64,000 nt of DNA, from positions 1 to 64,000 of the forward strand of contig JAGOHK010000007.1 in the NCBI GenBank assembly GCA_017996175.1, given 5' to 3'. The notes under the pieces are model-generated. The model worked only from the letters and a program-made list of their open reading frames with translations. It was not told where the DNA came from and ran no database searches. The DNA comes from Leptospiraceae bacterium (GTDB lineage Bacteria; Spirochaetota; Leptospiria; Leptospirales; Leptospiraceae). Positions within the stretch are counted from its first letter, which is position 1. Every line of letters starts with the position of its first letter. Positions 1-64,000 of the stretch are shown here, piece by piece. The position numbers and the translations under genes are program-made.

Positions 1-154
1 TTCCATCTCCTACTTTAGTCGCTTTCGCAACCTTCGGAAACTTCCAACAAGCTCTTCGATGCCCTGAATGTTTTTCCACAATATTTCCGAGCCCTTTAAA
101 GTCAAACCACTTTTGTATTTTTTGTCCTATTTTTTTTATAAAAAAATATCGGGT

Positions 155-181
155 TTGACAAAGTTTTAAGAGTGCTATAAA
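155..181 (+). promoter_or_regulatory. Sigma70-like promoter for the first gene
   Basis: A perfect TTGACA -35 box lies at 155-160 and a TATAAA-type -10 box at 176-181, spaced 15 bases apart (16-17 if the -10 is read one or two bases later). The start codon at 191 is only about 10 bases past the -10, so the transcript could be almost leaderless. Bases 1-150 contain no gene I can support; the minus-strand reading ending at base 10 is only about 30 codons from a TTG. Confidence 0.6.
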
Positions 182-190
182 TATTAAAAC

Positions 191-865
191 ATGTCAACAA
201 ACCAAATAGATTTGCAATATGATATGGAAATCATAGCTGAAAATGCAAATGAAATCTCAATTAAGACCTATAGAACATCGCGGCATCTTGAAGAAAGAGT
301 CCAAGAAATACTTAAAGAAATACTTGAAAATTACAACAAAGAGAGGCTAATACCGATTCTCTACACGGTCTTAAAAGAGCTAATTATCAATGCAACCAAA
401 GCAAATCAGAAAAGAGTTTTCTTTGAAGAGAATAACTTTGATATAAAAAATTCAGAACATTACGAAATCGCAATAAAGCAATACAAGAAAATTTTTAATG
501 AAAATATGGGTGAGCTTTATGCACCTAAATGCAAAGCAAAAGATTATCACTGCTTTATTATATTCAAATATGATCCAACGGGATTAAAAATTGAAATTCG
601 TAATAACACAATCATTGCAGAACAAGAAGAAAAATCCCTTCGCGAAAAATTATCTATGGCAATGGGTTACGATGATTTGGCGCAATTCTATATGGATAAC
701 GCAGATAATACAGAAGGCGCAGGGCTTGGACTTGCACTCATCATCATCATGATGAAAGGCGAAGGCATTGATCCAAATCTTTTTCGAATTTCAATCACTG
801 ACGAATACACCTCTGCAAGACTAGAAATACCTTTTACAGATGACTTTAAAACCATTCGAAATTAA
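191..865 (+). CDS. Orphan GHKL ATPase-domain protein (histidine-kinase-like, no DHp domain)
   Basis: This 224-residue soluble protein has the hallmarks of the histidine kinase/anti-sigma ATPase fold. An N-box (LKELIINATKAN, about residues 62-73) and a G2-type loop (EGAGLGLAL, about residues 176-184) are visible. No phospho-acceptor histidine helix, sensor domain or membrane segment is present, so it is either an RsbW/RsbT-like protein kinase or a degenerate kinase that pairs with a partner. The segment between the N-box and the G boxes is longer than usual and carries two cysteines. There is no Shine-Dalgarno sequence, and the promoter sits directly before the ATG. The glycosyltransferase gene follows after 13 bases, so the two may be cotranscribed. 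Substrate and partner are unknown. Confidence 0.75.
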   Translation: MSTNQIDLQYDMEIIAENANEISIKTYRTSRHLEERVQEILKEILENYNKERLIPILYTVLKELIINATKANQKRVFFEENNFDIKNSEHYEIAIKQYKKIFNENMGELYAPKCKAKDYHCFIIFKYDPTGLKIEIRNNTIIAEQEEKSLREKLSMAMGYDDLAQFYMDNADNTEGAGLGLALIIIMMKGEGIDPNLFRISITDEYTSARLEIPFTDDFKTIRN

Positions 866-878
866 AAACTTAGACTGA

Positions 879-1643
879 ATGACAATTCCCATTTCAGTAT
901 GTATCATCACCCTTAATGAAGAAGACAATATTGGACGTTGTTTGTCTAGCTTAGACTTTGCTGATGAAATTATCATTGTGGACTCGGGCTCTACGGATAA
1001 TACGCTGTTAATCGCTGAAAATTTTCCAAGGATATCGTTTTACTTTAGACAGTTTGATAATTATATAAACCAAAAGAATTACTGTAAAAGCCTTGCTCGA
1101 AATGAATGGATACTCGCACTTGATGCAGATGAAGAAATTTCCGATCAATTAAAGCAAGAAATTTTATCTCTCACAAACGAAAGTCTTAAAGAATTTTCTG
1201 GATTTTTTATTCCAAGGCTCAGTTTCTATATGGGGAAATGGATTCGACATGGCGGTTGGTACCCCAATTATCAAATGCGTTTTTTTAGAAAACATAAAGG
1301 AGAATTTTCAGGTTTTTTAGTACATGAAACTGTATTCATTGAAGGGAAAACTTCTCATTTCAAAAATCCACTTTCTCATTATTCCTATCGAAATATTTCA
1401 GATCATTTAAAATTCATTGACAGATACTCTGAATTATGTGCTGTTGAAAAATTCAAAAAAGGAAAAAAGTCAGGTGTCATACTTGCCATCATTGAAGCAA
1501 TCTGGAAATTTATTTCCATGTATTTTGTCCGTTTTGGTTTTTTAGACGGGAAAGTCGGTTTGATTATTGCAATCCTTGGCTCTTATTATAATTTTTTAAA
1601 ATACATTAAGCTATATGAAATGAATCGAAAGAAAAGTATATAA
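879..1643 (+). CDS. Family 2 glycosyltransferase, WaaE/KdtX-like
   Basis: The protein is 254 residues with a GT-A fold start (ISVCIITLNEEDNIGRCLSS), the nucleotide-sugar loop VDSGSTDNT, and the DxD-type metal motif LDADEE near residue 86. Length and motif order match the WaaE/KdtX group, which adds a sugar to the lipopolysaccharide inner core from the cytoplasmic face of the inner membrane. The C-terminal part is hydrophobic and basic, consistent with peripheral membrane binding. A role in LPS core or another surface glycan is likely; the exact donor and acceptor cannot be read from the sequence. It sits 13 bases behind the ATPase gene and ends at a bidirectional terminator facing the gsp operon. 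Confidence 0.85.
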   Translation: MTIPISVCIITLNEEDNIGRCLSSLDFADEIIIVDSGSTDNTLLIAENFPRISFYFRQFDNYINQKNYCKSLARNEWILALDADEEISDQLKQEILSLTNESLKEFSGFFIPRLSFYMGKWIRHGGWYPNYQMRFFRKHKGEFSGFLVHETVFIEGKTSHFKNPLSHYSYRNISDHLKFIDRYSELCAVEKFKKGKKSGVILAIIEAIWKFISMYFVRFGFLDGKVGLIIAILGSYYNFLKYIKLYEMNRKKSI

Positions 1644-1650
1644 ATATGCC

Positions 1651-1692
1651 AAAAAAGGAAGGTGCGGAAACCTTTCCATTCCTTCATTTTTT
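1651..1692. terminator. Bidirectional intrinsic terminator between convergent genes
   Basis: An A6-GGAAGG arm at 1651-1662 pairs with a CCTTCA-T6 arm at 1681-1692 (10 of 12 positions). An alternative inner stem GGAAGGT/ACCTTTCC also forms. A-run and T-run on the two sides fit termination of both the glycosyltransferase (+) and the end of the gsp operon (-). Confidence 0.6.
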
Positions 1693-1706
1693 CCCAAGGC
1701 TATTTA

Positions 1707-2225
1707 TTATTTACCGCTTCGTTGAAATTCTTTCGGATATTCCTCTTCTTTCATGATATTGAAGTCAGTGTTTTTTCCTTCTCCGCCTTCTTTCTTGTCT
1801 TTACCAAGCGTAATAATCGCATAATCGCTATTAGGCAAATGCTTTAAAATATAGGGAGTGTGCCAGGGATCAAGAACCATGCTTTTTCTATTCAAGATTG
1901 GTTTATAGTTCTTTGGAATTGGCGGTAGTTCTGGTTTCTCTACTAATGCAATAATGCCTTGCTCTTCCGTTGGGAAATTACCGTACCGGTCAGCGTATTG
2001 TTCTAACGCAATTTGAAGTTCTTGAGAATCCTTTTTGAGTTTTAAAGTAGGCGAAAAATCATTCACTGGATGAAAAGGAATAACAAACGCAGCAATGATC
2101 AATACAAATATTGCAACTAACGACAAATAGCCTACAATAAATAAAACTCTCCAGACAATATACCAAAGGAGTTGAAGTTTTTTTAAGAAGGTGTATTGAA
2201 TCTGTGGATTATCTTTGTTATCCAT
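1707..2225 (-). CDS. GspG paralogue lacking the prepilin signal, N-terminal membrane anchor
   Basis: Residues from about 60 onward closely match the neighbouring GspG: the stretch LKLKKDSQELQIALEQYADR is identical, followed by a near-identical GNFPTEEQG, LDPW and LGKDKKEGGEGK series. The calcium-binding C-terminal pseudopilin domain is therefore retained. The N-terminus is unrelated: about 55 residues with one long hydrophobic segment (residues about 29-52) and no G/A-F-T-L-x-E prepilin peptidase site. It cannot be processed and polymerised like a normal pseudopilin, so it is probably a fixed inner-membrane protein displaying a GspG head. It is the last gene of the gsp operon, and duplication of gspG is the evident origin. 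A dominant regulatory or adaptor role in the pseudopilus is inference. Confidence 0.8.
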   Translation of the reverse strand: MDNKDNPQIQYTFLKKLQLLWYIVWRVLFIVGYLSLVAIFVLIIAAFVIPFHPVNDFSPTLKLKKDSQELQIALEQYADRYGNFPTEEQGIIALVEKPELPPIPKNYKPILNRKSMVLDPWHTPYILKHLPNSDYAIITLGKDKKEGGEGKNTDFNIMKEEEYPKEFQRSGK

Positions 2226-2245
2226 TGATTTTGAGAAAAGATTTT

Positions 2246-2362
2246 TTACTTTTTCAATCGTTCATCAATTCTCTGGTAGAGTTGATTCATTATGACAAGA
2301 TATATCCCAAATACAGAAGCTATTATTGTAATTGCAAAAAAAATCATAAAAGTAAGACTCAT
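2246..2362 (-). CDS. Small 38-residue membrane protein
   Basis: ATG at 2362 opens a 38-codon frame ending at TAA (2246-2248). A good AGGAG ribosome site lies about 9 bases upstream. The peptide starts MSLTFMIFFAITIIASVFGI, forming one transmembrane helix, and ends with a short charged tail (QRIDERLKK). It lies between gspG and the gspG-like gene, with 20 bases to the latter, so it is probably cotranscribed. No family is recognised; a small helper for the adjacent anchored GspG paralogue is possible but unproven. Confidence 0.55.
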   Translation of the reverse strand: MSLTFMIFFAITIIASVFGIYLVIMNQLYQRIDERLKK

Positions 2363-2408
2363 ATTTCTTAGACTCCTTTTATTTCAAATACAGTGAGAGC
2401 GCGGCGGT

Positions 2409-2465
2409 GGTTCGACTCCGCTCACCAACCGCGACCTTGTCCGGTCACTGAGCGAAGTCGAAGTG
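2409..2465. repeat. Dispersed palindromic repeat (TTCGACTCCGCTCA family)
   Basis: TTCGACTCCGCTCA at 2411-2424 pairs with TGAGCGAAGTCGAA at 2449-2462 (13 of 14). Related pieces occur at 33570-33583 (CGGTCATTGAGCGA) and 42493-42505 (TTCGACAAGCTCA). Its GC content is well above the surroundings. It separates gspG from the small membrane protein gene inside the gsp operon. Confidence 0.7.
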
Positions 2466-2482
2466 CCGCAACACCCAGAAAA

Positions 2483-2974
2483 TTATTTATTTCCTTTTTG
2501 AAATTCCTTTGGATACTCGTCTTCTTTCATGATATTAAAATCAGCGTTTTTTCCTTCTCCGCCTTCTTTTTTATCTTTACCGAGAGTATAAATGCCGTAA
2601 TCCCCACCGGAATCTACTTTCAACACATAAGGTGTCTGCCAAGGATCCAAAACTGCACTTTTTTTATTTAAGATTGGCTTGTAGTTTTCAGGAACATCTC
2701 CATTGGTAGGCTTTTCGACTAACGCCAGCACACCTTGTTCTTCAGTTGGCATTTTCCCATAACGATCTGCATATTGCTCAAGAGCGATTTGTAATTCTTG
2801 CGAATCTTTTTTGAGTTTTAATGCGGCTGTATCGTCTTTCATTTTACCTGGATCAATGCTAAAAGCAACTAGGGCGATGATAGCACCTAGAATTAATACC
2901 ACAACGGAAAGTTCCACGAGTGTCATCCCGCGTTTTAGTTTTTTGTTTAGTTTTGAAAATCGATTTAGTTTCAT
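2483..2974 (-). CDS. Type II secretion major pseudopilin GspG
   Basis: This 163-residue protein carries the class III prepilin signal KRGMTLVELSVVVLILGAII, with cleavage expected after the Gly of RG-MTLVEL and the conserved Glu at mature position 5. The C-terminal domain has the GspG hallmarks YPTEEQG-like (MPTEEQG), DPWQTPY and a Gly/Asp-rich calcium loop. It assembles the periplasmic pseudopilus that pushes substrates through the GspD secretin. A prepilin peptidase (GspO) is required but is not in this window. The gene follows gspF after 13 bases; a palindromic repeat downstream separates it from the small ORF and the divergent gspG paralogue. Confidence 0.93.
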   Translation of the reverse strand: MKLNRFSKLNKKLKRGMTLVELSVVVLILGAIIALVAFSIDPGKMKDDTAALKLKKDSQELQIALEQYADRYGKMPTEEQGVLALVEKPTNGDVPENYKPILNKKSAVLDPWQTPYVLKVDSGGDYGIYTLGKDKKEGGEGKNADFNIMKEDEYPKEFQKGNK

Positions 2975-2987
2975 AGTTTTCCTCTCT

Positions 2988-4214
2988 TTATAAATTTTGA
3001 ATTTCTTGTGTTAGTTTGTACATTGGTGTCATAATCGCTGCCATGATCGTAAAAATCAAAGCACCCATTACGATAATCATAATTGGCTCCAAACTTTGTG
3101 TCATCGACTTAATCGCGTTATCCACCTCTTTATCGAAAATGTCAGATAACTTATCCATCATCTGCGGAACCGTATCCGATGCCTCTCCCGCAGAAACCAT
3201 TCCGAGTACCATAGGAGTCAAAATCACCGAACCCTGTAAAGAATCCGAAAGTTTTCCTCCTTCTTTAATCTTATCAATTGCTGTCTGAATTTCAACCTGA
3301 AAAATATAATTTCCAACAATTCTAGATACAATCGAAAGAGACACAATGAGCGGAACACGATTTATTAGAAGAACCGAAAGATTTCTCGCAAACGTACTAA
3401 TGAGTACTTTCTTAGTAAGAGTGCCAAAAACCGGAACCTTCAAAAAAAACTTATCCCATTTCTTTTTTCCTTCTTCCGAAGTTTTCCATCGATTGAATAC
3501 ATAAAAAAATAGAACCGTTCCCCCAATCATAAGCCACCAGAAATTTATAATCGCATTCGAAATCCCAATTACAATTCGAGTTATACGAGGAAGCTCTGCT
3601 TCAAATTGAGAAAATAATTCCTGAATTTGTGGGATCACTACTACTAAAAGAAACACAGCCACAAACAAAGACACCATCCCCATTATCAAAGGATAGATCA
3701 TCGCCACTTGGACACGCGATTTCAAATCATTAGCCGCTTCTTCTAAATCCGCCAGACGAATCAGAGTATTTTCATACTCACCTGTTTTTTCTCCCACTGA
3801 AATTAGAGATGAATACTGATCGGGAAAAACTTCCGGATAACGCGCCATAGACTGAGAAAGAGATTGTCCCTCTGTAATTCCCGCGCGGATATCCATAATT
3901 ACCTTTTTAAAATTTCGATTTTCGATTTGTTCGCTGATATTATTTAAAGATCGGTCGAGTGGAATCCCTGCTCCTAGAAGTGTTCCTAGTTGTCTTACAA
4001 ATAAACCAACTTCCTTTCTAGGAATTCGATATAAAAGTTTGGCAAGAAATGGAAAAATTTCTCTTTCTTTTTTCTCAGCGTCTTCTTTGATTACTCGAAC
4101 ATAAAGTCCTTTCGCCTTCAGCTTATTACGCGCTGCCTGCAAATTATTGGCTTCAATAATATCTTTTACTTCTTTGCCAGTTTTATTAAAGGCTATGTAT
4201 GTAAAAAGTGCCAC
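2988..4214 (-). CDS. Type II secretion inner-membrane platform protein GspF
   Basis: The protein is 408 residues with the two duplicated T2SSF cytoplasmic domains (about 70-190 and 270-390), each followed by membrane segments (about 168-195, 218-238 and 375-400). Motifs such as FVRQLGTLLGAGIPLDRSL and the ARNLSVLL repeat are typical. GspF is the polytopic protein that couples the GspE ATPase to pseudopilus assembly. The start is a GTG at 4214, preceded by TAGGAG, 8 bases after the gspE stop. The start MALFTYIAFNKTGKEV is normal for the family, so length is complete. Confidence 0.93.
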   Translation of the reverse strand: MALFTYIAFNKTGKEVKDIIEANNLQAARNKLKAKGLYVRVIKEDAEKKEREIFPFLAKLLYRIPRKEVGLFVRQLGTLLGAGIPLDRSLNNISEQIENRNFKKVIMDIRAGITEGQSLSQSMARYPEVFPDQYSSLISVGEKTGEYENTLIRLADLEEAANDLKSRVQVAMIYPLIMGMVSLFVAVFLLVVVIPQIQELFSQFEAELPRITRIVIGISNAIINFWWLMIGGTVLFFYVFNRWKTSEEGKKKWDKFFLKVPVFGTLTKKVLISTFARNLSVLLINRVPLIVSLSIVSRIVGNYIFQVEIQTAIDKIKEGGKLSDSLQGSVILTPMVLGMVSAGEASDTVPQMMDKLSDIFDKEVDNAIKSMTQSLEPIMIIVMGALIFTIMAAIMTPMYKLTQEIQNL

Positions 4215-4222
4215 AATAACTC

Positions 4223-5899
4223 CTAACAGACCCGCAGAATTTCATCGAGCGTAGTAAATCCATCAATTGCTTTTTGAATTCCATAATCCCGAAGTGGAAT
4301 CATTCCGCTTTTAAGAGCAACTTCATTAATCGCTGTTGCATCCCCACCTTTTAGTATCACGGACTTAATATCATTGTTCATCACAAGTAATTCATAAATC
4401 CCCATCCGACCTTTGTAACCAGTTCCCATACAAGCAGGACAGCCATCTCCTCGTTTGAGGTTTCCATCAATTAGCCTGTCCTTAGATATACCTACTGATG
4501 CCAGTTCTTTATCGGATGGAGAATAAGGTTTAGTACAAGACTTGCAATTAACACGCACTAACCGCTGTGCTACGAAACCTAGAACAGTAGAGGTAATTAA
4601 ATACGATTCAATTCCCATATCGGAAAGCCTTGTCACAGCACTCGCCGCATCATTTGTGTGAAGAGTAGAAAACACTAAGTGTCCTGTTAGAGAAGCCTGT
4701 ATCGCAATACGCGCAGTTTCCTCGTCTCGCACTTCTCCCACCATCACCACGTCCGGATCTTGTCGCAAAATCGCCCTTAGCCCCGTAGCAAAAGTAAGAC
4801 CAATTTTATCTTGCATCTGCATTTGCGAAATCCCATCAAACTGGTATTCGACAGGGTCTTCGCAGGTGATAATATTTCGCTCCGGTGTATTTAATTCAGA
4901 AAGAGAAGAATAAAGAGTAGTAGATTTTCCAGAACCAGTTGGTCCTGTTACAAGAATAATTCCATGTGGATGATAGATTAACTTTTTGTATTTCTCCAAA
5001 AGCTCACCGGAAAATCCCATCGTGTTGATAGAATATTTCTGGTCAGTCTTATTGAGAAGTCGCATAACGACCCGTTCCCCGTACTGACAGGGAATCGTAG
5101 AAACACGAATATCAATGTCTTTTCCAGTGAGTTTTAATTTAATACGACCATCTTGCGGGAGACGATTCTCCGCAATATTCAAGTTCGACATGATTTTGAT
5201 ACGAGATATAATTCCAGCTTGGTAAGACTTAGGAGGAGATAATACTTTATGTAAAATTCCATCCACACGATAACGCACCGTAACCGTCTTCTCATAAGAT
5301 TCAATATGAATATCTGAAGCTCTCTCTATAACTGCCTGGGACAAAATCACGTTCACCATTTTGATAATCGGAGCTTCGTTTGTTAAATCTAATGCGTCAG
5401 ACTCTAGATCACTAAACTCACTTAACTCGCCCTCAACCATTTCATCCATAAGGTCTTTTGCATCAGCTGCGGATTTATCAAAATGACTATGAATCGTCCT
5501 TACAATTTCTGGCTCAGGGGCTAATACGAATTTGACGCTTTGACCTTTCAAGAAAAATTTAATCTCATCCATTGGATGCAGATCAGAAGGATTACAAACT
5601 GCGATGGTAACTACTTTATCTGCATAATGAAAGGGAACTATTTTACTTTTTTGGATTAATTTATAGGGAATGGTTTGGTAGATTTCTTCGTAGCCAGAAA
5701 ATTCAATTTTTTCGATGAATTCAATATTGTGGAGCTTTGCGAGAGCGCGCATAACATCGACTTCCCCCGCAATTCCTTTTTTTTGAATGATCTGACCGAG
5801 AGGGAGTTGGTTTTTTTGTTGAGTCTTTAAAGATTCATTTAACTCTTTCTCGGTAATGATTCCGTCTTCAACTAAGATTTCTCCAAGGCTTTTTCTCAT
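4223..5899 (-). CDS. Type II secretion ATPase GspE
   Basis: 558 residues. An N-terminal MshEN/GspII_E_N domain ([20 protein letters not shown] onward, residues 4-55) precedes the hexameric ATPase core. Walker [10 protein letters not shown] is at about 317-325, the Asp and Walker B boxes ([21 protein letters not shown]) follow, and the His box [12 protein letters not shown] is intact. The four-cysteine zinc element (CKSC...CPAC, about 452-490) is present. It powers pseudopilus extension from the cytoplasmic face. Its stop overlaps the start of gspD's reading by ATGA coupling at 5896-5899 (gspD is upstream). MshEN domains in related ATPases bind cyclic di-GMP; whether this one does is not shown. 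Confidence 0.95.
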
Positions 5900-7632
5900 C
5901 GCAGTTTTTTATCTCGTTCTTGTTCCGTTTTTTCTTGTTCCATTCGTTTTTCAATCGTCATACGATCGGATTTTGCTCTGTTGTCCAAAATATGAGGAGT
6001 TAAAAAAACCATCAAGTTAGTTCTATTAGTTTTAGATGTCACACGACGAAAAAAATTTCCTAGAATTGGAATATCCCCAAGCACCGGAATTTTAGTGAGA
6101 CGTTTTTGTTTGTCATTGGAAATGAGTCCTCCAATCACAATTGTTTGTGTATTATCCACAGTGATAGTTGTCTTAATATCTCGTTTATTAAAAATCGGAT
6201 TTCCCCCCTGTTCAGGTAAACCCGCGATATTTTTTACTTCCTGATAAAGCTCAAGAGTGATTTTGTCATTCTTATTGATATGAGGGGTAAATTTCAATTT
6301 AATCCCAGTAGGTCTGTATTCAAAGTTGTCAACGGTTACTGCCTGTGAGCCACCACCACCCGCATTTCTACTTTGGGTTCTTACAGGAACATCCTGTCCA
6401 ACGTTAATCTCAGCTTCTTGGTTATCCACAGTCAAAATTTGAGGAGCGGATAATACGTTGAAGTTTTCATTCGTGGAATTTGCATTTAAAATACCAATGA
6501 TCTGAGGACGACCAGGTTTTAAAAATCCTAGTGAAAATCCAGTGAGTGTATTCGTATTTGGGTTCATTTTCCCATCTTTCGTTAAAATCCCACTCTGAGC
6601 GCCTAACCCTGAGTTAAACTGTCCAAATGCATCTTGCCTAAATCTCCAATCAATACCAAAGTCATTTAGATCATTAGAAGTTAATTCTACAATTAGAACT
6701 TCTAGTAAAATTTGTTTTCGAGGGAGATCTAAAATTTTTATAATTCTTTGGATTTCATTCCACTCTTCTTTAGTCGCAGTTACAATCACAGAGTTAGAAT
6801 CTTTATGTGCTACTGCTTTTATTTTTTCTCCCTTTACGGTAGTTGCAGGTTTACTTGGATCAACCACTCTTTGTTCTACTACCGGGTTATCTAACTTGGT
6901 AAGCACAGCAGAAAGTTTCTCAGCCTCATTGTATTCAAGCGTATAAATATGAATATCCCCTGCTGATGCAATTGCGCCAGGTCCATCATTTCTCTGATCA
7001 AGCCTGTCAATCAATTTTAAAAGTTTACTAATGTCTCCAGAAGAACCGGATAACACAAGAGTATTCGTCAAACGATAGACGATAATGTCAGTATCGGGAG
7101 AGGTTACTCTTTTTAGAAGAGGCTCTAACTCTCCTGCATTTGCCTGATAAATAGGAACCACTTGGGTAATAATCTTGTTAGCCTTAAGTTCATCGTCAGA
7201 AATTGGCTCACGTCCAATTCTTACAATTCCAGATTTTGCAAGGGCATCTTTTAGTTTTACAACTTTGATAATATCATTTTCTTCTACTAGTCCAAAACCT
7301 TGCGACTCTAAAACAGATTTCATAAATGCATAAGCATCTTTTACATCTACTTTCTTCTGGGAGATAATCGTGATTTTGCGTCCTTTGACTGAATCGTCTA
7401 CAAGGATATTTTTTTTGACGATTCCACTCATTCCTTTTAAGAAATCTTTGAGCTCCGCATTACGCCAGTCAGCGGTAAATTTTCCATTACTGACTTTACC
7501 GGCACTGTCATTGTGTTTTTTATCTTCATCAGCATCTTTAGCCGGGCTTTCAGGGGCAGCTTGCGAAAATAAATTGGAATTACATAAAAATAGGAACAGG
7601 GTTAAAAATAGGGTTATATATTTGTTTGTCAT
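5896..7632 (-). CDS. Type II secretion secretin GspD
   Basis: 578 residues with a signal peptide (about 1-25). The N0 domain (about 52-125) is followed by N1 and N2 KH-like domains (about 150-305) and the secretin core (about 360-560). The secretin signatures [20 protein letters not shown] and VIGGLI...[11 protein letters not shown] are present. It forms the outer-membrane channel of the secretion system. It is shorter than typical 650-residue GspD proteins and appears to have one N-domain fewer; no extended pilotin-binding S-domain is evident, only a charged tail. The gene overlaps gspE by 4 bases and follows gspC by 24 bases. Confidence 0.93.
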
Positions 7633-7656
7633 CTAGCTAAACTTAATTTTATTTTT

Positions 7657-8580
7657 TTAATTTCGAATTTGAAATTCATAAGTGATAATCTTTTCTTTTC
7701 GTAACAAGTCAACTGTTACTTTTGGAGAATTCTTTACAGCAGCCCAAATTTCCAACATTTTCTCAGTTTCATTTAAAGGCATACCATTTACCCGCTTTAC
7801 AACGTCTCCACCTTTAGCCCCGAGTTGGGCAAAAATATGAGTAGGTGCCACTTGGTAAATTTTGTAGCCATCAATTTTCCCGTTTACTAAATTAGGACCA
7901 AAACGAGCATCTTTATATAAATCGGCAGGATTTCGGAGATATTTTTCGAAATCCGTTCGAGAGATAGGAACTGTCTTTGTTTCTGCAGAAACTAGGTTAT
8001 TTTCAGCTATCGGCTTATTTCCTGCCGCCATTTGTGCATTGTAAACTTCTTTTGCTTCCTTGATTGTCTGCCCAATTTCTACTTTTAAGTTAATTCCATT
8101 TTTAAATAGAACGGCATAATGATCTGCAATTGCTTTCACTTTGTAACCAGCTATTTTTTCGCCTATTCTGAATTCGTCTGCATCTTCTTTGTCTTTTTCT
8201 TTAATCGTTACGCGGGCAAACGATGGATGACCGCTCAAAGTTCCAGTCACAATCATTTCGTCTGCTCCAGGAACATCCTCTGTCAGCGTAGGTGCTGCGT
8301 TCGCGGCAGCATTTGGGTCAACAGGCAAATCCACTAATTTTCGTCCACGAATCAAATTTCCTTCCACCATATCTTCGTAGATATTAACCGCTTTGGGGAT
8401 ACTTGACTCAACTTGCCTTGGCACAGACCTATTCGTCTGAACAACTACTCTTTGTGCTGGATTAAAAATCGCAACTAATACGGAGCGAATTAAATAAGCA
8501 CAGGAATAAGCAAAAAACAGTACAATCGGAATTAAAATGTAAAAGCTATTCTTTTGGAGTCGGCTCAGAATCGAATTCAT
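7657..8580 (-). CDS. Type II secretion inner-membrane protein GspC
   Basis: 307 residues: a short cytoplasmic tail, one membrane helix (about 13-36), a Pro/Ala-rich linker, an HR-like beta domain (about 105-172), and a C-terminal PDZ-like domain (about 225-305, containing GGDVVKRVNGMPLNE). This is the GspC plan; the protein links the inner-membrane platform to the GspD secretin and may help to select substrates. It is the first gene of the gspC-D-E-F-G run. No gspH-M or gspO genes accompany it, so the remaining components must lie elsewhere or be dispensable. Confidence 0.88.
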   Translation of the reverse strand: MNSILSRLQKNSFYILIPIVLFFAYSCAYLIRSVLVAIFNPAQRVVVQTNRSVPRQVESSIPKAVNIYEDMVEGNLIRGRKLVDLPVDPNAAANAAPTLTEDVPGADEMIVTGTLSGHPSFARVTIKEKDKEDADEFRIGEKIAGYKVKAIADHYAVLFKNGINLKVEIGQTIKEAKEVYNAQMAAGNKPIAENNLVSAETKTVPISRTDFEKYLRNPADLYKDARFGPNLVNGKIDGYKIYQVAPTHIFAQLGAKGGDVVKRVNGMPLNETEKMLEIWAAVKNSPKVTVDLLRKEKIITYEFQIRN

Positions 8581-8648
8581 AACGATAAATTAAATTCAAA
8601 TCACAAACTGTCATCTATTTTTTAATTCAAACTTAAAAAGCAATTAAC

Positions 8649-8843
8649 TTAGGCAGCTTTTTCGACTAATTCTCGGTAAACACCGCAAGTCGAATAAGAT
8701 TCCGAAAGACAGCAAGTTTCGAGTTGCTTCATATCATCTGGAAAGATAATTTTTTTAGAGCTAGGGCAGGATTTTAAATTTTTTGAATAATAAGGGCAGT
8801 GAATATGGAATTCTTTTTCTTTCTTGGAAGTTATTTCGGTCAT
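8649..8843 (-). CDS. Small cysteine-rich hypothetical protein
   Basis: From the ATG at 8843 this is a 64-residue protein with five cysteines (HCPYY, SCPSSKK, ETCCLSES, STCGVY) and one H-x-C pair, a plausible zinc or iron-sulphur site. A longer reading from a TTG at 8894 would overlap the upstream gene by 10 bases and add 17 residues; I prefer the ATG, although its purine-rich AAGGGA lies about 15 bases away. No family is recognised. It could be cotranscribed with the nitrilase-like gene upstream. Confidence 0.6.
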   Translation of the reverse strand: MTEITSKKEKEFHIHCPYYSKNLKSCPSSKKIIFPDDMKQLETCCLSESYSTCGVYRELVEKAA

Positions 8844-8884
8844 GAATTTACTTAAATATCCCTTTTCAAAATTGTCAAGCAAAA

Positions 8885-10006
8885 CTAAAACCAAACATTT
8901 AGGATTGCAGGAACCTTGTTATCCAAACCTTCTGTCGCAACATACCGGATAAGTCCCGCACTCTCCCCTTCCATTACAAGATCAAAGAATTTTCCAAGCA
9001 TAACAACTTGAATAATGACTCGATTTGATTGAGAGATTTTGGTTTTTTCAAAAATGCTGTATTTTCTCCAAAGTTCCGCTTGCGTTAGAGCGCTATCCAA
9101 AGTATCCTTTCCGTAAATATCTTCATTTTTCCAATCAATCTCATCCTTTTCTAATAAAATAGAAGGTGATAAAAGAATTTCCTTGTTTCTTACTTTATCA
9201 TTATATGTAGATAGATAAATCGAATCATTGGAAAGTACAACACCGACATTCTTAAAGTCCAAAAATGAATTTTCCGGCAAACCGGGATTTGCCACTTGTT
9301 TTTCCGTTTTAGCGAGATTTTTCTTTAGTAAAATTTTAGAAAATATTTTTCCATCTGGTAAAAATATAAAACTAGAATTTAAAAAATTTCCATTTTTTAT
9401 TTCAATGTTGTTAGTATTTGCATTTATTTCCGATTCGGGAAGTAAAATACTCCCTGCGATAATTGTAACTTTGTAAGAAGAAGAAAGTTTACGAAATGTA
9501 TTTTCATATACCGATTTCATTTCATTTGTTTTCATTCTAAAAACAATTTGTCCATTGTCACCAGTTACTCCACCATAAGAAACTCTTAAATAATTAAATA
9601 AATCTCCTAGAATAATTTGTCTAAATGCAGACGAAACATTATTTGCCACATACACATCTTTTTTTTCACCTAGTAACACGAGTGGAGTCCCAATATGTTC
9701 TGGAAATAAAACAATCGTTCCCTCTTTTAAAAATCCTTTTCTCTTTCCTTCTTGTAAATACGAATCCAATTTTTCGTAAAATCTCTCTTGGGTAGAATAA
9801 TCTAAAACATTCATGAATGTTTGCACCGCCACAACATTTCCAGCATTGTGATCGTAACCAATGTTTCTTACAATTAAAGCAGGCGTACTCGCGGATACTT
9901 TCGTATATTCCTCATCGCTAATTCTTCTCTCTCCCTCAGACCAAGCATAGTAGAAAGAACAAATTACAAATATAAAAAAAATAATCGAACGAACAAAATA
10001 ATTCAT
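8885..10006 (-). CDS. Exported nitrilase-superfamily-like protein with altered active site
   Basis: 373 residues with an N-terminal hydrophobic export segment (about 7-22). The body resembles the carbon-nitrogen hydrolase fold: a Glu motif TIVLFPEHIG (about 97-106), the strand VTIIAGSILLPE, and a Lys motif KILLKKNL (about 225). At the position where nitrilases carry the catalytic Cys (usually a V-V-x-C-x-D/E strand) this protein reads GVVLSND, that is, Ser. It therefore probably lacks classical amidase chemistry, and may be a binding protein or use Ser. Fold assignment is by motif only. Immediately before its ATG lies a perfect hairpin containing the ribosome site. Confidence 0.6.
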   Translation of the reverse strand: MNYFVRSIIFFIFVICSFYYAWSEGERRISDEEYTKVSASTPALIVRNIGYDHNAGNVVAVQTFMNVLDYSTQERFYEKLDSYLQEGKRKGFLKEGTIVLFPEHIGTPLVLLGEKKDVYVANNVSSAFRQIILGDLFNYLRVSYGGVTGDNGQIVFRMKTNEMKSVYENTFRKLSSSYKVTIIAGSILLPESEINANTNNIEIKNGNFLNSSFIFLPDGKIFSKILLKKNLAKTEKQVANPGLPENSFLDFKNVGVVLSNDSIYLSTYNDKVRNKEILLSPSILLEKDEIDWKNEDIYGKDTLDSALTQAELWRKYSIFEKTKISQSNRVIIQVVMLGKFFDLVMEGESAGLIRYVATEGLDNKVPAILNVWF

Positions 10007-10010
10007 ACTA

Positions 10011-10032
10011 ACTCACCTTACGCAAGGTGAGT
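10011..10032 (-). promoter_or_regulatory. Hairpin overlapping the ribosome-binding site
   Basis: ACTCACCTT-ACGC-AAGGTGAGT is a perfect 9-base-pair stem with a 4-base loop, ending 4 bases before the ATG at 10006. Read on the minus strand, the AAGGTGAG ribosome site lies inside the 3' arm, so the folded mRNA would hide it. A second, AT-rich hairpin (TAATGAAT/AATTCATTA) sits at about 10081-10103. Confidence 0.55.
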
Positions 10033-10177
10033 CCAGCGTCCACTTGAGGTTTGCACCTAGCGGTGGGCTTGCTGCCGCAGGCTAATGAATTTATTAATTC
10101 ATTAACATTCTCTAATATTCTCAAAATCATCTTTGGCTCCTTAAATTATCAATTTTGCGTAAGGTCAGATACTAAAT

Positions 10178-10600
10178 TTAATTCCTTTTCAAATAAATAT
10201 TCACTGCATCTAACATATATTCAGAAAATAATTCTTCGGGTTTATAGTTTGTAACATCCACCCATTTAAAAAAATCATGCTCCTCAGAAATAGAAATTTC
10301 TCCCGATTCGTAGATAGCATCATAACCAATAATCACACAAGGGTGATTTCCATCATTGACAAGATGTTTGTGAACAAGTATTGGCTCGGGATTAACTTTT
10401 ACTTTAAAATTATTTCCAAGTTCTTCGGCGAGTTCTCGATTTAATGAATCCATCCAATCTAAAAAAAATTCGTCTTGGTTCATTCGACCACCCGGCAGAT
10501 CTCCTGCACCAGATTTTTTGTCTTTCATGACAAGTAGTAAATTTCCATTTCTAATAAATACCTTCTGGGTAATTTGGAATAGCCCGTGCTTTCCACTCAT
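10178..10600 (-). CDS. NUDIX hydrolase
   Basis: 140 residues with a NUDIX box near residues 33-60: GGRMNQDE followed by RELAEELG. The spacing between the first Glu and the RE is about three residues longer than the consensus G-x5-E-x7-R-E-U-x-E-E-x-G. Such proteins hydrolyse a nucleoside diphosphate linked to another moiety; the substrate cannot be inferred. Its ATG overlaps the stop of the upstream AHCY-like gene by 4 bases (10597-10600), so it is translationally coupled in a three-gene unit with that gene and a zinc dehydrogenase. Confidence 0.85.
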   Translation of the reverse strand: MSGKHGLFQITQKVFIRNGNLLLVMKDKKSGAGDLPGGRMNQDEFFLDWMDSLNRELAEELGNNFKVKVNPEPILVHKHLVNDGNHPCVIIGYDAIYESGEISISEEHDFFKWVDVTNYKPEELFSEYMLDAVNIYLKRN

Positions 10601-13032
10601 AATTTATTTCCCCATCCGTCAATTTGATGGTCAACTGCGTATAATCCCGGACTTGGAAGAGATCCTGATTTATATTGATCTAAAAGACCTAGACTAACAG
10701 TCGTTAGCTGCGCAATAATTAAATCCATCGTCTCAGTCGGAACTCCATAGAATAAAAAGTTGATCGGACTTAAATCTCCTAACAAATATAAGGTTTTTTC
10801 CACTTCCGCTCCATCTAATTTAAAATTTAAAATTACTTTTGTGCCTTGGATAGAATTTGTTTGTGGGTCTATGATTTTGTCATAGAAAATTCGAACCGGA
10901 ACTCCTGCTATCTGCGGAGAATCCATAGTATGCACTTCATAAAAAAAATCAGATAACTCCGAAAACTCAACGGTTTTTGTAGAGCCGGAAGCGAAGATGA
11001 GCCTAGATTTATTTCCCTTCAAAATAAGTTTTTCTAAAAATTCTCTTTTTAAAATAGAAGCCCCGATTACACCAATAAACAATTCTAGAGAAAGAAAAAT
11101 TTCATCTGATATTTCGGATAACGCACGATAAGTATCGTTTGTAATCTTTTCATACCGAATATCTACTTTTATTAATTCTTTATTTGTATCATGAAGTCTA
11201 CCTTCTTGTAAGTATTTGGAAAGAAAACTTCCTATATTTCCCATCGCTCCAAGTATAATTGTTTTTTTAGAAGAAAGAATCATTCCCTGTCCATGTAAAA
11301 TAGATTCAATAGCACTTAAAATAGAATGTGCAACTTCTTTGGATTCTTCGACTACTTTATTCTTAGAAATCGCAATTGAATACGCCACATTGATCATATT
11401 TCCATGGTTTTTAATTACAGCAGCTAATCTGTCATAACCGTTTCGAGTATGTTCTACACTTCCAACTAAGTTCGTTTGGAGCAAATCTTTAAAAGATTTA
11501 CCATTCGGGATATTCTTTGTTATCCCGTATATGGCATATACTTCCTCGGTAGTTTTTTCGGTTAATGCATATTCATTTAAAAGAGGGGCTAAATATCCTC
11601 CGTCTTCAATAACTAAAACTTTTTTACCATCCTGAATTGCTTTAGAAATAAATAGTAAGAAAAAATAACAGGACAAGTATTTCATCGCCTCTAAAAATCC
11701 AAGTCGTTTTTCTGTTAAATAAGAATGTAAGTGAGTATGATCAGAAATATCAGTGTAGTATTTCGCTGGAGTAAAATACTCTTTGTTATTCTCTGTTAAA
11801 TGACGCATGAGTCCTGCCATAAAGAAATTTTTATCCGTGACATCCAAGAGCACATCTAAATAGGCAGACGGAATCACACCAGCATACTTCACGAACATCA
11901 CATCTAACCCATCAACTTTTAGCCTTCTGAATGCTTCAATTAAAGCAATGATTTCCGAGGTAATATGGTGGATTAAAAAAATACGAGTATTCGCATAATC
12001 TAGATTATGCCCGACTGAATTTCCGATTTTTTCAAGAGCAGGCATTCTCTTTAGATAGTAGTCAAGAGTAAAACTCTTCTTATCCTGTCCAAGGCTAAAA
12101 TTTAAAACTCGCGAAAGACGGGTGAGATAAAGATTTACAAAAATAATTCCAAGCTCTAAACGAATTGTTTCCCCGTCTTGGAGAAGTCTACATACTGCTT
12201 CGTCTTCTAGGCTCAGGAATATTTTTTTGAAGAGTGTGACTTGGTCTTCTTTGGTTAAATCTTGAACCATCTCAGAAAAATTTCGATTCCAATAAAAATT
12301 AATCTGGTCTACTTTCTCCAAGTGTGTTTTATGAAGTTGTTCAAAAAGTGTACTATAAGGAGCATTATCCTCAGAATAAGAAAGCAGCCCTTTACTACTT
12401 GCAGTTAGAATTTTATCGCTAATGGATTCCGAAAGTTTTGTAGTTCCTGCTATATAAACTCGTAAATCTAAATCATCTACAATCATGCTTCCATTTGATA
12501 AGATAGGAGTGATTCTATCTTCATTTTCAATGGTGAGGCGAAGAAAAAACTTTCCAGTATACCGAGTATTAGCCACACGCTCTAGAATAAATCGAAAATC
12601 TTTTTTATTTCCAGTAGATAACAAAAATGGAAATATGAGGGCACAGGACTCTACAGCTCTTGGATCTTCTCCATAGAATTCGGGATGAAGCCGCTTTGCC
12701 CACTTGGGTCGCTGGAAAGTTCCAAAAATGGTTCTAAATTGATAATGAAATTCATCCTTATTAAACAGAACATCGTCTAACACGCCAGACCGCGCATACA
12801 CTTGAATAGCCACAATCTGCATCTCCAAAAGTTCCGGGTTGATATTGGGGTTAATCTTATACAGAAAGGAAACATCTCCTATTTGTGTTTCCATATAATC
12901 TAAAATCTGATCTGCTAGAATTTTTGCCAAAACGGAGAGCCCCGTAAAGAGCCTTAGTTCTTCTAAATGAATTTCCCAATCCTTCTCAGTTTGTAAAAGC
13001 GGGAATCCTAACGATGTTTCAATTGTTTTCAT
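10597..13032 (-). CDS. Large protein with S-adenosylhomocysteine-hydrolase-like C-terminal half
   Basis: 811 residues, no membrane segment. The first 430 residues match nothing I recognise. The C-terminal half looks like the substrate/NAD-binding region of adenosylhomocysteinase: VLVIEDGGYLAPLLNEY (about 472-488) resembles the AHCY D-G-G-x-L element, and IILGAMGNIGSFLSKYL (about 590-606) is a Rossmann G-x-x-G-x-x-G dinucleotide loop. At more than 800 residues it is nearly twice the size of AHCY (about 430-490). It is coupled by 4-base ATGA overlaps to the dehydrogenase gene upstream (13029-13032) and the NUDIX gene downstream. A dedicated NAD-dependent pathway is likely; the reaction is unknown. 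Confidence 0.6.
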   Translation of the reverse strand: MKTIETSLGFPLLQTEKDWEIHLEELRLFTGLSVLAKILADQILDYMETQIGDVSFLYKINPNINPELLEMQIVAIQVYARSGVLDDVLFNKDEFHYQFRTIFGTFQRPKWAKRLHPEFYGEDPRAVESCALIFPFLLSTGNKKDFRFILERVANTRYTGKFFLRLTIENEDRITPILSNGSMIVDDLDLRVYIAGTTKLSESISDKILTASSKGLLSYSEDNAPYSTLFEQLHKTHLEKVDQINFYWNRNFSEMVQDLTKEDQVTLFKKIFLSLEDEAVCRLLQDGETIRLELGIIFVNLYLTRLSRVLNFSLGQDKKSFTLDYYLKRMPALEKIGNSVGHNLDYANTRIFLIHHITSEIIALIEAFRRLKVDGLDVMFVKYAGVIPSAYLDVLLDVTDKNFFMAGLMRHLTENNKEYFTPAKYYTDISDHTHLHSYLTEKRLGFLEAMKYLSCYFFLLFISKAIQDGKKVLVIEDGGYLAPLLNEYALTEKTTEEVYAIYGITKNIPNGKSFKDLLQTNLVGSVEHTRNGYDRLAAVIKNHGNMINVAYSIAISKNKVVEESKEVAHSILSAIESILHGQGMILSSKKTIILGAMGNIGSFLSKYLQEGRLHDTNKELIKVDIRYEKITNDTYRALSEISDEIFLSLELFIGVIGASILKREFLEKLILKGNKSRLIFASGSTKTVEFSELSDFFYEVHTMDSPQIAGVPVRIFYDKIIDPQTNSIQGTKVILNFKLDGAEVEKTLYLLGDLSPINFLFYGVPTETMDLIIAQLTTVSLGLLDQYKSGSLPSPGLYAVDHQIDGWGNKL

Positions 13033-14432
13033 GTATGCTCTACTACTACCTTTATTGCTTTCGAATCTTTTGCTGTGGTAAATGCTTCGTTCATTTTTTC
13101 AGCAGGAAAAATATGGCTAATCATATTCTCGGATAAGCTATCGGCTAACGCTCTATTTTCTTCTAGTAACTTAATTGCCAGATGAAAATCTCCACAACGC
13201 GAAGTGCGAATACTTCCGCCAGCATTGATAAACTCTAACATCTGATTACCATGACTATCCCCTTTAAACAAAATTGCACCGCGAGGTCGAACGAGAGAAT
13301 TTTCATGACCAACATTCGGACGTATGAGTAAATCTATTTCTTCAAGCGAAGTTGCAATTCCCAAATCAAAACGGGGAAGTCTATTCGCAAATTCTTCCGA
13401 TTCTAAAATTTTCTCAGCGTGGCTAATATCGGTTTGGTAGAGTTTTAAATTTTTGTTTTCAAGTGAAATTTCTTTTGTGGAAAAGATTCTTTCATTCGGA
13501 TGTGTTTCTTTTTCCCATTTAAAGTCTAGATTTTTTTCGTTAAACGGTAGAATCGAAAGTTCATCCACTACAAGTTCGGTTAACTTAGAAAAACCGCACA
13601 TCACTTGTCCGTTGGTGGTTTTTAAATGCACTTCTCGTTTTGCAAATTCCAAAGCGGATTTAAACCCAGCCTCTGTGCTAGTTGTATCATAGACAATATC
13701 GAAGGTTTTATACAAAGACTTAGGATCAGTCTTCGTGAGATTAACACCATTATCCGCTCCAAGCTTTCCTGCAAGTACCAAAAGTTCGTCGTGTCTAGCA
13801 AGTGCTGTGATTTGAAAATCAATTTTATAACTTTCTTTGTACGCTTTTAGAGCAGCAATTAACAGGCTTCCGAGCCTTCGTGGACCGAGCACTGCAACTG
13901 AATCGCCACTCTTTGGAGGAGATGCGATTACTGCTTGTAAGCCGGCTGCAAATGGCTCTATCATGACAGCAGTTCTATCGGATATTTTTTCGTAGGGAAC
14001 AATCGCGTGTTGGGGTGCTAGTATATAAGGTCCAAATCCACCGGGGAGTCTATCAATTCCGAGTACAAGTCTAGTCGGACTATGAGTAGGAATTCCTGAA
14101 TCACAAAATGCATCTTGCACCAAATCCCCCCTAGCCGCAGGGGTATCATTGATCTCTACTACATAATGCTGTTTGCCGTCTAACGTCTCTGCAACAAGTT
14201 CATGACCGGTAATTTGAGGAAGTGGAAAAGGTAAAAACCTTCTGGCAATATCAGTCGAACATACTCCGCAAAGTTTAGTCTTTAACAGCTCGTAGCCGCT
14301 ACCTAGTTTCAAGTAATCAGAGCCATTTCGTTTGATTTCCCAACCGGAATTTTTATCTCCAGTATATTCGTATTCAGAGTTTACAAACTTGTCATCCGCT
14401 GTATATTCTAGCGCATTAAATTTTATATTCAT
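13029..14432 (-). CDS. Zinc-dependent medium-chain alcohol dehydrogenase family protein
   Basis: 467 residues, longer than the usual 340-380. The catalytic zinc motif is intact: C55-G-V-C58-S-T60-D, then G76-H77-E78. A Rossmann segment VAVLGPRRLGSLLIAAL follows near residue 183, with G-P-x-x-L-G in place of the classic G-x-G-x-x-G. An insertion of roughly 100 residues lies between the nucleotide domain and the C-terminal catalytic part, which ends with the typical I-F-P-A-E-K-M-N-E-A-F element. It heads the coupled dehydrogenase / AHCY-like / NUDIX unit and follows the rhomboid gene by 6 bases. Substrate unknown. Confidence 0.8.
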   Translation of the reverse strand: MNIKFNALEYTADDKFVNSEYEYTGDKNSGWEIKRNGSDYLKLGSGYELLKTKLCGVCSTDIARRFLPFPLPQITGHELVAETLDGKQHYVVEINDTPAARGDLVQDAFCDSGIPTHSPTRLVLGIDRLPGGFGPYILAPQHAIVPYEKISDRTAVMIEPFAAGLQAVIASPPKSGDSVAVLGPRRLGSLLIAALKAYKESYKIDFQITALARHDELLVLAGKLGADNGVNLTKTDPKSLYKTFDIVYDTTSTEAGFKSALEFAKREVHLKTTNGQVMCGFSKLTELVVDELSILPFNEKNLDFKWEKETHPNERIFSTKEISLENKNLKLYQTDISHAEKILESEEFANRLPRFDLGIATSLEEIDLLIRPNVGHENSLVRPRGAILFKGDSHGNQMLEFINAGGSIRTSRCGDFHLAIKLLEENRALADSLSENMISHIFPAEKMNEAFTTAKDSKAIKVVVEHT

Positions 14433-14438
14433 GGTTCC

Positions 14439-15110
14439 TCACCTATTTTCGATCAGATACAAAAGTATAACCGTTAAAACAAAAAAAGTAAAATTAAAAA
14501 TAAACCCGTTTTTGATTCTAGCTTGATCCTCTGGATTGAGTAAATACGCCGTGATAAATACGGAGAAAAATCCAGCCAAATGCGCCCAATGAGCAACTAA
14601 ATCGGAAGAAAAAGCCTGCATAATATCTGTATACACCATAATCCAAGCAACTAAAAAAACAGGAAATGGAAAATTATAACCTGCTATTCGATAACTCACA
14701 GGAGAAAGTAAAGCAGCGATAGCCGCAAGACCTGCAATGGCACCACTTGCGCCCACGGTTGGAATTCGTTTATCCCCAAGCATAAATCCTCGAATCATCG
14801 AATCAGCCATCATAGAAATAATCCCTGCCATAAAGTAGAATAACAACCATTTGCCTTTCCCTACTTTTGCCTCAACTGCCCTTCCTAGAAAATACAAAAA
14901 AGCAATATTCGAAAGTAAATGTCCGACAGAGGCATGAAACATAGAAGACAAAATCCAATTCATTAGATTAAATTTACCAGGATAGGAATAAAAGTATTGC
15001 ACAACGGTAGAATGCGGAAGAGTGAACAACACCAAAAAATAAAAGACAGGCAAAAACAAAGTAACCGCAGCCGTAAGAGGATACTCCCAGAATATTTTCC
15101 AAAGTAACAA
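14439..15110 (-). CDS. Rhomboid family intramembrane serine protease
   Basis: 223 residues with about six membrane helices. Rhomboid signatures are present: the H-x-x-x-N type helix FHASVGHLLSNIAFLYFLGR, the nucleophile motif GASGAIAG (Ser near residue 122), and the catalytic His in AHWAHLAGF (about 175). It would cleave transmembrane substrates within the inner membrane. No in-frame ATG is available near the start; a TTG at 15110 with AGGAAAA upstream is the best start. It follows the DinB-like gene by 9 bases, so these genes and the dehydrogenase trio may form one transcript. Confidence 0.88.
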   Translation of the reverse strand: MLLWKIFWEYPLTAAVTLFLPVFYFLVLFTLPHSTVVQYFYSYPGKFNLMNWILSSMFHASVGHLLSNIAFLYFLGRAVEAKVGKGKWLLFYFMAGIISMMADSMIRGFMLGDKRIPTVGASGAIAGLAAIAALLSPVSYRIAGYNFPFPVFLVAWIMVYTDIMQAFSSDLVAHWAHLAGFFSVFITAYLLNPEDQARIKNGFIFNFTFFVLTVILLYLIENR

Positions 15111-15119
15111 AGCGTTTTC

Positions 15120-15665
15120 CTAAAATTCCTGTGTGCGTTTTTTTAAAGCAGCTAAATGAGAGTTTTCGTGCATTCCCATTACCCAGATAAAATCAAAAAT
15201 ATGTAAATCGCCAAAGTAAGGATGAGCCATTTTGTATTTTAGCAAACTCTCTTTTGTGTTTTTTTGAATCGTCTCTTCTAATTTCGCTTCAGCTTTATTC
15301 AAAAGAGGAAGTAACTCTTCGAAACTATATTTACTCAAAGGAGCAACGGCAGGCGGATGTTTCACTCCAGATGGTTTCATTAGAGTCACTTTAATCATTC
15401 GGTAATCTGGCAATGTAGTGTAACCTGTAAACAAAGCATTTCCACGTCCGGAAATAATTACTGGAACAGCACGAGCGATATTCCACTGCGTGAGATATAG
15501 ATGCTCTCCCACCTCCGAAATCGACCACCTGCCTTCTTCTGGACTTTTAGTAAACTCAGGAGCGGGTGTTTTCTTTAGGCATTCAATCACTTCTTTTCTA
15601 AAATGCTTCCACATCGAAAAAACCTCGACTGGACTGTCAATTTCCGTGGGTAGTTTTAATTCCAT
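15120..15665 (-). CDS. DinB-superfamily protein
   Basis: 181 residues, all helical. The pattern of a DinB/YfiT four-helix protein is visible: W-S-I-S-E-V-G-E-H-L near residue 50 and M-H-E-N-S-H-L-A-A-L near the C-terminus supply the usual metal-binding histidines. DinB-like proteins are putative metal-dependent thiol S-transferases or hydrolases. It is the first gene of the minus-strand run ending with the NUDIX gene; upstream lies a palindromic repeat and the divergent glpX. Confidence 0.75.
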   Translation of the reverse strand: MELKLPTEIDSPVEVFSMWKHFRKEVIECLKKTPAPEFTKSPEEGRWSISEVGEHLYLTQWNIARAVPVIISGRGNALFTGYTTLPDYRMIKVTLMKPSGVKHPPAVAPLSKYSFEELLPLLNKAEAKLEETIQKNTKESLLKYKMAHPYFGDLHIFDFIWVMGMHENSHLAALKKRTQEF

Positions 15666-15685
15666 ACATTATTTCCTTCTGTAAT

Positions 15686-15765
15686 CATTGTCATTCCCGA
15701 AATCCCTTGTCGGGAATCTCAAGGAATAGAGATTCCCGATAGAAAATTTCGGGAATGACAGGAAG
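15686..15765. repeat. Dispersed palindromic repeat (GTCATTCCCGA family)
   Basis: GTCATTCCCGAAA opens the element and TTTCGGGAATGAC closes it, with an inner TCGGGAATCTC/GAGATTCCCGA pair, so it folds into one long hairpin. A second full copy lies at 35216-35292 and a degenerate half at about 26228-26253. It occupies the divergent space between the DinB-like gene and glpX. Confidence 0.8.
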
Positions 15766-15883
15766 ATTTTCTTTCTGCTATCACTTTATTTTATCCTAGC
15801 TTAACTTTGTCACTTTTTCTTTTCTAAGTGAGAATAAAAAGATTTTCATAATGAGATTAGTTTAATCCAGTGGAAAGAAAAGC

Positions 15884-16822
15884 ATGAACACACAAATCCA
15901 AGAAATACTAAATGCCCTAGCAAAAGTAACAGAAAAGACTGCCTGCAAAACTTTTTCCCAATTTGGAAAAATGAACAAACACGAGGCAGATAAATTAGCT
16001 GTGGAAGAAATGAGAGCCGAACTTGCAAAACTTCCCTTTCGTTCTCGCGTAATCATTGGCGAAGGCGAAAAAGATGATGCCCCGATGCTCTATGAAGATG
16101 AAATTTTAGGTGGAGATGGATTTGAAATTGATATTGCAGTCGATCCACTTGAATGTACGACAAACTTCGCAAAAGGTCTTCCGAATTCTCTTAGTGTAAT
16201 CGCATTTACAGAGAAAGACGGTCTACATCGAGTTCCTGGAACGTACATGGAACAATGGATTGCTTCCCCGCAAATGAAACAGCCATTTACCCCAGAAGAA
16301 GGTGTGGAAAAAAATCTAGAGAAATTAGCAGAGTCTTTACAAAAAAAAGTCTCCGAGCTTTTAATTGTAGTGCAAGATAGACCAAGGCACAAGGAGCTAA
16401 TCGAAAGAATCCGCAAGATGGGTGCCGGTATATCCCTGATAGACTCAGGCTCTCTAACGTGCATACTCGACATTTGCCTCGAGAAGGGAAACTACGATGC
16501 GTTAATCGGAACCTACGGAGCACCCGAAGGACTAATTGGTGCAGTAGTTGCAAAAGCGACTGGCTCTGAATTCAAAGGAATTATAAGAGCACACGAAGAA
16601 AAACACAGAGAAAAATGGATCACCTCGGGCAGAGGGGAAGAAGAAATTTTAGATAAGGAAGACTTGGTTCCTGGAAAAATTTTCGGATTTGTGGCAACTG
16701 GAATTTCAGGAAACTCCGTGTTAAACGGACTTCATAAGAAAAAACAAACCATTTCAGGAGAAACTCTCCTTTTATCTAAAGAAATTTATACAATAAAAAA
16801 ATTTGAAGAGGATTTAAAATGA
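15884..16822 (+). CDS. Class II fructose-1,6-bisphosphatase GlpX
   Basis: 312 residues. The GlpX signatures are present: IIGEGEKDDAPMLYEDE (about 45-61), the metal-binding DIAVDPLECTTN loop (about 80-91), and the C-terminal VATGISGNSVLNG. It converts fructose-1,6-bisphosphate to fructose-6-phosphate in gluconeogenesis, in the cytoplasm. The metal loop reads E-C-T-T where most relatives have Asp/Glu followed by Gly. Its stop overlaps the ATG of the PAP2 gene by 4 bases (16819-16822). Gluconeogenesis is essential for organisms that grow on fatty acids, as Leptospira do, which fits the proposed host. Confidence 0.92.
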   Translation: MNTQIQEILNALAKVTEKTACKTFSQFGKMNKHEADKLAVEEMRAELAKLPFRSRVIIGEGEKDDAPMLYEDEILGGDGFEIDIAVDPLECTTNFAKGLPNSLSVIAFTEKDGLHRVPGTYMEQWIASPQMKQPFTPEEGVEKNLEKLAESLQKKVSELLIVVQDRPRHKELIERIRKMGAGISLIDSGSLTCILDICLEKGNYDALIGTYGAPEGLIGAVVAKATGSEFKGIIRAHEEKHREKWITSGRGEEEILDKEDLVPGKIFGFVATGISGNSVLNGLHKKKQTISGETLLLSKEIYTIKKFEEDLK

Positions 16823-17835
16823 GCGAACATCATGTATTATTTGAAAATGGATACCTTTTTGGAAACCTACTCCTAGAAACGATTCCCAGACCTACGGGTA
16901 CGCTCGGAGAAATCCTACGATACCTTTCTACTCTTTGCCATTTTATGGGGGGAGCAAATTTTTTTGTATTTTTACTTCCCTTTATTTATTTTTGTTATAG
17001 TAAAAATTTAGGAGTGAAACTAGGCATAGCGTTATTATCCACTGCATTTTTTAACGGATTAGCAAAATACCTTTTTGAAAGTGTGAGACCATTTGATTTA
17101 TCTGATGCAATTCTAGCCGTCCAGAGTGATTTAATTAAAGAAGAATCTTTTGGATTTCCTTCGGGTCATTCTCATGTTTCGATTTTGGTTTGGGGGCTTT
17201 TGTTTTTAGAATTTAAAAATAAATTTTTCCGTGCATTTGCAGTATTTATCATCGTATTTACTCCCTTTAGTCGCATGTATGCAGGAGTTCATTATCCTGG
17301 AGATGTGCTCGGTGGATTTACGATGGGGTTAATCAGTCTTATCCTTATAGAATATTTATTTTATAAAGTTCCAAATTTTCCATACATCGAATTACAAGAA
17401 GAGTCCAAAGGAAAAATTCTTCGTTCTTTCTCTCTAGTAATTGTTGCCATTACTCTCAGTAGCACCTTACTTGCAAAGGGCACAACTCACCAACAAATTT
17501 CTTCTTTAGAGCAAGTTTTAATTGGAACAGGATCTATTGCTGGATTTTTTGTAGGGCTTTTGTATCTTACCATTTTATTTCCGAAAGTCTATGAATGGAA
17601 AACTGTAACGAGCGCAAAAGACTTATTAACCCGTGCAGGATTTTTAATTCCCGGGCTTTTAATTTTCTACGTCGGGCTTGGAATGCTCGGAAAAATGTAC
17701 CATATAGAAGATAGTCTATTTCGTTATTTTCGTTACTTCATCACAAACCTTTACATCGTGCTAATCGCCCCGCTCGGTTGGTATCACTTCACGCAAAAAA
17801 AGATTATCACCGATGAACACCGAGGGCACCGATAA
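16819..17835 (+). CDS. PAP2-family membrane phosphatase
   Basis: 338 residues and about ten hydrophobic segments. The three acid phosphatase motifs are present: K-x6-R-P (KYLFESVRPF, about 68-77), P-S-G-H (GFPSGHSHVSI, about 112-122), and S-R-x5-H-x3-D (SRMYAGVHYPGD, about 152-163). The active site lies in the N-terminal half; the rest adds extra membrane helices. It probably dephosphorylates a lipid phosphate such as undecaprenyl pyrophosphate or phosphatidate. The last residues (TDEHRGHR) are encoded by a palindromic repeat that has run into the 3' end of the gene. Confidence 0.88.
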   Translation: MSEHHVLFENGYLFGNLLLETIPRPTGTLGEILRYLSTLCHFMGGANFFVFLLPFIYFCYSKNLGVKLGIALLSTAFFNGLAKYLFESVRPFDLSDAILAVQSDLIKEESFGFPSGHSHVSILVWGLLFLEFKNKFFRAFAVFIIVFTPFSRMYAGVHYPGDVLGGFTMGLISLILIEYLFYKVPNFPYIELQEESKGKILRSFSLVIVAITLSSTLLAKGTTHQQISSLEQVLIGTGSIAGFFVGLLYLTILFPKVYEWKTVTSAKDLLTRAGFLIPGLLIFYVGLGMLGKMYHIEDSLFRYFRYFITNLYIVLIAPLGWYHFTQKKIITDEHRGHR

Positions 17836-17867
17836 CGTACCATCGGTGTTAATCGGTGTTCATCGGT
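17809..17867. repeat. Palindromic repeat overlapping the end of the PAP2 gene
   Basis: ACCGATGAACACCGA at 17809-17823 is the exact inverse of TCGGTGTTCATCGGT at 17853-17867, and an inner CACCGAT/ATCGGTG pair extends the fold. A related copy lies at 58988-59013 (ACCGATGGACACCGA, then GAGCACCGATAACG). The left arm codes for the C-terminus of PAP2 and includes its stop codon; the right arm sits just before the flippase start. Confidence 0.85.
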
Positions 17868-17875
17868 GGTTAAAA

Positions 17876-19150
17876 ATGAATCTAATTCATAAAGTAAAAA
17901 GCCTGCTTGGTAGTTTTTTAAAGTCGGGGTTTTTAAAATCTTCGCTGTATGTGAGTGTATCGAAGGTTTTTTCTTCTCTGTGTAATTTACTTTTTATGAT
18001 TTATGCGGTAAATATCCTAAACAAATCGGAGAATGGAGTATTTCAATACTACTTGGGATTTTTGCCTGTAATCCTCGCAGTGGCAGAATTTGGTTTGCCG
18101 TCGGCGATAGTAAAATTTCTTTCCGCCGAAAAAGAAAATAAACACAAAATAGGAATTATCCTCTCTTCTTCTTTATTTATTAAAACAATTTCTTTTTTAC
18201 TACTAATCGGATTTAGTTTTGGAGCTTATTTTTTTTATAAAGAAGATCCACTTGTGATTTTTATTTTAGTAATTGGAGGGGTTACTGTTTCTTTTGTGTC
18301 TTATTTTGAAAGTATCTTTGTTTCCTTTCAAGCTTATAAAGCCCTTGCCTTCTGGAATCCACTTGCGAATTTAATAAGGCTAATTCTATTATACCTTACC
18401 AATCATTTCTCGAAATTACCTCTGACGTATTTAGATATACTTTCTATATTTAGCCTAAGTCCAATTTTTATTCTAATATTATTCTTTTTTATTTTCAATC
18501 GAAAACAAATCTATTGGGGAGCAAAAGTTCAAGAAATCGGTCACGCAACAAAAGAACTTTCTTTGTTTAACACTTGGGCTTTTGTAGCTTCTATCTTTGC
18601 GATTATTTCTGACCGACTAGAAATTTTTCTAATCAATAAATACCATTCTTCGGAGGACGTCGCCGTTTACGGAACAGCGCTCCAACTTTTCAGTGGGTTT
18701 GTAATTATACTTTCTACTTTAAATTCTTTGGTCTACCCAAGATTATCCGCACTGGTTCACACGGAAGAGTTTAAAACATTTCTATTAAAATCTATATTCG
18801 CTAGTTTCGCGGTTGCAATTCTACTTTCACCAGGGTATTTTTTAGCGGAGCCGATTTTAAATATACTATTCAATCATAAATACGAAGAAGCAATTCCTGT
18901 TTTTAAAATTTTGTATCCTAATTACATGCTGCAACTAGTATTTGCCCCGCTTGGAATTGCACTCTTTGCTATGGGCAAACCTCGAATACTCGCTATCCTT
19001 GCATTATTGCGGCTAGTATTCGGTTATCTGCTCGATACAGCACTCATTCCTGAATTTGGAGTTATCGGTGCTGGTGTTGCATTTCTACTTGGACAAGTTA
19101 TTTCTTGGCTTGTGCTTGTTGGCTACTTTTGGGCGATGTTCTGGAGATGA
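17876..19150 (+). CDS. Polysaccharide/lipid flippase, MATE-MVF (Wzx-like) family
   Basis: From the ATG at 17876 the protein is 424 residues with about 12 membrane helices and the N-terminal SLYVSVSKVFSSLCNLLFMI helix typical of O-antigen flippases. A GGTGG ribosome-site-like run sits just upstream. An upstream in-frame ATG at 17813 would add 21 residues, but these are encoded wholly by the palindromic repeat and overlap PAP2, so I reject it. It likely moves a lipid-linked saccharide across the inner membrane. No glycan gene cluster surrounds it, so the substrate is unknown. Confidence 0.85.
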   Translation: MNLIHKVKSLLGSFLKSGFLKSSLYVSVSKVFSSLCNLLFMIYAVNILNKSENGVFQYYLGFLPVILAVAEFGLPSAIVKFLSAEKENKHKIGIILSSSLFIKTISFLLLIGFSFGAYFFYKEDPLVIFILVIGGVTVSFVSYFESIFVSFQAYKALAFWNPLANLIRLILLYLTNHFSKLPLTYLDILSIFSLSPIFILILFFFIFNRKQIYWGAKVQEIGHATKELSLFNTWAFVASIFAIISDRLEIFLINKYHSSEDVAVYGTALQLFSGFVIILSTLNSLVYPRLSALVHTEEFKTFLLKSIFASFAVAILLSPGYFLAEPILNILFNHKYEEAIPVFKILYPNYMLQLVFAPLGIALFAMGKPRILAILALLRLVFGYLLDTALIPEFGVIGAGVAFLLGQVISWLVLVGYFWAMFWR

Positions 19151-19202
19151 TTCAATCAACTTTTTCCTTGCAATCGAAAGATAATATTTCATATCAATAA
19201 AA

Positions 19203-19430
19203 TCAGTAGAAGGTAGAATTTCTGCACTCCCCGCAAGAAATATTTTCGTTGATTGGCACAAGTTTCGAATAACTTTCAATTTTAAATTCAGAAGAATATT
19301 CAGGATGCCCGAATGATAAAATATTATCTCTAATCTGATAATCCTCCATTCGTTCTCCGTAACCTTCACATTCGTTAGTTTTTAATTTTACTTTTTTGGA
19401 AGAAATGAATTCTATATTTACATTAAACAA
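19203..19430 (-). CDS. Possible small hypothetical gene or remnant
   Basis: A 75-codon frame from a TTG start, containing a CGEC cysteine pair near its end. No convincing ribosome site is seen. A second frame (19085-19369) overlaps it and runs into the 3' end of the flippase; the two together could be the remains of one frameshifted gene. No family is recognised and coding status is doubtful. Confidence 0.25.
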   Translation of the reverse strand: MFNVNIEFISSKKVKLKTNECEGYGERMEDYQIRDNILSFGHPEYSSEFKIESYSKLVPINENISCGECRNSTFY

Positions 19431-19466
19431 TTAATAAGGCAATTATTATTACGATCTTTTCCTTGT

Positions 19467-19652
19467 TTAAATCCCTAATTTCTTTTTTACATCAGTATGA
19501 GAAATCCATTTTTTATTAGTTTGTTTAATCTTCAATGCCCGTGCATAATCGACCTTATCCTGTTCAATCAATTTCAACCTTTTATATTCTTCAAAATCAA
19601 TAATCACTGCGATTGGTCGATTATTTTCTTTAATAATTTGCTTCTTAATCAT
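19467..19652 (-). CDS. Antitoxin, Phd/YefM-like (short)
   Basis: 61 residues. The segment NRPIAVIIDFEEYKRLKLIE matches the C-terminal part of the Phd/YefM fold (x-P-x-A-V-I-I-D-x-E-E-Y). The usual N-terminal DNA-binding half is reduced to a few residues, so autoregulation may be weak or absent. The tail (K-K-W-I-S-H-x-D-V-K-K-K-L-G) probably wraps the toxin. It begins inside the toxin gene (8-base overlap), giving the less common toxin-first order. Confidence 0.75.
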   Translation of the reverse strand: MIKKQIIKENNRPIAVIIDFEEYKRLKLIEQDKVDYARALKIKQTNKKWISHTDVKKKLGI

Positions 19653-19914
19653 GATATGCCTCCTGTCGGTGCTTTACTTCTATAATGTTTAAAATATTAT
19701 CGTCCTCGTCAAAAATAATTCGATAATTCCCCACGCGCAACCTTTTAAAATTTGAGAATTCTCCTTTCAAAATTTTTATATCATGCTTTCCTTTCGGATT
19801 AGACGCGTATTTTTCAATTGCATCGAGGATCATTGTAGCGGATTTCTTATCTCCTTTAGCAATTCTAACCAATTGTTTTACAGCCAATTCTGTATAACGT
19901 ATTTCAATTCTCAA
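19645..19914 (-). CDS. RelE/ParE-family toxin
   Basis: 89 residues with the RelE signature: an N-terminal helix pair, then the core strand series LKGEFSNFKRLRVGNYRIIFDEDD and a final IIEVKHRQEAYHD with the C-terminal catalytic-type H-R-x-x-x-Y. This predicts a ribosome-dependent mRNA interferase or gyrase inhibitor. The start is a TTG at 19914, since no ATG is in frame. It is cotranscribed with the short Phd-like antitoxin that overlaps its end. Confidence 0.82.
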   Translation of the reverse strand: MRIEIRYTELAVKQLVRIAKGDKKSATMILDAIEKYASNPKGKHDIKILKGEFSNFKRLRVGNYRIIFDEDDNILNIIEVKHRQEAYHD

Positions 19915-20010
19915 TGAATATTATCCTTATCCCTGATAGATTAATCTCATATTTTTCTACAATAACACTATAGGAAAACAATTCAACTAAATAAATTTCT
20001 AACAAAAAAA

Positions 20011-21750
20011 TCAATCCGGAATAAACAACTTCTTAATTTCAGCAAAGTTTTTCTCGGCTTCTTTTTCGCCTTTGTCTATGATTTCTTTGTAGAGGCGAAA
20101 GTCAAATAGGTTGAATTCTTCTAAGTGAAAGTGTAAAAATAAATCCATACGAGAAACTTTTGCTTTTGTGATTTCGCGTCCTTCTAACATACTCGCACGT
20201 CCCATGATTTTTAGAATTGGCGGATACTTGATGTATTCCCATAGACTTCTAAAAAAAGATTTTCCAGAAATACGTTTATCTTCTAGAAGTTGGTAAAGGC
20301 TTTTGTCTTTTAAGGGAGATACGTTTACACTGAGTATTTTATCCGCTCCTTTACTACGAATCAAATCATCAGGTACATTATTTAAAACTCCTCCGTCAAT
20401 TAAAAGTCTCTCTCCCATAAACACAGGGGGGAAAACAACGGGTAAACTCATTGTGCAAAGTAATGCTTCCCATATCGGACCTTTGTCAAAAACATATTCC
20501 TCTCCAGAATGTAAATCAATCGCTGATGTAACAAACGGAATTTTAGAATCCTCAATTCTTTCATCTCCAAAAATTTCTCGAAGCATCTTCTTCATTTTTT
20601 TACCTTTGTAAAATGCTACCAGTGGGATCGTGGGGTCAAACGGAGTATCCACAATACCACCAAAGTATTTTTTTACGAATAACTCAATCTTATCCGCTTT
20701 ATCTCCTCTTGCGTATAACGCTCCAACTACCGCCCCCATAGAAGAGCCGGATACATAATCAAATTGGATTTTATTTTTTTCTAAAACTTTGAGTAACCCA
20801 ACGTGAGCAAGCGCCCTTGCCCCTCCACCGCCTAAAGTCAATCCACGGGTTCTACCTACTATAGAGCGCGCCATAAATTCTTTATTCGTAAAAATCCTCT
20901 CTGTTTCATTTCCTTCTCGAAACGAATCCGATTTTTCCTGGATGAATCGAATCACACGCCCTTCATAATTTCGTAAAGAATTTCTCAGATGTTGAAAAAG
21001 ATGAATTTTTTCATTCCAATGAGACTCAAGACTTTGTTCATAAAAAATAATATAATCCGCTTGGATGATGATATTCTCTAATTGTTTTATTTTATCGGGG
21101 TGGTTAAACCTAACGTGAAGAATTGGATTTTTCGCTCTCAGCTCACTTAGTTTTATTAAAACTTTTTCCTGCGGTAGTCCTAAAAATTCATCAACGGAGA
21201 TACTCTTTGTTTTCCCCAATAGAACCTCGTCGCATACATGAGTAACTTGTTTTACTTCTTCTAGAAATCCACTTTGTATTCCCAAGTCAATATGTGCTAC
21301 TAAACGGCGTGGCATTAATACTTTTTTGGGGATAACAAGGTTTTCCCTAAACCTCTCCGAGAGAAGGGAAATCAAATTTTTAGAAAGTATACGGTCATTT
21401 TCCGCTAACTCAAGAAATATCTTCCCGTTAATCTCAAAAATTAGACAATCCATCGAAGCAGTTGCCGTACTAGAATGTTGCATTCCAGTAATCACACTCA
21501 CCTCTCCCAAAATTTCTTCCGGACCCATATAAATCGACTTGGTTTGATTTAATTTAACTAAAACCTCTCCGTACCGAACAATAAACAGGCTTTCGGAAAT
21601 TTCTCCCGTGAAATAAATTGTATCCTTATTATGAACTTTCTTTTCCGTAAGGCTAACAGCTATTTTACGCAGCGTCTGCATCTTTACCCCGCGAAATAAT
21701 TTTAATCTTTTCAGAAATCGTATCCTGTGAGTGACTAGGTTGTTCTTCAT
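20011..21750 (-). CDS. Patatin-like phospholipase with N-terminal cyclic-nucleotide-binding domain
   Basis: 579 residues. A cNMP-binding beta-roll covers about residues 12-130 (GEVLVKLN...LGEVSVITGMQHSSTATA). A middle segment (about 150-290) precedes the patatin domain (about 300-500), which has the oxyanion loop GGGGARALAHVG, the nucleophile GSSMG (Ser near 335) and the DGG catalytic Asp (about 450). This is the domain plan of bacterial neuropathy target esterase homologues, acting on lysophospholipids. The cNMP domain has G-E and R/T elements, so ligand binding is possible. It is divergently transcribed from the symporter. Confidence 0.9.
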   Translation of the reverse strand: MKNNLVTHRIRFLKRLKLFRGVKMQTLRKIAVSLTEKKVHNKDTIYFTGEISESLFIVRYGEVLVKLNQTKSIYMGPEEILGEVSVITGMQHSSTATASMDCLIFEINGKIFLELAENDRILSKNLISLLSERFRENLVIPKKVLMPRRLVAHIDLGIQSGFLEEVKQVTHVCDEVLLGKTKSISVDEFLGLPQEKVLIKLSELRAKNPILHVRFNHPDKIKQLENIIIQADYIIFYEQSLESHWNEKIHLFQHLRNSLRNYEGRVIRFIQEKSDSFREGNETERIFTNKEFMARSIVGRTRGLTLGGGGARALAHVGLLKVLEKNKIQFDYVSGSSMGAVVGALYARGDKADKIELFVKKYFGGIVDTPFDPTIPLVAFYKGKKMKKMLREIFGDERIEDSKIPFVTSAIDLHSGEEYVFDKGPIWEALLCTMSLPVVFPPVFMGERLLIDGGVLNNVPDDLIRSKGADKILSVNVSPLKDKSLYQLLEDKRISGKSFFRSLWEYIKYPPILKIMGRASMLEGREITKAKVSRMDLFLHFHLEEFNLFDFRLYKEIIDKGEKEAEKNFAEIKKLFIPD

Positions 21751-21902
21751 AAACTTAGTTTAGTAAGTAGGGTAGATTTTTTCAAGTAAAGAACAGTATA
21801 AAAAAAATAAAAATCTGTCTTAAACTAAAACTAAACACGTATTAAAGTTTGACGCAAATAAATAAAGCCTAGAAATAGGAAATATCAAACTTAGGAATTA
21901 GC

Positions 21903-23393
21903 ATGGAATCATTTTTTCAATTTACAGATGCACAAGTTCACCCTTTGGATATTTTCTTAATTGTATTCTATATGTTAGGAATATTAGCCTTCGGAATTTA
22001 TATGGGTCGAGGAGTAAAAAACTCAAGCGACTTTTTTATAGCTGGCAAAACTCTTTCGTGGTGGGTGGTCGGTCTTTCAATTGTAGGCTCAAACATTGGC
22101 TCCAATGATTACGTGGGAGCTGCGGGCAGTGCTTATAAAATCGGAATTGCGCAGGCAAACTTTGAATGGATAGGGGCAATTCCTGCGATGATACTTGCGG
22201 CATTTTTGTTTATCCCCTACTACTGGAAGGCGGGAGTATACTCCATTCCTGAATACTTGGGACTGAGATACAACCAAGGAGTAAGGTTTATTTCTGCCAG
22301 CGTCTTATCCGTGTTTACCGTTCTAATGGTAGGAGCCTTTTTATGGTCTACGGCGCTTATGTTAAAAACCTATTTGGGTTGGCCTGTATATTTTAGTATT
22401 TTAGTTTCTGCATTCGTAGTTGGGGTATACACCGCAACTGGCGGATTAAAGGCAGTAACCATCACTGATACAGTACAGGTATTCATCATGTTTGCCGGTG
22501 CAGTTGGACTAATGTATTTAGGAATTGAAAAGGCAGGCGGACTAAATGCATTCTTTACTAAAATAAATACCGATCATCCAGATCATCTAAAAGCATTTCT
22601 CCCTGCAACACATTTAGAATTTCCCTGGCCCGGTGTGGTTCTAGGACTTGGGCTTGTATTGTCTCCCGCGTATTGGTGTACGAGCCAAGTGATTTTACAA
22701 AGAACGTTAGGTGCAAAGTCGCAGTGGGACGGACAGGCATCTATGATATTTGCTGCATTTGCTAAGACGTTAGTTCCTTTTCTGATTATATTTCCTGGTT
22801 TTCTTGCTCTTGTACTTGTGACAAATCCTTTGGAGTTTCCTGACCAAGCATTACCCTGGGTGGTTAAACATGTTTTGCCGCCTGGTCTTTCTGGAATTTT
22901 ATTTGTATCTTTTATCGCTGCTCTCCAATCTTCTGTTGATTCAACACTCAACTCAACGGCAACTATGTTTACCCGCGACATCGTAGGAGTTTTACGAAAA
23001 GAAAGAGACGATGCGTTTGATTTGAAACTTGGAAAAATTGTAACTACAGTTGCGCTTCTACTCGGGATGTTGGTTGCGCCACTAACGTCTATGTTCGCCG
23101 GTATATATGCATTTATCCAAGAAATGCTTTCTTTATTTCAGGGTCCCATGTTCGCCCTTGTGCTCTGGGGAATTTTAAGTAAAAAACCTAGCTCGAAGGG
23201 TGGGCTTGCAACGATTATCCTCGGACTTCTATTTGCCATTCTCCTCAATCGGACAGGAGTAAATATGCTCTACGTTGCGTTTTATAGTTTTGTTGGATCT
23301 AGCCTGATTTTATTTATTGTAAGTCATTTTAGTTTAAAGAAAACGGACAAGGAACTCCATAACCTAACCATTCACGAAGGAGAAAAAAAATGA
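21903..23393 (+). CDS. Sodium/solute symporter (SSS family)
   Basis: 496 residues with about 13-14 membrane helices. The SSS signature region is clear: a first helix IFLIVFYMLGILAFGIYMGR, DFFIAGKTLSWWVVGLSIVGSNIGSNDYVG (split as two motifs here), and the GGLKAVTITDTVQ loop. Sequence style is close to sodium-driven sugar/inositol carriers (SGLT-like), but the substrate cannot be fixed. A TTGACG box at 21849-21854 with an AT-rich -10 at about 21871 may be its promoter. The stop overlaps the next ATG by 4 bases. Confidence 0.9.
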   Translation: MESFFQFTDAQVHPLDIFLIVFYMLGILAFGIYMGRGVKNSSDFFIAGKTLSWWVVGLSIVGSNIGSNDYVGAAGSAYKIGIAQANFEWIGAIPAMILAAFLFIPYYWKAGVYSIPEYLGLRYNQGVRFISASVLSVFTVLMVGAFLWSTALMLKTYLGWPVYFSILVSAFVVGVYTATGGLKAVTITDTVQVFIMFAGAVGLMYLGIEKAGGLNAFFTKINTDHPDHLKAFLPATHLEFPWPGVVLGLGLVLSPAYWCTSQVILQRTLGAKSQWDGQASMIFAAFAKTLVPFLIIFPGFLALVLVTNPLEFPDQALPWVVKHVLPPGLSGILFVSFIAALQSSVDSTLNSTATMFTRDIVGVLRKERDDAFDLKLGKIVTTVALLLGMLVAPLTSMFAGIYAFIQEMLSLFQGPMFALVLWGILSKKPSSKGGLATIILGLLFAILLNRTGVNMLYVAFYSFVGSSLILFIVSHFSLKKTDKELHNLTIHEGEKK

Positions 23394-23599
23394 AATCTAT
23401 CTTACAAGACTTCTGGTTATTACTCCCCGATACGCTCGCAAAACCAAGTGCAGGAATTTTATTTGCGTTACTATTAGTTGTAATTTGGATTCTGCCGGTA
23501 AAACAAATATACGAAGAAAAACCAACTCTCCTGCGGGATTTACGAATTTGGTCGAGTATCTTACTCATATTACAGCTTTTGATTTATGCTATATTCTAA
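23390..23599 (+). CDS. Small two-helix membrane protein paired with the symporter
   Basis: 69 residues, with hydrophobic segments at about 22-37 and 50-68 and a charged loop between. It starts within the symporter stop codon (ATGA overlap), so its synthesis is coupled to the transporter. No family is recognised; a small accessory subunit for the symporter is the obvious hypothesis. Confidence 0.7.
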   Translation: MKSILQDFWLLLPDTLAKPSAGILFALLLVVIWILPVKQIYEEKPTLLRDLRIWSSILLILQLLIYAIF

Positions 23600-23608
23600 A
23601 ATTGTACT

Positions 23609-24976
23609 ATGAGTAAAATTACAGGAATAAAACCACCACTTCATTTCATCGAACCCAAGTTTGATTTAAAAACTTATAATCTTGCAAAACTTGCCCTTCC
23701 GTTCAAAATGCGGTTAACCACTCCTATCCGCAAAATTGATTTTGAAAATATAGAAATACTTGCCGACCTCTACAAAAAATTTCTAGATAAAAAAATTAGA
23801 CTCCTGATTGCTTTTCGTCATCCTAATGCAGATGATCCAGTTTTGCTTGGAAACATTTTTTGGGAATTATTACCAAACTATTTTAAGAAAAATAGAATAC
23901 GGATAAATGATATTACCCACTTTCATTTTGTATGGGATAGAGGAATTCCTATCTGGGCGGGAGAGAAAACGGGAGAGTTCTATTCAAAGTTAGGGGGAAC
24001 ACCGATTCACCGCGGGAAAGTTGATTGGAAAGGGTTAAATTCCATTCGAAATCTATTTGCAAATGGTAGATTTCCATTGGCAATCGCACCAGAAGGAGCA
24101 ACCAATGGGCATAATGAAATTATATCCCCGCTAGAGCCCGGCATTGGGCAAATGGCTCTTTGGTGTTTAGAAGATTTAGAAAAACAAAATCGAAACGAAG
24201 AAGTTTACATCCTCCCGCTTGGGATTCAATATTCCTACATAGATCCTGATTGGAAAAAGTTAGAGTCTTTATTGGATAGTTTTTTAAAGGACTTAAATGG
24301 GGAAATACTTGAGAGTATTCCTGATTTGCCACAAGAATTTGACTCGGAGAGAAAACGTATCTATTCAAAACTTTACTCTGTAGGAATCAGGCTTATGGAA
24401 ACAGTAGAAACATTTTACAAAAAACACTACGGACTAAAAATCAACAATGAATCATCCCCTTTAAAAGAAAGATTGGAGAGTTTACTCAGTAATATCCTCT
24501 CTGTGCCAGAAAGATTTTTCCAAATAACAGCACGGGGCAGTATCATCGACAGATGCAGAAAATTAGAACAAACAAGCTGGAACTGGATTTACCGAGAAGA
24601 TATTCCTGCACAAATCTCAGAAATTGAAAAAAAACTTTTAGATAGAATTGCATTCGAGTCCAAAGAGATGGATTGGAATATGAGATTAGTAGAGAGTTTT
24701 GTAGCGGTAAATGGAAGTTATGTGAAAGAAAAACCCAGCTTTGAACGATTCGCTGAAATTTCACTTTTATTCTATGACACAATTTCGAAAATCAAAACAG
24801 GCAAAGGACAAAAAAGACCAGTCTTTGGCAAATACAAAGTCTCCCTAAAAGCAGGAGAACCAATTTCGATAAATCCTTATTATCCGCTCCATAAACAGGG
24901 GAGAACTGGAACTAAAAAAGCTATAGAAGAAATTCTAAAAACTCTAGAAGAAAAAATGATTGGACTAATTAAATAG
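23609..24976 (+). CDS. PlsC-like acyltransferase domain protein
   Basis: 455 residues. The acyltransferase H-x4-D motif is present as RHPNADDP (about residue 71) and the second block as APEGATNGHNE (about 160). The N-terminal half is therefore a glycerophosphate acyltransferase fold, while the C-terminal 220 residues are helical and unrecognised. It lacks an evident membrane anchor, so it is probably peripheral. It follows the small membrane protein by 9 bases and may share its transcript. The acyl acceptor (lysophosphatidate or another lipid) is unknown. Confidence 0.82.
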   Translation: MSKITGIKPPLHFIEPKFDLKTYNLAKLALPFKMRLTTPIRKIDFENIEILADLYKKFLDKKIRLLIAFRHPNADDPVLLGNIFWELLPNYFKKNRIRINDITHFHFVWDRGIPIWAGEKTGEFYSKLGGTPIHRGKVDWKGLNSIRNLFANGRFPLAIAPEGATNGHNEIISPLEPGIGQMALWCLEDLEKQNRNEEVYILPLGIQYSYIDPDWKKLESLLDSFLKDLNGEILESIPDLPQEFDSERKRIYSKLYSVGIRLMETVETFYKKHYGLKINNESSPLKERLESLLSNILSVPERFFQITARGSIIDRCRKLEQTSWNWIYREDIPAQISEIEKKLLDRIAFESKEMDWNMRLVESFVAVNGSYVKEKPSFERFAEISLLFYDTISKIKTGKGQKRPVFGKYKVSLKAGEPISINPYYPLHKQGRTGTKKAIEEILKTLEEKMIGLIK

Positions 24977-25003
24977 TATTTTACGACCATAAACGGTAAA
25001 ACC

Positions 25004-26029
25004 ATGATGAAATTAAAACCCACTATGAACCATACAATCCTATACCTACTCGTAATTTCCGGGTGCACATTTTTATTAAAGCCTGCAAAGTCTATAGAAG
25101 AGAGTAATCAATTACTTTCTCCAAACTATGCAGACTTAAAATTCTGGGCAACACATCCTGATAAAAAAGATGCAGCAGACCAAGTTCCAACAAATTCAGG
25201 TTTCACCGACAAACAAGAATTAGCCCAAGCAGATGTTTTTTTCATCCATCCGACAACGCACCTAAAAAGAGACACTTGGAACGGAGACTTGGAAAATGAA
25301 ACGTTAAACGAAAGAACGGATAAAGGAACTATCCAATTGCAAGCGACTGTATTTAACGATTGCTGCAAGGTATACTCTCCCCGCTATAGGCAGGCTGCTA
25401 TCTATGTATTTTTAAAGGAAACAGATGAAGGCAAACGAGCATTAGACTTTGCATACCAAGACGTAAAAAAAGCATTTACTCATTTCGAAAAGAATTTTAA
25501 CAAAGGTAGACCCTGGATTCTAGCTTCTCATAGCCAGGGAACACATCATGCTGCAAGACTTCTATCCGAGGTAATTCAAAATTCTCCAATGGGCAAAACA
25601 ATGGTAGCCGCATATACACTCGGCTGGCCTTATAACCCAAAGGAAGTTGGATTTCCAGTTTGTAAATCGCCAACTGCCACTGGTTGTTTAATCAATTGGA
25701 ATACCTATCTCTGGGATAAAAAACCAAGTCGTCTAGAGGAACTTTACAAAAACGGATTCTGCGTAAATCCACTTAGTTGGTCAGAGGATACTCTGTATAT
25801 GCCGAAAGAATCTAATCTTGGAAGCCTACCGAAAAGTTATGATAGCATTATCCCCCAAATTGCCGATGCGAAATGCGAGGAAGGAATTCTTTGGACTCAT
25901 AAAGTACCCGAAAAAGATTTTCCAACACTTGAACTCGGAAAAAACTACCATCTCGTAGACTACCAACTTTTTTATAAAAACATTCGAGAAAATGCAACTC
26001 TACGGGTAAAAACTTATTTGGGGAAGTGA
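25004..26029 (+). CDS. DUF3089-family lipoprotein, alpha/beta hydrolase fold
   Basis: 341 residues. Residues 8-21 form a signal peptide ending in a lipobox (LVISG-C), so it is probably a lipoprotein; the start could equally be the ATG at 25025. The domain matches DUF3089: DVFFIHPTTHL near the N-terminus, and the nucleophile elbow SHSQG (about 178), with a later His in TGCLINW/GILWTHK region likely completing the site. DUF3089 proteins have an alpha/beta-hydrolase fold with unknown substrate. It lies 27 bases behind the acyltransferase gene, so a joint role in lipid or envelope metabolism is possible. Confidence 0.8.
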   Translation: MMKLKPTMNHTILYLLVISGCTFLLKPAKSIEESNQLLSPNYADLKFWATHPDKKDAADQVPTNSGFTDKQELAQADVFFIHPTTHLKRDTWNGDLENETLNERTDKGTIQLQATVFNDCCKVYSPRYRQAAIYVFLKETDEGKRALDFAYQDVKKAFTHFEKNFNKGRPWILASHSQGTHHAARLLSEVIQNSPMGKTMVAAYTLGWPYNPKEVGFPVCKSPTATGCLINWNTYLWDKKPSRLEELYKNGFCVNPLSWSEDTLYMPKESNLGSLPKSYDSIIPQIADAKCEEGILWTHKVPEKDFPTLELGKNYHLVDYQLFYKNIRENATLRVKTYLGK

Positions 26030-26039
26030 TTTAAAGATT

Positions 26040-26255
26040 ACCATACGAAGGCGTTAAGCGCGATCAAGCGCAGGATGCTGTCAAGTTAAGGAAACAAAGA
26101 TGAGGTTAACCACGAAGAACACAGAGAACACGAAGAAAAGAAAGAGATTATTGATAAAATCCTTCGCGAGCTTCGTGTTCTTCGCGGTGAAAAATTCTTA
26201 ATTGTGCAACATTGGGCAGCGATAGACGGGAATTTCGGGGGTGACAGGAAGAGCG
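26040..26255. repeat. Composite of three dispersed repeats
   Basis: Three pieces follow one another. First, 26040-26093: CCATACGAAGGCGTTAAGCG, then a gap and ATGCTGTCAAGTTAAGGA; these recur at 58962-58979 and, inverted, at 59152-59188. Second, 26103-26190: CCACGAAGAACACAGAG with the near-inverse CTTCGTGTTCTTCGCGG. Third, 26228-26253: a half copy of the GTCATTCCCGA family. No gene is seen in this 237-base gap. Confidence 0.7.
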
Positions 26256-26266
26256 ATTCATCAAAC

Positions 26267-27415
26267 TCAAGTTAATTTACGTACAATACTTTCAATCGCC
26301 ACCGTTAGTCGCTCTATCTCTTCCGAGTTTGTAAAGTAACCAGTCGAAATTCGAATAGCGCGCAGAGCTTCTTCTTTAGTATAACCCATTCTAAGTAGAG
26401 AAAAACTCGGATCTCGGGTGCGGGATTTACAAGAAGAACCAGTGGATACTATTATATTAGCCTCCTCCATTCCCATCATAAAAAAATCGACCTCTTCAAT
26501 AGGAAGCAGGGTAAACGTAGTAGAAGGAAGTCTATCTGAATTTTCCGCAATGATTTCTGCACCTAATTCTTTTAGCTTTTTTTCCATTTGGTTTCGGTAA
26601 GTTAGTAAACGTTTGTTTTTTTCTTCTAAAGAGGCTAATTGTAATTTGGCAGAATTTTGGAATGCTAGAATGGCTGGACTATTTTCTGTTCCCGCACGAT
26701 GACTATTTTCTTGGTTTCCACCTTTAAAGACTCCAAATTCTTTTTTGAGGTATTTACTTGGAAGATAACAAAGACTAGCCCCCATTCCACCACCAATTTT
26801 ATGCCCACTAAAAGTAAAACCTTCTAAGAGAGAATAATCAATTTCAATTTTTCCAAATGCCTGCATTAAATCCGAAAATATTGGCATATCATATTGACTG
26901 GTAATGGAATAAATTTTTTGTATCGGTTGAATTACACCCGTTTCATTTCCAGCATAGATTACAAAAACAGGAGAGGTTTCTTCTTTCAGTTTGTTTTCTA
27001 AATCGTTTAAGTTTATAGTCCCTGATTTATCTGTTTTTAAAAGTTCAAATGGAATTTCAAAATAATCCAGGCTTCCATAAAAAGAAGAGTGTTCAAAGGG
27101 AGAAACAAGAACTCGTTTGAACTTTTTTAAATACTCCACAAGAGAAGCGACTAAGAGCGCATTAGCCTCTGTACCGGTAGAGCAGAATACAAATTGATTT
27201 TTATCTTTATTTGTAATTTCTCCAAAATACGCCCTAGCATTTTCTAAAACAGACTGCCGTGATAGAGAAAATCTTGTTGCACCAGATGGATTAAAAAAAT
27301 TTTGCGAATACTCTTTGTAAGCCTCTAATAGAATTTCAGTAAATGGTGGATGAGTGGCATTATAATCAAAGTAAAGAATGTCGTTTGAGTTACTTGGACT
27401 GCTTATTATACTCAC
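26267..27415 (-). CDS. Class V aminotransferase, NifS/IscS-like cysteine desulfurase
   Basis: 382 residues. The PLP lysine lies in FSGHKIGGG (about residue 203), preceded by the Asp/Gln/His pocket elements (FSDLMQAFG). H-R-A-G-T-E-N and the mobile-loop cysteine in TGSSCKSRTRD (about 328) fit a cysteine desulfurase, which would pass sulphur to iron-sulphur cluster or thio-cofactor synthesis. The loop lacks the usual S-A-C-T/S pattern, and no iscU or scaffold gene is adjacent, so a specialised partner is likely. Start is GTG at 27415, with a 4-base overlap with the upstream TPR gene. Confidence 0.82.
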   Translation of the reverse strand: MSIISSPSNSNDILYFDYNATHPPFTEILLEAYKEYSQNFFNPSGATRFSLSRQSVLENARAYFGEITNKDKNQFVFCSTGTEANALLVASLVEYLKKFKRVLVSPFEHSSFYGSLDYFEIPFELLKTDKSGTINLNDLENKLKEETSPVFVIYAGNETGVIQPIQKIYSITSQYDMPIFSDLMQAFGKIEIDYSLLEGFTFSGHKIGGGMGASLCYLPSKYLKKEFGVFKGGNQENSHRAGTENSPAILAFQNSAKLQLASLEEKNKRLLTYRNQMEKKLKELGAEIIAENSDRLPSTTFTLLPIEEVDFFMMGMEEANIIVSTGSSCKSRTRDPSFSLLRMGYTKEEALRAIRISTGYFTNSEEIERLTVAIESIVRKLT

Positions 27416-28722
27416 TCTATTTCATCTGCCTCTTTGATTCTACCCAATTTTTTATACGTTTCGCGTAACGTATTTTTATAGTCATCTAACAAATCTCTCT
27501 CCAGTTTTCCTTCCACGTTCGCGATATGAATCTGTGCAGAGCTAAGTGATATTAATGCCTCTTTATATTTTCCTTGTTTAAAATGACATTTTGCAATCAT
27601 AAGCTCGGATTGAAACTTATGGCTCGTGCTAAGATGAATTTGTGTCATAGATTCATCCTTTAAATCAATTGGTTCTTTCGCACCGATAAATTGTCGTTTT
27701 GCGCTTTCATACTCTCCCATATTAAAGAGTAAAATTCCTCTTTTAAATCGGAAGTTTCTCTCGCTTAGCTGCTGTTTGGGATCTTCCGTACCCTGTAAAA
27801 AGAAAAGAATAGTATCATATAGTGCATCCGCTTCATAAGGAGAAGATTCTCTGAGTTTTGTATCAAGTAACAAAATATTTAAACCGCGAATATAATCCAT
27901 TAGGAGAGGTAAATTGTGATTTTCCTTAATATATTTCCACACAATCGTTTTTTTCATAAGCGGACTTAGTCCATACATTTCTTTTCTGTCTGTAGGTCCT
28001 GCGAGTCCAAACAAACGAAGAATCGGAGCAAAAAAAGACTGGTTCTTTTTTAGAATCTCTTCATCTTCTTTATCTAAAATTTCTTCTACATAAGCATCGG
28101 AAAAATTTAAATAAGTAGTATAAGCGAGGATAATTTCCTCTGGTCTACAGACTGCTCTTGCCACAGTACGAATTTTATCTGCTGCCAAAATTTCTGGTCC
28201 TGAATAATTTAATCCACGTTTGTAATAATCTAATGCACTTAGAATTGCGTTAATATTATTTTTCCAGTATTCATTTGGATTAGTCACACTCGGGAGTTGT
28301 TTACGAGTACTACCTAATCCGTTAGCCGACAACTCCCTATCACTTGTCCAATATTTATTTTGTTCTAACCAAGTTGGATTTTGCAACACATCATCTTTTT
28401 TCCCGGCTACTTTGTAATAATCGCAAGCTGCTTCCATCTGCTCAAGATGTGCGATTAAAATTCCTTCCCGTTTTTTCTCGTCTTCCAATTCTTTTTCAAT
28501 CCGGTCAGATTTAATTGAATCTTCTAGATTTTTCGCAAGTATGTCATCTCCCTTACTCAAAAATTTCTTCATTACCTTAGGAGAATAGCCGCTCGGGGAC
28601 ATAGTGATTGCATACCAATTTAGCAGGGAATGTCTATTGTAGATTAGAACCGGGAATGTAATGAGCCAAATGATTCCGATAGCAATTACATAGATAAGAT
28701 TGTCTTTTAAAATTTTAAGCAA
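27412..28722 (-). CDS. Membrane-anchored TPR-like protein
   Basis: 436 residues. One N-terminal membrane helix (about 9-30) is followed by a long soluble helical region with a C-terminal TPR-like pair (about 325-425, for example FNMGEYESAKRQFIGA and KCHFKQGKYKEALISLSSA). No enzyme motif is seen. Start is a TTG at 28722 with GAGGA upstream. Its stop overlaps the GTG of the NifS-like gene. It may be an inner-membrane scaffold; the link with the desulfurase is only positional. Confidence 0.7.
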   Translation of the reverse strand: MLKILKDNLIYVIAIGIIWLITFPVLIYNRHSLLNWYAITMSPSGYSPKVMKKFLSKGDDILAKNLEDSIKSDRIEKELEDEKKREGILIAHLEQMEAACDYYKVAGKKDDVLQNPTWLEQNKYWTSDRELSANGLGSTRKQLPSVTNPNEYWKNNINAILSALDYYKRGLNYSGPEILAADKIRTVARAVCRPEEIILAYTTYLNFSDAYVEEILDKEDEEILKKNQSFFAPILRLFGLAGPTDRKEMYGLSPLMKKTIVWKYIKENHNLPLLMDYIRGLNILLLDTKLRESSPYEADALYDTILFFLQGTEDPKQQLSERNFRFKRGILLFNMGEYESAKRQFIGAKEPIDLKDESMTQIHLSTSHKFQSELMIAKCHFKQGKYKEALISLSSAQIHIANVEGKLERDLLDDYKNTLRETYKKLGRIKEADEIE

Positions 28723-28876
28723 TTAATCCTCTTCTCGTTTCTTTCTAAAAAAAATTACGTTATTACTAATAGAATCGTAAAAAAACCCGATTCTGTAAAT
28801 TAAATTATTGGTTTATTGGGCTCTTTATTTAGTTAAGTACTAGAATCAGACGAATAAGTTTACAGGGTAGAACAAT

Positions 28877-30862
28877 ATGAGCGTATTTCTTATTTTTATT
28901 ACATTAATCCTAGGTGCTTTTTCAGCTAACTTTGCCGATTCAGAAAAACTGAAGACTTGTAAGCCAATTCTGGGAGACCCTGACCAAACCGAATACATAC
29001 CAGACTTTATCCTTTCCCTCGGCTTAAAGGCGCAAGTGCAAGCAAACCATGCAAGAAACAACACACAAATTATCGCCTTTCATAAAAAAGCAATCCAGTA
29101 TTTCCAAGCTTATATTTCCTGTGCCAAAGAACAGAATTTACCTGTGAGCAATACCACCTATTTTCAAAAAGCTACCAGTCATTTTGAAATCAAAGAATGG
29201 AATGAAAGTTCTACAGATGTAGATATGGCGCTCAGCCTTTCCGAAAATAAGCAGTACAAAGATGCTTTGATTCTAAAATCCAGACTTCTCATCAAACAAA
29301 ATAAATTCAAAGAGGCAGCTGACCTTTTAGAGAGTGTAATATCATTTTACTCCGATGATTCAGACATACTTTATTTTTTAGGTTCTCTCAATGCGGAAAT
29401 TGAGAATTATCCCAAGACGATTCTTTACTTTACTTCTCTCTATAATTCCATTCAAAAAAAAGAAGGTAACAGTAAGTATAGAAATTATACTCTCAAATAT
29501 CTAGGCGATATTTATTCTAAAAAAGGAGACGCCTACAAATCTCTGCACTACTATAAACTTTATTTAAAATACAAAGAGAATGACCCTGACGTTTTTTTTA
29601 CTGTTGCGCAAATACTTATCACAATTGGAGAATTCAATGAATCTAGAAGTTATCTAAATAAAATTCTTAAAATAACTCCTGACTCAAAGCCCGTCATACA
29701 GCTATTAGCCGAAATGCATTTTATAGAAAATAAAATGTTTTCTCTTTCTTACTTCGAAAATTTACAGAAAGAAGGTAAAATCAAAGACGAATCATTGTTA
29801 GGCTCCATTTACAAGGTATTAACCGGCAAACATAAAGAAGCCGAAGATTATTTTGTAGGAATGTCCACCAAAAATCCAAACAGGTTATCTCTTCGAATCG
29901 CACTCATCATTATCTATTCCAAACTAAAAAAAACTACAGAGCTTGCAAACGAGTTAAGAGCCACCTCTGAAATTGCTTATTCCTACAAACAATACAATCT
30001 TGCGATAGAGCTTTCTATGCAACTTTTAGAATTATCTCTCACTAACCCAGAACTCAAAATTCGCCCTGCCATTGTATATGATTTTATTGCTACTTGTTAT
30101 GAGGACAGCGGTGCACCTTTTTTAGCCATTCACTATATTAGAAAAGCCTTAGATATTTCCGAAAATGAGCAGGAAAAAATAAACCTATCTCTCCATTTGG
30201 CAAATACATACAGGAATACAAAGATTAAGCGCTACGAAGAATCAAATAAGATCCTGGACACTATTGTAAATAGTGGAAATCCAAATGTACATTTTATTTA
30301 TGGACTCAATTATTTTTCTCTAAATCAATTCAAAGAAAGTATCTCTGCCATTACAAAAGCAATCACGATTGATCCCAAAAATCCCAACTACTACTTTTTT
30401 AGAGCAAGTGCATTCGAAAAAGATAAACAACTAAAAGAAACGATTCAGGATTTAAAAAAATCTATCGAGTTAGACAATACTAATGCGGCTACTTACAATT
30501 ATATCGGTTATCTTTATACTGAGAATAATATGGAGTTGACGCAAGCTTACGAATACATCAAACGTGCGGTAGAGTTAGAGCCTGACAACGGATCTTATCA
30601 GGACAGTCTTGGTTGGATTTTATTTAAAATGGAAAAACTAAAAGAATCTCTTCACCATCTCAATCTTGCAATGCAAATAATGTTAGACAAGAAAGAAGAT
30701 GACCCTGTAGTCTACGATCATTTAGGAGATTTATTTTATAAACTAAATGATCCAGATAGCGCAACCGAGAACTGGAAAAAATCTATAGAGATACAGAATA
30801 ATAACACGGAAAAAGAAAAAATTCTGCAAAAAATTAAAAATTTAGATATAAATAAATCTTAA
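28877..30862 (+). CDS. Secreted or envelope TPR-repeat protein
   Basis: 661 residues with a signal sequence (about 1-20). The remainder contains roughly a dozen TPR units, for example KDALILKSRLLIKQNKFKEA and the C-terminal block AYEYIKRAVELEPDNGSYQD. Late repeats are the most canonical. The plan resembles periplasmic TPR proteins that act with outer-membrane lipoprotein or polysaccharide machinery. It is followed by the LolB-like gene after 15 bases, and the two probably work together. A short hairpin (28774-28797) lies in the divergent promoter region. Confidence 0.8.
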   Translation: MSVFLIFITLILGAFSANFADSEKLKTCKPILGDPDQTEYIPDFILSLGLKAQVQANHARNNTQIIAFHKKAIQYFQAYISCAKEQNLPVSNTTYFQKATSHFEIKEWNESSTDVDMALSLSENKQYKDALILKSRLLIKQNKFKEAADLLESVISFYSDDSDILYFLGSLNAEIENYPKTILYFTSLYNSIQKKEGNSKYRNYTLKYLGDIYSKKGDAYKSLHYYKLYLKYKENDPDVFFTVAQILITIGEFNESRSYLNKILKITPDSKPVIQLLAEMHFIENKMFSLSYFENLQKEGKIKDESLLGSIYKVLTGKHKEAEDYFVGMSTKNPNRLSLRIALIIIYSKLKKTTELANELRATSEIAYSYKQYNLAIELSMQLLELSLTNPELKIRPAIVYDFIATCYEDSGAPFLAIHYIRKALDISENEQEKINLSLHLANTYRNTKIKRYEESNKILDTIVNSGNPNVHFIYGLNYFSLNQFKESISAITKAITIDPKNPNYYFFRASAFEKDKQLKETIQDLKKSIELDNTNAATYNYIGYLYTENNMELTQAYEYIKRAVELEPDNGSYQDSLGWILFKMEKLKESLHHLNLAMQIMLDKKEDDPVVYDHLGDLFYKLNDPDSATENWKKSIEIQNNNTEKEKILQKIKNLDINKS

Positions 30863-30877
30863 AAAAACAGGAACAAT

Positions 30878-31684
30878 ATGAAAAAAATATTCCAACTACT
30901 CCTACTATTCTCCTTTTACAGTTTTAATAATTGCAAAACTGATACGTCCATTGTAAATGCGCCTGATTTTGACGAATCCAAACAAGCACAAAATCTAAAA
31001 TACACTGATCCTCGCGCGAAGTCGTTAGTCGAAATAGTAGAACGATTAGAAAAAAATTCTAGTTCTTTTACCGGCGAATTTTCAATGAAAATTCTTTCTG
31101 GAGACAAACTAAAAGAGGCAAATAATGTGAATGGGAAAATTTTCTTCGACAAGGTTTCCGGAAAAGTAAAAATTCAACTCATGGAGCCGTTCTTCGGCTT
31201 AATCATTTCTCAAATCGTATCCGATAGCACTACTATTCGAATCAAATCTTCCGGACAGGAAAAAATCCACGAACAATCAATGGGAGACATCCACATGATA
31301 GATCCTACTTCCCGCAAACCGATTGTTATCCCCTATCCTATCATCTACTTCACCATCGCACAAAATTTTATAGAGGAATTTAAATCTGAAAAAAGTTATC
31401 TCAGTCCTGGAGAAAAAAGAGTTCTTGTAAAACGTGGAAACGATGAATATAAATACTTTTTTTATGATAAAGGTCTATCCTCATTAGAATATACTTCCGA
31501 AGAACGAAACATTAAAGCCATCTGTCAAGTTCCAGAGCAATACCGAACAGGTGACCATCCACCCGGAAGACTCACCACTCGCGTAACCGATATTAGCCTT
31601 AATCAAGACACTTCCCAAGTAGACATCCAGTACAAAAACGTTAGGCGAAATGTAAATATTCCTGCGAGTACGTTTAATTTTTAA
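30878..31684 (+). CDS. LolB/LolA-fold-like lipoprotein
   Basis: 268 residues with a lipoprotein signal (LLLLFSFYSFNNC). The next 200 residues alternate short strands (FTGEFSMKIL, NGKIFFDKVSGKVKIQLMEPF) in the manner of LolA/LolB-type lipoprotein carriers, with DUF4292-like character. I cannot confirm the fold. If right, it would bind lipoprotein acyl chains at the outer membrane; leptospires lack an obvious classical LolB, which makes the position next to an envelope TPR protein notable. AGGA lies just before the ATG. Confidence 0.55.
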   Translation: MKKIFQLLLLFSFYSFNNCKTDTSIVNAPDFDESKQAQNLKYTDPRAKSLVEIVERLEKNSSSFTGEFSMKILSGDKLKEANNVNGKIFFDKVSGKVKIQLMEPFFGLIISQIVSDSTTIRIKSSGQEKIHEQSMGDIHMIDPTSRKPIVIPYPIIYFTIAQNFIEEFKSEKSYLSPGEKRVLVKRGNDEYKYFFYDKGLSSLEYTSEERNIKAICQVPEQYRTGDHPPGRLTTRVTDISLNQDTSQVDIQYKNVRRNVNIPASTFNF

Positions 31685-31708
31685 GCTCAACTAGGAAGTG
31701 AGCGAATT

Positions 31709-33004
31709 ATGAAACGATACGGTCTTTTATTATTATTTGTTTTATTTTGTGAGTCTTGTGTTTCTTTTTTGGTAGATGCATTTAACGGGAAAGAACGAAC
31801 CTACCTTTTCGGCTTCATGGATACTTCTGGAAAAATTGTAATTCCACAGGAATTTGAAGGAGCAAATAGATTTAACCATGGACTAGCACCTGTAAAAAAA
31901 AATAACCTCTGGGGTTACATCAATCTAAAAGGCGAAGTAGTAATTCCCTTTCAGTTTAAATCTGCAAATGAATTTTCAGACGATCCAGTACTCGCCGCAG
32001 TTGAGATAGTAAATCCAGAAGTATCTGAAAAAGGTTGGGGTTATATTGACACAAAGGGTAATTTCATTATACCCCCTTCTTTTTACAATGCCACTCCATT
32101 TCGAGAAGGAGTCGCCGAAGTTGCCACAAAGAAATTCAAATACAAAAATGTTTCTAAGCGATATGACAAATACTTTCTCACTAAATCAGGAAAATACATT
32201 TATCACAACGGACTTTATTCTTATTACTCCGGTCCGGGTAGGTTTTCGGAAGGACTAATGCCATCCTGTAAAGATGGGAAATGGGGATTCAAAGATATAA
32301 ATGATAATTGGATAATTGAACCAAAATATACGATCGTTGGAAATTTTAAAGAAGGACTTGCACATGTGCAGATAACAGACCCTAACCCCTACACAGACTG
32401 TGAATTAATTGCAGAGAGAGAACCCTATGGTCTTTGGGGATATATTGATAAAACAGGTAAAGAAGTAATCGAAAAGAAATTTAGAATGGCTAGTAGTTTT
32501 AGCAAAGACGGACTTGCGCTTGTAGATGAAATGTTTCAAACAAAGGATACGATTCCTTCAAAAATGTATACTCGCTATTTTATTAACCGCGAGGGAAAAA
32601 AAGTTATCGATTTAAAATTTCAAAAAGCAGAAAGTTTTAGGGACTCTGGTTATGCTCTTGTCGGTCCCGATGAAAAAAATACTCTTTCTCTTAAACCTTA
32701 CACTACTGCATTTATAGATACAAAAGGAAATAAAAAAGAATTTAAACTGCAAAACAACGAAGAGATTTTTTCAGTTAGAGAAGGCACAAAGGAAATGTTT
32801 AGGGTCACTTTACAAATCAGACCTGATCCAAATAAGTATGAGCATAAGTACATTAGCCGCTACTATTTCACAAAGGATTTAACAGAGGCTACTACGCAAG
32901 ATTTCCCACCCTGTTTTGGTTGGTTTACTGATCCACCAAATTGTATGACTGGTGATTTTTATGAAGGACTCGCTTGGATAGCAAAAGAAGTAAAACTAGA
33001 GTAG
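31709..33004 (+). CDS. WG-repeat lipoprotein
   Basis: 431 residues with a lipoprotein signal (FVLFCESC). It contains about seven WG/KWG-type repeats with the pattern W-G-Y/F-x-D/N-x-x-G-x-x-V-I-P-x-x-F (for example LWGYINLKGEVVIPFQF). These repeats usually form beta-propeller-like structures on the surface or periplasm. Function is unknown. The gene follows the LolB-like gene by 24 bases with an AGGA site. Confidence 0.85.
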   Translation: MKRYGLLLLFVLFCESCVSFLVDAFNGKERTYLFGFMDTSGKIVIPQEFEGANRFNHGLAPVKKNNLWGYINLKGEVVIPFQFKSANEFSDDPVLAAVEIVNPEVSEKGWGYIDTKGNFIIPPSFYNATPFREGVAEVATKKFKYKNVSKRYDKYFLTKSGKYIYHNGLYSYYSGPGRFSEGLMPSCKDGKWGFKDINDNWIIEPKYTIVGNFKEGLAHVQITDPNPYTDCELIAEREPYGLWGYIDKTGKEVIEKKFRMASSFSKDGLALVDEMFQTKDTIPSKMYTRYFINREGKKVIDLKFQKAESFRDSGYALVGPDEKNTLSLKPYTTAFIDTKGNKKEFKLQNNEEIFSVREGTKEMFRVTLQIRPDPNKYEHKYISRYYFTKDLTEATTQDFPPCFGWFTDPPNCMTGDFYEGLAWIAKEVKLE

Positions 33005-33084
33005 AAATTTTTTCTTTTTATTCTTTCCATATTAACTAATCCTAAGAATTATGTGAAGAAATCCATTATAAAAAAGGACACTTT

Positions 33085-33522
33085 ATGAAATCATTCACGA
33101 TTCTATTTCTATTCAGTTTATCTTTCTTTTCCCTTTTTGCAAATGCTGAATCAGCAGAAAAAGCAGAGGCTCTGTGTCATTGCCTAAAATCTGCCAAAAG
33201 TTCTAACAAACCAGCTGAGAAAAAAGCCTGCCTTGACTTACGAGAAAAACAAGTGAAAGAACTTGGAAAAGGTTCACCTGCCTATACCTCCTATATAAAC
33301 CTACTTGGGGAATGCGAACGAGAAATGATGGGTGTATCTAAAACTTCCTCCGAAGGTTCCTATGAGGATAAAGTCAAATCTGTCTGTGATTGTTTTAAAA
33401 CTGAGGGTAAACAAAATAAGCCTAAGTGTTTTAAAATGCAATCTGAACTTGGAAAATCATTTAGCGATGACATAGAAAAAAAGAAAAAGTTTAACTTAGA
33501 AACTGGATCTTGTGATAAATAA
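33085..33522 (+). CDS. Secreted cysteine-rich protein with internal duplication
   Basis: 145 residues with a signal peptide (about 1-22, cleaved near ANA-ES). Two similar modules follow: AEALCHCLKSAKSSNKPAEK...CLDL...GEC and VKSVCDCFKTEGKQNKP-KC...GSC. Each holds a C-x-C pair, N-K-P and later cysteines. They probably form disulphides in the periplasm or outside the cell. No family is recognised. An AAGGA-type ribosome site precedes the ATG. Confidence 0.75.
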   Translation: MKSFTILFLFSLSFFSLFANAESAEKAEALCHCLKSAKSSNKPAEKKACLDLREKQVKELGKGSPAYTSYINLLGECEREMMGVSKTSSEGSYEDKVKSVCDCFKTEGKQNKPKCFKMQSELGKSFSDDIEKKKKFNLETGSCDK

Positions 33523-33606
33523 TAGCTTTAGCGCTTGTTGCCAAGTTAGTGAATGCTAGACCAAAAGATCGGTCATTGAGCGATATCGGTGGTATTCAGT
33601 TTTTTC

Positions 33607-34937
33607 TCAAATCGAATACTTCTTTCTTTTGCGCCAGAGCGTAGCAATATCTATTTTTAATATATCTGCTGCTTCTTTAAAGTCGGATGTGTAAGAAAGA
33701 ATTTTACTGATATGTTTTTTTCCATTTCTTCTAAAGAAAATAAATCGTCTTTTTTATTTTGAGAAACAACTCTAAATTCTTCCGGCAAATGGCTAACGTC
33801 AATCGAATTTTCTTTTGCTAATACAACTGCTCTATGAATTGTATTTTCTAATTCTCTTACATTCCCTCTCCACGGGTGGGCTTTTAGTAAAAATAAAGCG
33901 TTTCTAGTTAAATCCTTTTTTTTATCTTTGGAGAATTTTTCGATGAAGTGGTTTGCTAAAATTTCAATGTCCTCTATTCTTTCTCGTAAAGGCAAAATTT
34001 TTATAGAAACTCCATTTAAAAGATAGAAAAAATCCGCCTTGAACGTTTTCTCTTGAATAGCCGCTTCTAGGTTGGTATTGGATGCTGCTATAATTCGAAC
34101 ATTTACTTTTTTTGTTTCGGAATCCCCCGCACTTTCAAATTCTTTGGTTTGAAGAACACGAAGTAGCCTAGATTGAAAGGCAAACGGCATTTCTCCGATC
34201 TCATCTAAAAAAATAGTTCCTCCATCGGCTAATTCAAATTTACCTTTTCGATCTTTAGTTGCTCCGATAAAGGCATCTTTTACATGACCGAATAACTCAC
34301 TTTCCAAAAGCCCTTCTGGAATTCCGGCACAATTTACTTTAATGAAAGGTTTGTCTGACCTAGAACTTTTTTCGTGAATGTATTCAGCCATTAGCCCCTT
34401 ACCGGTACCACTTTCTCCACAAATCAGTACACTGATTTCGCTATCCGCGACTTGCTCTGCTATTTGAATAGTATCGAGGAATTCTTTATTCTGGGTAATG
34501 AATTTGCTACTTGCGACCAAGTTATAAAATCGTTCCTTTATTTTTTTCAATTCTGATTTAATACTATGATACTCAATTGCCTTTTTTACAAAAAAAGGGA
34601 GCTCTTTTACTTCTACAGGTTTTTGTAAGATATGATAAGCGCCCATCTCTACGGCTTTCAAAGCATTATCAAACTCTGCAAAACCAGAAATGATAATGAC
34701 AGGGACATCCGGCGAATACTTTTTAATTTCCTCAAGTACGGCAAACCCACTGAGTGGAGGTACATAAATATCTGCAAATACTAAATCAAAATTTTCTTTT
34801 TTAATTAGTTCAAGCGCTTCTTGAGAGTTGGCTACTGTATGAATTACATAACCTAGTTCATTTAAACATAATTCGAATAGTTCCAATAGAGACAAATCAT
34901 CATCGATGACAAGGATTTTCGATTGTTTGATTTGCAT
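33607..34937 (-). CDS. NtrC-family response regulator, HTH in the -1 frame
   Basis: A receiver domain (phospho-Asp in VFADIYVPP, Lys in ILQKPVE) is followed by an AAA+ domain (Walker A GESGTGKG, Walker B GGTIFLDEIGEM). The zero frame ends at 33657 after about 24 residues that look wrong. Moving to the -1 frame at the A7 run (33715-33721) yields 35 more residues, HISKILSYTSDFKEAADILK and then TLWRKRKKYSI, a normal Fis-type HTH. The loop that normally reads GAFTGA is DAFIGA, so sigma54 contact may be lost. ATGs at 34943 or 34937 follow a GGAGG site better than 34961. Confidence 0.85.
33714..33721 (-). other. A7 run containing a canonical A_AAA_AAC slippery heptamer
   Basis: In zero frame the codons read GAA AAA AAC. 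A -1 shift puts CAT ATC AGT in frame and restores the HTH. This can be programmed frameshifting, transcriptional slippage, a true one-base deletion, or a base-calling error. No strong downstream stem was seen by eye. Confidence 0.7.
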
Positions 34938-34961
34938 ATTCATTGTCCTCCGATAATACAT

Positions 34962-35416
34962 TCATTTTAGTTTAATGCAAGCAGATTACAATTTTTTTAA
35001 AGATACTCGAAAGAACAAGAAAGAATTACAAAATCAATTCTAATTTAGGCAAGAGGTAAATTTTGATTTACCACATCTCACTTCATTTTGCAATTTTATT
35101 TCTATATGCCAATTCATTTTGCAATGCTTTTGTTCTGCAATACTTTTATTGCCATTTTTTTTTAATAACGTGAATTCGATTTAAGACATTAGAAAGAATA
35201 AGTAGCACCTTTAAATGTCATTCCCGAGTTCTTTTGTCGGGAATCTCTACCTCTAAAGATCCCCGACAGAAAATTTCGGGGATGACAAGAAGGTTAATCC
35301 TTACACCGAGTTCACGTTATTTATTAATAAAATATTTGAGGATACTCTATATTAGACGCAATATCCTTTGCATCAGTCAACTGCCCGATGATTTCAATCC
35401 ACCAACAACGACTTTT
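34962..35416. other. Gene-free region upstream of the NtrC-type gene
   Basis: A 455-base AT-rich space. It holds an inverted repeat GGTAAA-N6-TTTACC at 35055-35072, two copies of TTCATTTTGCAAT (35082-35094 and 35113-35125), and a 158-base palindromic element at 35164-35321. No coding frame is convincing; the 63-codon plus-strand frame at 35234 starts inside the repeat. Confidence 0.6.
35164..35321. mobile_element. MITE-like element with nested palindrome
   Basis: AATAACGTGAATTCG at 35164-35178 is matched in inverse by CGAGTTCACGTTATT at 35307-35321 (14 of 15). Inside it, 35216-35292 is a full copy of the GTCATTCCCGA palindrome also seen at 15686-15765. There is no coding capacity. Terminal inverted repeats around a nested palindrome are what a non-autonomous element would look like; no transposase is nearby. 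Confidence 0.55.
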
Positions 35417-36196
35417 TCATGCTAGACTTGCTACAAATTCCTGTACTGTAGGAAATATTTTGATTCTGCTGCTAGTCAGCAATTCACTACCCCATCGGAC
35501 TGCCGATCCACCAATCACAATCTGTATTTTTGAGAGGTTTGGTTCCTGCGTGAGGTATTCAAGATAGGATACAAGTTTTCCAAATTGGCTACAAACCGCC
35601 AGAGATAGACCCAAGTATTTAGGTTTTAACAAGAACAACTGATCGCACAAATCTTTTGCACTCAATGATTCCAAAATTGTAAACGTTGGTATTTTATTTA
35701 GCATCAGAACCAGTTCCACAAATTGAAGTCCCAAGGTATGCTGATTATCAGATCCCGTTGTCAGAACAAGGACGGGATTTCTATGCTGACGAAATTCTTG
35801 AAAATCTCCTAAGGAAGTATGTACCATCCCAATTGTCTCTGAAATGGCTCGGGTAAAACAATGTTCGTCACTAACCATGATTTTTCCTTCTCCCCATAAC
35901 TTTCCCACTTCATACATAAGAGGTTGCATTAAACCAATAATGAAATCAGAGGGACGCAAGTTAAGAGTAAGACCGTGCAGAAGAAGGACTTTGAACTGAT
36001 TGGTTTCCCTACAGCGTAAACAAGATCTCAATTCCGAATAGAACGTTGCCAGTTTTCTCGCCTTCTGGGTATTTTCACCGTCTGCGTAAATCTTGGTTGA
36101 ATAACAGGCATTACACGTTGAGTGAGTCATCGAATAATCGTCGAAGGGCTCAATTTCATCCATATACTGTTGGCAGTACGAACACCACCGAATCAT
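35417..36196 (-). CDS. CarH-like B12-binding sensor with N-terminal zinc ribbon
   Basis: 259 residues. C5-x2-C8 and C28-x2-C31 form a zinc-ribbon-like head of the CSYC...THxxCxxC type found in signalling proteins. A helical cobalamin cap follows (about 85-135) containing W-x9-E-H (W-GEGKIMVSD-EH), the signature above the adenosyl group in the CarH/LitR photoreceptors. Next is the Rossmann B12 domain with N-Q-H-T-L-G in place of D/E-x-H-x-x-G, keeping the lower-ligand His, and a later G-G-S-A. There is no MerR HTH, so signalling must go through partners. AAGGTGA precedes the ATG. It faces away from the PAS kinase gene and precedes the NtrC-type gene. Confidence 0.75.
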   Translation of the reverse strand: MIRWCSYCQQYMDEIEPFDDYSMTHSTCNACYSTKIYADGENTQKARKLATFYSELRSCLRCRETNQFKVLLLHGLTLNLRPSDFIIGLMQPLMYEVGKLWGEGKIMVSDEHCFTRAISETIGMVHTSLGDFQEFRQHRNPVLVLTTGSDNQHTLGLQFVELVLMLNKIPTFTILESLSAKDLCDQLFLLKPKYLGLSLAVCSQFGKLVSYLEYLTQEPNLSKIQIVIGGSAVRWGSELLTSSRIKIFPTVQEFVASLA

Positions 36197-36583
36197 AGAT
36201 ATTCACCTTTCTTCATTACTTCCCTTTTTCTCATTAGCTTCTTTTTATCTCACAAAAACTAAAGTCAAGTATTTTAAAAAAGTATTTAAGAATACGAACA
36301 TTGCAAAATGGAATTCTGTGAGGCAAATAAATAATTACCACATGACACTTCATTTTGCAATTTATCACTTCTATTTTGCCTTATTTCGCAATGCTATTAT
36401 TGTGCAATGTTTTTATTTCAAATATTTTTTTTAAAATTCTTTTTTTGTATTTTTTATAAGTAAACTTAATTTACCTGACTTTAGTTTTACGAGACCAAAA
36501 GAGGGTCAAGTGAGAAAAAGTAAAGCTACTAAGAGTATAATTTTGATTTACCGCATATCATCTTTAACAAAGAGAAATTTCTT
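36197..36583. other. Divergent regulatory region with repeated motifs
   Basis: 387 bases between the B12 sensor (-) and the PAS kinase (+). It holds ATTGCAAAATG at 36300-36310, the inverse of TTCATTTTGCAAT at 36349-36361, further loose copies to 36420, and TTTTGATTTACCGCAT at 36541-36556, which matches 35061-35076. The stretch 36334-36420 resembles 35067-35160 over its length. No gene is seen. Confidence 0.6.
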
Positions 36584-38890
36584 ATGAAAAATATAAAAAT
36601 AAAGGAACCCATTATAAATCAAATAAATTCTATTCCTGAACTGATAGCTGAATTAGATGAAAATAATCATATTATTTTTATTAGTAAAAATTTTGAGGAT
36701 ACCCTAGGTTATACTCAAGAGGATTTGCTAAATAAAAACATCAAAGATATTATTCAACCGCAAGATTTGAAGTTATCACAGACAGAAAAAATACCAGAAG
36801 AAAAAGAAAATCCTTATAGTCATATTTATAGTCTTCCGAATAAGAGCGGAAAATTTTTGTATTTTGAATGGAGAATCAATTCGTATACGGATGTAGACGG
36901 ACAAAAAAAATCAGTTTTAATTTCTAATCCAATTCCTAATTTCGAACAAAATAGATTAGTAATCTCAAGAGAGTCTCAATCAAAGAAATACAATATTTTT
37001 GCAGTTACAGATCCTAATGGAAAAATCATCTACGCAAACAGTTCATTTTGCGCAATCAGTAATTTTACAAACGAAGAATTAATAGGGGAAGATCATAAAA
37101 TTGTAAACTCAGGATATCATTCAAGAGAATTTTTTAAAGACATGTACCGCAATATCCAAAGTGGAAATATCTGGAAAGGAGAAATCCGAAATCGTTCTAA
37201 GGATGGACGTATCTATTGGCTAGAAACCATTCTAGTTCCAGTTACAGATAGAGATGGGCGAGTTATACGTTACTTAGGAATTCGCACAGATATTACCGAA
37301 AAAAAACAAAAACAAGAAATGGAAGTCCATTTTCTAAAAGACAAAAATAGTAAATTAGAAAAAAGGATTCTAGAATTACAAGAAAAAGCAAAGAATGAAA
37401 GAGAGACAAATCGACTTTTAACGACAATCTTAGACAATAGTTTTGAATCCATTCTATTCATTGACAGTGAGCGAAAAATTCAGTTCTTCAATCAAATCGC
37501 ATCTACTAGAAGTTTAACTCTATTTGGGAAACCATTGCAAACTGGTTTGTCTATTTATGATTTAACTCTACCCGAAGATAAAGAAAGTTTTGATAGACAT
37601 TTTTATTCAGCCTTAGAAGGAAAAAGAATTTTTGTAGATAAATCTATCCAAGTAAACAATTCCTATTATTGGTTTGAACTTCAATACGCACCTGTTAAAA
37701 ATGAAAGAGATGAAATCTTTGGCGTTTTGTTAATCGCGAGAGATATCAACGAAAAAAAACAAGCAGAGGCAGAGTTAATAGAAAGTGAGAATCGGTTTCA
37801 CGCAGTATTTAACCAGGCTCCGCTCGGCATTGCACTTGCTGATTCCCCAACTGGTGAGTTTGTACAAATCAATCCAAAGTTCTGTGAAATTCTAGGTTAT
37901 AAGGAAGAAGAAATTGTAGGTAAGCGGTTTCTCGATGTTACCCATCCTGATGATGCAATACTAAATTTAGAGCAATGGCAAATTCTATTAGAGGGAAAAA
38001 AGGAACCTATTTCCTTTGAAAGGAGATACATCGCAAAAGGTGGGAATACTATTTGGGCAAATATTCGCCTAGTACCACTACTCGAAACCGAAAAAGAATC
38101 TAGTTATCATCTTCTCATCTTACTTGATATCACCGAATCCAAAACGGCTAGTGAAACTTTAAAAAAATATATGCTAGAGCTTGAAAACCTAAATAAGACC
38201 AAGGATAAATTTTTTGGAATCATAGCGCATGATCTGCGTAATCCGTTCGGCGGAATTTTGGGGATCACAGAAATTCTAGATAGCAAGATGAAAGACGAAC
38301 AAATGAATGAATCCATAAAGTTATATCGGAGATATATTCAAATTGTCCATAGCTCTGCACAATCAGCATATAGACTTCTAGAAAACCTTTTGCAATGGGC
38401 ACGATCGCAAACGGGGGAAATAAGTGTTAGACCCAAAAATATAAAAATCAATGATTTAATCAACATTGTGATTCCGCTTGTGACTGGAAATGCATTTAAG
38501 AAAAATATTACAATCGAAAAAGATTTAGTAGGTGGTGAAATAGTTTATGCAGATGAATCTTTAGTGGCTACTATTCTTCGAAATCTTTTAACCAATGCAA
38601 TTAAATTTACGCCCACTAATGGAAAAGTAATATTATCCACAGCAATAAATGAAAAGTTTTTAGAAATTTCAATCTCTGATACAGGAAGTGGAATTGACCC
38701 TAAGAATTTAGGAAATATATTTAGAATCGATTCTCAGTTTAGCCAATTGGGAACTGAGAACGAAATCGGATCGGGACTCGGATTAATTCTGTGCAAAGAA
38801 TTCACAGAAAAAAACGGTGGAACCATTTGGGTAAAGAGTCAACTCGGATTCGGTTCAACGTTTACTTTCACTTTGCCGCAATCTATATAG
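36584..38890 (+). CDS. Multi-PAS sensor histidine kinase
   Basis: 768 residues and no membrane segment. Four PAS domains lie at about 12-115, 135-240, 275-385 and 395-515, joined by a coiled coil (about 240-275). The DHp helix has the phospho-acceptor His in IIAHDLRNPFGGI (about 547), and the HATPase domain ends with DTGSGI and GSGLGLILCKEF. It is an orthodox soluble kinase sensing through PAS domains. No receiver is fused. The divergent B12 sensor and the NtrC-type regulator nearby are candidate partners. Confidence 0.93.
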   Translation: MKNIKIKEPIINQINSIPELIAELDENNHIIFISKNFEDTLGYTQEDLLNKNIKDIIQPQDLKLSQTEKIPEEKENPYSHIYSLPNKSGKFLYFEWRINSYTDVDGQKKSVLISNPIPNFEQNRLVISRESQSKKYNIFAVTDPNGKIIYANSSFCAISNFTNEELIGEDHKIVNSGYHSREFFKDMYRNIQSGNIWKGEIRNRSKDGRIYWLETILVPVTDRDGRVIRYLGIRTDITEKKQKQEMEVHFLKDKNSKLEKRILELQEKAKNERETNRLLTTILDNSFESILFIDSERKIQFFNQIASTRSLTLFGKPLQTGLSIYDLTLPEDKESFDRHFYSALEGKRIFVDKSIQVNNSYYWFELQYAPVKNERDEIFGVLLIARDINEKKQAEAELIESENRFHAVFNQAPLGIALADSPTGEFVQINPKFCEILGYKEEEIVGKRFLDVTHPDDAILNLEQWQILLEGKKEPISFERRYIAKGGNTIWANIRLVPLLETEKESSYHLLILLDITESKTASETLKKYMLELENLNKTKDKFFGIIAHDLRNPFGGILGITEILDSKMKDEQMNESIKLYRRYIQIVHSSAQSAYRLLENLLQWARSQTGEISVRPKNIKINDLINIVIPLVTGNAFKKNITIEKDLVGGEIVYADESLVATILRNLLTNAIKFTPTNGKVILSTAINEKFLEISISDTGSGIDPKNLGNIFRIDSQFSQLGTENEIGSGLGLILCKEFTEKNGGTIWVKSQLGFGSTFTFTLPQSI

Positions 38891-38908
38891 TGGTCAATGT
38901 AAAATATT

Positions 38909-41797
38909 TTATCTTAACCCTTCTACATTTAGCACCTGCACAATCGCTCCGTCACCCATAATAGTAACTCCACTGATAACATTGATATGGCTTAATTGTT
39001 TTGGAACAGGTTTGATTGCGATCTCCATATTCTTTTTCAATTTATCCACAATGATTGCAAATCTACCACTTTCCGATGTGCGCAAAACGACAATGGAAAT
39101 TTCTTTATTCTCAGTTTGCATGTCGTGATAAAAATGATAATTGTCTGAATAGTTTGTATTGTTACGATTGAGTAATTTATCCAAATGCTCTAATGATAAA
39201 ACATCTCCTCTGAAATAAAAAATAAGTCTGTCTTGCAATAGATGAATTTCTTTTGCAGGAATTTTAATTGCTTCAACCACACTTTCTAAGGGTAATGCGA
39301 ATTCACTCCCACCTGATTCTATCATTAGGGACTTGCTTACTCCCATAGAAATAGGAATGCTTATGATTGTCTCAGAGCCTAGTCCAGGCTTAGAACGAAT
39401 TTTTACAAATCCACCGAGGGACTTTGCAGTTGATTGAACCACATCCATACCAACTCCCCGCCCCGATACATCCGTTAGTTTATCGGCAGTAGAAAGTCCA
39501 GGTAGAAAAATCAGATTATAAATTTCTTCTTCACTGAGTCCCTCTGTGCGATATCCCATTGCCTCTGCCTTCGCTAAAATCTTATCTTTATTAAGTCCCT
39601 TCCCGTCATCGGATATGCGGATAACGGCGTGATTGCCTTCATAAGCTGCTTTTAAAATGATATTACCAGTTGCAGGTTTGCCGAGTGCAACTCTTTCATC
39701 GGATGATTCAATTCCATGGTCACATGCATTTCTAATTAAATGGATTAGCGGATCAGAAAGAGTATCCGCAACTCTTTTATCAATCTCTACATTCTCACCG
39801 GAAATCGTAAGTTCAATATCCTTCTTTTGTTTCCTTGCAATGTCGCGCACGACACGATTAAATTTTTGAAATACATTTTTAACCGGAACCATGCGTAAAG
39901 ACATAACGCTTCTTTGCATTTCATTTGTAACTCTAGAAATCACATGCAGGTTTTCTTTTAAGGATTTAGTTATTTTTTCTAAATCTTTCTCAGTCGAACT
40001 ATCAAGTTGCGTAAGACAAAAATCATACGTATTTCTTGCGACAATCATTTCTCCAATTAGATTGTAAAAAACATCTACTTTGGATTCATCAATCTTCATT
40101 GTAGCAGATTCTGTTACTGCTTCTGGACTCGCGGTTTTTAATTGTTTGCCTATAGAAGAAATTTCTTGTTTACGGAGTGCTTTCACTATATCTTCTTTAC
40201 TTGCTTTTCCAGATTCAATCAGAATTTCACCAATTGGTTTTTGTTGTTTTAATGCTTCCTGCAAATCTTGTGTAGAAATAACATCTTCTTCTACTAAAAT
40301 TTCACCTAGCTTTTTAGGTTTACCATTTAGATAACCCGCAATGAAGGAAAGCAAATCGGATAACGAATTATGCAATTCATCCATCGACCGGATATTCGTT
40401 AGTTTCCCCAAAGTAAGTTCGCACAATTCAGAAATTTTTTTTACATCAGCCTTACTCGCGGAATGGGAAAGAGTTTTAATCATTCGCTGAATATTTTTTT
40501 TACTAGCAGGTATTTTAAAATAATTCTCAGCCTGAATAGGTAACATTTCCGATATCTGCTTGAGTTGTTCGAGAAATACTACTTTCATTGTATCCGATTG
40601 ATTTGATATGATAGAATTTGACTCTTGGCTTGGACTTTTTCTTTTTTCTCGGTTCAGACTTGCAATTCCCGATTCTCGTTTTACTTCTTTATTCAATTGA
40701 ATGAGATGAAAATTGATTTCATCAACTGCACTAAAAATTTTATCAATGCTCTCAGGACTAGGTCTCTCAACTCCTTTCCTAAGTTTATCTAAAAATGATT
40801 CCAGATCGTGGGTTAGTCTAACGATTGTCTTTAACCCAATATAATCCGAATCCCCTTTAATTGTATGGATATATCGAAACAGACTATTTAGAGGGACTTC
40901 CGAAAAATCTTTTTCATATTGTAAAAGCGATTCCTCTATAGCAGGTTGCATATCTTCGACACTGACAAGAAATTCATGCAACATTTCCCTATCTACGTTT
41001 GCTAAATCGAAAACGTTAGTCTCTATATCATTCGTAGTAAATTCCAGCTCATATACATTCAGAAGCGAAGAATCAAAGGCAAGATCAATTAATTCCTCTA
41101 TTGTGAGTCCACTCGTACAATAAACTTTGGTTCTTAAATAAAGACGGCTGCTATCGTATTCATGAAATGGGGGAATCGTATTATCCGTTTCTGGAAAATA
41201 AAAATGACTATTTTTTTTAATATTTTTTAGTAAGACAAATGGATCGTATCCGTTCTGAAATTCGTTATCCGTATAGAGAATTTCGATAAAGTACGCTTTA
41301 TGTTCAGGAAGTAAATTAGATTGCAGTTTCTCTAAAATAGCCAGCGGGATTTCACTTGCAGGTATTTTTCGATTTATTTTTTTTTCTTCCTTATTTTCTA
41401 TTACCTCGTGAAGATCGGTAATCTGAAATTGTTTTATTTGTTCTACCCTTATAATATCAATTTCGAATTCAATTCCTTCTTCAGAAAATTGTAAAAGATT
41501 TTCTATATAATCCAGAGAATTTAAAATTACATCTACGATTTCAGAATTTAACTTTAGCCTCTTATCTCGCAAAGAGGCAAGAAGACTTTCTAAATGATGC
41601 GTAAATTCAGAAATCTTCCAGAGTTCGAAACTACCCGCACTCCCTTTAATCGTATGAACTTCTCTAAAGATAGAGTTAAGCAATTCATCATTGTCAATAT
41701 CCGATTCTGCTTTCAGCACTCCAGAATTTGCTCTTTCCAGGATATCTCTAGCTTCTAAAAAAAATTGTTTTCTATAATGCTCTAAATCTATTTCCAC
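38909..41797 (-). CDS. CheA histidine kinase with two Hpt domains and an MshEN-like insert
   Basis: 962 residues. Hpt1 has HTIKGSAG (His about 47), Hpt2 HTIKGDSDY (His about 309). Residues about 490-545 read KLGEILVEEDVISTQDLQEAL and continue with GEILIESGKASKEDIVKAL, a tandem MshEN-type motif like the N-terminus of GspE in this window. Dimerisation, HATPase (HLIRNACDHGIES about 687) and CheW-like domains (about 815-960) follow. It phosphorylates the local receivers. Start is GTG at 41797. It is the last gene of the chemosensory operon, 41 bases after cheY. Confidence 0.93.
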   Translation of the reverse strand: MEIDLEHYRKQFFLEARDILERANSGVLKAESDIDNDELLNSIFREVHTIKGSAGSFELWKISEFTHHLESLLASLRDKRLKLNSEIVDVILNSLDYIENLLQFSEEGIEFEIDIIRVEQIKQFQITDLHEVIENKEEKKINRKIPASEIPLAILEKLQSNLLPEHKAYFIEILYTDNEFQNGYDPFVLLKNIKKNSHFYFPETDNTIPPFHEYDSSRLYLRTKVYCTSGLTIEELIDLAFDSSLLNVYELEFTTNDIETNVFDLANVDREMLHEFLVSVEDMQPAIEESLLQYEKDFSEVPLNSLFRYIHTIKGDSDYIGLKTIVRLTHDLESFLDKLRKGVERPSPESIDKIFSAVDEINFHLIQLNKEVKRESGIASLNREKRKSPSQESNSIISNQSDTMKVVFLEQLKQISEMLPIQAENYFKIPASKKNIQRMIKTLSHSASKADVKKISELCELTLGKLTNIRSMDELHNSLSDLLSFIAGYLNGKPKKLGEILVEEDVISTQDLQEALKQQKPIGEILIESGKASKEDIVKALRKQEISSIGKQLKTASPEAVTESATMKIDESKVDVFYNLIGEMIVARNTYDFCLTQLDSSTEKDLEKITKSLKENLHVISRVTNEMQRSVMSLRMVPVKNVFQKFNRVVRDIARKQKKDIELTISGENVEIDKRVADTLSDPLIHLIRNACDHGIESSDERVALGKPATGNIILKAAYEGNHAVIRISDDGKGLNKDKILAKAEAMGYRTEGLSEEEIYNLIFLPGLSTADKLTDVSGRGVGMDVVQSTAKSLGGFVKIRSKPGLGSETIISIPISMGVSKSLMIESGGSEFALPLESVVEAIKIPAKEIHLLQDRLIFYFRGDVLSLEHLDKLLNRNNTNYSDNYHFYHDMQTENKEISIVVLRTSESGRFAIIVDKLKKNMEIAIKPVPKQLSHINVISGVTIMGDGAIVQVLNVEGLR

Positions 41798-41838
41798 TGA
41801 TTAATTACCTTTCTTTACCACTAAACGCATAATGCCTA

Positions 41839-42207
41839 TTAACTGATAACTTTGTTTAGTACTGCTTGAATGGTTTCGACCTTAAATGGCTTTACGATCC
41901 ATGCCATTGCTCCGGCAGCTTTTCCTTCTTCCTTTTTCTTTTCTTCGCTTTCGGTCGTTAGCATTACGATTGGAATCATTTTGAAGGAAGGATTTACTTT
42001 TACATCCTTTATGAATTCAACCCCGTTTTTATTCGGCATATTCAAATCTGTAAAAATAAGTTCCACATCTGGATTCTCTTTTAGTTTACTTAAGCCATCG
42101 ACTCCATCTATCGCCTCAATCACATTATACCCACTCTGTTTAAGTGTCATTGCAAGAAGAGATCGCATAGATTGTGTATCATCTAGTATTAAAATTTTCT
42201 TCGCCAT
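41839..42207 (-). CDS. CheY-like response regulator
   Basis: 122-residue single receiver. The acidic pocket (ILDD), phospho-Asp (IFTDLNMP), Thr (MLTTES) and Lys (WIVKPF) are all in place. It closely follows the CheY pattern and lies between the STAS gene (15 bases) and cheA (41 bases), so it is the likely main output receiver of the operon. Confidence 0.9.
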   Translation of the reverse strand: MAKKILILDDTQSMRSLLAMTLKQSGYNVIEAIDGVDGLSKLKENPDVELIFTDLNMPNKNGVEFIKDVKVNPSFKMIPIVMLTTESEEKKKEEGKAAGAMAWIVKPFKVETIQAVLNKVIS

Positions 42208-42222
42208 ATTTTATTTATCCCC

Positions 42223-42477
42223 TTATATAGTAATTCCGTAACATTCTAAAATTAAATCGAACGCAGCAGACCTTCCCAGTATTTCATATTTTTTTCCACT
42301 TCGTTTACAACTTTCTATTATAGAAAGTAGAGCTTGCAAAAAAGCAGTGTCAATTTTTTCGAGAGCAGAAACGTCAATCGCAATCTTAGCTTTTTTACCA
42401 CCCAAAGATTTTTCCAATTTCCCTTTTCGATTTTCTAGCTGCCTAATTGTACATTTTTTACTTAACTTTATCTTCAC
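42223..42477 (-). CDS. STAS-domain protein in the chemosensory operon
   Basis: 84 residues with the STAS core IAIDVSALEKIDTAFLQALL; the IDT segment corresponds to the phosphorylatable Ser/Thr site of anti-sigma antagonists such as SpoIIAA and RsbS. Start is GTG at 42477. STAS proteins belong to partner-switching, so its presence between two CheY genes suggests cross-talk with stressosome-type kinases such as those at 55.6-57 kb. Confidence 0.8.
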   Translation of the reverse strand: MKIKLSKKCTIRQLENRKGKLEKSLGGKKAKIAIDVSALEKIDTAFLQALLSIIESCKRSGKKYEILGRSAAFDLILECYGITI

Positions 42478-42567
42478 TGTTTTTTACCATAGTTCGACAA
42501 GCTCACTACACCGCCGATACTTCTTTCTTCCATTAACCATTAATAATTTACCATTAACCATTAGTAA
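42478..42567. repeat. Short repeats inside the chemosensory operon
   Basis: The 90-base gap holds a TTCGACAAGCTCA fragment of the palindromic family at 2409, and two tandem-like copies of CCATTAACCATTA separated by about 15 bases (about 42531-42561). No gene is seen; the gap is large compared with the other gaps in the operon (1-41 bases). Confidence 0.55.
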
Positions 42568-42924
42568 CTAGTCCAATAATAATTTTATATGTTCTAGAAG
42601 TTTCTCTGGACTTACAGGCTTTATAATGTATAGATTAGCCCCTGCAGTAAATCCCTCTATCGTCTGGTGATGCTCTTCTTGTGTGGAAATAACGATCACC
42701 GGAATTTCCTTTTCCAGTTCTCTAAATTTTCTCACAAACGTTAGTCCATCCATATTGGGCATATTTATATCACATAGAATTAAATCAAAATCGATGGTAA
42801 GGGATTTCTCTAATGCGACTACTCCATCTTCGGCGCTGTCCACTAAATACCCTTCTTTCTTTAGAATATTCATGTGAAAATTTCTTACGACCGGAGAATC
42901 ATCAACTACTAATATTTTTTTCAT
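42568..42924 (-). CDS. Response regulator, single receiver
   Basis: 118-residue receiver with VVDDSPVVRNFHMNIL, phospho-Asp in ILCDINMPN, and Lys in YIIKPVS. It follows cheR by 6 bases. It differs from the CheY downstream and may act as a phosphate sink or a second output. Confidence 0.88.
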   Translation of the reverse strand: MKKILVVDDSPVVRNFHMNILKKEGYLVDSAEDGVVALEKSLTIDFDLILCDINMPNMDGLTFVRKFRELEKEIPVIVISTQEEHHQTIEGFTAGANLYIIKPVSPEKLLEHIKLLLD

Positions 42925-42930
42925 ACGTTC

Positions 42931-43800
42931 CTACTCTTTACAATATACGAGAAATTTATTTAATCGAATCAATTTAAACGCTAGTGTAATTCTTCCCATC
43001 GACTCGCTTGATCCAAGAAATACATAACCTTTTTCATTCAATGCTGAATAAAAAATCTCTACCGCTCTTCGTCTTGATTCATCATCAAAATAGATCAGCA
43101 CATTTCTACAAAATACAATGTCAAAATTTCGCTTCAACCGCATCCTATCTTTATCATTCAAATTTAGATGCTCAAAATGCACAACGGATCTCACAGAATT
43201 ATTAACGTGGAATGTTTGTTTTGATTTGTCATAATTAAAATAATTATCCAAGTATTCGGCAGGTGTATCCTTAACACTTCTATGCTCATAAATTCCCGCT
43301 TCCGCTTTTCGTAAAACAACCTGGTCAATATCACTTGCCACGATTGTTATCTTCCATTTTTTAATATCATCTAAAATTTCATGCAGTATGATGGAAAGAG
43401 TATATGGCTCTTCTCCGGTGGAACAACCTGCACTCCAAATTCTTAACGTATAATCATTTCTTAGCATCTTTTGTTCTACGACTGCTTTAACACATTCCAC
43501 AAAAGCTTCTAACTGTGGAAAGTCTCTGAAGAAAAAAGTTTCATTCACTGTAACAAGATTTAAAAATTCTTGTAATTCAACCCCATTTTTATCAGAGTAT
43601 TTGAGATAACGAATATATTCCGCTGCACCACTGAACCGTAACTCTCTGATTCTTTTTTGTACCCTATTGTTTAGGAGGTAAGTCTTATTAGCCTCCATCT
43701 TAATTCCACTTTTATGATAAATGAAATTTGCGAGGATTTCAAATTCTTCCGGAGAAAGATAATCTTCGGTTTTAAATATTGATGATTTTTTCTCATCCAT
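42931..43800 (-). CDS. CheR chemoreceptor methyltransferase
   Basis: From the ATG at 43800 it is 289 residues. This start has a GGAGG site 9 bases upstream and overlaps the HEAT gene by 8 bases; a longer reading from 43905 would add 35 residues overlapping HEAT, and is rejected. CheR motifs are present: VNETFFFRDFPQ, the SAM loop IWSAGCSTGEEPYTL, and VFCRNVLIYFD. It methylates glutamates on the local receptor, opposing CheB. Confidence 0.93.
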   Translation of the reverse strand: MDEKKSSIFKTEDYLSPEEFEILANFIYHKSGIKMEANKTYLLNNRVQKRIRELRFSGAAEYIRYLKYSDKNGVELQEFLNLVTVNETFFFRDFPQLEAFVECVKAVVEQKMLRNDYTLRIWSAGCSTGEEPYTLSIILHEILDDIKKWKITIVASDIDQVVLRKAEAGIYEHRSVKDTPAEYLDNYFNYDKSKQTFHVNNSVRSVVHFEHLNLNDKDRMRLKRNFDIVFCRNVLIYFDDESRRRAVEIFYSALNEKGYVFLGSSESMGRITLAFKLIRLNKFLVYCKE

Positions 43801-44782
43801 TTTTTTCTTCCTCCATTGATTCAATACAAAAAGCCTGAAACTCTTTGCTACCTCTTTTCCCCCATTCCCGAACAAACTCAAATGCTTCTTTATTACCTGA
43901 AGCAAGTAATAACTTCACACAAATAACTCTCATATCCTCATCAAGTTTCTCAGTGCTAGCAATTTCTTTTAATATTGGTATACACTCATTAGGCGCAAGA
44001 ACTTCTTTTTTTATAAGCCAATCAATCGAGGCTAATATGTCTTCGCTATAATTTCCTTCTTTTTGTTTGTCTCGCACTAATTGCAGGAACTCTTCTTTTT
44101 TTCCACTTTGAGCGAGGAGTCTCATTACCTGCGGTATATAAATAGAATCCACTGATTGCAAATCTTGAAATAAAGTGGAGATTGTGCTCTCGAAATCTTC
44201 TTTATCTCCAATTTTCAGAACACAATCTAAGACTGTAGATCGAAGCATTGGCTCATTTACTCTTTGGTACAATTGAATCAAATCATCTAGACTATTTCTA
44301 TCTCCCAGTCTCCCTAGGTATTCAATCGCAGTGATTACCACGTTGATCGATGGATCATAGAGGCAGGCACGAAATATTTCCAACACAGAATTTTTTGTCT
44401 CGCTTCTCCTAGAAGCAATTTCTACAAGTGAATCTAAAATCAATTTTCTTACTTCTTTATCAGCATGATCTAAATAGGAACTAAGGAAGGTAACAACATT
44501 TTCCCCATAAGCAGAAAATATACTAACCGCCGAGTTTCTCATAAATGCATCTCTATCGGGAAACAGTTTAAAAATCACCGGATAAGCTGGAGTATGCTCC
44601 ATTTTTTGTAAAACAGATACAATACTATTTTTTACAGCTGGAGAAGTTTCTACTTTGAGCCGTGTTAAAAGTTCTAAGGAAAGCTCTATTAAACCAAAAT
44701 CTAATATATCCTCGACAGCATACAACCTTTCTGATTCCTCTTTACTATTCAAAAGTAAAATTAATTCATCTTTTTTTTTCAT
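43793..44782 (-). CDS. HEAT-repeat protein of the chemosensory operon
   Basis: 329 residues made of repeated two-helix units with the HEAT pattern (for example DPSINVVITAIEYLGRLGDR and DAFMRNSAVSIFSAYGEN). No enzyme motif or membrane segment is visible. It is one base from cheB and overlaps cheR, so it is firmly part of the operon. A scaffold binding the receptor, CheB or CheR is likely. Confidence 0.85.
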   Translation of the reverse strand: MKKKDELILLLNSKEESERLYAVEDILDFGLIELSLELLTRLKVETSPAVKNSIVSVLQKMEHTPAYPVIFKLFPDRDAFMRNSAVSIFSAYGENVVTFLSSYLDHADKEVRKLILDSLVEIASRRSETKNSVLEIFRACLYDPSINVVITAIEYLGRLGDRNSLDDLIQLYQRVNEPMLRSTVLDCVLKIGDKEDFESTISTLFQDLQSVDSIYIPQVMRLLAQSGKKEEFLQLVRDKQKEGNYSEDILASIDWLIKKEVLAPNECIPILKEIASTEKLDEDMRVICVKLLLASGNKEAFEFVREWGKRGSKEFQAFCIESMEEEKNG

Positions 44783-44783
44783 A

Positions 44784-45878
44784 CTATCCCAACCTCCTTA
44801 TTGCTTTTAGAATTTCTGGAACGATTTGATAACTAGGAACAACAATATCTGCTCCTCCTCTATCTATTGCCTCTTTCGGCATACCAAAAACAACCGCAGT
44901 CTCTTCACTTTCAGCAATTGTAATTCCACCTGCTTTTTTTATTTTTACCATTGCATCAGCACCATCATCTCCCATTCCAGTCATTAGCACACCAATTGTA
45001 TTCTTTCCGAAAATACTCAAAACTGATTCCATCATCACACCCACCGACGGCATAAAAAAATGTTCAATGTCAGTCGAAAGACGAACTTGAATTTCGCTAT
45101 TCGGACGTTGTCTCAATTGTAGATGATAACCACCCTTCCCTAAATACCCATTGTTTATCATCACAGTATCACCAGCTTCTACTTCCTTGATTGGAATTTG
45201 GGAATGGTCGTTGAGTCTACCGGCAAATGATTTTGTGAAGTTAGGCGGCATATGTTGGACAATGAATAATGCTGCTCCAAGATCTTCTGGAATTTCTGGA
45301 ATAATTTCGGAAAGTGCTTTCGGACCACCTGTGGAAATTCCAATGGCGACCGCAATTTTTACCGATACATTTGATTTGATTACTTCTCTATTTTTTTTAT
45401 TCGGACTAAGAGGTTTAGAAACATTGCGATTAAATTCTTTTACTCGATTCATTCGCTTGCGGATACGATTGATTGCACCTGACTTAGCGGCTAATTTGAC
45501 TTTGGCGATAATTTCATCTGCTACTTGTTTTATATTCAAAGAAACAGTTCCGCCTGGCTTGGGCACATAGTCAAATGCGCCCAGTTCCAGAGCTTCAAAT
45601 GTAATCAACGCCCCTTCTTGCGAAAGAGAGCTGACGATGAGAACAGGACAGATATTTTCATTTACAATGTATTGCATTGCAGTAATTCCATCCATCCTCG
45701 GAAGATTTATATCCATCGTCACAACATCAGGATGTATCTCCCTTGCTTTCATGACTCCTTCTTCTCCATCTCTCGCAAGTGTTACTTCGATGTTTCTATC
45801 TGATTCTAGAATTTTTTTCAATTCCTTTCTCATGAAAGCAGAATCTTCAACAACTAGAACGCTGATTTTTTTACCCAT
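44784..45878 (-). CDS. CheB protein-glutamate methylesterase
   Basis: 364 residues. An N-terminal receiver (phospho-Asp in VTMDINLPRMDG) is joined by a linker to the methylesterase domain with the catalytic Ser in GISTGGPKAL, His in VQHMPPNFT and Asp in GMGDDGADAM. It demethylates or deamidates the receptor when phosphorylated by CheA. It follows the triple CheW gene by 6 bases. Confidence 0.95.
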   Translation of the reverse strand: MGKKISVLVVEDSAFMRKELKKILESDRNIEVTLARDGEEGVMKAREIHPDVVTMDINLPRMDGITAMQYIVNENICPVLIVSSLSQEGALITFEALELGAFDYVPKPGGTVSLNIKQVADEIIAKVKLAAKSGAINRIRKRMNRVKEFNRNVSKPLSPNKKNREVIKSNVSVKIAVAIGISTGGPKALSEIIPEIPEDLGAALFIVQHMPPNFTKSFAGRLNDHSQIPIKEVEAGDTVMINNGYLGKGGYHLQLRQRPNSEIQVRLSTDIEHFFMPSVGVMMESVLSIFGKNTIGVLMTGMGDDGADAMVKIKKAGGITIAESEETAVVFGMPKEAIDRGGADIVVPSYQIVPEILKAIRRLG

Positions 45879-45884
45879 TAAAAA

Positions 45885-47744
45885 TTAAACTCCAACTCTC
45901 GCAGTTTCTTTGAGTTGTTGTTGCTCTTCACCACTCAGAATTTTGTCTACATTGAGGATAATAATAAATCTCCCCTGCTTTGCCAAGTTAGCAATTCCGT
46001 CAATAAACTCAGTCTCTATTTTAGAACTGATAATCTCCGGTGGTGGTTCAATCAATTTTCTAGAAATTCGAATTACCTCAGATACAGAATCTACAATTAA
46101 ACCGGTAGTCTTATCTAAAATATCTACGATGATTACCCGCGTAGCCTCTCCATGTTTCACTATTTCTAAATTAAATCTTTTACGTAAGTCAATAGCCGGA
46201 ATTACATTTCCGCGAAGATTCATAATCCCCTCTACAAAGGAAGGAGAATTTGGAACAGCGGTTACTCCTGTTAGGCGATTGATTTCGCGAACGTCTTCTA
46301 TATATAGACCGAACTCTTCCTTACCAAGTCTAAATGTAACTAACTGCACCTCAGCTTCTTGCAAACTTTCTCCTCCATGAATAGCTTCTTTTTCCTTTTC
46401 AGAAACGTTCTCTTGCTTAACATCCAGGATACGACTCATTAGCTTCTCATTGAATAGTTTTTTTTCATCTAAGAAAAGAATCAGTCTTTTTCCTTCATCC
46501 AGCTTTACTATTCCTTGCAGATTATCTTCCTTATCCCCATGAATGATTCTTGGCGGGGGATCAATTATATTTTCAGGAATGCGAATAACCTGCTGCATCC
46601 TATCGACCATAATCCCAATGGAATTTTTATTAATATCTGCTACTAGAATTCTCTGGTCTTCCTTGATGTCTTCTTTTACTCCCTCTTTGCAATCACTTAG
46701 GGTTAATAGCAATTGTTCGAAGCCAGACTGAATATTTTTTTCTAGATACGATTTAATCTCATCGGAAGTTTTTACATCCTTTGTCTTGAACAAATTTTGA
46801 GAGTGAAAATGTATATCCTGATGTATAAATCTTACTTTTTGCAAGATTTTTCCAATCTCTTCACTCGAGGTTCTAAACGATTCAATCCACTGCAACGCAT
46901 CAACCGTTTCAATACTACGAAAGCCAGAATCAGATTCGAAGGAATACTTAAATCCTGAAAACCAGTTTTGGTAGCTTTTTTCTAGTCTCTCGATTTCTTG
47001 TAACTTGTTTTCTACAAGGGAGGGCATACCAAAGAGTTTGCGTAAATCAATGATAGGAAGAAGCTCATTACGAAGAGCCAAAACTCCAAGCACATAAGCA
47101 GGAACTTCTGGAACTTCCGTAATTTTACTTACTCTTAGAATTTCCTGTACCGATTGAATGGTAAATCCATATTCTTCTAGTCCCACAAGAAATGTAACCA
47201 ATTGCTTTTCGGCTATCGCATTTTTTTTATCTGTCTCTACAGATTCTTGTTGCACATGGGTTCTTTTAGTCTTCTCGAGAGTCACATCAATATTACAAAG
47301 TGAGTCTACATTTAGCTCAAGAGTAATTCCTTCATTATCCTTAGCATAAATTACTTTGTGAATAAATTTACTATCAACTCCGGAAGATAGTATTGGAGGT
47401 GGAGTTTCTACTCTCACATTTTCCAAACTAGCAACTCCCTTTACACTATCTACAATCACTCCGATGAGAGACTCATTTACATCTAGGACGAGAACTCTTG
47501 TTCTATCTGTTACAGGTGCAACAGGAAGGTTTAAGCGAATTCTTGCGTCTAACACCGGTAATACGTTACCACGTAGGTTGGTCAGACCCTTTAGATATTC
47601 CGTTGATCTAGGGACATGCGTGATTTCAGGATAACGAACAATTTCCTTTATTCTATGAATTCCAATTCCAAATAACTCTTTGCCTATATGGAAAGTAGCG
47701 ATCTGGGTTTCATTCACACTCTTTTTTTCGAGTAATGTTTCCAT
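45885..47744 (-). CDS. Triple CheW-domain scaffold protein
   Basis: 619 residues with three CheW domains at about 13-150, 180-420 and 465-605. Each shows the CheW core (for example GLTNLRGNVLPVLDAR and GIMNLRGNVIPAIDLR). The middle domain holds an insertion of about 110 residues (about 250-360) with EKSYQNWF, LQWIES and FIHQDIHFHS, which recalls a CZB zinc domain but with several ligands changed. One such protein can bridge several CheA and receptor units in an array. No separate single-domain cheW is in the window. Confidence 0.9.
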   Translation of the reverse strand: METLLEKKSVNETQIATFHIGKELFGIGIHRIKEIVRYPEITHVPRSTEYLKGLTNLRGNVLPVLDARIRLNLPVAPVTDRTRVLVLDVNESLIGVIVDSVKGVASLENVRVETPPPILSSGVDSKFIHKVIYAKDNEGITLELNVDSLCNIDVTLEKTKRTHVQQESVETDKKNAIAEKQLVTFLVGLEEYGFTIQSVQEILRVSKITEVPEVPAYVLGVLALRNELLPIIDLRKLFGMPSLVENKLQEIERLEKSYQNWFSGFKYSFESDSGFRSIETVDALQWIESFRTSSEEIGKILQKVRFIHQDIHFHSQNLFKTKDVKTSDEIKSYLEKNIQSGFEQLLLTLSDCKEGVKEDIKEDQRILVADINKNSIGIMVDRMQQVIRIPENIIDPPPRIIHGDKEDNLQGIVKLDEGKRLILFLDEKKLFNEKLMSRILDVKQENVSEKEKEAIHGGESLQEAEVQLVTFRLGKEEFGLYIEDVREINRLTGVTAVPNSPSFVEGIMNLRGNVIPAIDLRKRFNLEIVKHGEATRVIIVDILDKTTGLIVDSVSEVIRISRKLIEPPPEIISSKIETEFIDGIANLAKQGRFIIILNVDKILSGEEQQQLKETARVGV

Positions 47745-47753
47745 TTAATCCCC

Positions 47754-49721
47754 CTAGTTGGATTGTAACTCATCTGCAAGTGCTGCGATTTCTTCGATAG
47801 CTTCGGATAATTCTTGTAATCCTTTCGCCTGCTCTTCTGATGCAGCAGATGCTTGGGACACAGACTTCATTGATTCTTCAGCGGCAGCACTAATATTATC
47901 CACAGCTTTCTTGGCTTCGTCGTTTGCTTGCTTCGCCTCTCTAGAATTTTTTAACATGTCAGTCATTGCTTTGTCGATGACTCCCATATCCCCTTCCATT
48001 TTATTCAAACTATCCGTGGACGCTTTTGCCTTTGCTACTTCACTCTGTGCCATATTCCCAGAAAACTCTACATTTTGCGCACATGTATCAATAAGTAACG
48101 AAAGAGATCTTACCAAGTTTTTAATTTTATCAGCACTCACAGAAGATTCTGTAGCAAGATTACGAATATCACCGGATACTACCGAGAAACCTTTTCCGTG
48201 CTCACCAGCTCTTGCTGCTTCTATCGAACCACTGACCGCAAGCATATCTGTCTTAATCGTGACATTGATAATGGACTCTACAATTTTATCTATCGCTAAG
48301 GATTTTTCTCCGAGGGTACGAACAATCTTAGCCGCATCCAAATTCTTGATTGCTGAAGCACTGATATTTGTAATCATTTTATCTATATCAACTTTACTCG
48401 TACCTAATTTTTTCAGCATATCCTGTGCTTGCTTTTGCATGTTGTTTGCATTAATTTCCACTTGTGCATTCGTTGCAGCAAGCTTTTCGCCAATCTCAGT
48501 TCCCTTTGAAGTTTCTTTTCCTTGAATTTCTGCCCCTTTTTGAATTTGTTCAATTGCTTTAGCAAGTTCCTGACTAGCAGAAAGAGCTTCTTCAATATTA
48601 GCAGATAATTGTTCTGACATAGACGCCAAGTCTTCAGCAGATTTTTGTAAGTTAGTAGAATTTTTTAATTCTTCTGCGGTTTGTGCTAATTCTTCTGCGG
48701 CTGAGGACATCTCTGAAAATGCTTTAGTCTGTTGCTCTGTTCCTTTACGGGATTCTTCTGTGCTTGCAGATAATTCTTCTGCAGCAGACGCAACATTCTC
48801 AGACATTTTTAAAAAATCTTTCGAATAAATTAAAATATCTGCAACTCCTTTTTCAGTCTGACGGCTAATCGTCTGAAACTCCGTCATGGAATTTGCTATT
48901 GCATTTAACCCATCGGAAATACTTTTACCTTTTTCTGCTTCTTCTCTGGCAATCTTTCCAATATTACCAACTTCTTGTACGACCTTTCGGACCTCTCCTT
49001 GGATTTCAGCCACAACATCTTTAATTTTGTTTGCTGACTTTTCTGAAGTTTCAGATAAGTTACGCACTTCATCGGCTACTATAGCGAAACCGCGTCCATG
49101 TTCTCCCGCTCTTGCTGCTTCAATGGCAGCGTTCAGTGCCAACAAATTGGTCTGATCTGCAATTCGCACGACAGACTGTACGATGTTTCCAATTTCATCT
49201 GATTGTTTTTCTAAATCAGTCATGAGCTCAGCAGTTTTCATTGCAGTATTAGCGGCTTGGGTGACGCCTTCGATTAAAATAGAAATATCTCTGCCAGTAT
49301 TTAATGCAAATTCTTTAATTGTATTTACTTTATCTAATGTTTGAATTGCAAGTGTCGCATTTATTTGTGCATTTTTTTCAATTTGTGTAACGGTTACTTT
49401 TGTTTCTTCGGAAGCACTGCTAGATTCCTCTGCACCAGATGCAATTTGTTGCATAGAGCGCATAAGCTCTTCTGATGCACTACTTCCTTCTTGTATGCCA
49501 CTCGATAACTGCTCAGCAGCAGTTGCAATTCGCTCACTAATTTGTTGTTGTTTTGCCATCGTTCTTGCTTTTGCTTTTTCGGTAGCAATTCTTTTTGCAT
49601 CATCTCTTTTGTGCTGAAACTCTGCGCCTTGATCAGATAAATCTCTTTCCTGATATTTAGATTTGTCGCCTAATCCCGGTTTGGCTAAACTTTTTCCCGA
49701 TAATCCTCTGTTTCTTTCCAT
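47754..49721 (-). CDS. Soluble chemoreceptor with two signalling tips
   Basis: 655 residues, no membrane segment and no HAMP. The first tip (about 190-222) has the canonical [20 protein letters not shown]. The second (about 493-525) reads IKTDMLAVSGSIEAARAGEH, with the receptor-contact residues altered. Long coiled coils with E-E/A-S-A repeats flank both, and the sequence between them looks like a second full copy. The N-terminal 60 residues are basic and polar, with no sensor domain. It heads the chemosensory operon; input must come from elsewhere, perhaps from the partner proteins. Confidence 0.9.
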   Translation of the reverse strand: MERNRGLSGKSLAKPGLGDKSKYQERDLSDQGAEFQHKRDDAKRIATEKAKARTMAKQQQISERIATAAEQLSSGIQEGSSASEELMRSMQQIASGAEESSSASEETKVTVTQIEKNAQINATLAIQTLDKVNTIKEFALNTGRDISILIEGVTQAANTAMKTAELMTDLEKQSDEIGNIVQSVVRIADQTNLLALNAAIEAARAGEHGRGFAIVADEVRNLSETSEKSANKIKDVVAEIQGEVRKVVQEVGNIGKIAREEAEKGKSISDGLNAIANSMTEFQTISRQTEKGVADILIYSKDFLKMSENVASAAEELSASTEESRKGTEQQTKAFSEMSSAAEELAQTAEELKNSTNLQKSAEDLASMSEQLSANIEEALSASQELAKAIEQIQKGAEIQGKETSKGTEIGEKLAATNAQVEINANNMQKQAQDMLKKLGTSKVDIDKMITNISASAIKNLDAAKIVRTLGEKSLAIDKIVESIINVTIKTDMLAVSGSIEAARAGEHGKGFSVVSGDIRNLATESSVSADKIKNLVRSLSLLIDTCAQNVEFSGNMAQSEVAKAKASTDSLNKMEGDMGVIDKAMTDMLKNSREAKQANDEAKKAVDNISAAAEESMKSVSQASAASEEQAKGLQELSEAIEEIAALADELQSN

Positions 49722-50101
49722 ACAATACCTCGATGTGTTTTTGATTTAAAAAAGTTATCTACAAAAACAAGTACAAAAAAAAATTTTATTAAAAATATAT
49801 AATATGATATTTATCATGTACATTACCTTCATATCGCCTATCGTTTGACTCGATTGAACGTTGCAATCGAAATTATCAGATAAATAATTTATATGGTTAA
49901 CAACAATTTACCTCTAATCAAATATAATATATGTTTTATTGACTTATATTCATAGGCAAAAAATTTTTTCACAGCTTTATTTTTACTTTGCATTTTGCAT
50001 TTCTACTTTGCATTTTGCATTTCTAGTTTATTTCGATTCAATAAAATAAAGGAGTTTATTTTATTTTCATTAATTTAAACCGTGACTAAGTAACTAGTAT
50101 T
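49722..50101. promoter_or_regulatory. Divergent promoter region of the chemosensory genes
   Basis: 380 AT-rich bases between the receptor gene (-) and the receiver-kinase gene (+). It contains the palindrome ATGATATTTATCAT (about 49806-49819) and an exact tandem pair of the 20-base unit TACTTTGCATTTTGCATTTC (about 49985-50024). No coding frame is visible. Confidence 0.5.
49985..50024. repeat. Exact tandem 20-base duplication
   Basis: TACTTTGCATTTTGCATTTC occurs twice in a row; each unit itself contains TTTGCAT twice. It resembles the TTCATTTTGCAAT sites around the B12 sensor gene. It may be a cluster of regulator sites or a slippage-prone stretch upstream of the receiver-kinase gene. Confidence 0.7.
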
Positions 50102-51433
50102 ATGGAGCAGATTTATTCACAAACTATTTTGCTTGTAGAAGATGATCCGGTGTATGCAACCATTTTATCAACGATCATTGAGCGTTATTTTAATTATCCC
50201 ACAATCATTGCAGATGGGAGAAATGCTCTTGAATATTTATTAAGGGCGGAGGATATTCCCAAAATGATTTTAATGGATTACCAATTACCTCAAATCAACG
50301 GCATTGAGATACTTAAAACTCTAAGTGAGACAAATCGGAATTACCCTGTTATTTTTCTTGCATCGGCAGGAGAGACTGGTGTTGTAGTTGAGGCAATGAA
50401 AGCCGGTGCTTTGGATTTTTTAGAAAAAAGTCATTTTCAAATCAATGAATTACCTTTTATAATCAATAAAAATATCCATATTTTCCAAGATAGAATTGAA
50501 AAATTGAGACTTCAAAAAGAATTAGAAGAATACAAAATTCACCTAGAGGAAATTGTTAAAGAACGAACAGAAGAACTCCAAATTCATAAAGAGCTTTTAG
50601 AGGATTTAGTAAAACTTAGAACACTAGAATTAGAAAATGCACTATTAAAATTAAAAAATGCACAAAATCAAGTAATCCAATCTGAAAAGATGGCATCCCT
50701 TGGAATTCTTCTCGCAGGAGTTGCACATGAAATTAACAATCCAGTTAATTATATAAATTCAAGTGTGATCGGCTTACATAACGTATTCGAAGATATTTTA
50801 ATATATTTAAAAAAAACAACCGAGATAGAAAATTTACCGGATATTCCAGCCTTAGATTTAGAAAAATCAGCAGAGAGAATTGAAAAAATGCTTACTAATA
50901 TTGAGACTGGAATTTCGAAAACGAAGCAAATAGTAAATAGCCTACGAATATTCTCTAGAAGTTCCGAAGGCAGTATGCACCAAACAGATATTCATGAGAA
51001 CATAGATTGTGCATTGACAATTTTGCAAAATGAATATAAGGGAAAAGTGGAAATCATAAAAAACTATAATGAAATTTCTCTGGTTCATTGTTTCTCTGAT
51101 AAATTAAATCAAGTCTTAGTGAATCTATTCATGAATGCAATCCAAGCGATCGAAAATAAAGGAGAAATTATTATCACCACTCTGAAACATGGGAAAGAAA
51201 AAGTGAGTATATCTATCCAGGATACCGGATGCGGGATTCCAGAAAGTATCCAAAATAAAATTTTTGATCCTTTTTTTACAACCAAAGAACTAGGAAAAGG
51301 AACCGGTTTGGGATTAAGTATTGTCTATGATATTATCCAGCAAATGCAAGGCGAAATATTAATGAGAAGTGAATTAGGAATAGGGACAATATTTACGATT
51401 ATTTTACCTATTTCGGAGAATACCAACGGCTAA
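50102..51433 (+). CDS. Receiver-histidine kinase hybrid (receiver first)
   Basis: 443 residues. Receiver at about 6-122 (phospho-Asp in MILMDYQLP, but the Lys position reads FLEKSHF). A charged coiled coil (about 130-195) leads to a DHp with the His in [16 protein letters not shown] (about 208) and HATPase with DTGCGIPES and [11 protein letters not shown]. The N-terminal receiver suggests this kinase is controlled by another kinase, perhaps CheA. It starts the plus-strand signalling run. Confidence 0.92.
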
Positions 51434-51479
51434 TGGCTACATTATTATTTATACGATTTAGGATTTGACTGAAAAAATT

Positions 51480-51845
51480 ATGAAAACAATACTACTTGTT
51501 GACGATTCCACATTCACGAGAAACAGCTTAAGGAAAACACTTCTGGATAAAGGATTAAATATTCTTCAAGGTTCAAACGGAATGGAAGCGATCGAAATAT
51601 TGAAGAATAACTCAATAGATCTTATTGTCACAGATCTCAACATGCCAGAAATGGATGGACTAGGTCTTCTTGAGAGGCTAAAGGCAAACAATCATAAAAT
51701 TCCGGTTCTAGTCTTCACAGCGGATATTCAAGATACAACGCGAGAACATTGCATGAATCTAGGTGCTAGAGATGTAATACATAAACAATTTAATCAAAAA
51801 CTTCTCAGCAATATTGAAAGTATACTGAATGAGGATGTCCCATGA
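51480..51845 (+). CDS. Single-domain response regulator
   Basis: A receiver of 121 residues from the ATG at 51480 (an upstream TTG at 51465 would add five residues). It has LLVDDSTFTRNSLR, phospho-Asp in IVTDLNMPEMDG, and Lys-type HKQF in place of the usual K-P. It overlaps the CheC-like gene by 4 bases and is probably its phosphatase substrate. Confidence 0.88.
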   Translation: MKTILLVDDSTFTRNSLRKTLLDKGLNILQGSNGMEAIEILKNNSIDLIVTDLNMPEMDGLGLLERLKANNHKIPVLVFTADIQDTTREHCMNLGARDVIHKQFNQKLLSNIESILNEDVP

Positions 51846-52459
51846 ACATTAACGAAGAAACAATTGATACAATAAAAGAGCTTATTAATATTGGGTGCGG
51901 GAGTGGTGCGGGTATTTTAAACCAGATGGTCAAATCCCATATTACCCTCCATGTTCCTTCCATAAGAATTATTGCCGACAGGAATATTCTTGATACATAT
52001 CTTAAAGAATATCAAAAGTATCAATGTGTAAATGTAAATATCGCGGGTGATCTACACGGAGCAATATCTATGCTATTGACAGAGTCAACGCTTGTAGTAC
52101 TTGTGAAACGACTAACTGGCGAAGATGCTCTCGATGACGCAATAGATGGACTAAAAATAGAAGTCATTCAGGAGATAGGCAATATTATCCTTAATAGCAT
52201 TTCCGGTACAATTTCTAATCTATTTCGTTTAAAAATAAATGTGTCCCTTCCTGAATTTCATAATGATATTCAGAGTTTTATTACTAAAAAAATCAATGAA
52301 AAGGATTATTCTCATTATGTTCTAGTTGAAACATCCATGAGCGTTGATGATCTAAATATTACATTCTATATCATAATACTTTTAGAAGCTGATTCATTTC
52401 AATACCTGATTGAGAATATGGATTCAATTTCCCTATTCAATTTTAGTAAGGCTAATTAG
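51842..52459 (+). CDS. CheC-like CheY-P phosphatase
   Basis: 205 residues, with two copies of the CheC active motif (E-x2-N): DTIKELINIGCGSGAGILNQ (about 9-28) and VIQEIGNIILNSISG (about 112-126). CheC-family proteins dephosphorylate CheY-type receivers. The overlap with the preceding receiver gene points to that protein as target. No cheD is nearby, although CheD commonly partners CheC. Confidence 0.83.
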   Translation: MNINEETIDTIKELINIGCGSGAGILNQMVKSHITLHVPSIRIIADRNILDTYLKEYQKYQCVNVNIAGDLHGAISMLLTESTLVVLVKRLTGEDALDDAIDGLKIEVIQEIGNIILNSISGTISNLFRLKINVSLPEFHNDIQSFITKKINEKDYSHYVLVETSMSVDDLNITFYIIILLEADSFQYLIENMDSISLFNFSKAN

Positions 52460-52470
52460 GATTTAACTCA

Positions 52471-53559
52471 ATGACCAAATTAGACTATTCAATTTTTGAT
52501 ATTATCTCTCAAGGAGTTTGCATTATAAACCGAAACCTAGAAGTAATTTTCTGGAATAAGACCTTGGAAGAATGGACCGGTGTAAAATTACCACAGATTC
52601 TTGGTAAAGAAATAGGAGTATTTTTTCACCATTTAAGGCAACCACAGTATGGAGCTCTAATCAGAACAAAAGTGTTCGAAGACAACACTCCTCTTATTTT
52701 TTCTGCCCTTATACATAAGTATTTTTTTTATGCTCATGTAGATGAAATGCATACTCGTAAGCAGCATACAACAATTACACCCATACCACCAAGGGACGGT
52801 GAGGGGCAACGTGCCATTATCTTCGTCCAGGATGTTACAGAGCTATATACAAAAATGCTTGAGATGAAAACTCTTAGGGATGATGCAGTGCGAGAAGGCG
52901 AACAACTCAAGCTTGCAAAAGAAGAAATTAAATCACTACTCTCTGAAAAAGAGCTTGTTTTGAAAGAAGTGCATCATCGAATAAAAAATAATATGAACAC
53001 GATACGAGGTCTTATCCTTTTGCAGTCAGAAATGCTAAAAGACCCAATAGCTGCCGAGGCACTGAGTAATGCAAGTAGGAGAATACAGAGTATGACAATA
53101 CTTTACGAAAAACTTTATCGATCTAAAAATTTGTATGAAGTTTCTATGAAAGATTATCTCCCGTCCCTGATTGATGAAATTTTAGAGAATCTTTTTATGG
53201 GGGTAAATGTAAAAATTGAAAAGGAAATAGATGATTTTATTTTAGATTCAAGAAGATTACTTCCATTTGGAATTATCATCAATGAACTTTTAAGCAACGC
53301 TATGAAATATGCATTTCTAGATAGGAAGGAAGGGATTATTTCTGTGGAAGCAAAATTGAAGAAGACAGTTACAGGAGATGGTAAACTTATTTCCCTTACC
53401 GTTAAGGATAATGGCAACGGGTTACCAGAATCAGTCGATATAAATAATTCAACAGGATTTGGTTTAATGCTCGTGAAAATGCTGACAAGACAACTGAGTG
53501 GAAATATTCAAGTAGAACAAGAAAATGGAACTAGATTTATTTTAGAATTTGCAGAATAG
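52471..53559 (+). CDS. PAS-HisKA_2 histidine kinase
   Basis: 362 residues. One PAS domain (about 5-125, INRNLEVIFWNKTLEEWTG) is followed by a coiled coil and the HisKA_2 motif KEVHHRIKNNMNTIRGL (His about 167), then an HATPase with NELLSNAMKYAF, DNGNGLPES and GFGLMLV. HisKA_2 kinases often act in general stress response, as in alphaproteobacterial systems. It follows the CheC gene by 11 bases. Confidence 0.9.
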   Translation: MTKLDYSIFDIISQGVCIINRNLEVIFWNKTLEEWTGVKLPQILGKEIGVFFHHLRQPQYGALIRTKVFEDNTPLIFSALIHKYFFYAHVDEMHTRKQHTTITPIPPRDGEGQRAIIFVQDVTELYTKMLEMKTLRDDAVREGEQLKLAKEEIKSLLSEKELVLKEVHHRIKNNMNTIRGLILLQSEMLKDPIAAEALSNASRRIQSMTILYEKLYRSKNLYEVSMKDYLPSLIDEILENLFMGVNVKIEKEIDDFILDSRRLLPFGIIINELLSNAMKYAFLDRKEGIISVEAKLKKTVTGDGKLISLTVKDNGNGLPESVDINNSTGFGLMLVKMLTRQLSGNIQVEQENGTRFILEFAE

Positions 53560-53660
53560 AAAACGGGGAATGACATTTTATTCATTTCTTGTATTTCTGA
53601 TTTATACAGGTTTAGTGTGATATAGGTATTAGAAATTCAATTTAGTATTGGAGAGTTTTG

Positions 53661-54233
53661 ATGGAAAATTTAAAAGCGAATATTTTATATGTGGATGATG
53701 AAAGAGAAAACCTCGATGGTTTTGAAGCAAGTTTTTATAATGTATATAATATATTTCTAGCGGATAATGGTAAGAGCGGACTTGAGATTCTTCGCAATAA
53801 AGAAATTCATGTTATTGTGTCTGATCAGAGAATGCCTGAAATGACTGGTTTAGAATTTTTTGCAGAGGTTCAAAAAAAATATCCAGATATAGTTTGCATC
53901 ATATTAACCGCGCACGTTGATTCTGAATCCTCCATTCGGGCAGTGAACCAAGGTGGAATTTACCGTTACATCCTAAAACCCTGGGATAAAAATGAAATGA
54001 AAATGAGCCTAGATAATGCAGTACAGACATATAAATTAAAAACTGTAAATCGTTCTTTAGTTTCAGAATTACAAAAAAAAAATAAAGAATTAGAAGAGCA
54101 TAAGAATAATCTGCAAAAATTAGTAGATCAGAAAACGGAAGAACTTAATTTGAAAAATAAGGAATTAGCTAAGATCAATGCGATGAAAGATCAGTTTTTT
54201 TCTTCCATTCTTTCACAGACAAAGGATAAATAA
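53661..54233 (+). CDS. Receiver plus coiled coil, kinase part missing
   Basis: 190 residues from the ATG at 53661. The receiver (phospho-Asp in IVSDQRMPEMTG, Lys in ILKPWD) is RpfG-like. A coiled coil (about 125-175) follows, and the protein ends INAMKDQFFSSILSQTKDK, the same start as a DHp helix (compare TKDKFFGIIAHDLRNP in the kinase at 36584). It stops before the His, so it looks like a receiver-kinase truncated to a receiver with a dimerisation stalk. Confidence 0.85.
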   Translation: MENLKANILYVDDERENLDGFEASFYNVYNIFLADNGKSGLEILRNKEIHVIVSDQRMPEMTGLEFFAEVQKKYPDIVCIILTAHVDSESSIRAVNQGGIYRYILKPWDKNEMKMSLDNAVQTYKLKTVNRSLVSELQKKNKELEEHKNNLQKLVDQKTEELNLKNKELAKINAMKDQFFSSILSQTKDK

Positions 54234-54298
54234 TGTTTGCCTTGGCTAATAATAATTTTACTCTTTTAGCAACTTGTATTAAAAAAAAGATAAATGCC

Positions 54299-54328
54299 TT
54301 GACATACAAAAATTACTTACAATATATT
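54299..54328 (+). promoter_or_regulatory. Promoter of the stressosome-type operon
   Basis: A perfect TTGACA at 54299-54304 and TATATT at 54323-54328, spaced 18 bases. The next start codon is at 54363, preceded by AGGAG. This gives the RsbR-RsbX unit its own start of transcription. Confidence 0.7.
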
Positions 54329-54362
54329 TTTAGTAGACAATTAAATAATATAGGAGACAAAG

Positions 54363-55208
54363 ATGTCGCTTAACGTAGAAATTTCAAGCTTAATTAACAA
54401 ACATTCCAATTCAATCTGTGATAAATGGATTGAACTAATAGAAGAGCAAATACCGGTAATCTTCGATCTATTTCGAAAAGAAGATTTGAATGCAAAAGGA
54501 AAAGAAATTTTATACTCCCTTTCGACTGCAATCAAACAAAATCGGGAAGGAGTTGAATCTTCAGATTCTACCCTATTATCTATTCTCCAAGAACTAAGCC
54601 GTGAACTTACTTTAAAAAATATTACTCCGACTGAAACTGCACTTCTGATTTTTAATCTAAAGGAAGCGATACTTCCTGCGATTAAAATCGAATTTTCTAA
54701 TGTTCCGGATAAGCTAATAGATATTAGCCTCGTAGTCAACCGACTAATTGATAAACTTGGATTATTTACTGTAGAGACTTACATTCAAAATAAAGAAAAT
54801 TTAATCAAAGAGCAAACAAGAGCGATTCTAGAAATGGCGACACCGGTTGTTAAAATTTGGGATAAGATTATTTTGCTTCCACTAGTTGGAGTTTTAGATA
54901 GTACAAGGGCAAAACAAATGATGGAATCTCTTTTGGGGGCAATTGAAATTAACCAAGCGAAGGTTGCGATTCTCGATATTTCAGGAATTCCAATCATTGA
55001 TACACTCGTTGCACGGCATCTTTTTACTACGATTGCGGCGGTGAAACTTATGGGTTCGGAATGTATTGTCACGGGAATAAGTGCAAGAATTTCTCAGACG
55101 ATTGTACAACTAGGGCTTGATCTTACTGGAATTACAACAAGATCCAATCTAGCAGACGGTTTGCAACTGGCACTCATAAATACATCGCAATCCGTTTCTT
55201 TAAACTAA
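54363..55208 (+). CDS. RsbR-like stressosome scaffold (N-terminal helical + STAS)
   Basis: 281 residues. Residues 1-150 are helical, resembling an RsbRD-type N-terminal domain rather than a globin sensor. The STAS domain (about 165-280) has the RsbR pattern VAILDISGIPIIDTLVARHL, whose Thr matches the first RsbT phosphosite, and a downstream GISARISQTI where the second is expected. RsbR and RsbS form the large stressosome complex that holds RsbT until stress. The helical part probably senses an unknown signal. Confidence 0.9.
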   Translation: MSLNVEISSLINKHSNSICDKWIELIEEQIPVIFDLFRKEDLNAKGKEILYSLSTAIKQNREGVESSDSTLLSILQELSRELTLKNITPTETALLIFNLKEAILPAIKIEFSNVPDKLIDISLVVNRLIDKLGLFTVETYIQNKENLIKEQTRAILEMATPVVKIWDKIILLPLVGVLDSTRAKQMMESLLGAIEINQAKVAILDISGIPIIDTLVARHLFTTIAAVKLMGSECIVTGISARISQTIVQLGLDLTGITTRSNLADGLQLALINTSQSVSLN

Positions 55209-55225
55209 GAAGAGGATGCTAATAT

Positions 55226-55600
55226 ATGGATGATATGGATTTTCAGATATCGATTTTACAATTACGGGATATACTAATCGTTCCAATTCAAATGGAACTA
55301 CATGATAATGCGGCTAGAAAGCTTCAAATAGAAATACTTAATCGTATAGAAAAAACAAATGCAACGGGTTTAGTGATCGATATTTCCTCTGTGTTTATTG
55401 TAGATAGTTTTCTTGGCAGACTTCTTTCGGAAACTGCACGTATGGCGCAGATCATGGGCGCAAAAGTAGTATTAATCGGTATGAAAAAAGAAACAGCTCT
55501 AACTCTAATTCAACTTGGATTAAATTTTAAGAATTTGAAAACAACTTTAAATTTAGATGAAGCCGTAAATTTTTTAGAGCTTCATAAGGATAAAAAGTAA
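55226..55600 (+). CDS. RsbS-like STAS stressosome protein
   Basis: 124-residue single STAS domain with LVIDISSVFIVDSFLGRLL, the Ser of the VDS segment being the expected RsbT phosphosite, and GAKVVLIGMKKETALTLIQLGL. It is the core subunit of the stressosome. It is 17 bases behind rsbR, and its stop overlaps the rsbT start by one base (TAATG). Confidence 0.92.
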   Translation: MDDMDFQISILQLRDILIVPIQMELHDNAARKLQIEILNRIEKTNATGLVIDISSVFIVDSFLGRLLSETARMAQIMGAKVVLIGMKKETALTLIQLGLNFKNLKTTLNLDEAVNFLELHKDKK

Positions 55601-56013
55601 TGTCACATGAACAAGAGAGTCAAGTGTGTTATTTGAGCATCAATACGTTTGAAGACTTACTTATCGCTAGAAAGAAAGCAAGGCTTCTTATGGAAATTAA
55701 TCATTTTTCCATTTTGAATCAAACAAAATTTATTACTGCCATTTCAGAGCTTCTAAGAAACGCACTTATTCATGCAACTAAAGGAAATGCAAAATTCTCT
55801 ATCATTGAAAAGTCAAATAAAATTGGGATAAAAGCTTTTATCTCTGACAATGGACCGGGTATTCAAAATGTATCTCTCTCCATGACAGAAGGATATAGCA
55901 CAGTAGGATCTTTAGGACTTGGATTAAGCGGTGCTCAAAAGTTAAGTGATGATTTTTCAATTTCCTCTACTGTCGATGTCGGAACAAATGTTCAGATTAT
56001 AAAATGGAAATAA
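55600..56013 (+). CDS. RsbT-like switch kinase
   Basis: 137 residues of GHKL kinase fold: N-box ISELLRNALIHAT, G1 DNGPGI, and the RsbT-typical EGYSTVGSLGLGLSGAQKL. It phosphorylates RsbR and RsbS, is freed from the complex, and then activates a downstream phosphatase. It overlaps the next gene by 10 bases. Confidence 0.92.
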   Translation: MSHEQESQVCYLSINTFEDLLIARKKARLLMEINHFSILNQTKFITAISELLRNALIHATKGNAKFSIIEKSNKIGIKAFISDNGPGIQNVSLSMTEGYSTVGSLGLGLSGAQKLSDDFSISSTVDVGTNVQIIKWK

Positions 56014-56993
56014 AACAATCTGAAATTTTAGAAATAGGGATTGCCGATGAGGCAAATGTACTATATGCGCGTCGTTTATTTCGTAATTTTTTTAAGTCTC
56101 TGGGATTTATAGACTTTGATCTAGATAAGATGGAATTAGTAGTTTCCGAGCTAGGGACTAATATTGTAAAATATGGAGTCAGGGGAATAATTACTGCTAA
56201 GCGAATTAAGTATCTATCGCATACAGGCATTGAAATAATAGCAAAAGATAGAGGAAAAGGAATTTCAAATATAATGGAGTTTCTAAATAAAAAACCAGTA
56301 ATAAATACCAGTAGCTCCTTAAAATCAGGTCTTTCAGCTATTTACAATTTAACAGATGAGTTTGAATATCTAAATTCAGAAAATGGTACCACAATTACAC
56401 TACGTAAATGGCTTCCTTTCAATGAGGCAACTCTTAAGTATTCGGTAATATCCCGACCTAAGCCCGGCGAACTAAAAAATGGAGATGCTTTTTTTATTAA
56501 GCAACTTCCTAAATTTTCTTTTTTCTGCGTCATTGATGCATTAGGACATGGTGAGCAAGCAGCGGCTACTGCCAATATTGCGATGGACTGCATAAAGTTA
56601 TATTACTATTTGCCGCTCTCAGAAATATTTTTAAAATGCCATGAACATCTTGATCATAGTCATGGCATAGCAATATCTATTTGTAAAATTTATACACGAG
56701 AAAGTAAAATGGAATATGTCGGAGTGGGAGATGTAAAATTACGAGTATTCGGCGCTCCAGAATCACTTCGAATTTTCAATCATAATGGAACAGTAGGTAT
56801 GAATATGGAGCCAATTAAATTACAGACGTATAAATATTTTTCTGGCTCTACGTTTATTATGCACACTGATGGAATTGCCGACTTTGAATTAAATCAAGAT
56901 ACACTCAGATTAATTCCCCAGGCAATAGCAAGCTTTGTAATGGAAAAAGAGGCAAGGTCATCGGACGATGCAACAGTTTTAGTAGCGAGGTAA
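56004..56993 (+). CDS. RsbT-like kinase fused to RsbX/SpoIIE-type phosphatase
   Basis: 329 residues. The N-terminal 135 residues form a second GHKL domain (VVSELGTNIVKYG, KDRGKGISN, ending GTTITLRKWLPF) like RsbT. The remainder is a PP2C/SpoIIE-type phosphatase of the RsbX kind, with GDAFFI, IDALGHGEQAA and SSDDATVLVAR metal-binding elements. RsbX dephosphorylates RsbR and RsbS to reset the complex; here kinase-like and phosphatase domains are in one chain. The kinase half retains the ATP-binding boxes. Confidence 0.9.
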   Translation: MEIKQSEILEIGIADEANVLYARRLFRNFFKSLGFIDFDLDKMELVVSELGTNIVKYGVRGIITAKRIKYLSHTGIEIIAKDRGKGISNIMEFLNKKPVINTSSSLKSGLSAIYNLTDEFEYLNSENGTTITLRKWLPFNEATLKYSVISRPKPGELKNGDAFFIKQLPKFSFFCVIDALGHGEQAAATANIAMDCIKLYYYLPLSEIFLKCHEHLDHSHGIAISICKIYTRESKMEYVGVGDVKLRVFGAPESLRIFNHNGTVGMNMEPIKLQTYKYFSGSTFIMHTDGIADFELNQDTLRLIPQAIASFVMEKEARSSDDATVLVAR

Positions 56994-56996
56994 TGT

Positions 56997-57647
56997 ATGG
57001 ATTCAATATATATTTTATATTTATTATTTTTTTTCGGATTTGCTATTTCAATTGCAATTTCACTGGTTGTTTTTCTTAAACAAGAAAAACTAAAAAACTC
57101 CAATCAGGATTTATATAGCTTTCTTTATAAATTAGAAAGCACATTAAAAGTCACCAATATGCAAATTCAAGACTCCATTGGAAAAATTGGACAGGGCACA
57201 AATGGAGCAATTGAGAAATTTGTAGAAGTTCTAAATATAAATGACAATATCTCTCGAGAATTGAATTCAGTGAAAGACCAAATTCACTTAGATTCCCTAC
57301 CAGAAAAAGAAGAACAGAAACAGAAAATTGAAAAAATTTTAGAAAACAGTAAATTTCAAAAACAGAATATCCACGAAATTATTAGCCGTCTCCAATTCGA
57401 GGATATAACAAAACAAATCAACACACATGTAACCGAATTATTAACACTTGTTGCATCCGAATTAAAAAAACAAACTGAGGATTATTCAAATCCAAAATCA
57501 GAAGAAGAAATTCGAAAAGAATTAGCTGAGGAGATTATTCGACTTTCCACGATGCAATCAGAACGAGATAATGCAAATAAAGCTCTCTCGCAAACTCCGA
57601 TCGCTGAAACCAAAAAAGAGAACTCTCAGGACGTGACTTTTTTTTGA
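56997..57647 (+). CDS. Membrane-anchored CheZ-like protein with DVTFF tail
   Basis: 216 residues. One N-terminal helix (about 5-28) anchors a long helical, charged cytoplasmic part. RLQFEDITKQ (131-140) matches the catalytic D-x-T-x-x-Q-type helix of CheZ (F-Q-D-L-T-G-Q), with Asp136 and Gln140. A linker then leads to the last residues QDVTFF; CheZ proteins also end with a short CheY-binding tail. It starts 3 bases after the RsbX gene, so it is part of that operon. A phosphatase for a CheY-like receiver is inferred, not shown. Confidence 0.65.
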   Translation: MDSIYILYLLFFFGFAISIAISLVVFLKQEKLKNSNQDLYSFLYKLESTLKVTNMQIQDSIGKIGQGTNGAIEKFVEVLNINDNISRELNSVKDQIHLDSLPEKEEQKQKIEKILENSKFQKQNIHEIISRLQFEDITKQINTHVTELLTLVASELKKQTEDYSNPKSEEEIRKELAEEIIRLSTMQSERDNANKALSQTPIAETKKENSQDVTFF

Positions 57648-57688
57648 AGAACGTGAACTTGGTGAAATACTAAAGAGGTATAAAACGA

Positions 57689-58936
57689 ATGCTGATTAAC
57701 ATACTCATAGGATTGCTAGCCGGATCAATTGTTACGAGTATTTTAATTTTTTTGTATTCAAAACAATTAAAAGAAAAACTTTCTTCGACCACAGAAGAGC
57801 TAAATAAATTAAAAGAGCAAAATGATCTTTTAAAAGTGCAGAGTGAGAGTTATCGCACGTTAGCCGCTTCGATATTAGAAAAAACATACCAAGATATTCC
57901 TCGTTACGTAAATATAAAAAAAGACCTAGCAGTATCCAATGTGAACGTGGACGACATCGCATCTTCCCTTCGGGATACGAATGATAAATTAGTAACACAT
58001 TTCTCTGGAATTCTTTCGAATATTGATGGGATAGTTAAAGAAGTAATTCGAGAAACTAGTAACGCGGAGCATGAGCTTTTAGCTTTCGTAACAGATGGAA
58101 CCAAGGACAATGAGTTCAAGGCACTTACCGATGAAGGAAGCATTCTAACCAATCATCAATTTCTAGCATTCATTCAAGGAAAATACAATCATTTATTACA
58201 GAAAATCATTGATGAGTTAGTCGTTACCCATGAAAGAAAATCAGAAGACATCACAACTCTAGACAGCATATACCATAGAGTACAAGGCATTACAGCATTT
58301 TCAGATGCGATATCCGAAATAGCTGGTGGAATAGAACTTATTTCTTTGAATGCAAATATTGAAGCGGCGCACGCGGGTAGTGCAGGACGTGGCTTCGTCA
58401 TAGTAGCCAATGAAATTCGAAGACTTGCTGGAGAATCGGAAGATGCCGCAGACAAAATTCGAAAAGAAATAAAGTTAACAAATGCATTTATAAAAGAAGC
58501 AATCCACACAATCAAAGATGCAATGGATGCGGAATCTAAGTATTTGAATTCAACGATTGCAATCATTCAAGATGTTTTTATCGCAATGACAAAAACCTTG
58601 TTTCATCTTATCTTTCAATTGACCGGTACTCTTATGAACTCAATGGGAAATACTAGCAAAATAAAAGGGGAAATTGATATGGCAATTAATGCAATGCAAT
58701 TTGATACATTCATTGTTCAGTTAACGGAAACGATTACTCAATCCTTAAAAAATGCTTCTACTAATGTGGATACTCTAAGTAAAGAGAGTATCAATAATCT
58801 AGAAAAACTAAATCTCTTTTCAGCTAAAGACCTAGCTGGGTTTAGAGAAACTCTTTCCAATATTGAAAAAGAAACAAAAACTTCCTTTCAGCGAGGAAGC
58901 CAAAAACAAGCAGACGCAGATGTTACGTTTTTCTAA
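57689..58936 (+). CDS. Short membrane-anchored chemoreceptor-like protein with DVTFF tail
   Basis: 415 residues. One helix (about 3-22) with no periplasmic domain and no HAMP. The receptor hairpin tip is recognisable but altered: ELISLNANIEAAHAGSAGRG (about 215-235), followed by FVIVANEIRRLAGES. Later, MQFDTFIVQ (336-344) resembles the CheZ-like helix of the preceding protein but has Thr for the Asp. The protein ends ADVTFF. It lies 41 bases after the CheZ-like gene, so they are probably partners in one complex. Confidence 0.82.
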   Translation: MLINILIGLLAGSIVTSILIFLYSKQLKEKLSSTTEELNKLKEQNDLLKVQSESYRTLAASILEKTYQDIPRYVNIKKDLAVSNVNVDDIASSLRDTNDKLVTHFSGILSNIDGIVKEVIRETSNAEHELLAFVTDGTKDNEFKALTDEGSILTNHQFLAFIQGKYNHLLQKIIDELVVTHERKSEDITTLDSIYHRVQGITAFSDAISEIAGGIELISLNANIEAAHAGSAGRGFVIVANEIRRLAGESEDAADKIRKEIKLTNAFIKEAIHTIKDAMDAESKYLNSTIAIIQDVFIAMTKTLFHLIFQLTGTLMNSMGNTSKIKGEIDMAINAMQFDTFIVQLTETITQSLKNASTNVDTLSKESINNLEKLNLFSAKDLAGFRETLSNIEKETKTSFQRGSQKQADADVTFF

Positions 58937-59278
58937 AGGAAACTGCACAGCGTTACAGTTAATGCTGTCAAGTTAAGGATTTTCTCACCACCGATGGACA
59001 CCGAGAGCACCGATAACGGAACGATGTTAATTTGATTTATCATATTCTTCTCGGTTTCATAAAGAGCGTTGTTTAGTGCCATATTATTCAATTCCAAAAC
59101 CAAAATAAAAACCATCGTATCTTTTATCGTTCTTTTTATCGGTGTTCATTCCACCCTGCGCTTGGTCGCGCCCTACGCCTTCGCATGGTATTCTTTACAT
59201 ATTTCTCTCTTGACCAGAAATCGGAAAAAGAAAAAACTAGACGGTAAAATCCTAATTTAGTATACATTAATTCAACCT
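58937..59278. repeat. Repeat-rich gap
   Basis: 342 bases holding ATGCTGTCAAGTTAAGGA (58962-58979, also at 26075), a copy of the ACCGATGAACACCGA family (58988-59013) with an inverse piece ATCGGTGTTCATT at about 59139, and CCTGCGCTTGGTCGCGC...ACGCCTTCGCATGG (59152-59188), the inverse of 26041-26074. The 60-codon minus-strand frame at 58933 starts outside any gene pattern. I see no supported gene. Confidence 0.65.
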
Positions 59279-61831
59279 ATGAATGAATCTCATAAAAAAA
59301 ATATACGCAATTTTGTATCACATTTTTGGTTGTATTCAGAATTATTCTGGATACTTGCCGTTCTCCCGCTGATTGTAGCATTTAGTATTAAGTTTATAGA
59401 TCTTAGCTCGGGGCAAATTCAGACTATCCTCATTTCTGTAACTGGTATTACTATTGTCCAATTTATGATTTGTATCTATTTTAATCAAAAAATTTATTCA
59501 CCGTTTGTGGACTACTTGAAATTAGTCTTAGAGGAAAAGGAAGTTGGAAAAGAAATTTATGTAGCAGCACAGGAGCGTTTCACTTCTCTTCCTTGGATGC
59601 ATTCCTTGGAAATTTTTATCCGGTGGATAATCGGTGTTGTAGTTACAGTAGGAAGTGTAGCATTACACGAAGAAAGTAAAATTTCCCAAATTGTAAATTT
59701 AACTGGTGCCGGTCTATTTGGATTATTTTTGCATACAGTATGTGCTTATACTACGAATGAATTTCTAGTTACTCGGATTGCAAAATCAGGAATATTCAAT
59801 CATAATTTTTCGGAAAAAAATATTCATAACAAAAAAATGTTTACCCCACTTGCGTTTCAGATTGGTTCCACACTTATTCTATTATCTCTTTCTATTCTTT
59901 TAGTTTCATTTAATTTAAATTATCGTTCCCTTTTCAATGCATTTGTGAATCAATTGGATAATATCAATGAAGGAAATCTTCAAACTCTAGAAAATTTTTA
60001 TTATTCTAGAGAACAAGACATTTCAAAATTTGTAGAAGATGAAGAAGTAATAAACTTAGTAAAACAAAATAACTGGCTAATACTAGATCAATACTTAGCA
60101 GCCTACTACTCGAATCAGGCAAATTTTTATGAGAATAATTTCATTTTTACCCTCGATCCTGGTTACACAGTCGTAGCGAGTGGATTACCTAAACGTGCTA
60201 GTGTTGGATTGAAAATGATTGATGTTACACTTGCTAAACCCAACATAGACGCAGGGATAAAAGGTAAATTACTTTTTAGTAAAATGCATACTTCTCCTGT
60301 CACGTTTCAGCCTGTTATCTTATTAACCGCTCCTATTAAGGACAATGGAAAAGTAATCGCTATTGCAGCGTTTGCGTTTAAAATCGGGGACTTTGCTGAT
60401 AACTTAATCGAAAATGTAACGATTGGATCAGACGGGTTTCCATTTTTTCTGACCAAAGACTTAATTGTAATTGCTCATAAGAACCCCAAGGAAGCGATGT
60501 TAGATAAGAGTAATGCTGATTATGCGCAGGTAATGTTAGAGGCTGATAGCAATTTGCCAATCAGTTATTTTGAAGAGAGGACAAACCGTTTTCTGAAAAA
60601 GAAAACAAGCCCTAAGTATGATTTAATAGTTTTATCGAATATATTACAAAGAGACTTAGAAAAACCAGCATTTGACAGTGTTAGAGATATTACAATTATA
60701 ACAATTGTTAGCCTTTTTATTATTGGGGTATTTCTTTATTATATTCTAAATCTAAAGTTAAATGAACTTACCAATAGTTCCGTTATCTTAAATAAAATGG
60801 CAGAAGGGGATTTGACTGTAAAATTCAATATAGTTTCGATGGATGAAGTTGGAAGTATACAACATAACTTATCGACTTTCACTAAAAAATTATCTTCCAT
60901 TATCAAGACAGATATTCAGATTGCGGATAACCTTGCTTCTTCGTCAGAGCAAATGCATATTTCCCTAGATAGTCTCTCAGGAAATGCACAGAGCCAAGCG
61001 GCGGCATCGGAGGAAATATCTGCTTCCATAGAAGAAATTTCTGCCGGCATAGACAGTGTAAACGCTCGTGCAGAAGATCAATTTAGTAAAGTAGAAATTT
61101 TAGATGAGAAGATGGGTGAGTTAACGGAAACGATTGCAGCAATGGGAGATGAGATAACAAGCATTAGTCGCAAAGTAATTTCAATTGTCCAAGATGCAAG
61201 TAAGGGAGAACAATCCCTTGATAAAATGAATTTAAGTATTTCTAAAATAAGCACAAGCTCAAAACAGATAACTAGCGTGGTTGAAATTATAACAAGTATT
61301 TCTTCTCAAATCAATTTGCTTGCCTTAAATGCAGCCATAGAAGCAGCAAGAGCTGGTGACTCAGGAAGAGGTTTCGCAGTAGTAGCCGATGAAATTAGTA
61401 AATTGGCAGAGAAAACTTCTAGGAGTATTAAGGACATATCGAATTTAGTAAATACAAACCAAACTGAAATCTTACAGGGAAATAAAATTATTCAAGACAC
61501 TATTTCAAATATCCACAAAGTCATTGAAGGCGTAAATTCTTTTCAGTCCATGGCGGAAACTTTGGAGATGCAAGTAAAAGTGCAAAAAGCAATTAATTCC
61601 ACAGCAAACGAAGAAGTAAATAACCTAAACCAAATGACTTCCATGATTCGTTCTGCTATGCAAGAACAAAAAATAGCCATTGAAGAAGTAGCAAAAACAA
61701 TTTACGGGATAAATGATATTACCCAATCAACTGCTGCCGGTATAGAAGAGTTAAACGCAACATCCCAGGGAATAGCGGAAACGGCTGATTTGCTCCAAAA
61801 GGAAATGAGCTTTTTTAAGATTGAGAAATAG
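59279..61831 (+). CDS. Transmembrane methyl-accepting chemotaxis protein
   Basis: 850 residues. Five hydrophobic segments occupy the first 215 residues, then a sensor region of about 250 residues (Cache-like, with [15 protein letters not shown]), another helix (about 477-497), HAMP (about 500-545) and a signalling domain with [21 protein letters not shown] (about 678-698). The unusual multi-helix N-terminus before the sensor resembles membrane-integral sensing domains. No C-terminal NWETF tail is present. Terminator follows at 61880. Confidence 0.92.
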
Positions 61832-61879
61832 GGATTGTGTAAAAGCGCAACTGACACGCAAAGCTATTCCGATGAGCGC

Positions 61880-61913
61880 AAATGCGGAATAATAAAATTA
61901 TCCGCATTTTTCT
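61880..61913 (+). terminator. Intrinsic terminator of the MCP gene
   Basis: AAATGCGGA (61880-61888) pairs perfectly with TCCGCATTT (61901-61909), continuing into a T-rich TTCTC. The inner AT-rich pairs extend the stem with one bulge. It separates the MCP gene from the convergent outer-membrane gene and may serve both. Confidence 0.75.
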
Positions 61914-61918
61914 CAAAA

Positions 61919-62941
61919 CTAAAAACCTTTACTAAACTCAAACTGCCAGTAAGCATTATTCAAAGTTGAAGTAGATTGAACTATGCTAGAATATAAAAGA
62001 CTCCCTACGAGTATTGTAGTCGGGTCATCACTTAGCGTATAATTGCTATTATACGTTCTAACATACTTCTCACTTATCACACCAAACTTTGTAGAAAACC
62101 AAGTAGAATACTTAAATATAAACCCTGCATTTTGAGCAGTTCCCACTACCATAAAGTCAGATAAGCTAGCACCGATTATCAGGAGTCCTGGATTGCCTAA
62201 AAGAATATCTAAAGTCAAATCTGTCTTAGTTCCTTTTAGGTTAAATCTTTCGAAGGAATATGTAAAGTCCAACCATCTAAAAATTTTGTATTCAAACCCT
62301 AAACCAGGAACAAGCCCTGTGGCTTTGGAGTATGACCCTTTGCCGCTATTTAGTACAGCTGCCCCAGTAAATCCAGAGGCATTGACACCTAAAAATCCAA
62401 ACCCACTCAAACCATAACCCTGTTCAAAAATATAATTACGCAGATAGAATCCTAAATTGAATCGGTTCGTAATCGGGTGAAAATATGCAATCCAAGTTTT
62501 TGTTACATCTTCTTGCCAATCATAATTTCCTATCTTCATTGTAAGGATAGAATCGCCACCAAAAGAATCGAACGATGCGTAGGAATTACTTGCTAGAACT
62601 GTGGTAGACCTTTTGTCGTACAAGATCCTAAAAGCATCCTTAAATCGATATTCCAAACCCTGATTGGATTGAGTTGCCCCAGCACCTGACTTTGTTGTGT
62701 CGGAGCCCAGAGACGCAATCCCATTAACCGCAGAAAGAGCCGTAAGCGCACTGGAAGCAGTTCGCCCCTCTCCAACTTCCGGAATTGTATAACTTCCAAA
62801 ACCAATTAAACCCCGAATGAATATCCTATGCGTATCTGGCTCTGGAAATTCATCTGGTTTCTCATGAGTCTGATCTTTGGCGAACACTGGATTCAAAGCA
62901 AATAAAATCGCTATGAGTAAGATGATTTTTTTTATTGTCAT
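61919..62941 (-). CDS. Candidate outer-membrane beta-barrel protein
   Basis: 340 residues with a signal peptide (about 1-21, ending VFA). The rest is rich in Gly, Tyr, Phe and alternating strands, including WQEDVTKTWIAYFHPITNRF and LGFYLRNYIF, and it ends with an aromatic C-terminus (WQFEFSKGF), typical of BamA-assembled barrels. No family is recognised. It follows the TRL-like gene by 9 bases, on the same strand, which suggests an operon. Confidence 0.75.
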   Translation of the reverse strand: MTIKKIILLIAILFALNPVFAKDQTHEKPDEFPEPDTHRIFIRGLIGFGSYTIPEVGEGRTASSALTALSAVNGIASLGSDTTKSGAGATQSNQGLEYRFKDAFRILYDKRSTTVLASNSYASFDSFGGDSILTMKIGNYDWQEDVTKTWIAYFHPITNRFNLGFYLRNYIFEQGYGLSGFGFLGVNASGFTGAAVLNSGKGSYSKATGLVPGLGFEYKIFRWLDFTYSFERFNLKGTKTDLTLDILLGNPGLLIIGASLSDFMVVGTAQNAGFIFKYSTWFSTKFGVISEKYVRTYNSNYTLSDDPTTILVGSLLYSSIVQSTSTLNNAYWQFEFSKGF

Positions 62942-62950
62942 GGCTAATCC

Positions 62951-63283
62951 TTATTCACCCCAAACGACAACACATTCTCGATAGAATAGAATTGTTAAAA
63001 CATTCAAAGAAGTATAATCCACAACGGCTACTTTCGTTATTCCCCCATTTGCTTTTGCTTCTTCAATAGATCCACCACTTCCATAAAAAAATAGATTTAT
63101 CAAAAATCCAGAAACAGAACAAGATTTTCCCGATTTTAGAATTTTAGCAGATGCGATTTGACTTCCATTTTGGGTAACATATTGGGAAGTACTAGAATAA
63201 AGAACTCCATGCATAGGGGAGGTACAAGCTTGTATAAATAAAGTGAATACAATTAAACCGATAGATAAAATATTTTTTTTCAT
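62951..63283 (-). CDS. TRL-like lipoprotein
   Basis: 110 residues from the ATG at 63283, which has GGAGAAG upstream; a longer start at 63310 overlaps the previous gene by 31 bases and is rejected. A lipobox (IQAC) follows the signal helix. The rest matches the TRL-like pattern seen in the next two genes: P-x-H-G-x-L-x-x-S, a Cys followed by a hydrophobic helix, then G-I-T/Q-K/R-V/I-A-x-V-D and a final C-x-x-V. Function unknown. Confidence 0.82.
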   Translation of the reverse strand: MKKNILSIGLIVFTLFIQACTSPMHGVLYSSTSQYVTQNGSQIASAKILKSGKSCSVSGFLINLFFYGSGGSIEEAKANGGITKVAVVDYTSLNVLTILFYRECVVVWGE

Positions 63284-63603
63284 TTTGCTTCTCCTGATAC
63301 GATTGTACAATAATTTCTATAGAGTGTGCTTAAAACACTTACAGTAGAGTGGTCAACTGTAGCAATTCTCTGAATCCCATTTTCGAATGCAATTTCTCCA
63401 GCACTGGCAGAGCCAAAGCTAATCAAAAATAAAATAGAATGCTGGCATCCTGATGCAGTTTTTGTGACTTTCACATCATTGGCTGGATTAAAGTTGCCAG
63501 CAAAATCATTGGAAGTAAAAAGAGCGCCATGAGTAGGACCTGTCGCGCAATTGAATAAAATTAATATTACGATAGTTAAAAAAAGTTTTAGAATATATTT
63601 CAT
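63280..63603 (-). CDS. TRL-like lipoprotein
   Basis: 107 residues with a lipoprotein signal (ILILFNC). TRL-like features: GPTHGALFTS, GCQHSILFLISFGSASAG, NGIQRIATVDHS and a final C-T-I-V-S-G. It overlaps the next gene's start by 4 bases (63280-63283) and is clearly homologous to both neighbours. Confidence 0.85.
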   Translation of the reverse strand: MKYILKLFLTIVILILFNCATGPTHGALFTSNDFAGNFNPANDVKVTKTASGCQHSILFLISFGSASAGEIAFENGIQRIATVDHSTVSVLSTLYRNYCTIVSGEAK

Positions 63604-63606
63604 TTG

Positions 63607-64000
63607 TTATTTTCCTCTCTTTGCTGGAGTTTTTGCTTCTGCTCTAGGCTCTACAACTGCTGGTGCTGGAGAACTATCGAAACTATCTTTGCTGCCAAGC
63701 ACAATTGTACAGAATCGGTGATAGACCGAACCTAAAATAGCGAATTGCTCGTATTCTACGGAGGATACTTTTGTTATACCCGCACTTTTTTTTGCATTCT
63801 CAATTCCAGAATTCCCCCAAGATACAAGAAACAGTACGGAATGAGAACAACCTTCTGCTTTTATATTTCCCTCGGTATTATTACCAATGGAACCTGGAAC
63901 GGTGTTTCGATGATAAACACCCCCGCCTATATGCATATAATTTATGTTCGCATACCTTGGTGTTGGGTTCGTGACTGCCCCGTATGAATTTACAGATGTA
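63607..64000 (-). CDS. TRL-like protein, partial at the window edge
   Basis: Reading continues upstream of the internal ATG (63936) to the window end with no stop, so the start lies beyond base 64000. The visible part has YMHIGGGVYHRN, GCSHSVLFLVSWGNSG, AGITKVSSVEYEQ, C-T-I-V-L-G and a C-terminal Pro/Ala/Lys tail (EPRAEAKTPAKRGK) absent from its paralogues. It is the third of a tandem TRL-like series and 3 bases from the next gene. Confidence 0.8.
   Translation of the reverse strand, partial: TSVNSYGAVTNPTPRYANINYMHIGGGVYHRNTVPGSIGNNTEGNIKAEGCSHSVLFLVSWGNSGIENAKKSAGITKVSSVEYEQFAILGSVYHRFCTIVLGSKDSFDSSPAPAVVEPRAEAKTPAKRGK

Follow-up and report, generated by a model that had tools for sequence, protein, structure and literature searches.

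A 64,000-nt window, part of the 5.4-Mb assembly of a Leptospiraceae bacterium, encodes a stressosome module that runs directly into genes for a membrane-anchored CheZ-like protein and a short chemoreceptor-like protein. The six genes, RsbR, RsbS, RsbT, an RsbT+RsbX fusion, the CheZ-like protein and the short methyl-accepting chemotaxis protein (MCP), lie head to tail on the forward strand (54363–58936) and form a single apparent transcription unit as judged from their layout. We lean towards the view that an ordinary RSTX stressosome and a phosphatase gene of the che system were joined in this unit by local rearrangement, with a coupling that is chiefly one of co-expression. It is possible that stress partner-switching and CheY-phosphate are functionally coupled here. 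CheZ-like and receptor genes directly behind an RSTX module appear to be new among the genomes and literature searched, and were found in one genome only.

A complete stressosome module with its own candidate promoter

In the established stressosome cycle, RsbR and RsbS hold RsbT; upon stress RsbT phosphorylates both and is set free, and RsbX resets the complex. Each of these components was found at the locus. RsbR (54363–55208) contains RsbRD_N (E 7.8e-12, 46.3 bits) and STAS (E 4.6e-14, 52.5 bits) domains, both above the Pfam cut-offs, matches stressosome chain 7o0i_B at E 9.1e-34, and carries a DTLVA motif that aligns with DTMVA of solved RsbR. RsbS (55226–55600) is a single STAS domain matching the solved RsbS chain 6jhk_A at E 3e-24, with the phospho-acceptor serine present (VDSF, aligned with IDSF of solved RsbS). 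The switch kinase RsbT (55600–56013) has a HATPase_c domain above cut-off (E 7.6e-10, 39.7 bits) and an anti-sigma-F-like match (E 1.2e-13) that falls under the cut-off of that family. The fourth gene (56004–56993) encodes an RsbT-like ATPase (HATPase_c_2, E 4.2e-10) fused to an RsbX-type PP2C phosphatase (SpoIIE/PP2C, E 1.1e-7, 32.4 bits, above cut-off). Its phosphatase half matches the structures 3zt9 (E 3.6e-19) and solved RsbX (E 2.9e-12), and the fusion contains the metal-binding motifs GD, DALGHG, TDG and DD. Recognisable ATPase domains are retained both in RsbT and in the ATPase half of the fusion.

A sigma-70-like promoter sequence (TTGACA-18-TATATT, forward strand, 54299–54328) precedes RsbR. 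With 11 of 12 consensus positions it is the best site scanned and the sole one with this score among 49 promoter-like sites in the scanned stretch, a total close to that expected from shuffled sequence. An earlier note on this DNA had claimed a full RsbR, RsbS, RsbT and RsbT+RsbX set with a TTGACA promoter; every part was recovered by domain and structure-chain matches, the promoter as a consensus match only. Judged by these matches, the stressosome half is a complete, ordinary RSTX module. The same note's direct run into CheZ-like and receptor-like genes is likewise borne out. Successive intergenic gaps from RsbR to the short MCP are +17, −1, −10, +3 and +41 nt, the last two leading into the CheZ-like and receptor genes, and terminator-like sites are absent from the forward strand within 54363–58936. 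From this spacing, which predicts but does not prove it, we infer cotranscription of the rsb genes with the CheZ-like and short MCP genes.

Relatives of the module and their downstream genes

The order RsbR, RsbS, RsbT, RsbX-type phosphatase with minimal gaps is that of the minimal RSTX stressosome of the Vibrio vulnificus type (PMC9237108), and the STAS domains of the window RsbS and RsbR match solved stressosome chains. Unlike in that module, the window RsbX carries a second RsbT-like domain, and it is CheZ-like and receptor-like genes, not PP2C, cyclase or kinase-receiver genes, that lie downstream. It is already known that the genes behind RSTX modules vary, with eleven downstream gene types described for globin-coupled modules (PMC9237108), and an aerotaxis output has been suggested in Vibrio brasiliensis from a CheY-like gene near the stressosome (PMC4976288). 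Our literature search found no paper linking a stressosome to CheZ in the present sense, and no report of a stressosome in Leptospira.

The RsbT+RsbX fusion type is widespread, with relatives in 102 plasmid records. In Phaeobacter, Deinococcus, Alloyangia, Sphingomonas, Paraburkholderia, Variovorax and Halobaculum the fusion comes after a complete or partial R-S-T set, and a histidine kinase comes next. That kinase begins with a third RsbT-like domain (T+HK) in Phaeobacter, Deinococcus, Alloyangia, Sphingomonas, both Paraburkholderia and a spirochaete of a distant genus, G329. The R-S-T-TX-(T+HK) modules of these genera and G329 have their first four genes in common with the window, among them the fusion (approximately 24–30% identity), but the fifth, joining an RsbT-like domain to a histidine kinase, is missing from the window, where the CheZ-like and receptor genes occupy its position. 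The earlier expectation of RsbU or cyclases as the usual stressosome outputs was thus incomplete, since T/TX modules mostly precede a histidine kinase, usually an RsbT-like-fused one.

Within spirochaetes the module is rare. A full-length fusion occurs in two of 393 genomes, the window genome counted, and a third matches weakly, over the N-terminal part of the fusion only. The other full-length carrier is G329, with histidine kinases downstream of its fusion and a kinase and receiver also upstream of its stressosome module. No RsbT+RsbX fusion was found in 60 relatives searched, and none of RsbR, the fusion and the short MCP had a counterpart in seven family-mates. Together with a congener that has the CheZ-like gene and no stressosome (see below), these searches contradict a conserved RsbRSTX-CheZ-like-MCP order in Leptospiraceae, the test on which the earlier note had staked its proposal.

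A membrane-anchored CheZ-like protein

The gene behind the fusion (56997–57647, forward strand) encodes a 216-aa protein with a single N-terminal hydrophobic helix, the motif QFEDITKQ and the C-terminal tail DVTFF. Against the Pfam CheZ family (PF04344) it scores 12.0 bits (E 0.19), below the 30.7-bit cut-off; PF04344 has no above-cut-off match anywhere in the window genome, nor in any of 296 sampled spirochaete genomes. When a two-sequence profile of the protein and its congener homologue was compared with a six-sequence CheZ profile (hhalign), the score was 33.1 (P 2.8e-4), and the alignment sets FEDITKQ on FQDLTGQ with the catalytic D143 and Q147 (DxxxQ) in register. The highest score among 200 column shuffles was 24.0, and nine other gene pairs from the same two genomes, treated identically, reached at most 19.2.

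Other searches returned little. The protein has no relevant match among solved structures and no match in the plasmid search, and a search of genome contigs with the single protein was likewise empty; with the two-sequence alignment the same contigs yielded the known congener homologue alone. An AlphaFold model built from two sequences is all-helical and of low quality (pLDDT 58.7), and the fold matches listed include no CheZ. The protein thus shares with CheZ the DxxxQ motif in register, a predicted helical make-up, and a variable linker followed by a conserved C-terminal tail, but differs in its sub-cut-off Pfam score, its N-terminal membrane helix, its tail (DVTFF against VDDLLxSLGF in CheZ) and its spirochaete host. 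On the aligned catalytic motif it probably works like CheZ and is a predicted CheY-P phosphatase; membership of the CheZ family is not established, the Pfam cut-off being missed. Occurrence of a CheZ-like protein in a spirochaete would broaden the known range of CheZ beyond the Proteobacteria, from which it has been described (PMC7750401).

Co-occurrence of the CheZ-like gene with the che operon

On the reverse strand (38909–49721) the window holds a che operon encoding a soluble double-hairpin MCP, multi-CheW, CheB, a HEAT protein, CheR, CheY, STAS, CheY and CheA. The STAS gene reported earlier within this operon is present, encoding 84 aa at 42223–42477. The same gene order recurs in a congener, G003 (a Leptospiraceae MAG, contig JANYCR010000085.1), which also holds the sole relative of the CheZ-like protein among the genomes searched (61% identity). 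There the CheZ-like gene sits between a PAS-histidine kinase gene, directly upstream of it, and the gene for the soluble MCP at the head of the che operon, and a stressosome is absent; in an assembly of 620 contigs at 94% completeness, that absence could be an assembly gap. The chemotactic look of the adjoining output noted earlier is therefore upheld for the CheZ-like gene, by its catalytic motif and by the congener copy beside the same che operon.

The window version of this PAS kinase (36584–38890, forward strand) lies at the opposite end of the che operon, which means that a rearrangement separates the loci of the two genomes. Of the eight family genomes, only the window genome and G003 contain the operon's multi-CheW gene (78% identity), the same distribution as that of the CheZ-like gene, which argues that the latter follows the che operon and not the stressosome. 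In the window as in G003, only a few bases lie between the start of the CheZ-like gene and the end of the signalling gene before it. Because only one congener carries the che operon, the direction of rearrangement cannot be polarised. We infer that the window arrangement, rather than that of the congener, is the derived state, and since the sister genome has the phosphatase gene beside che genes without a stressosome, the stressosome–chemotaxis link looks recent.

Co-expression or direct output

If local rearrangement placed expression of a chemotaxis phosphatase under the stressosome operon, as we favour, the module would work as follows. By homology, RsbR and RsbS would hold RsbT, RsbT would phosphorylate them on stress and be released, and the RsbT+RsbX fusion would reset the cycle. 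The promoter at 54299 would drive all six genes, so that stressosome, CheZ-like protein and short receptor are made jointly. The first helix would anchor the CheZ-like protein in the membrane, where it would remove phosphate from one CheY of the adjacent che operon, and the short receptor, which ends in the same DVTFF tail, would probably bind the same partner at the membrane.

A tighter coupling, in which released RsbT or RsbT+RsbX binds or phosphorylates the CheZ-like protein or the short receptor and stress shifts CheY-phosphate within seconds, seems to us unlikely. Genes right after RSTX modules are generally taken as their output (PMC9237108), and here the CheZ-like and receptor genes stand where the usual T+HK fusion is missing. 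Searches at E up to 1 found no RsbU_N or RsbT-like domain in either protein, a lack they share with the majority of downstream proteins considered in PMC9237108, where no RsbU_N dock was found and a test of VvRsbT against VvD1 gave no interaction. The missing dock counts against this coupling, as does the unconserved gene order. The CheZ-like protein of the stressosome-less congener is of nearly equal length with no domain missing relative to the window protein, so nothing in the latter resembles an acquired RsbT dock; if the congener protein is active at all, it acts with no stressosome present. Were it true, it would add a new output type for stressosomes. It is correspondingly doubtful that the locus is the first stressosome with chemotaxis as its direct output, one in which stress-freed RsbT would control a membrane CheZ-type phosphatase and a receptor sharing its CheY-docking tail, and general stress would set CheY-phosphate and swimming. 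RsbT targets in Gram-negative bacteria are largely open, and a probable CheY-P phosphatase behind an RSTX module offers a candidate output that could be read quickly, as swimming reversals.

Upstream signalling cassette

Five genes on the forward strand (50102–54233) precede the module, and the receiver, kinase and CheC genes claimed for this interval are all there. They encode a receiver-histidine kinase (50102–51433) and a single CheY-like receiver (51465–51845), both assigned from Pfam domains; a CheC/CheX-type CheY-P phosphatase (51842–52459) with two ExxN motifs (ELIN and EIGN; CheX E 1.1e-11, CheC E 3.2e-6, and a further CheC match at E 1.8e-23 under its cut-off); a PAS-HisKA_2 histidine kinase (52471–53559; Pfam); and a receiver domain (Pfam) with a C-terminal helical extension (53658–54233). 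The stressosome might signal to this cassette, leaving the two chemotaxis genes as bystanders. In the seven genera listed above and in G329, kinases, often with receivers, follow the modules; the kinase part of the window PAS-HisKA_2 protein resembles HisKA_2 kinases from those modules (E 6e-14 to 4e-16), and the G329 module is likewise preceded by a kinase and a receiver. We nevertheless give this reading little weight, as 129 nt and the promoter at 54299 separate cassette from module, the cassette kinases lack an RsbT-like domain, and kinase-domain similarity is generic.

A short receptor and a shared C-terminal tail

The last gene of the unit (57689–58936, forward strand) encodes a 415-aa chemoreceptor-like protein with one N-terminal transmembrane helix and the tail DVTFF. 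As in other MCPs, the signalling hairpin is above the Pfam cut-off (MCPsignal E 1.4e-17, 64.5 bits against 34.6); no sensor or HAMP domain was detected in the protein. Its hairpin tip, IAGGIELISLNANIEAAHAG, differs from the usual MCP tip and from that of the window's soluble receptor: the hairpin is retained, with QTN replaced by GIE and the R of EAARAG by H. This altered tip makes it doubtful that the protein joins normal arrays, and a further difference from MCPs is that it ends in the tail of the CheZ-like protein. Plasmid searches with the receptor returned generic MCP matches only.

DVTFF ends both window proteins and also the G003 CheZ-like protein, where it follows a diverged linker. 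The two window genes use different synonymous codons at four of the five positions, which excludes a recent DNA duplication as the source. Across eight family genomes, a broad DVTFF-like pattern had no more total matches than a reversed-pattern control, but the pattern followed by a stop that ends an open frame of at least 100 aa was found in three genes only, namely these three. Two given proteins would agree in all five terminal residues by chance with a probability of about 1e-6; the corresponding value for any pair within the window is about 0.002. In the CheZ-like protein, DVTFF is placed as is the C-terminal CheY-binding peptide of CheZ, with a different sequence. By analogy with the C-terminal region of CheZ, which binds CheY-P (PMC7750401), DVTFF probably serves both proteins for docking, perhaps to CheY. 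Such a pentapeptide on both a phosphatase-like protein and a receptor suggests a docking motif that was not found described in the literature searched.

It is improbable that DVTFF is instead an odd CheR/CheB pentapeptide recruiting CheR or CheB as an adaptation-enzyme tether, a reading that concerns the tail only and is compatible with the others: both tails are C-terminal pentapeptides behind a variable linker with a final Phe, and pentapeptide receptors are known in Leptospiraceae (7.27%; PMC7390727), but the tether, which only some MCPs have, requires Trp at position 2 by consensus (PMC7390727) and Phe at position 5, DVTFF has Val at position 2, and a CheR tether on a phosphatase-like protein is implausible, CheZ itself ending in a CheY-binding region (PMC7750401).

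A possible CheZ-like segment inside the short receptor (AMQFDTFIVQ against AxxFQDxxxQ) was set aside as a lead only, having no profile support, a shuffle rate of 0.135 and Thr in place of the catalytic Asp. Another MCP gene follows at 59279, 342 nt beyond the short receptor, and is probably separate from the stressosome run.

Accompanying features of the chemotaxis and stressosome loci

The CheZ-like protein (56997-57647, + strand) and the one-TM chemoreceptor-like protein encoded after it (57689-58936, + strand) end in an identical C-terminal pentapeptide, DVTFF (57630-57647 and 58919-58936, respectively), encoded by synonymously different codons in the two genes. The pentapeptide is retained on the CheZ-like protein of a congener, a Leptospiraceae MAG (G003; locus L024, G003:C255, 11381-11398). 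A CheC-type phosphatase with two ExxN motifs is encoded at 51842-52459, and two unrelated types of probable CheY-P phosphatase therefore lie within 6 kb.

Within the che operon (38909-49721, - strand), the soluble MCP (47754-49721), which has a syntenic copy in the congener, carries a tandem pair of signalling hairpins; the tip of the second is altered and reads TDMLAVSGSIEAARAGEHGKGF. A 619-aa multi-CheW-domain protein with four matched stretches is encoded at 45885-47744. The CheB and CheR genes flank a gene for a HEAT-repeat protein (43793-44782), also conserved in the congener, and an 84-aa STAS gene (42223-42477) sits between the two CheY genes, with a counterpart in the same position in the congener (between L024:3543 and 3811).

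In a spirochaete of a distant genus (G329), the RSTX stressosome module (L077, G329:C113, 1691-13689) is followed by an RsbT-like, histidine kinase and receiver fusion, and a putative FapA-like gene, named by eye, lies between an upstream receiver and RsbR.

Elsewhere in the window, the intergenic region 58960-59200 contains a sequence resembling CACCGATGGACACCGAGAGCACCGATAACGG that may be a dispersed repeat, and three neighbouring small, lipoprotein-like and apparently related proteins are encoded at 62951-63936 (- strand).
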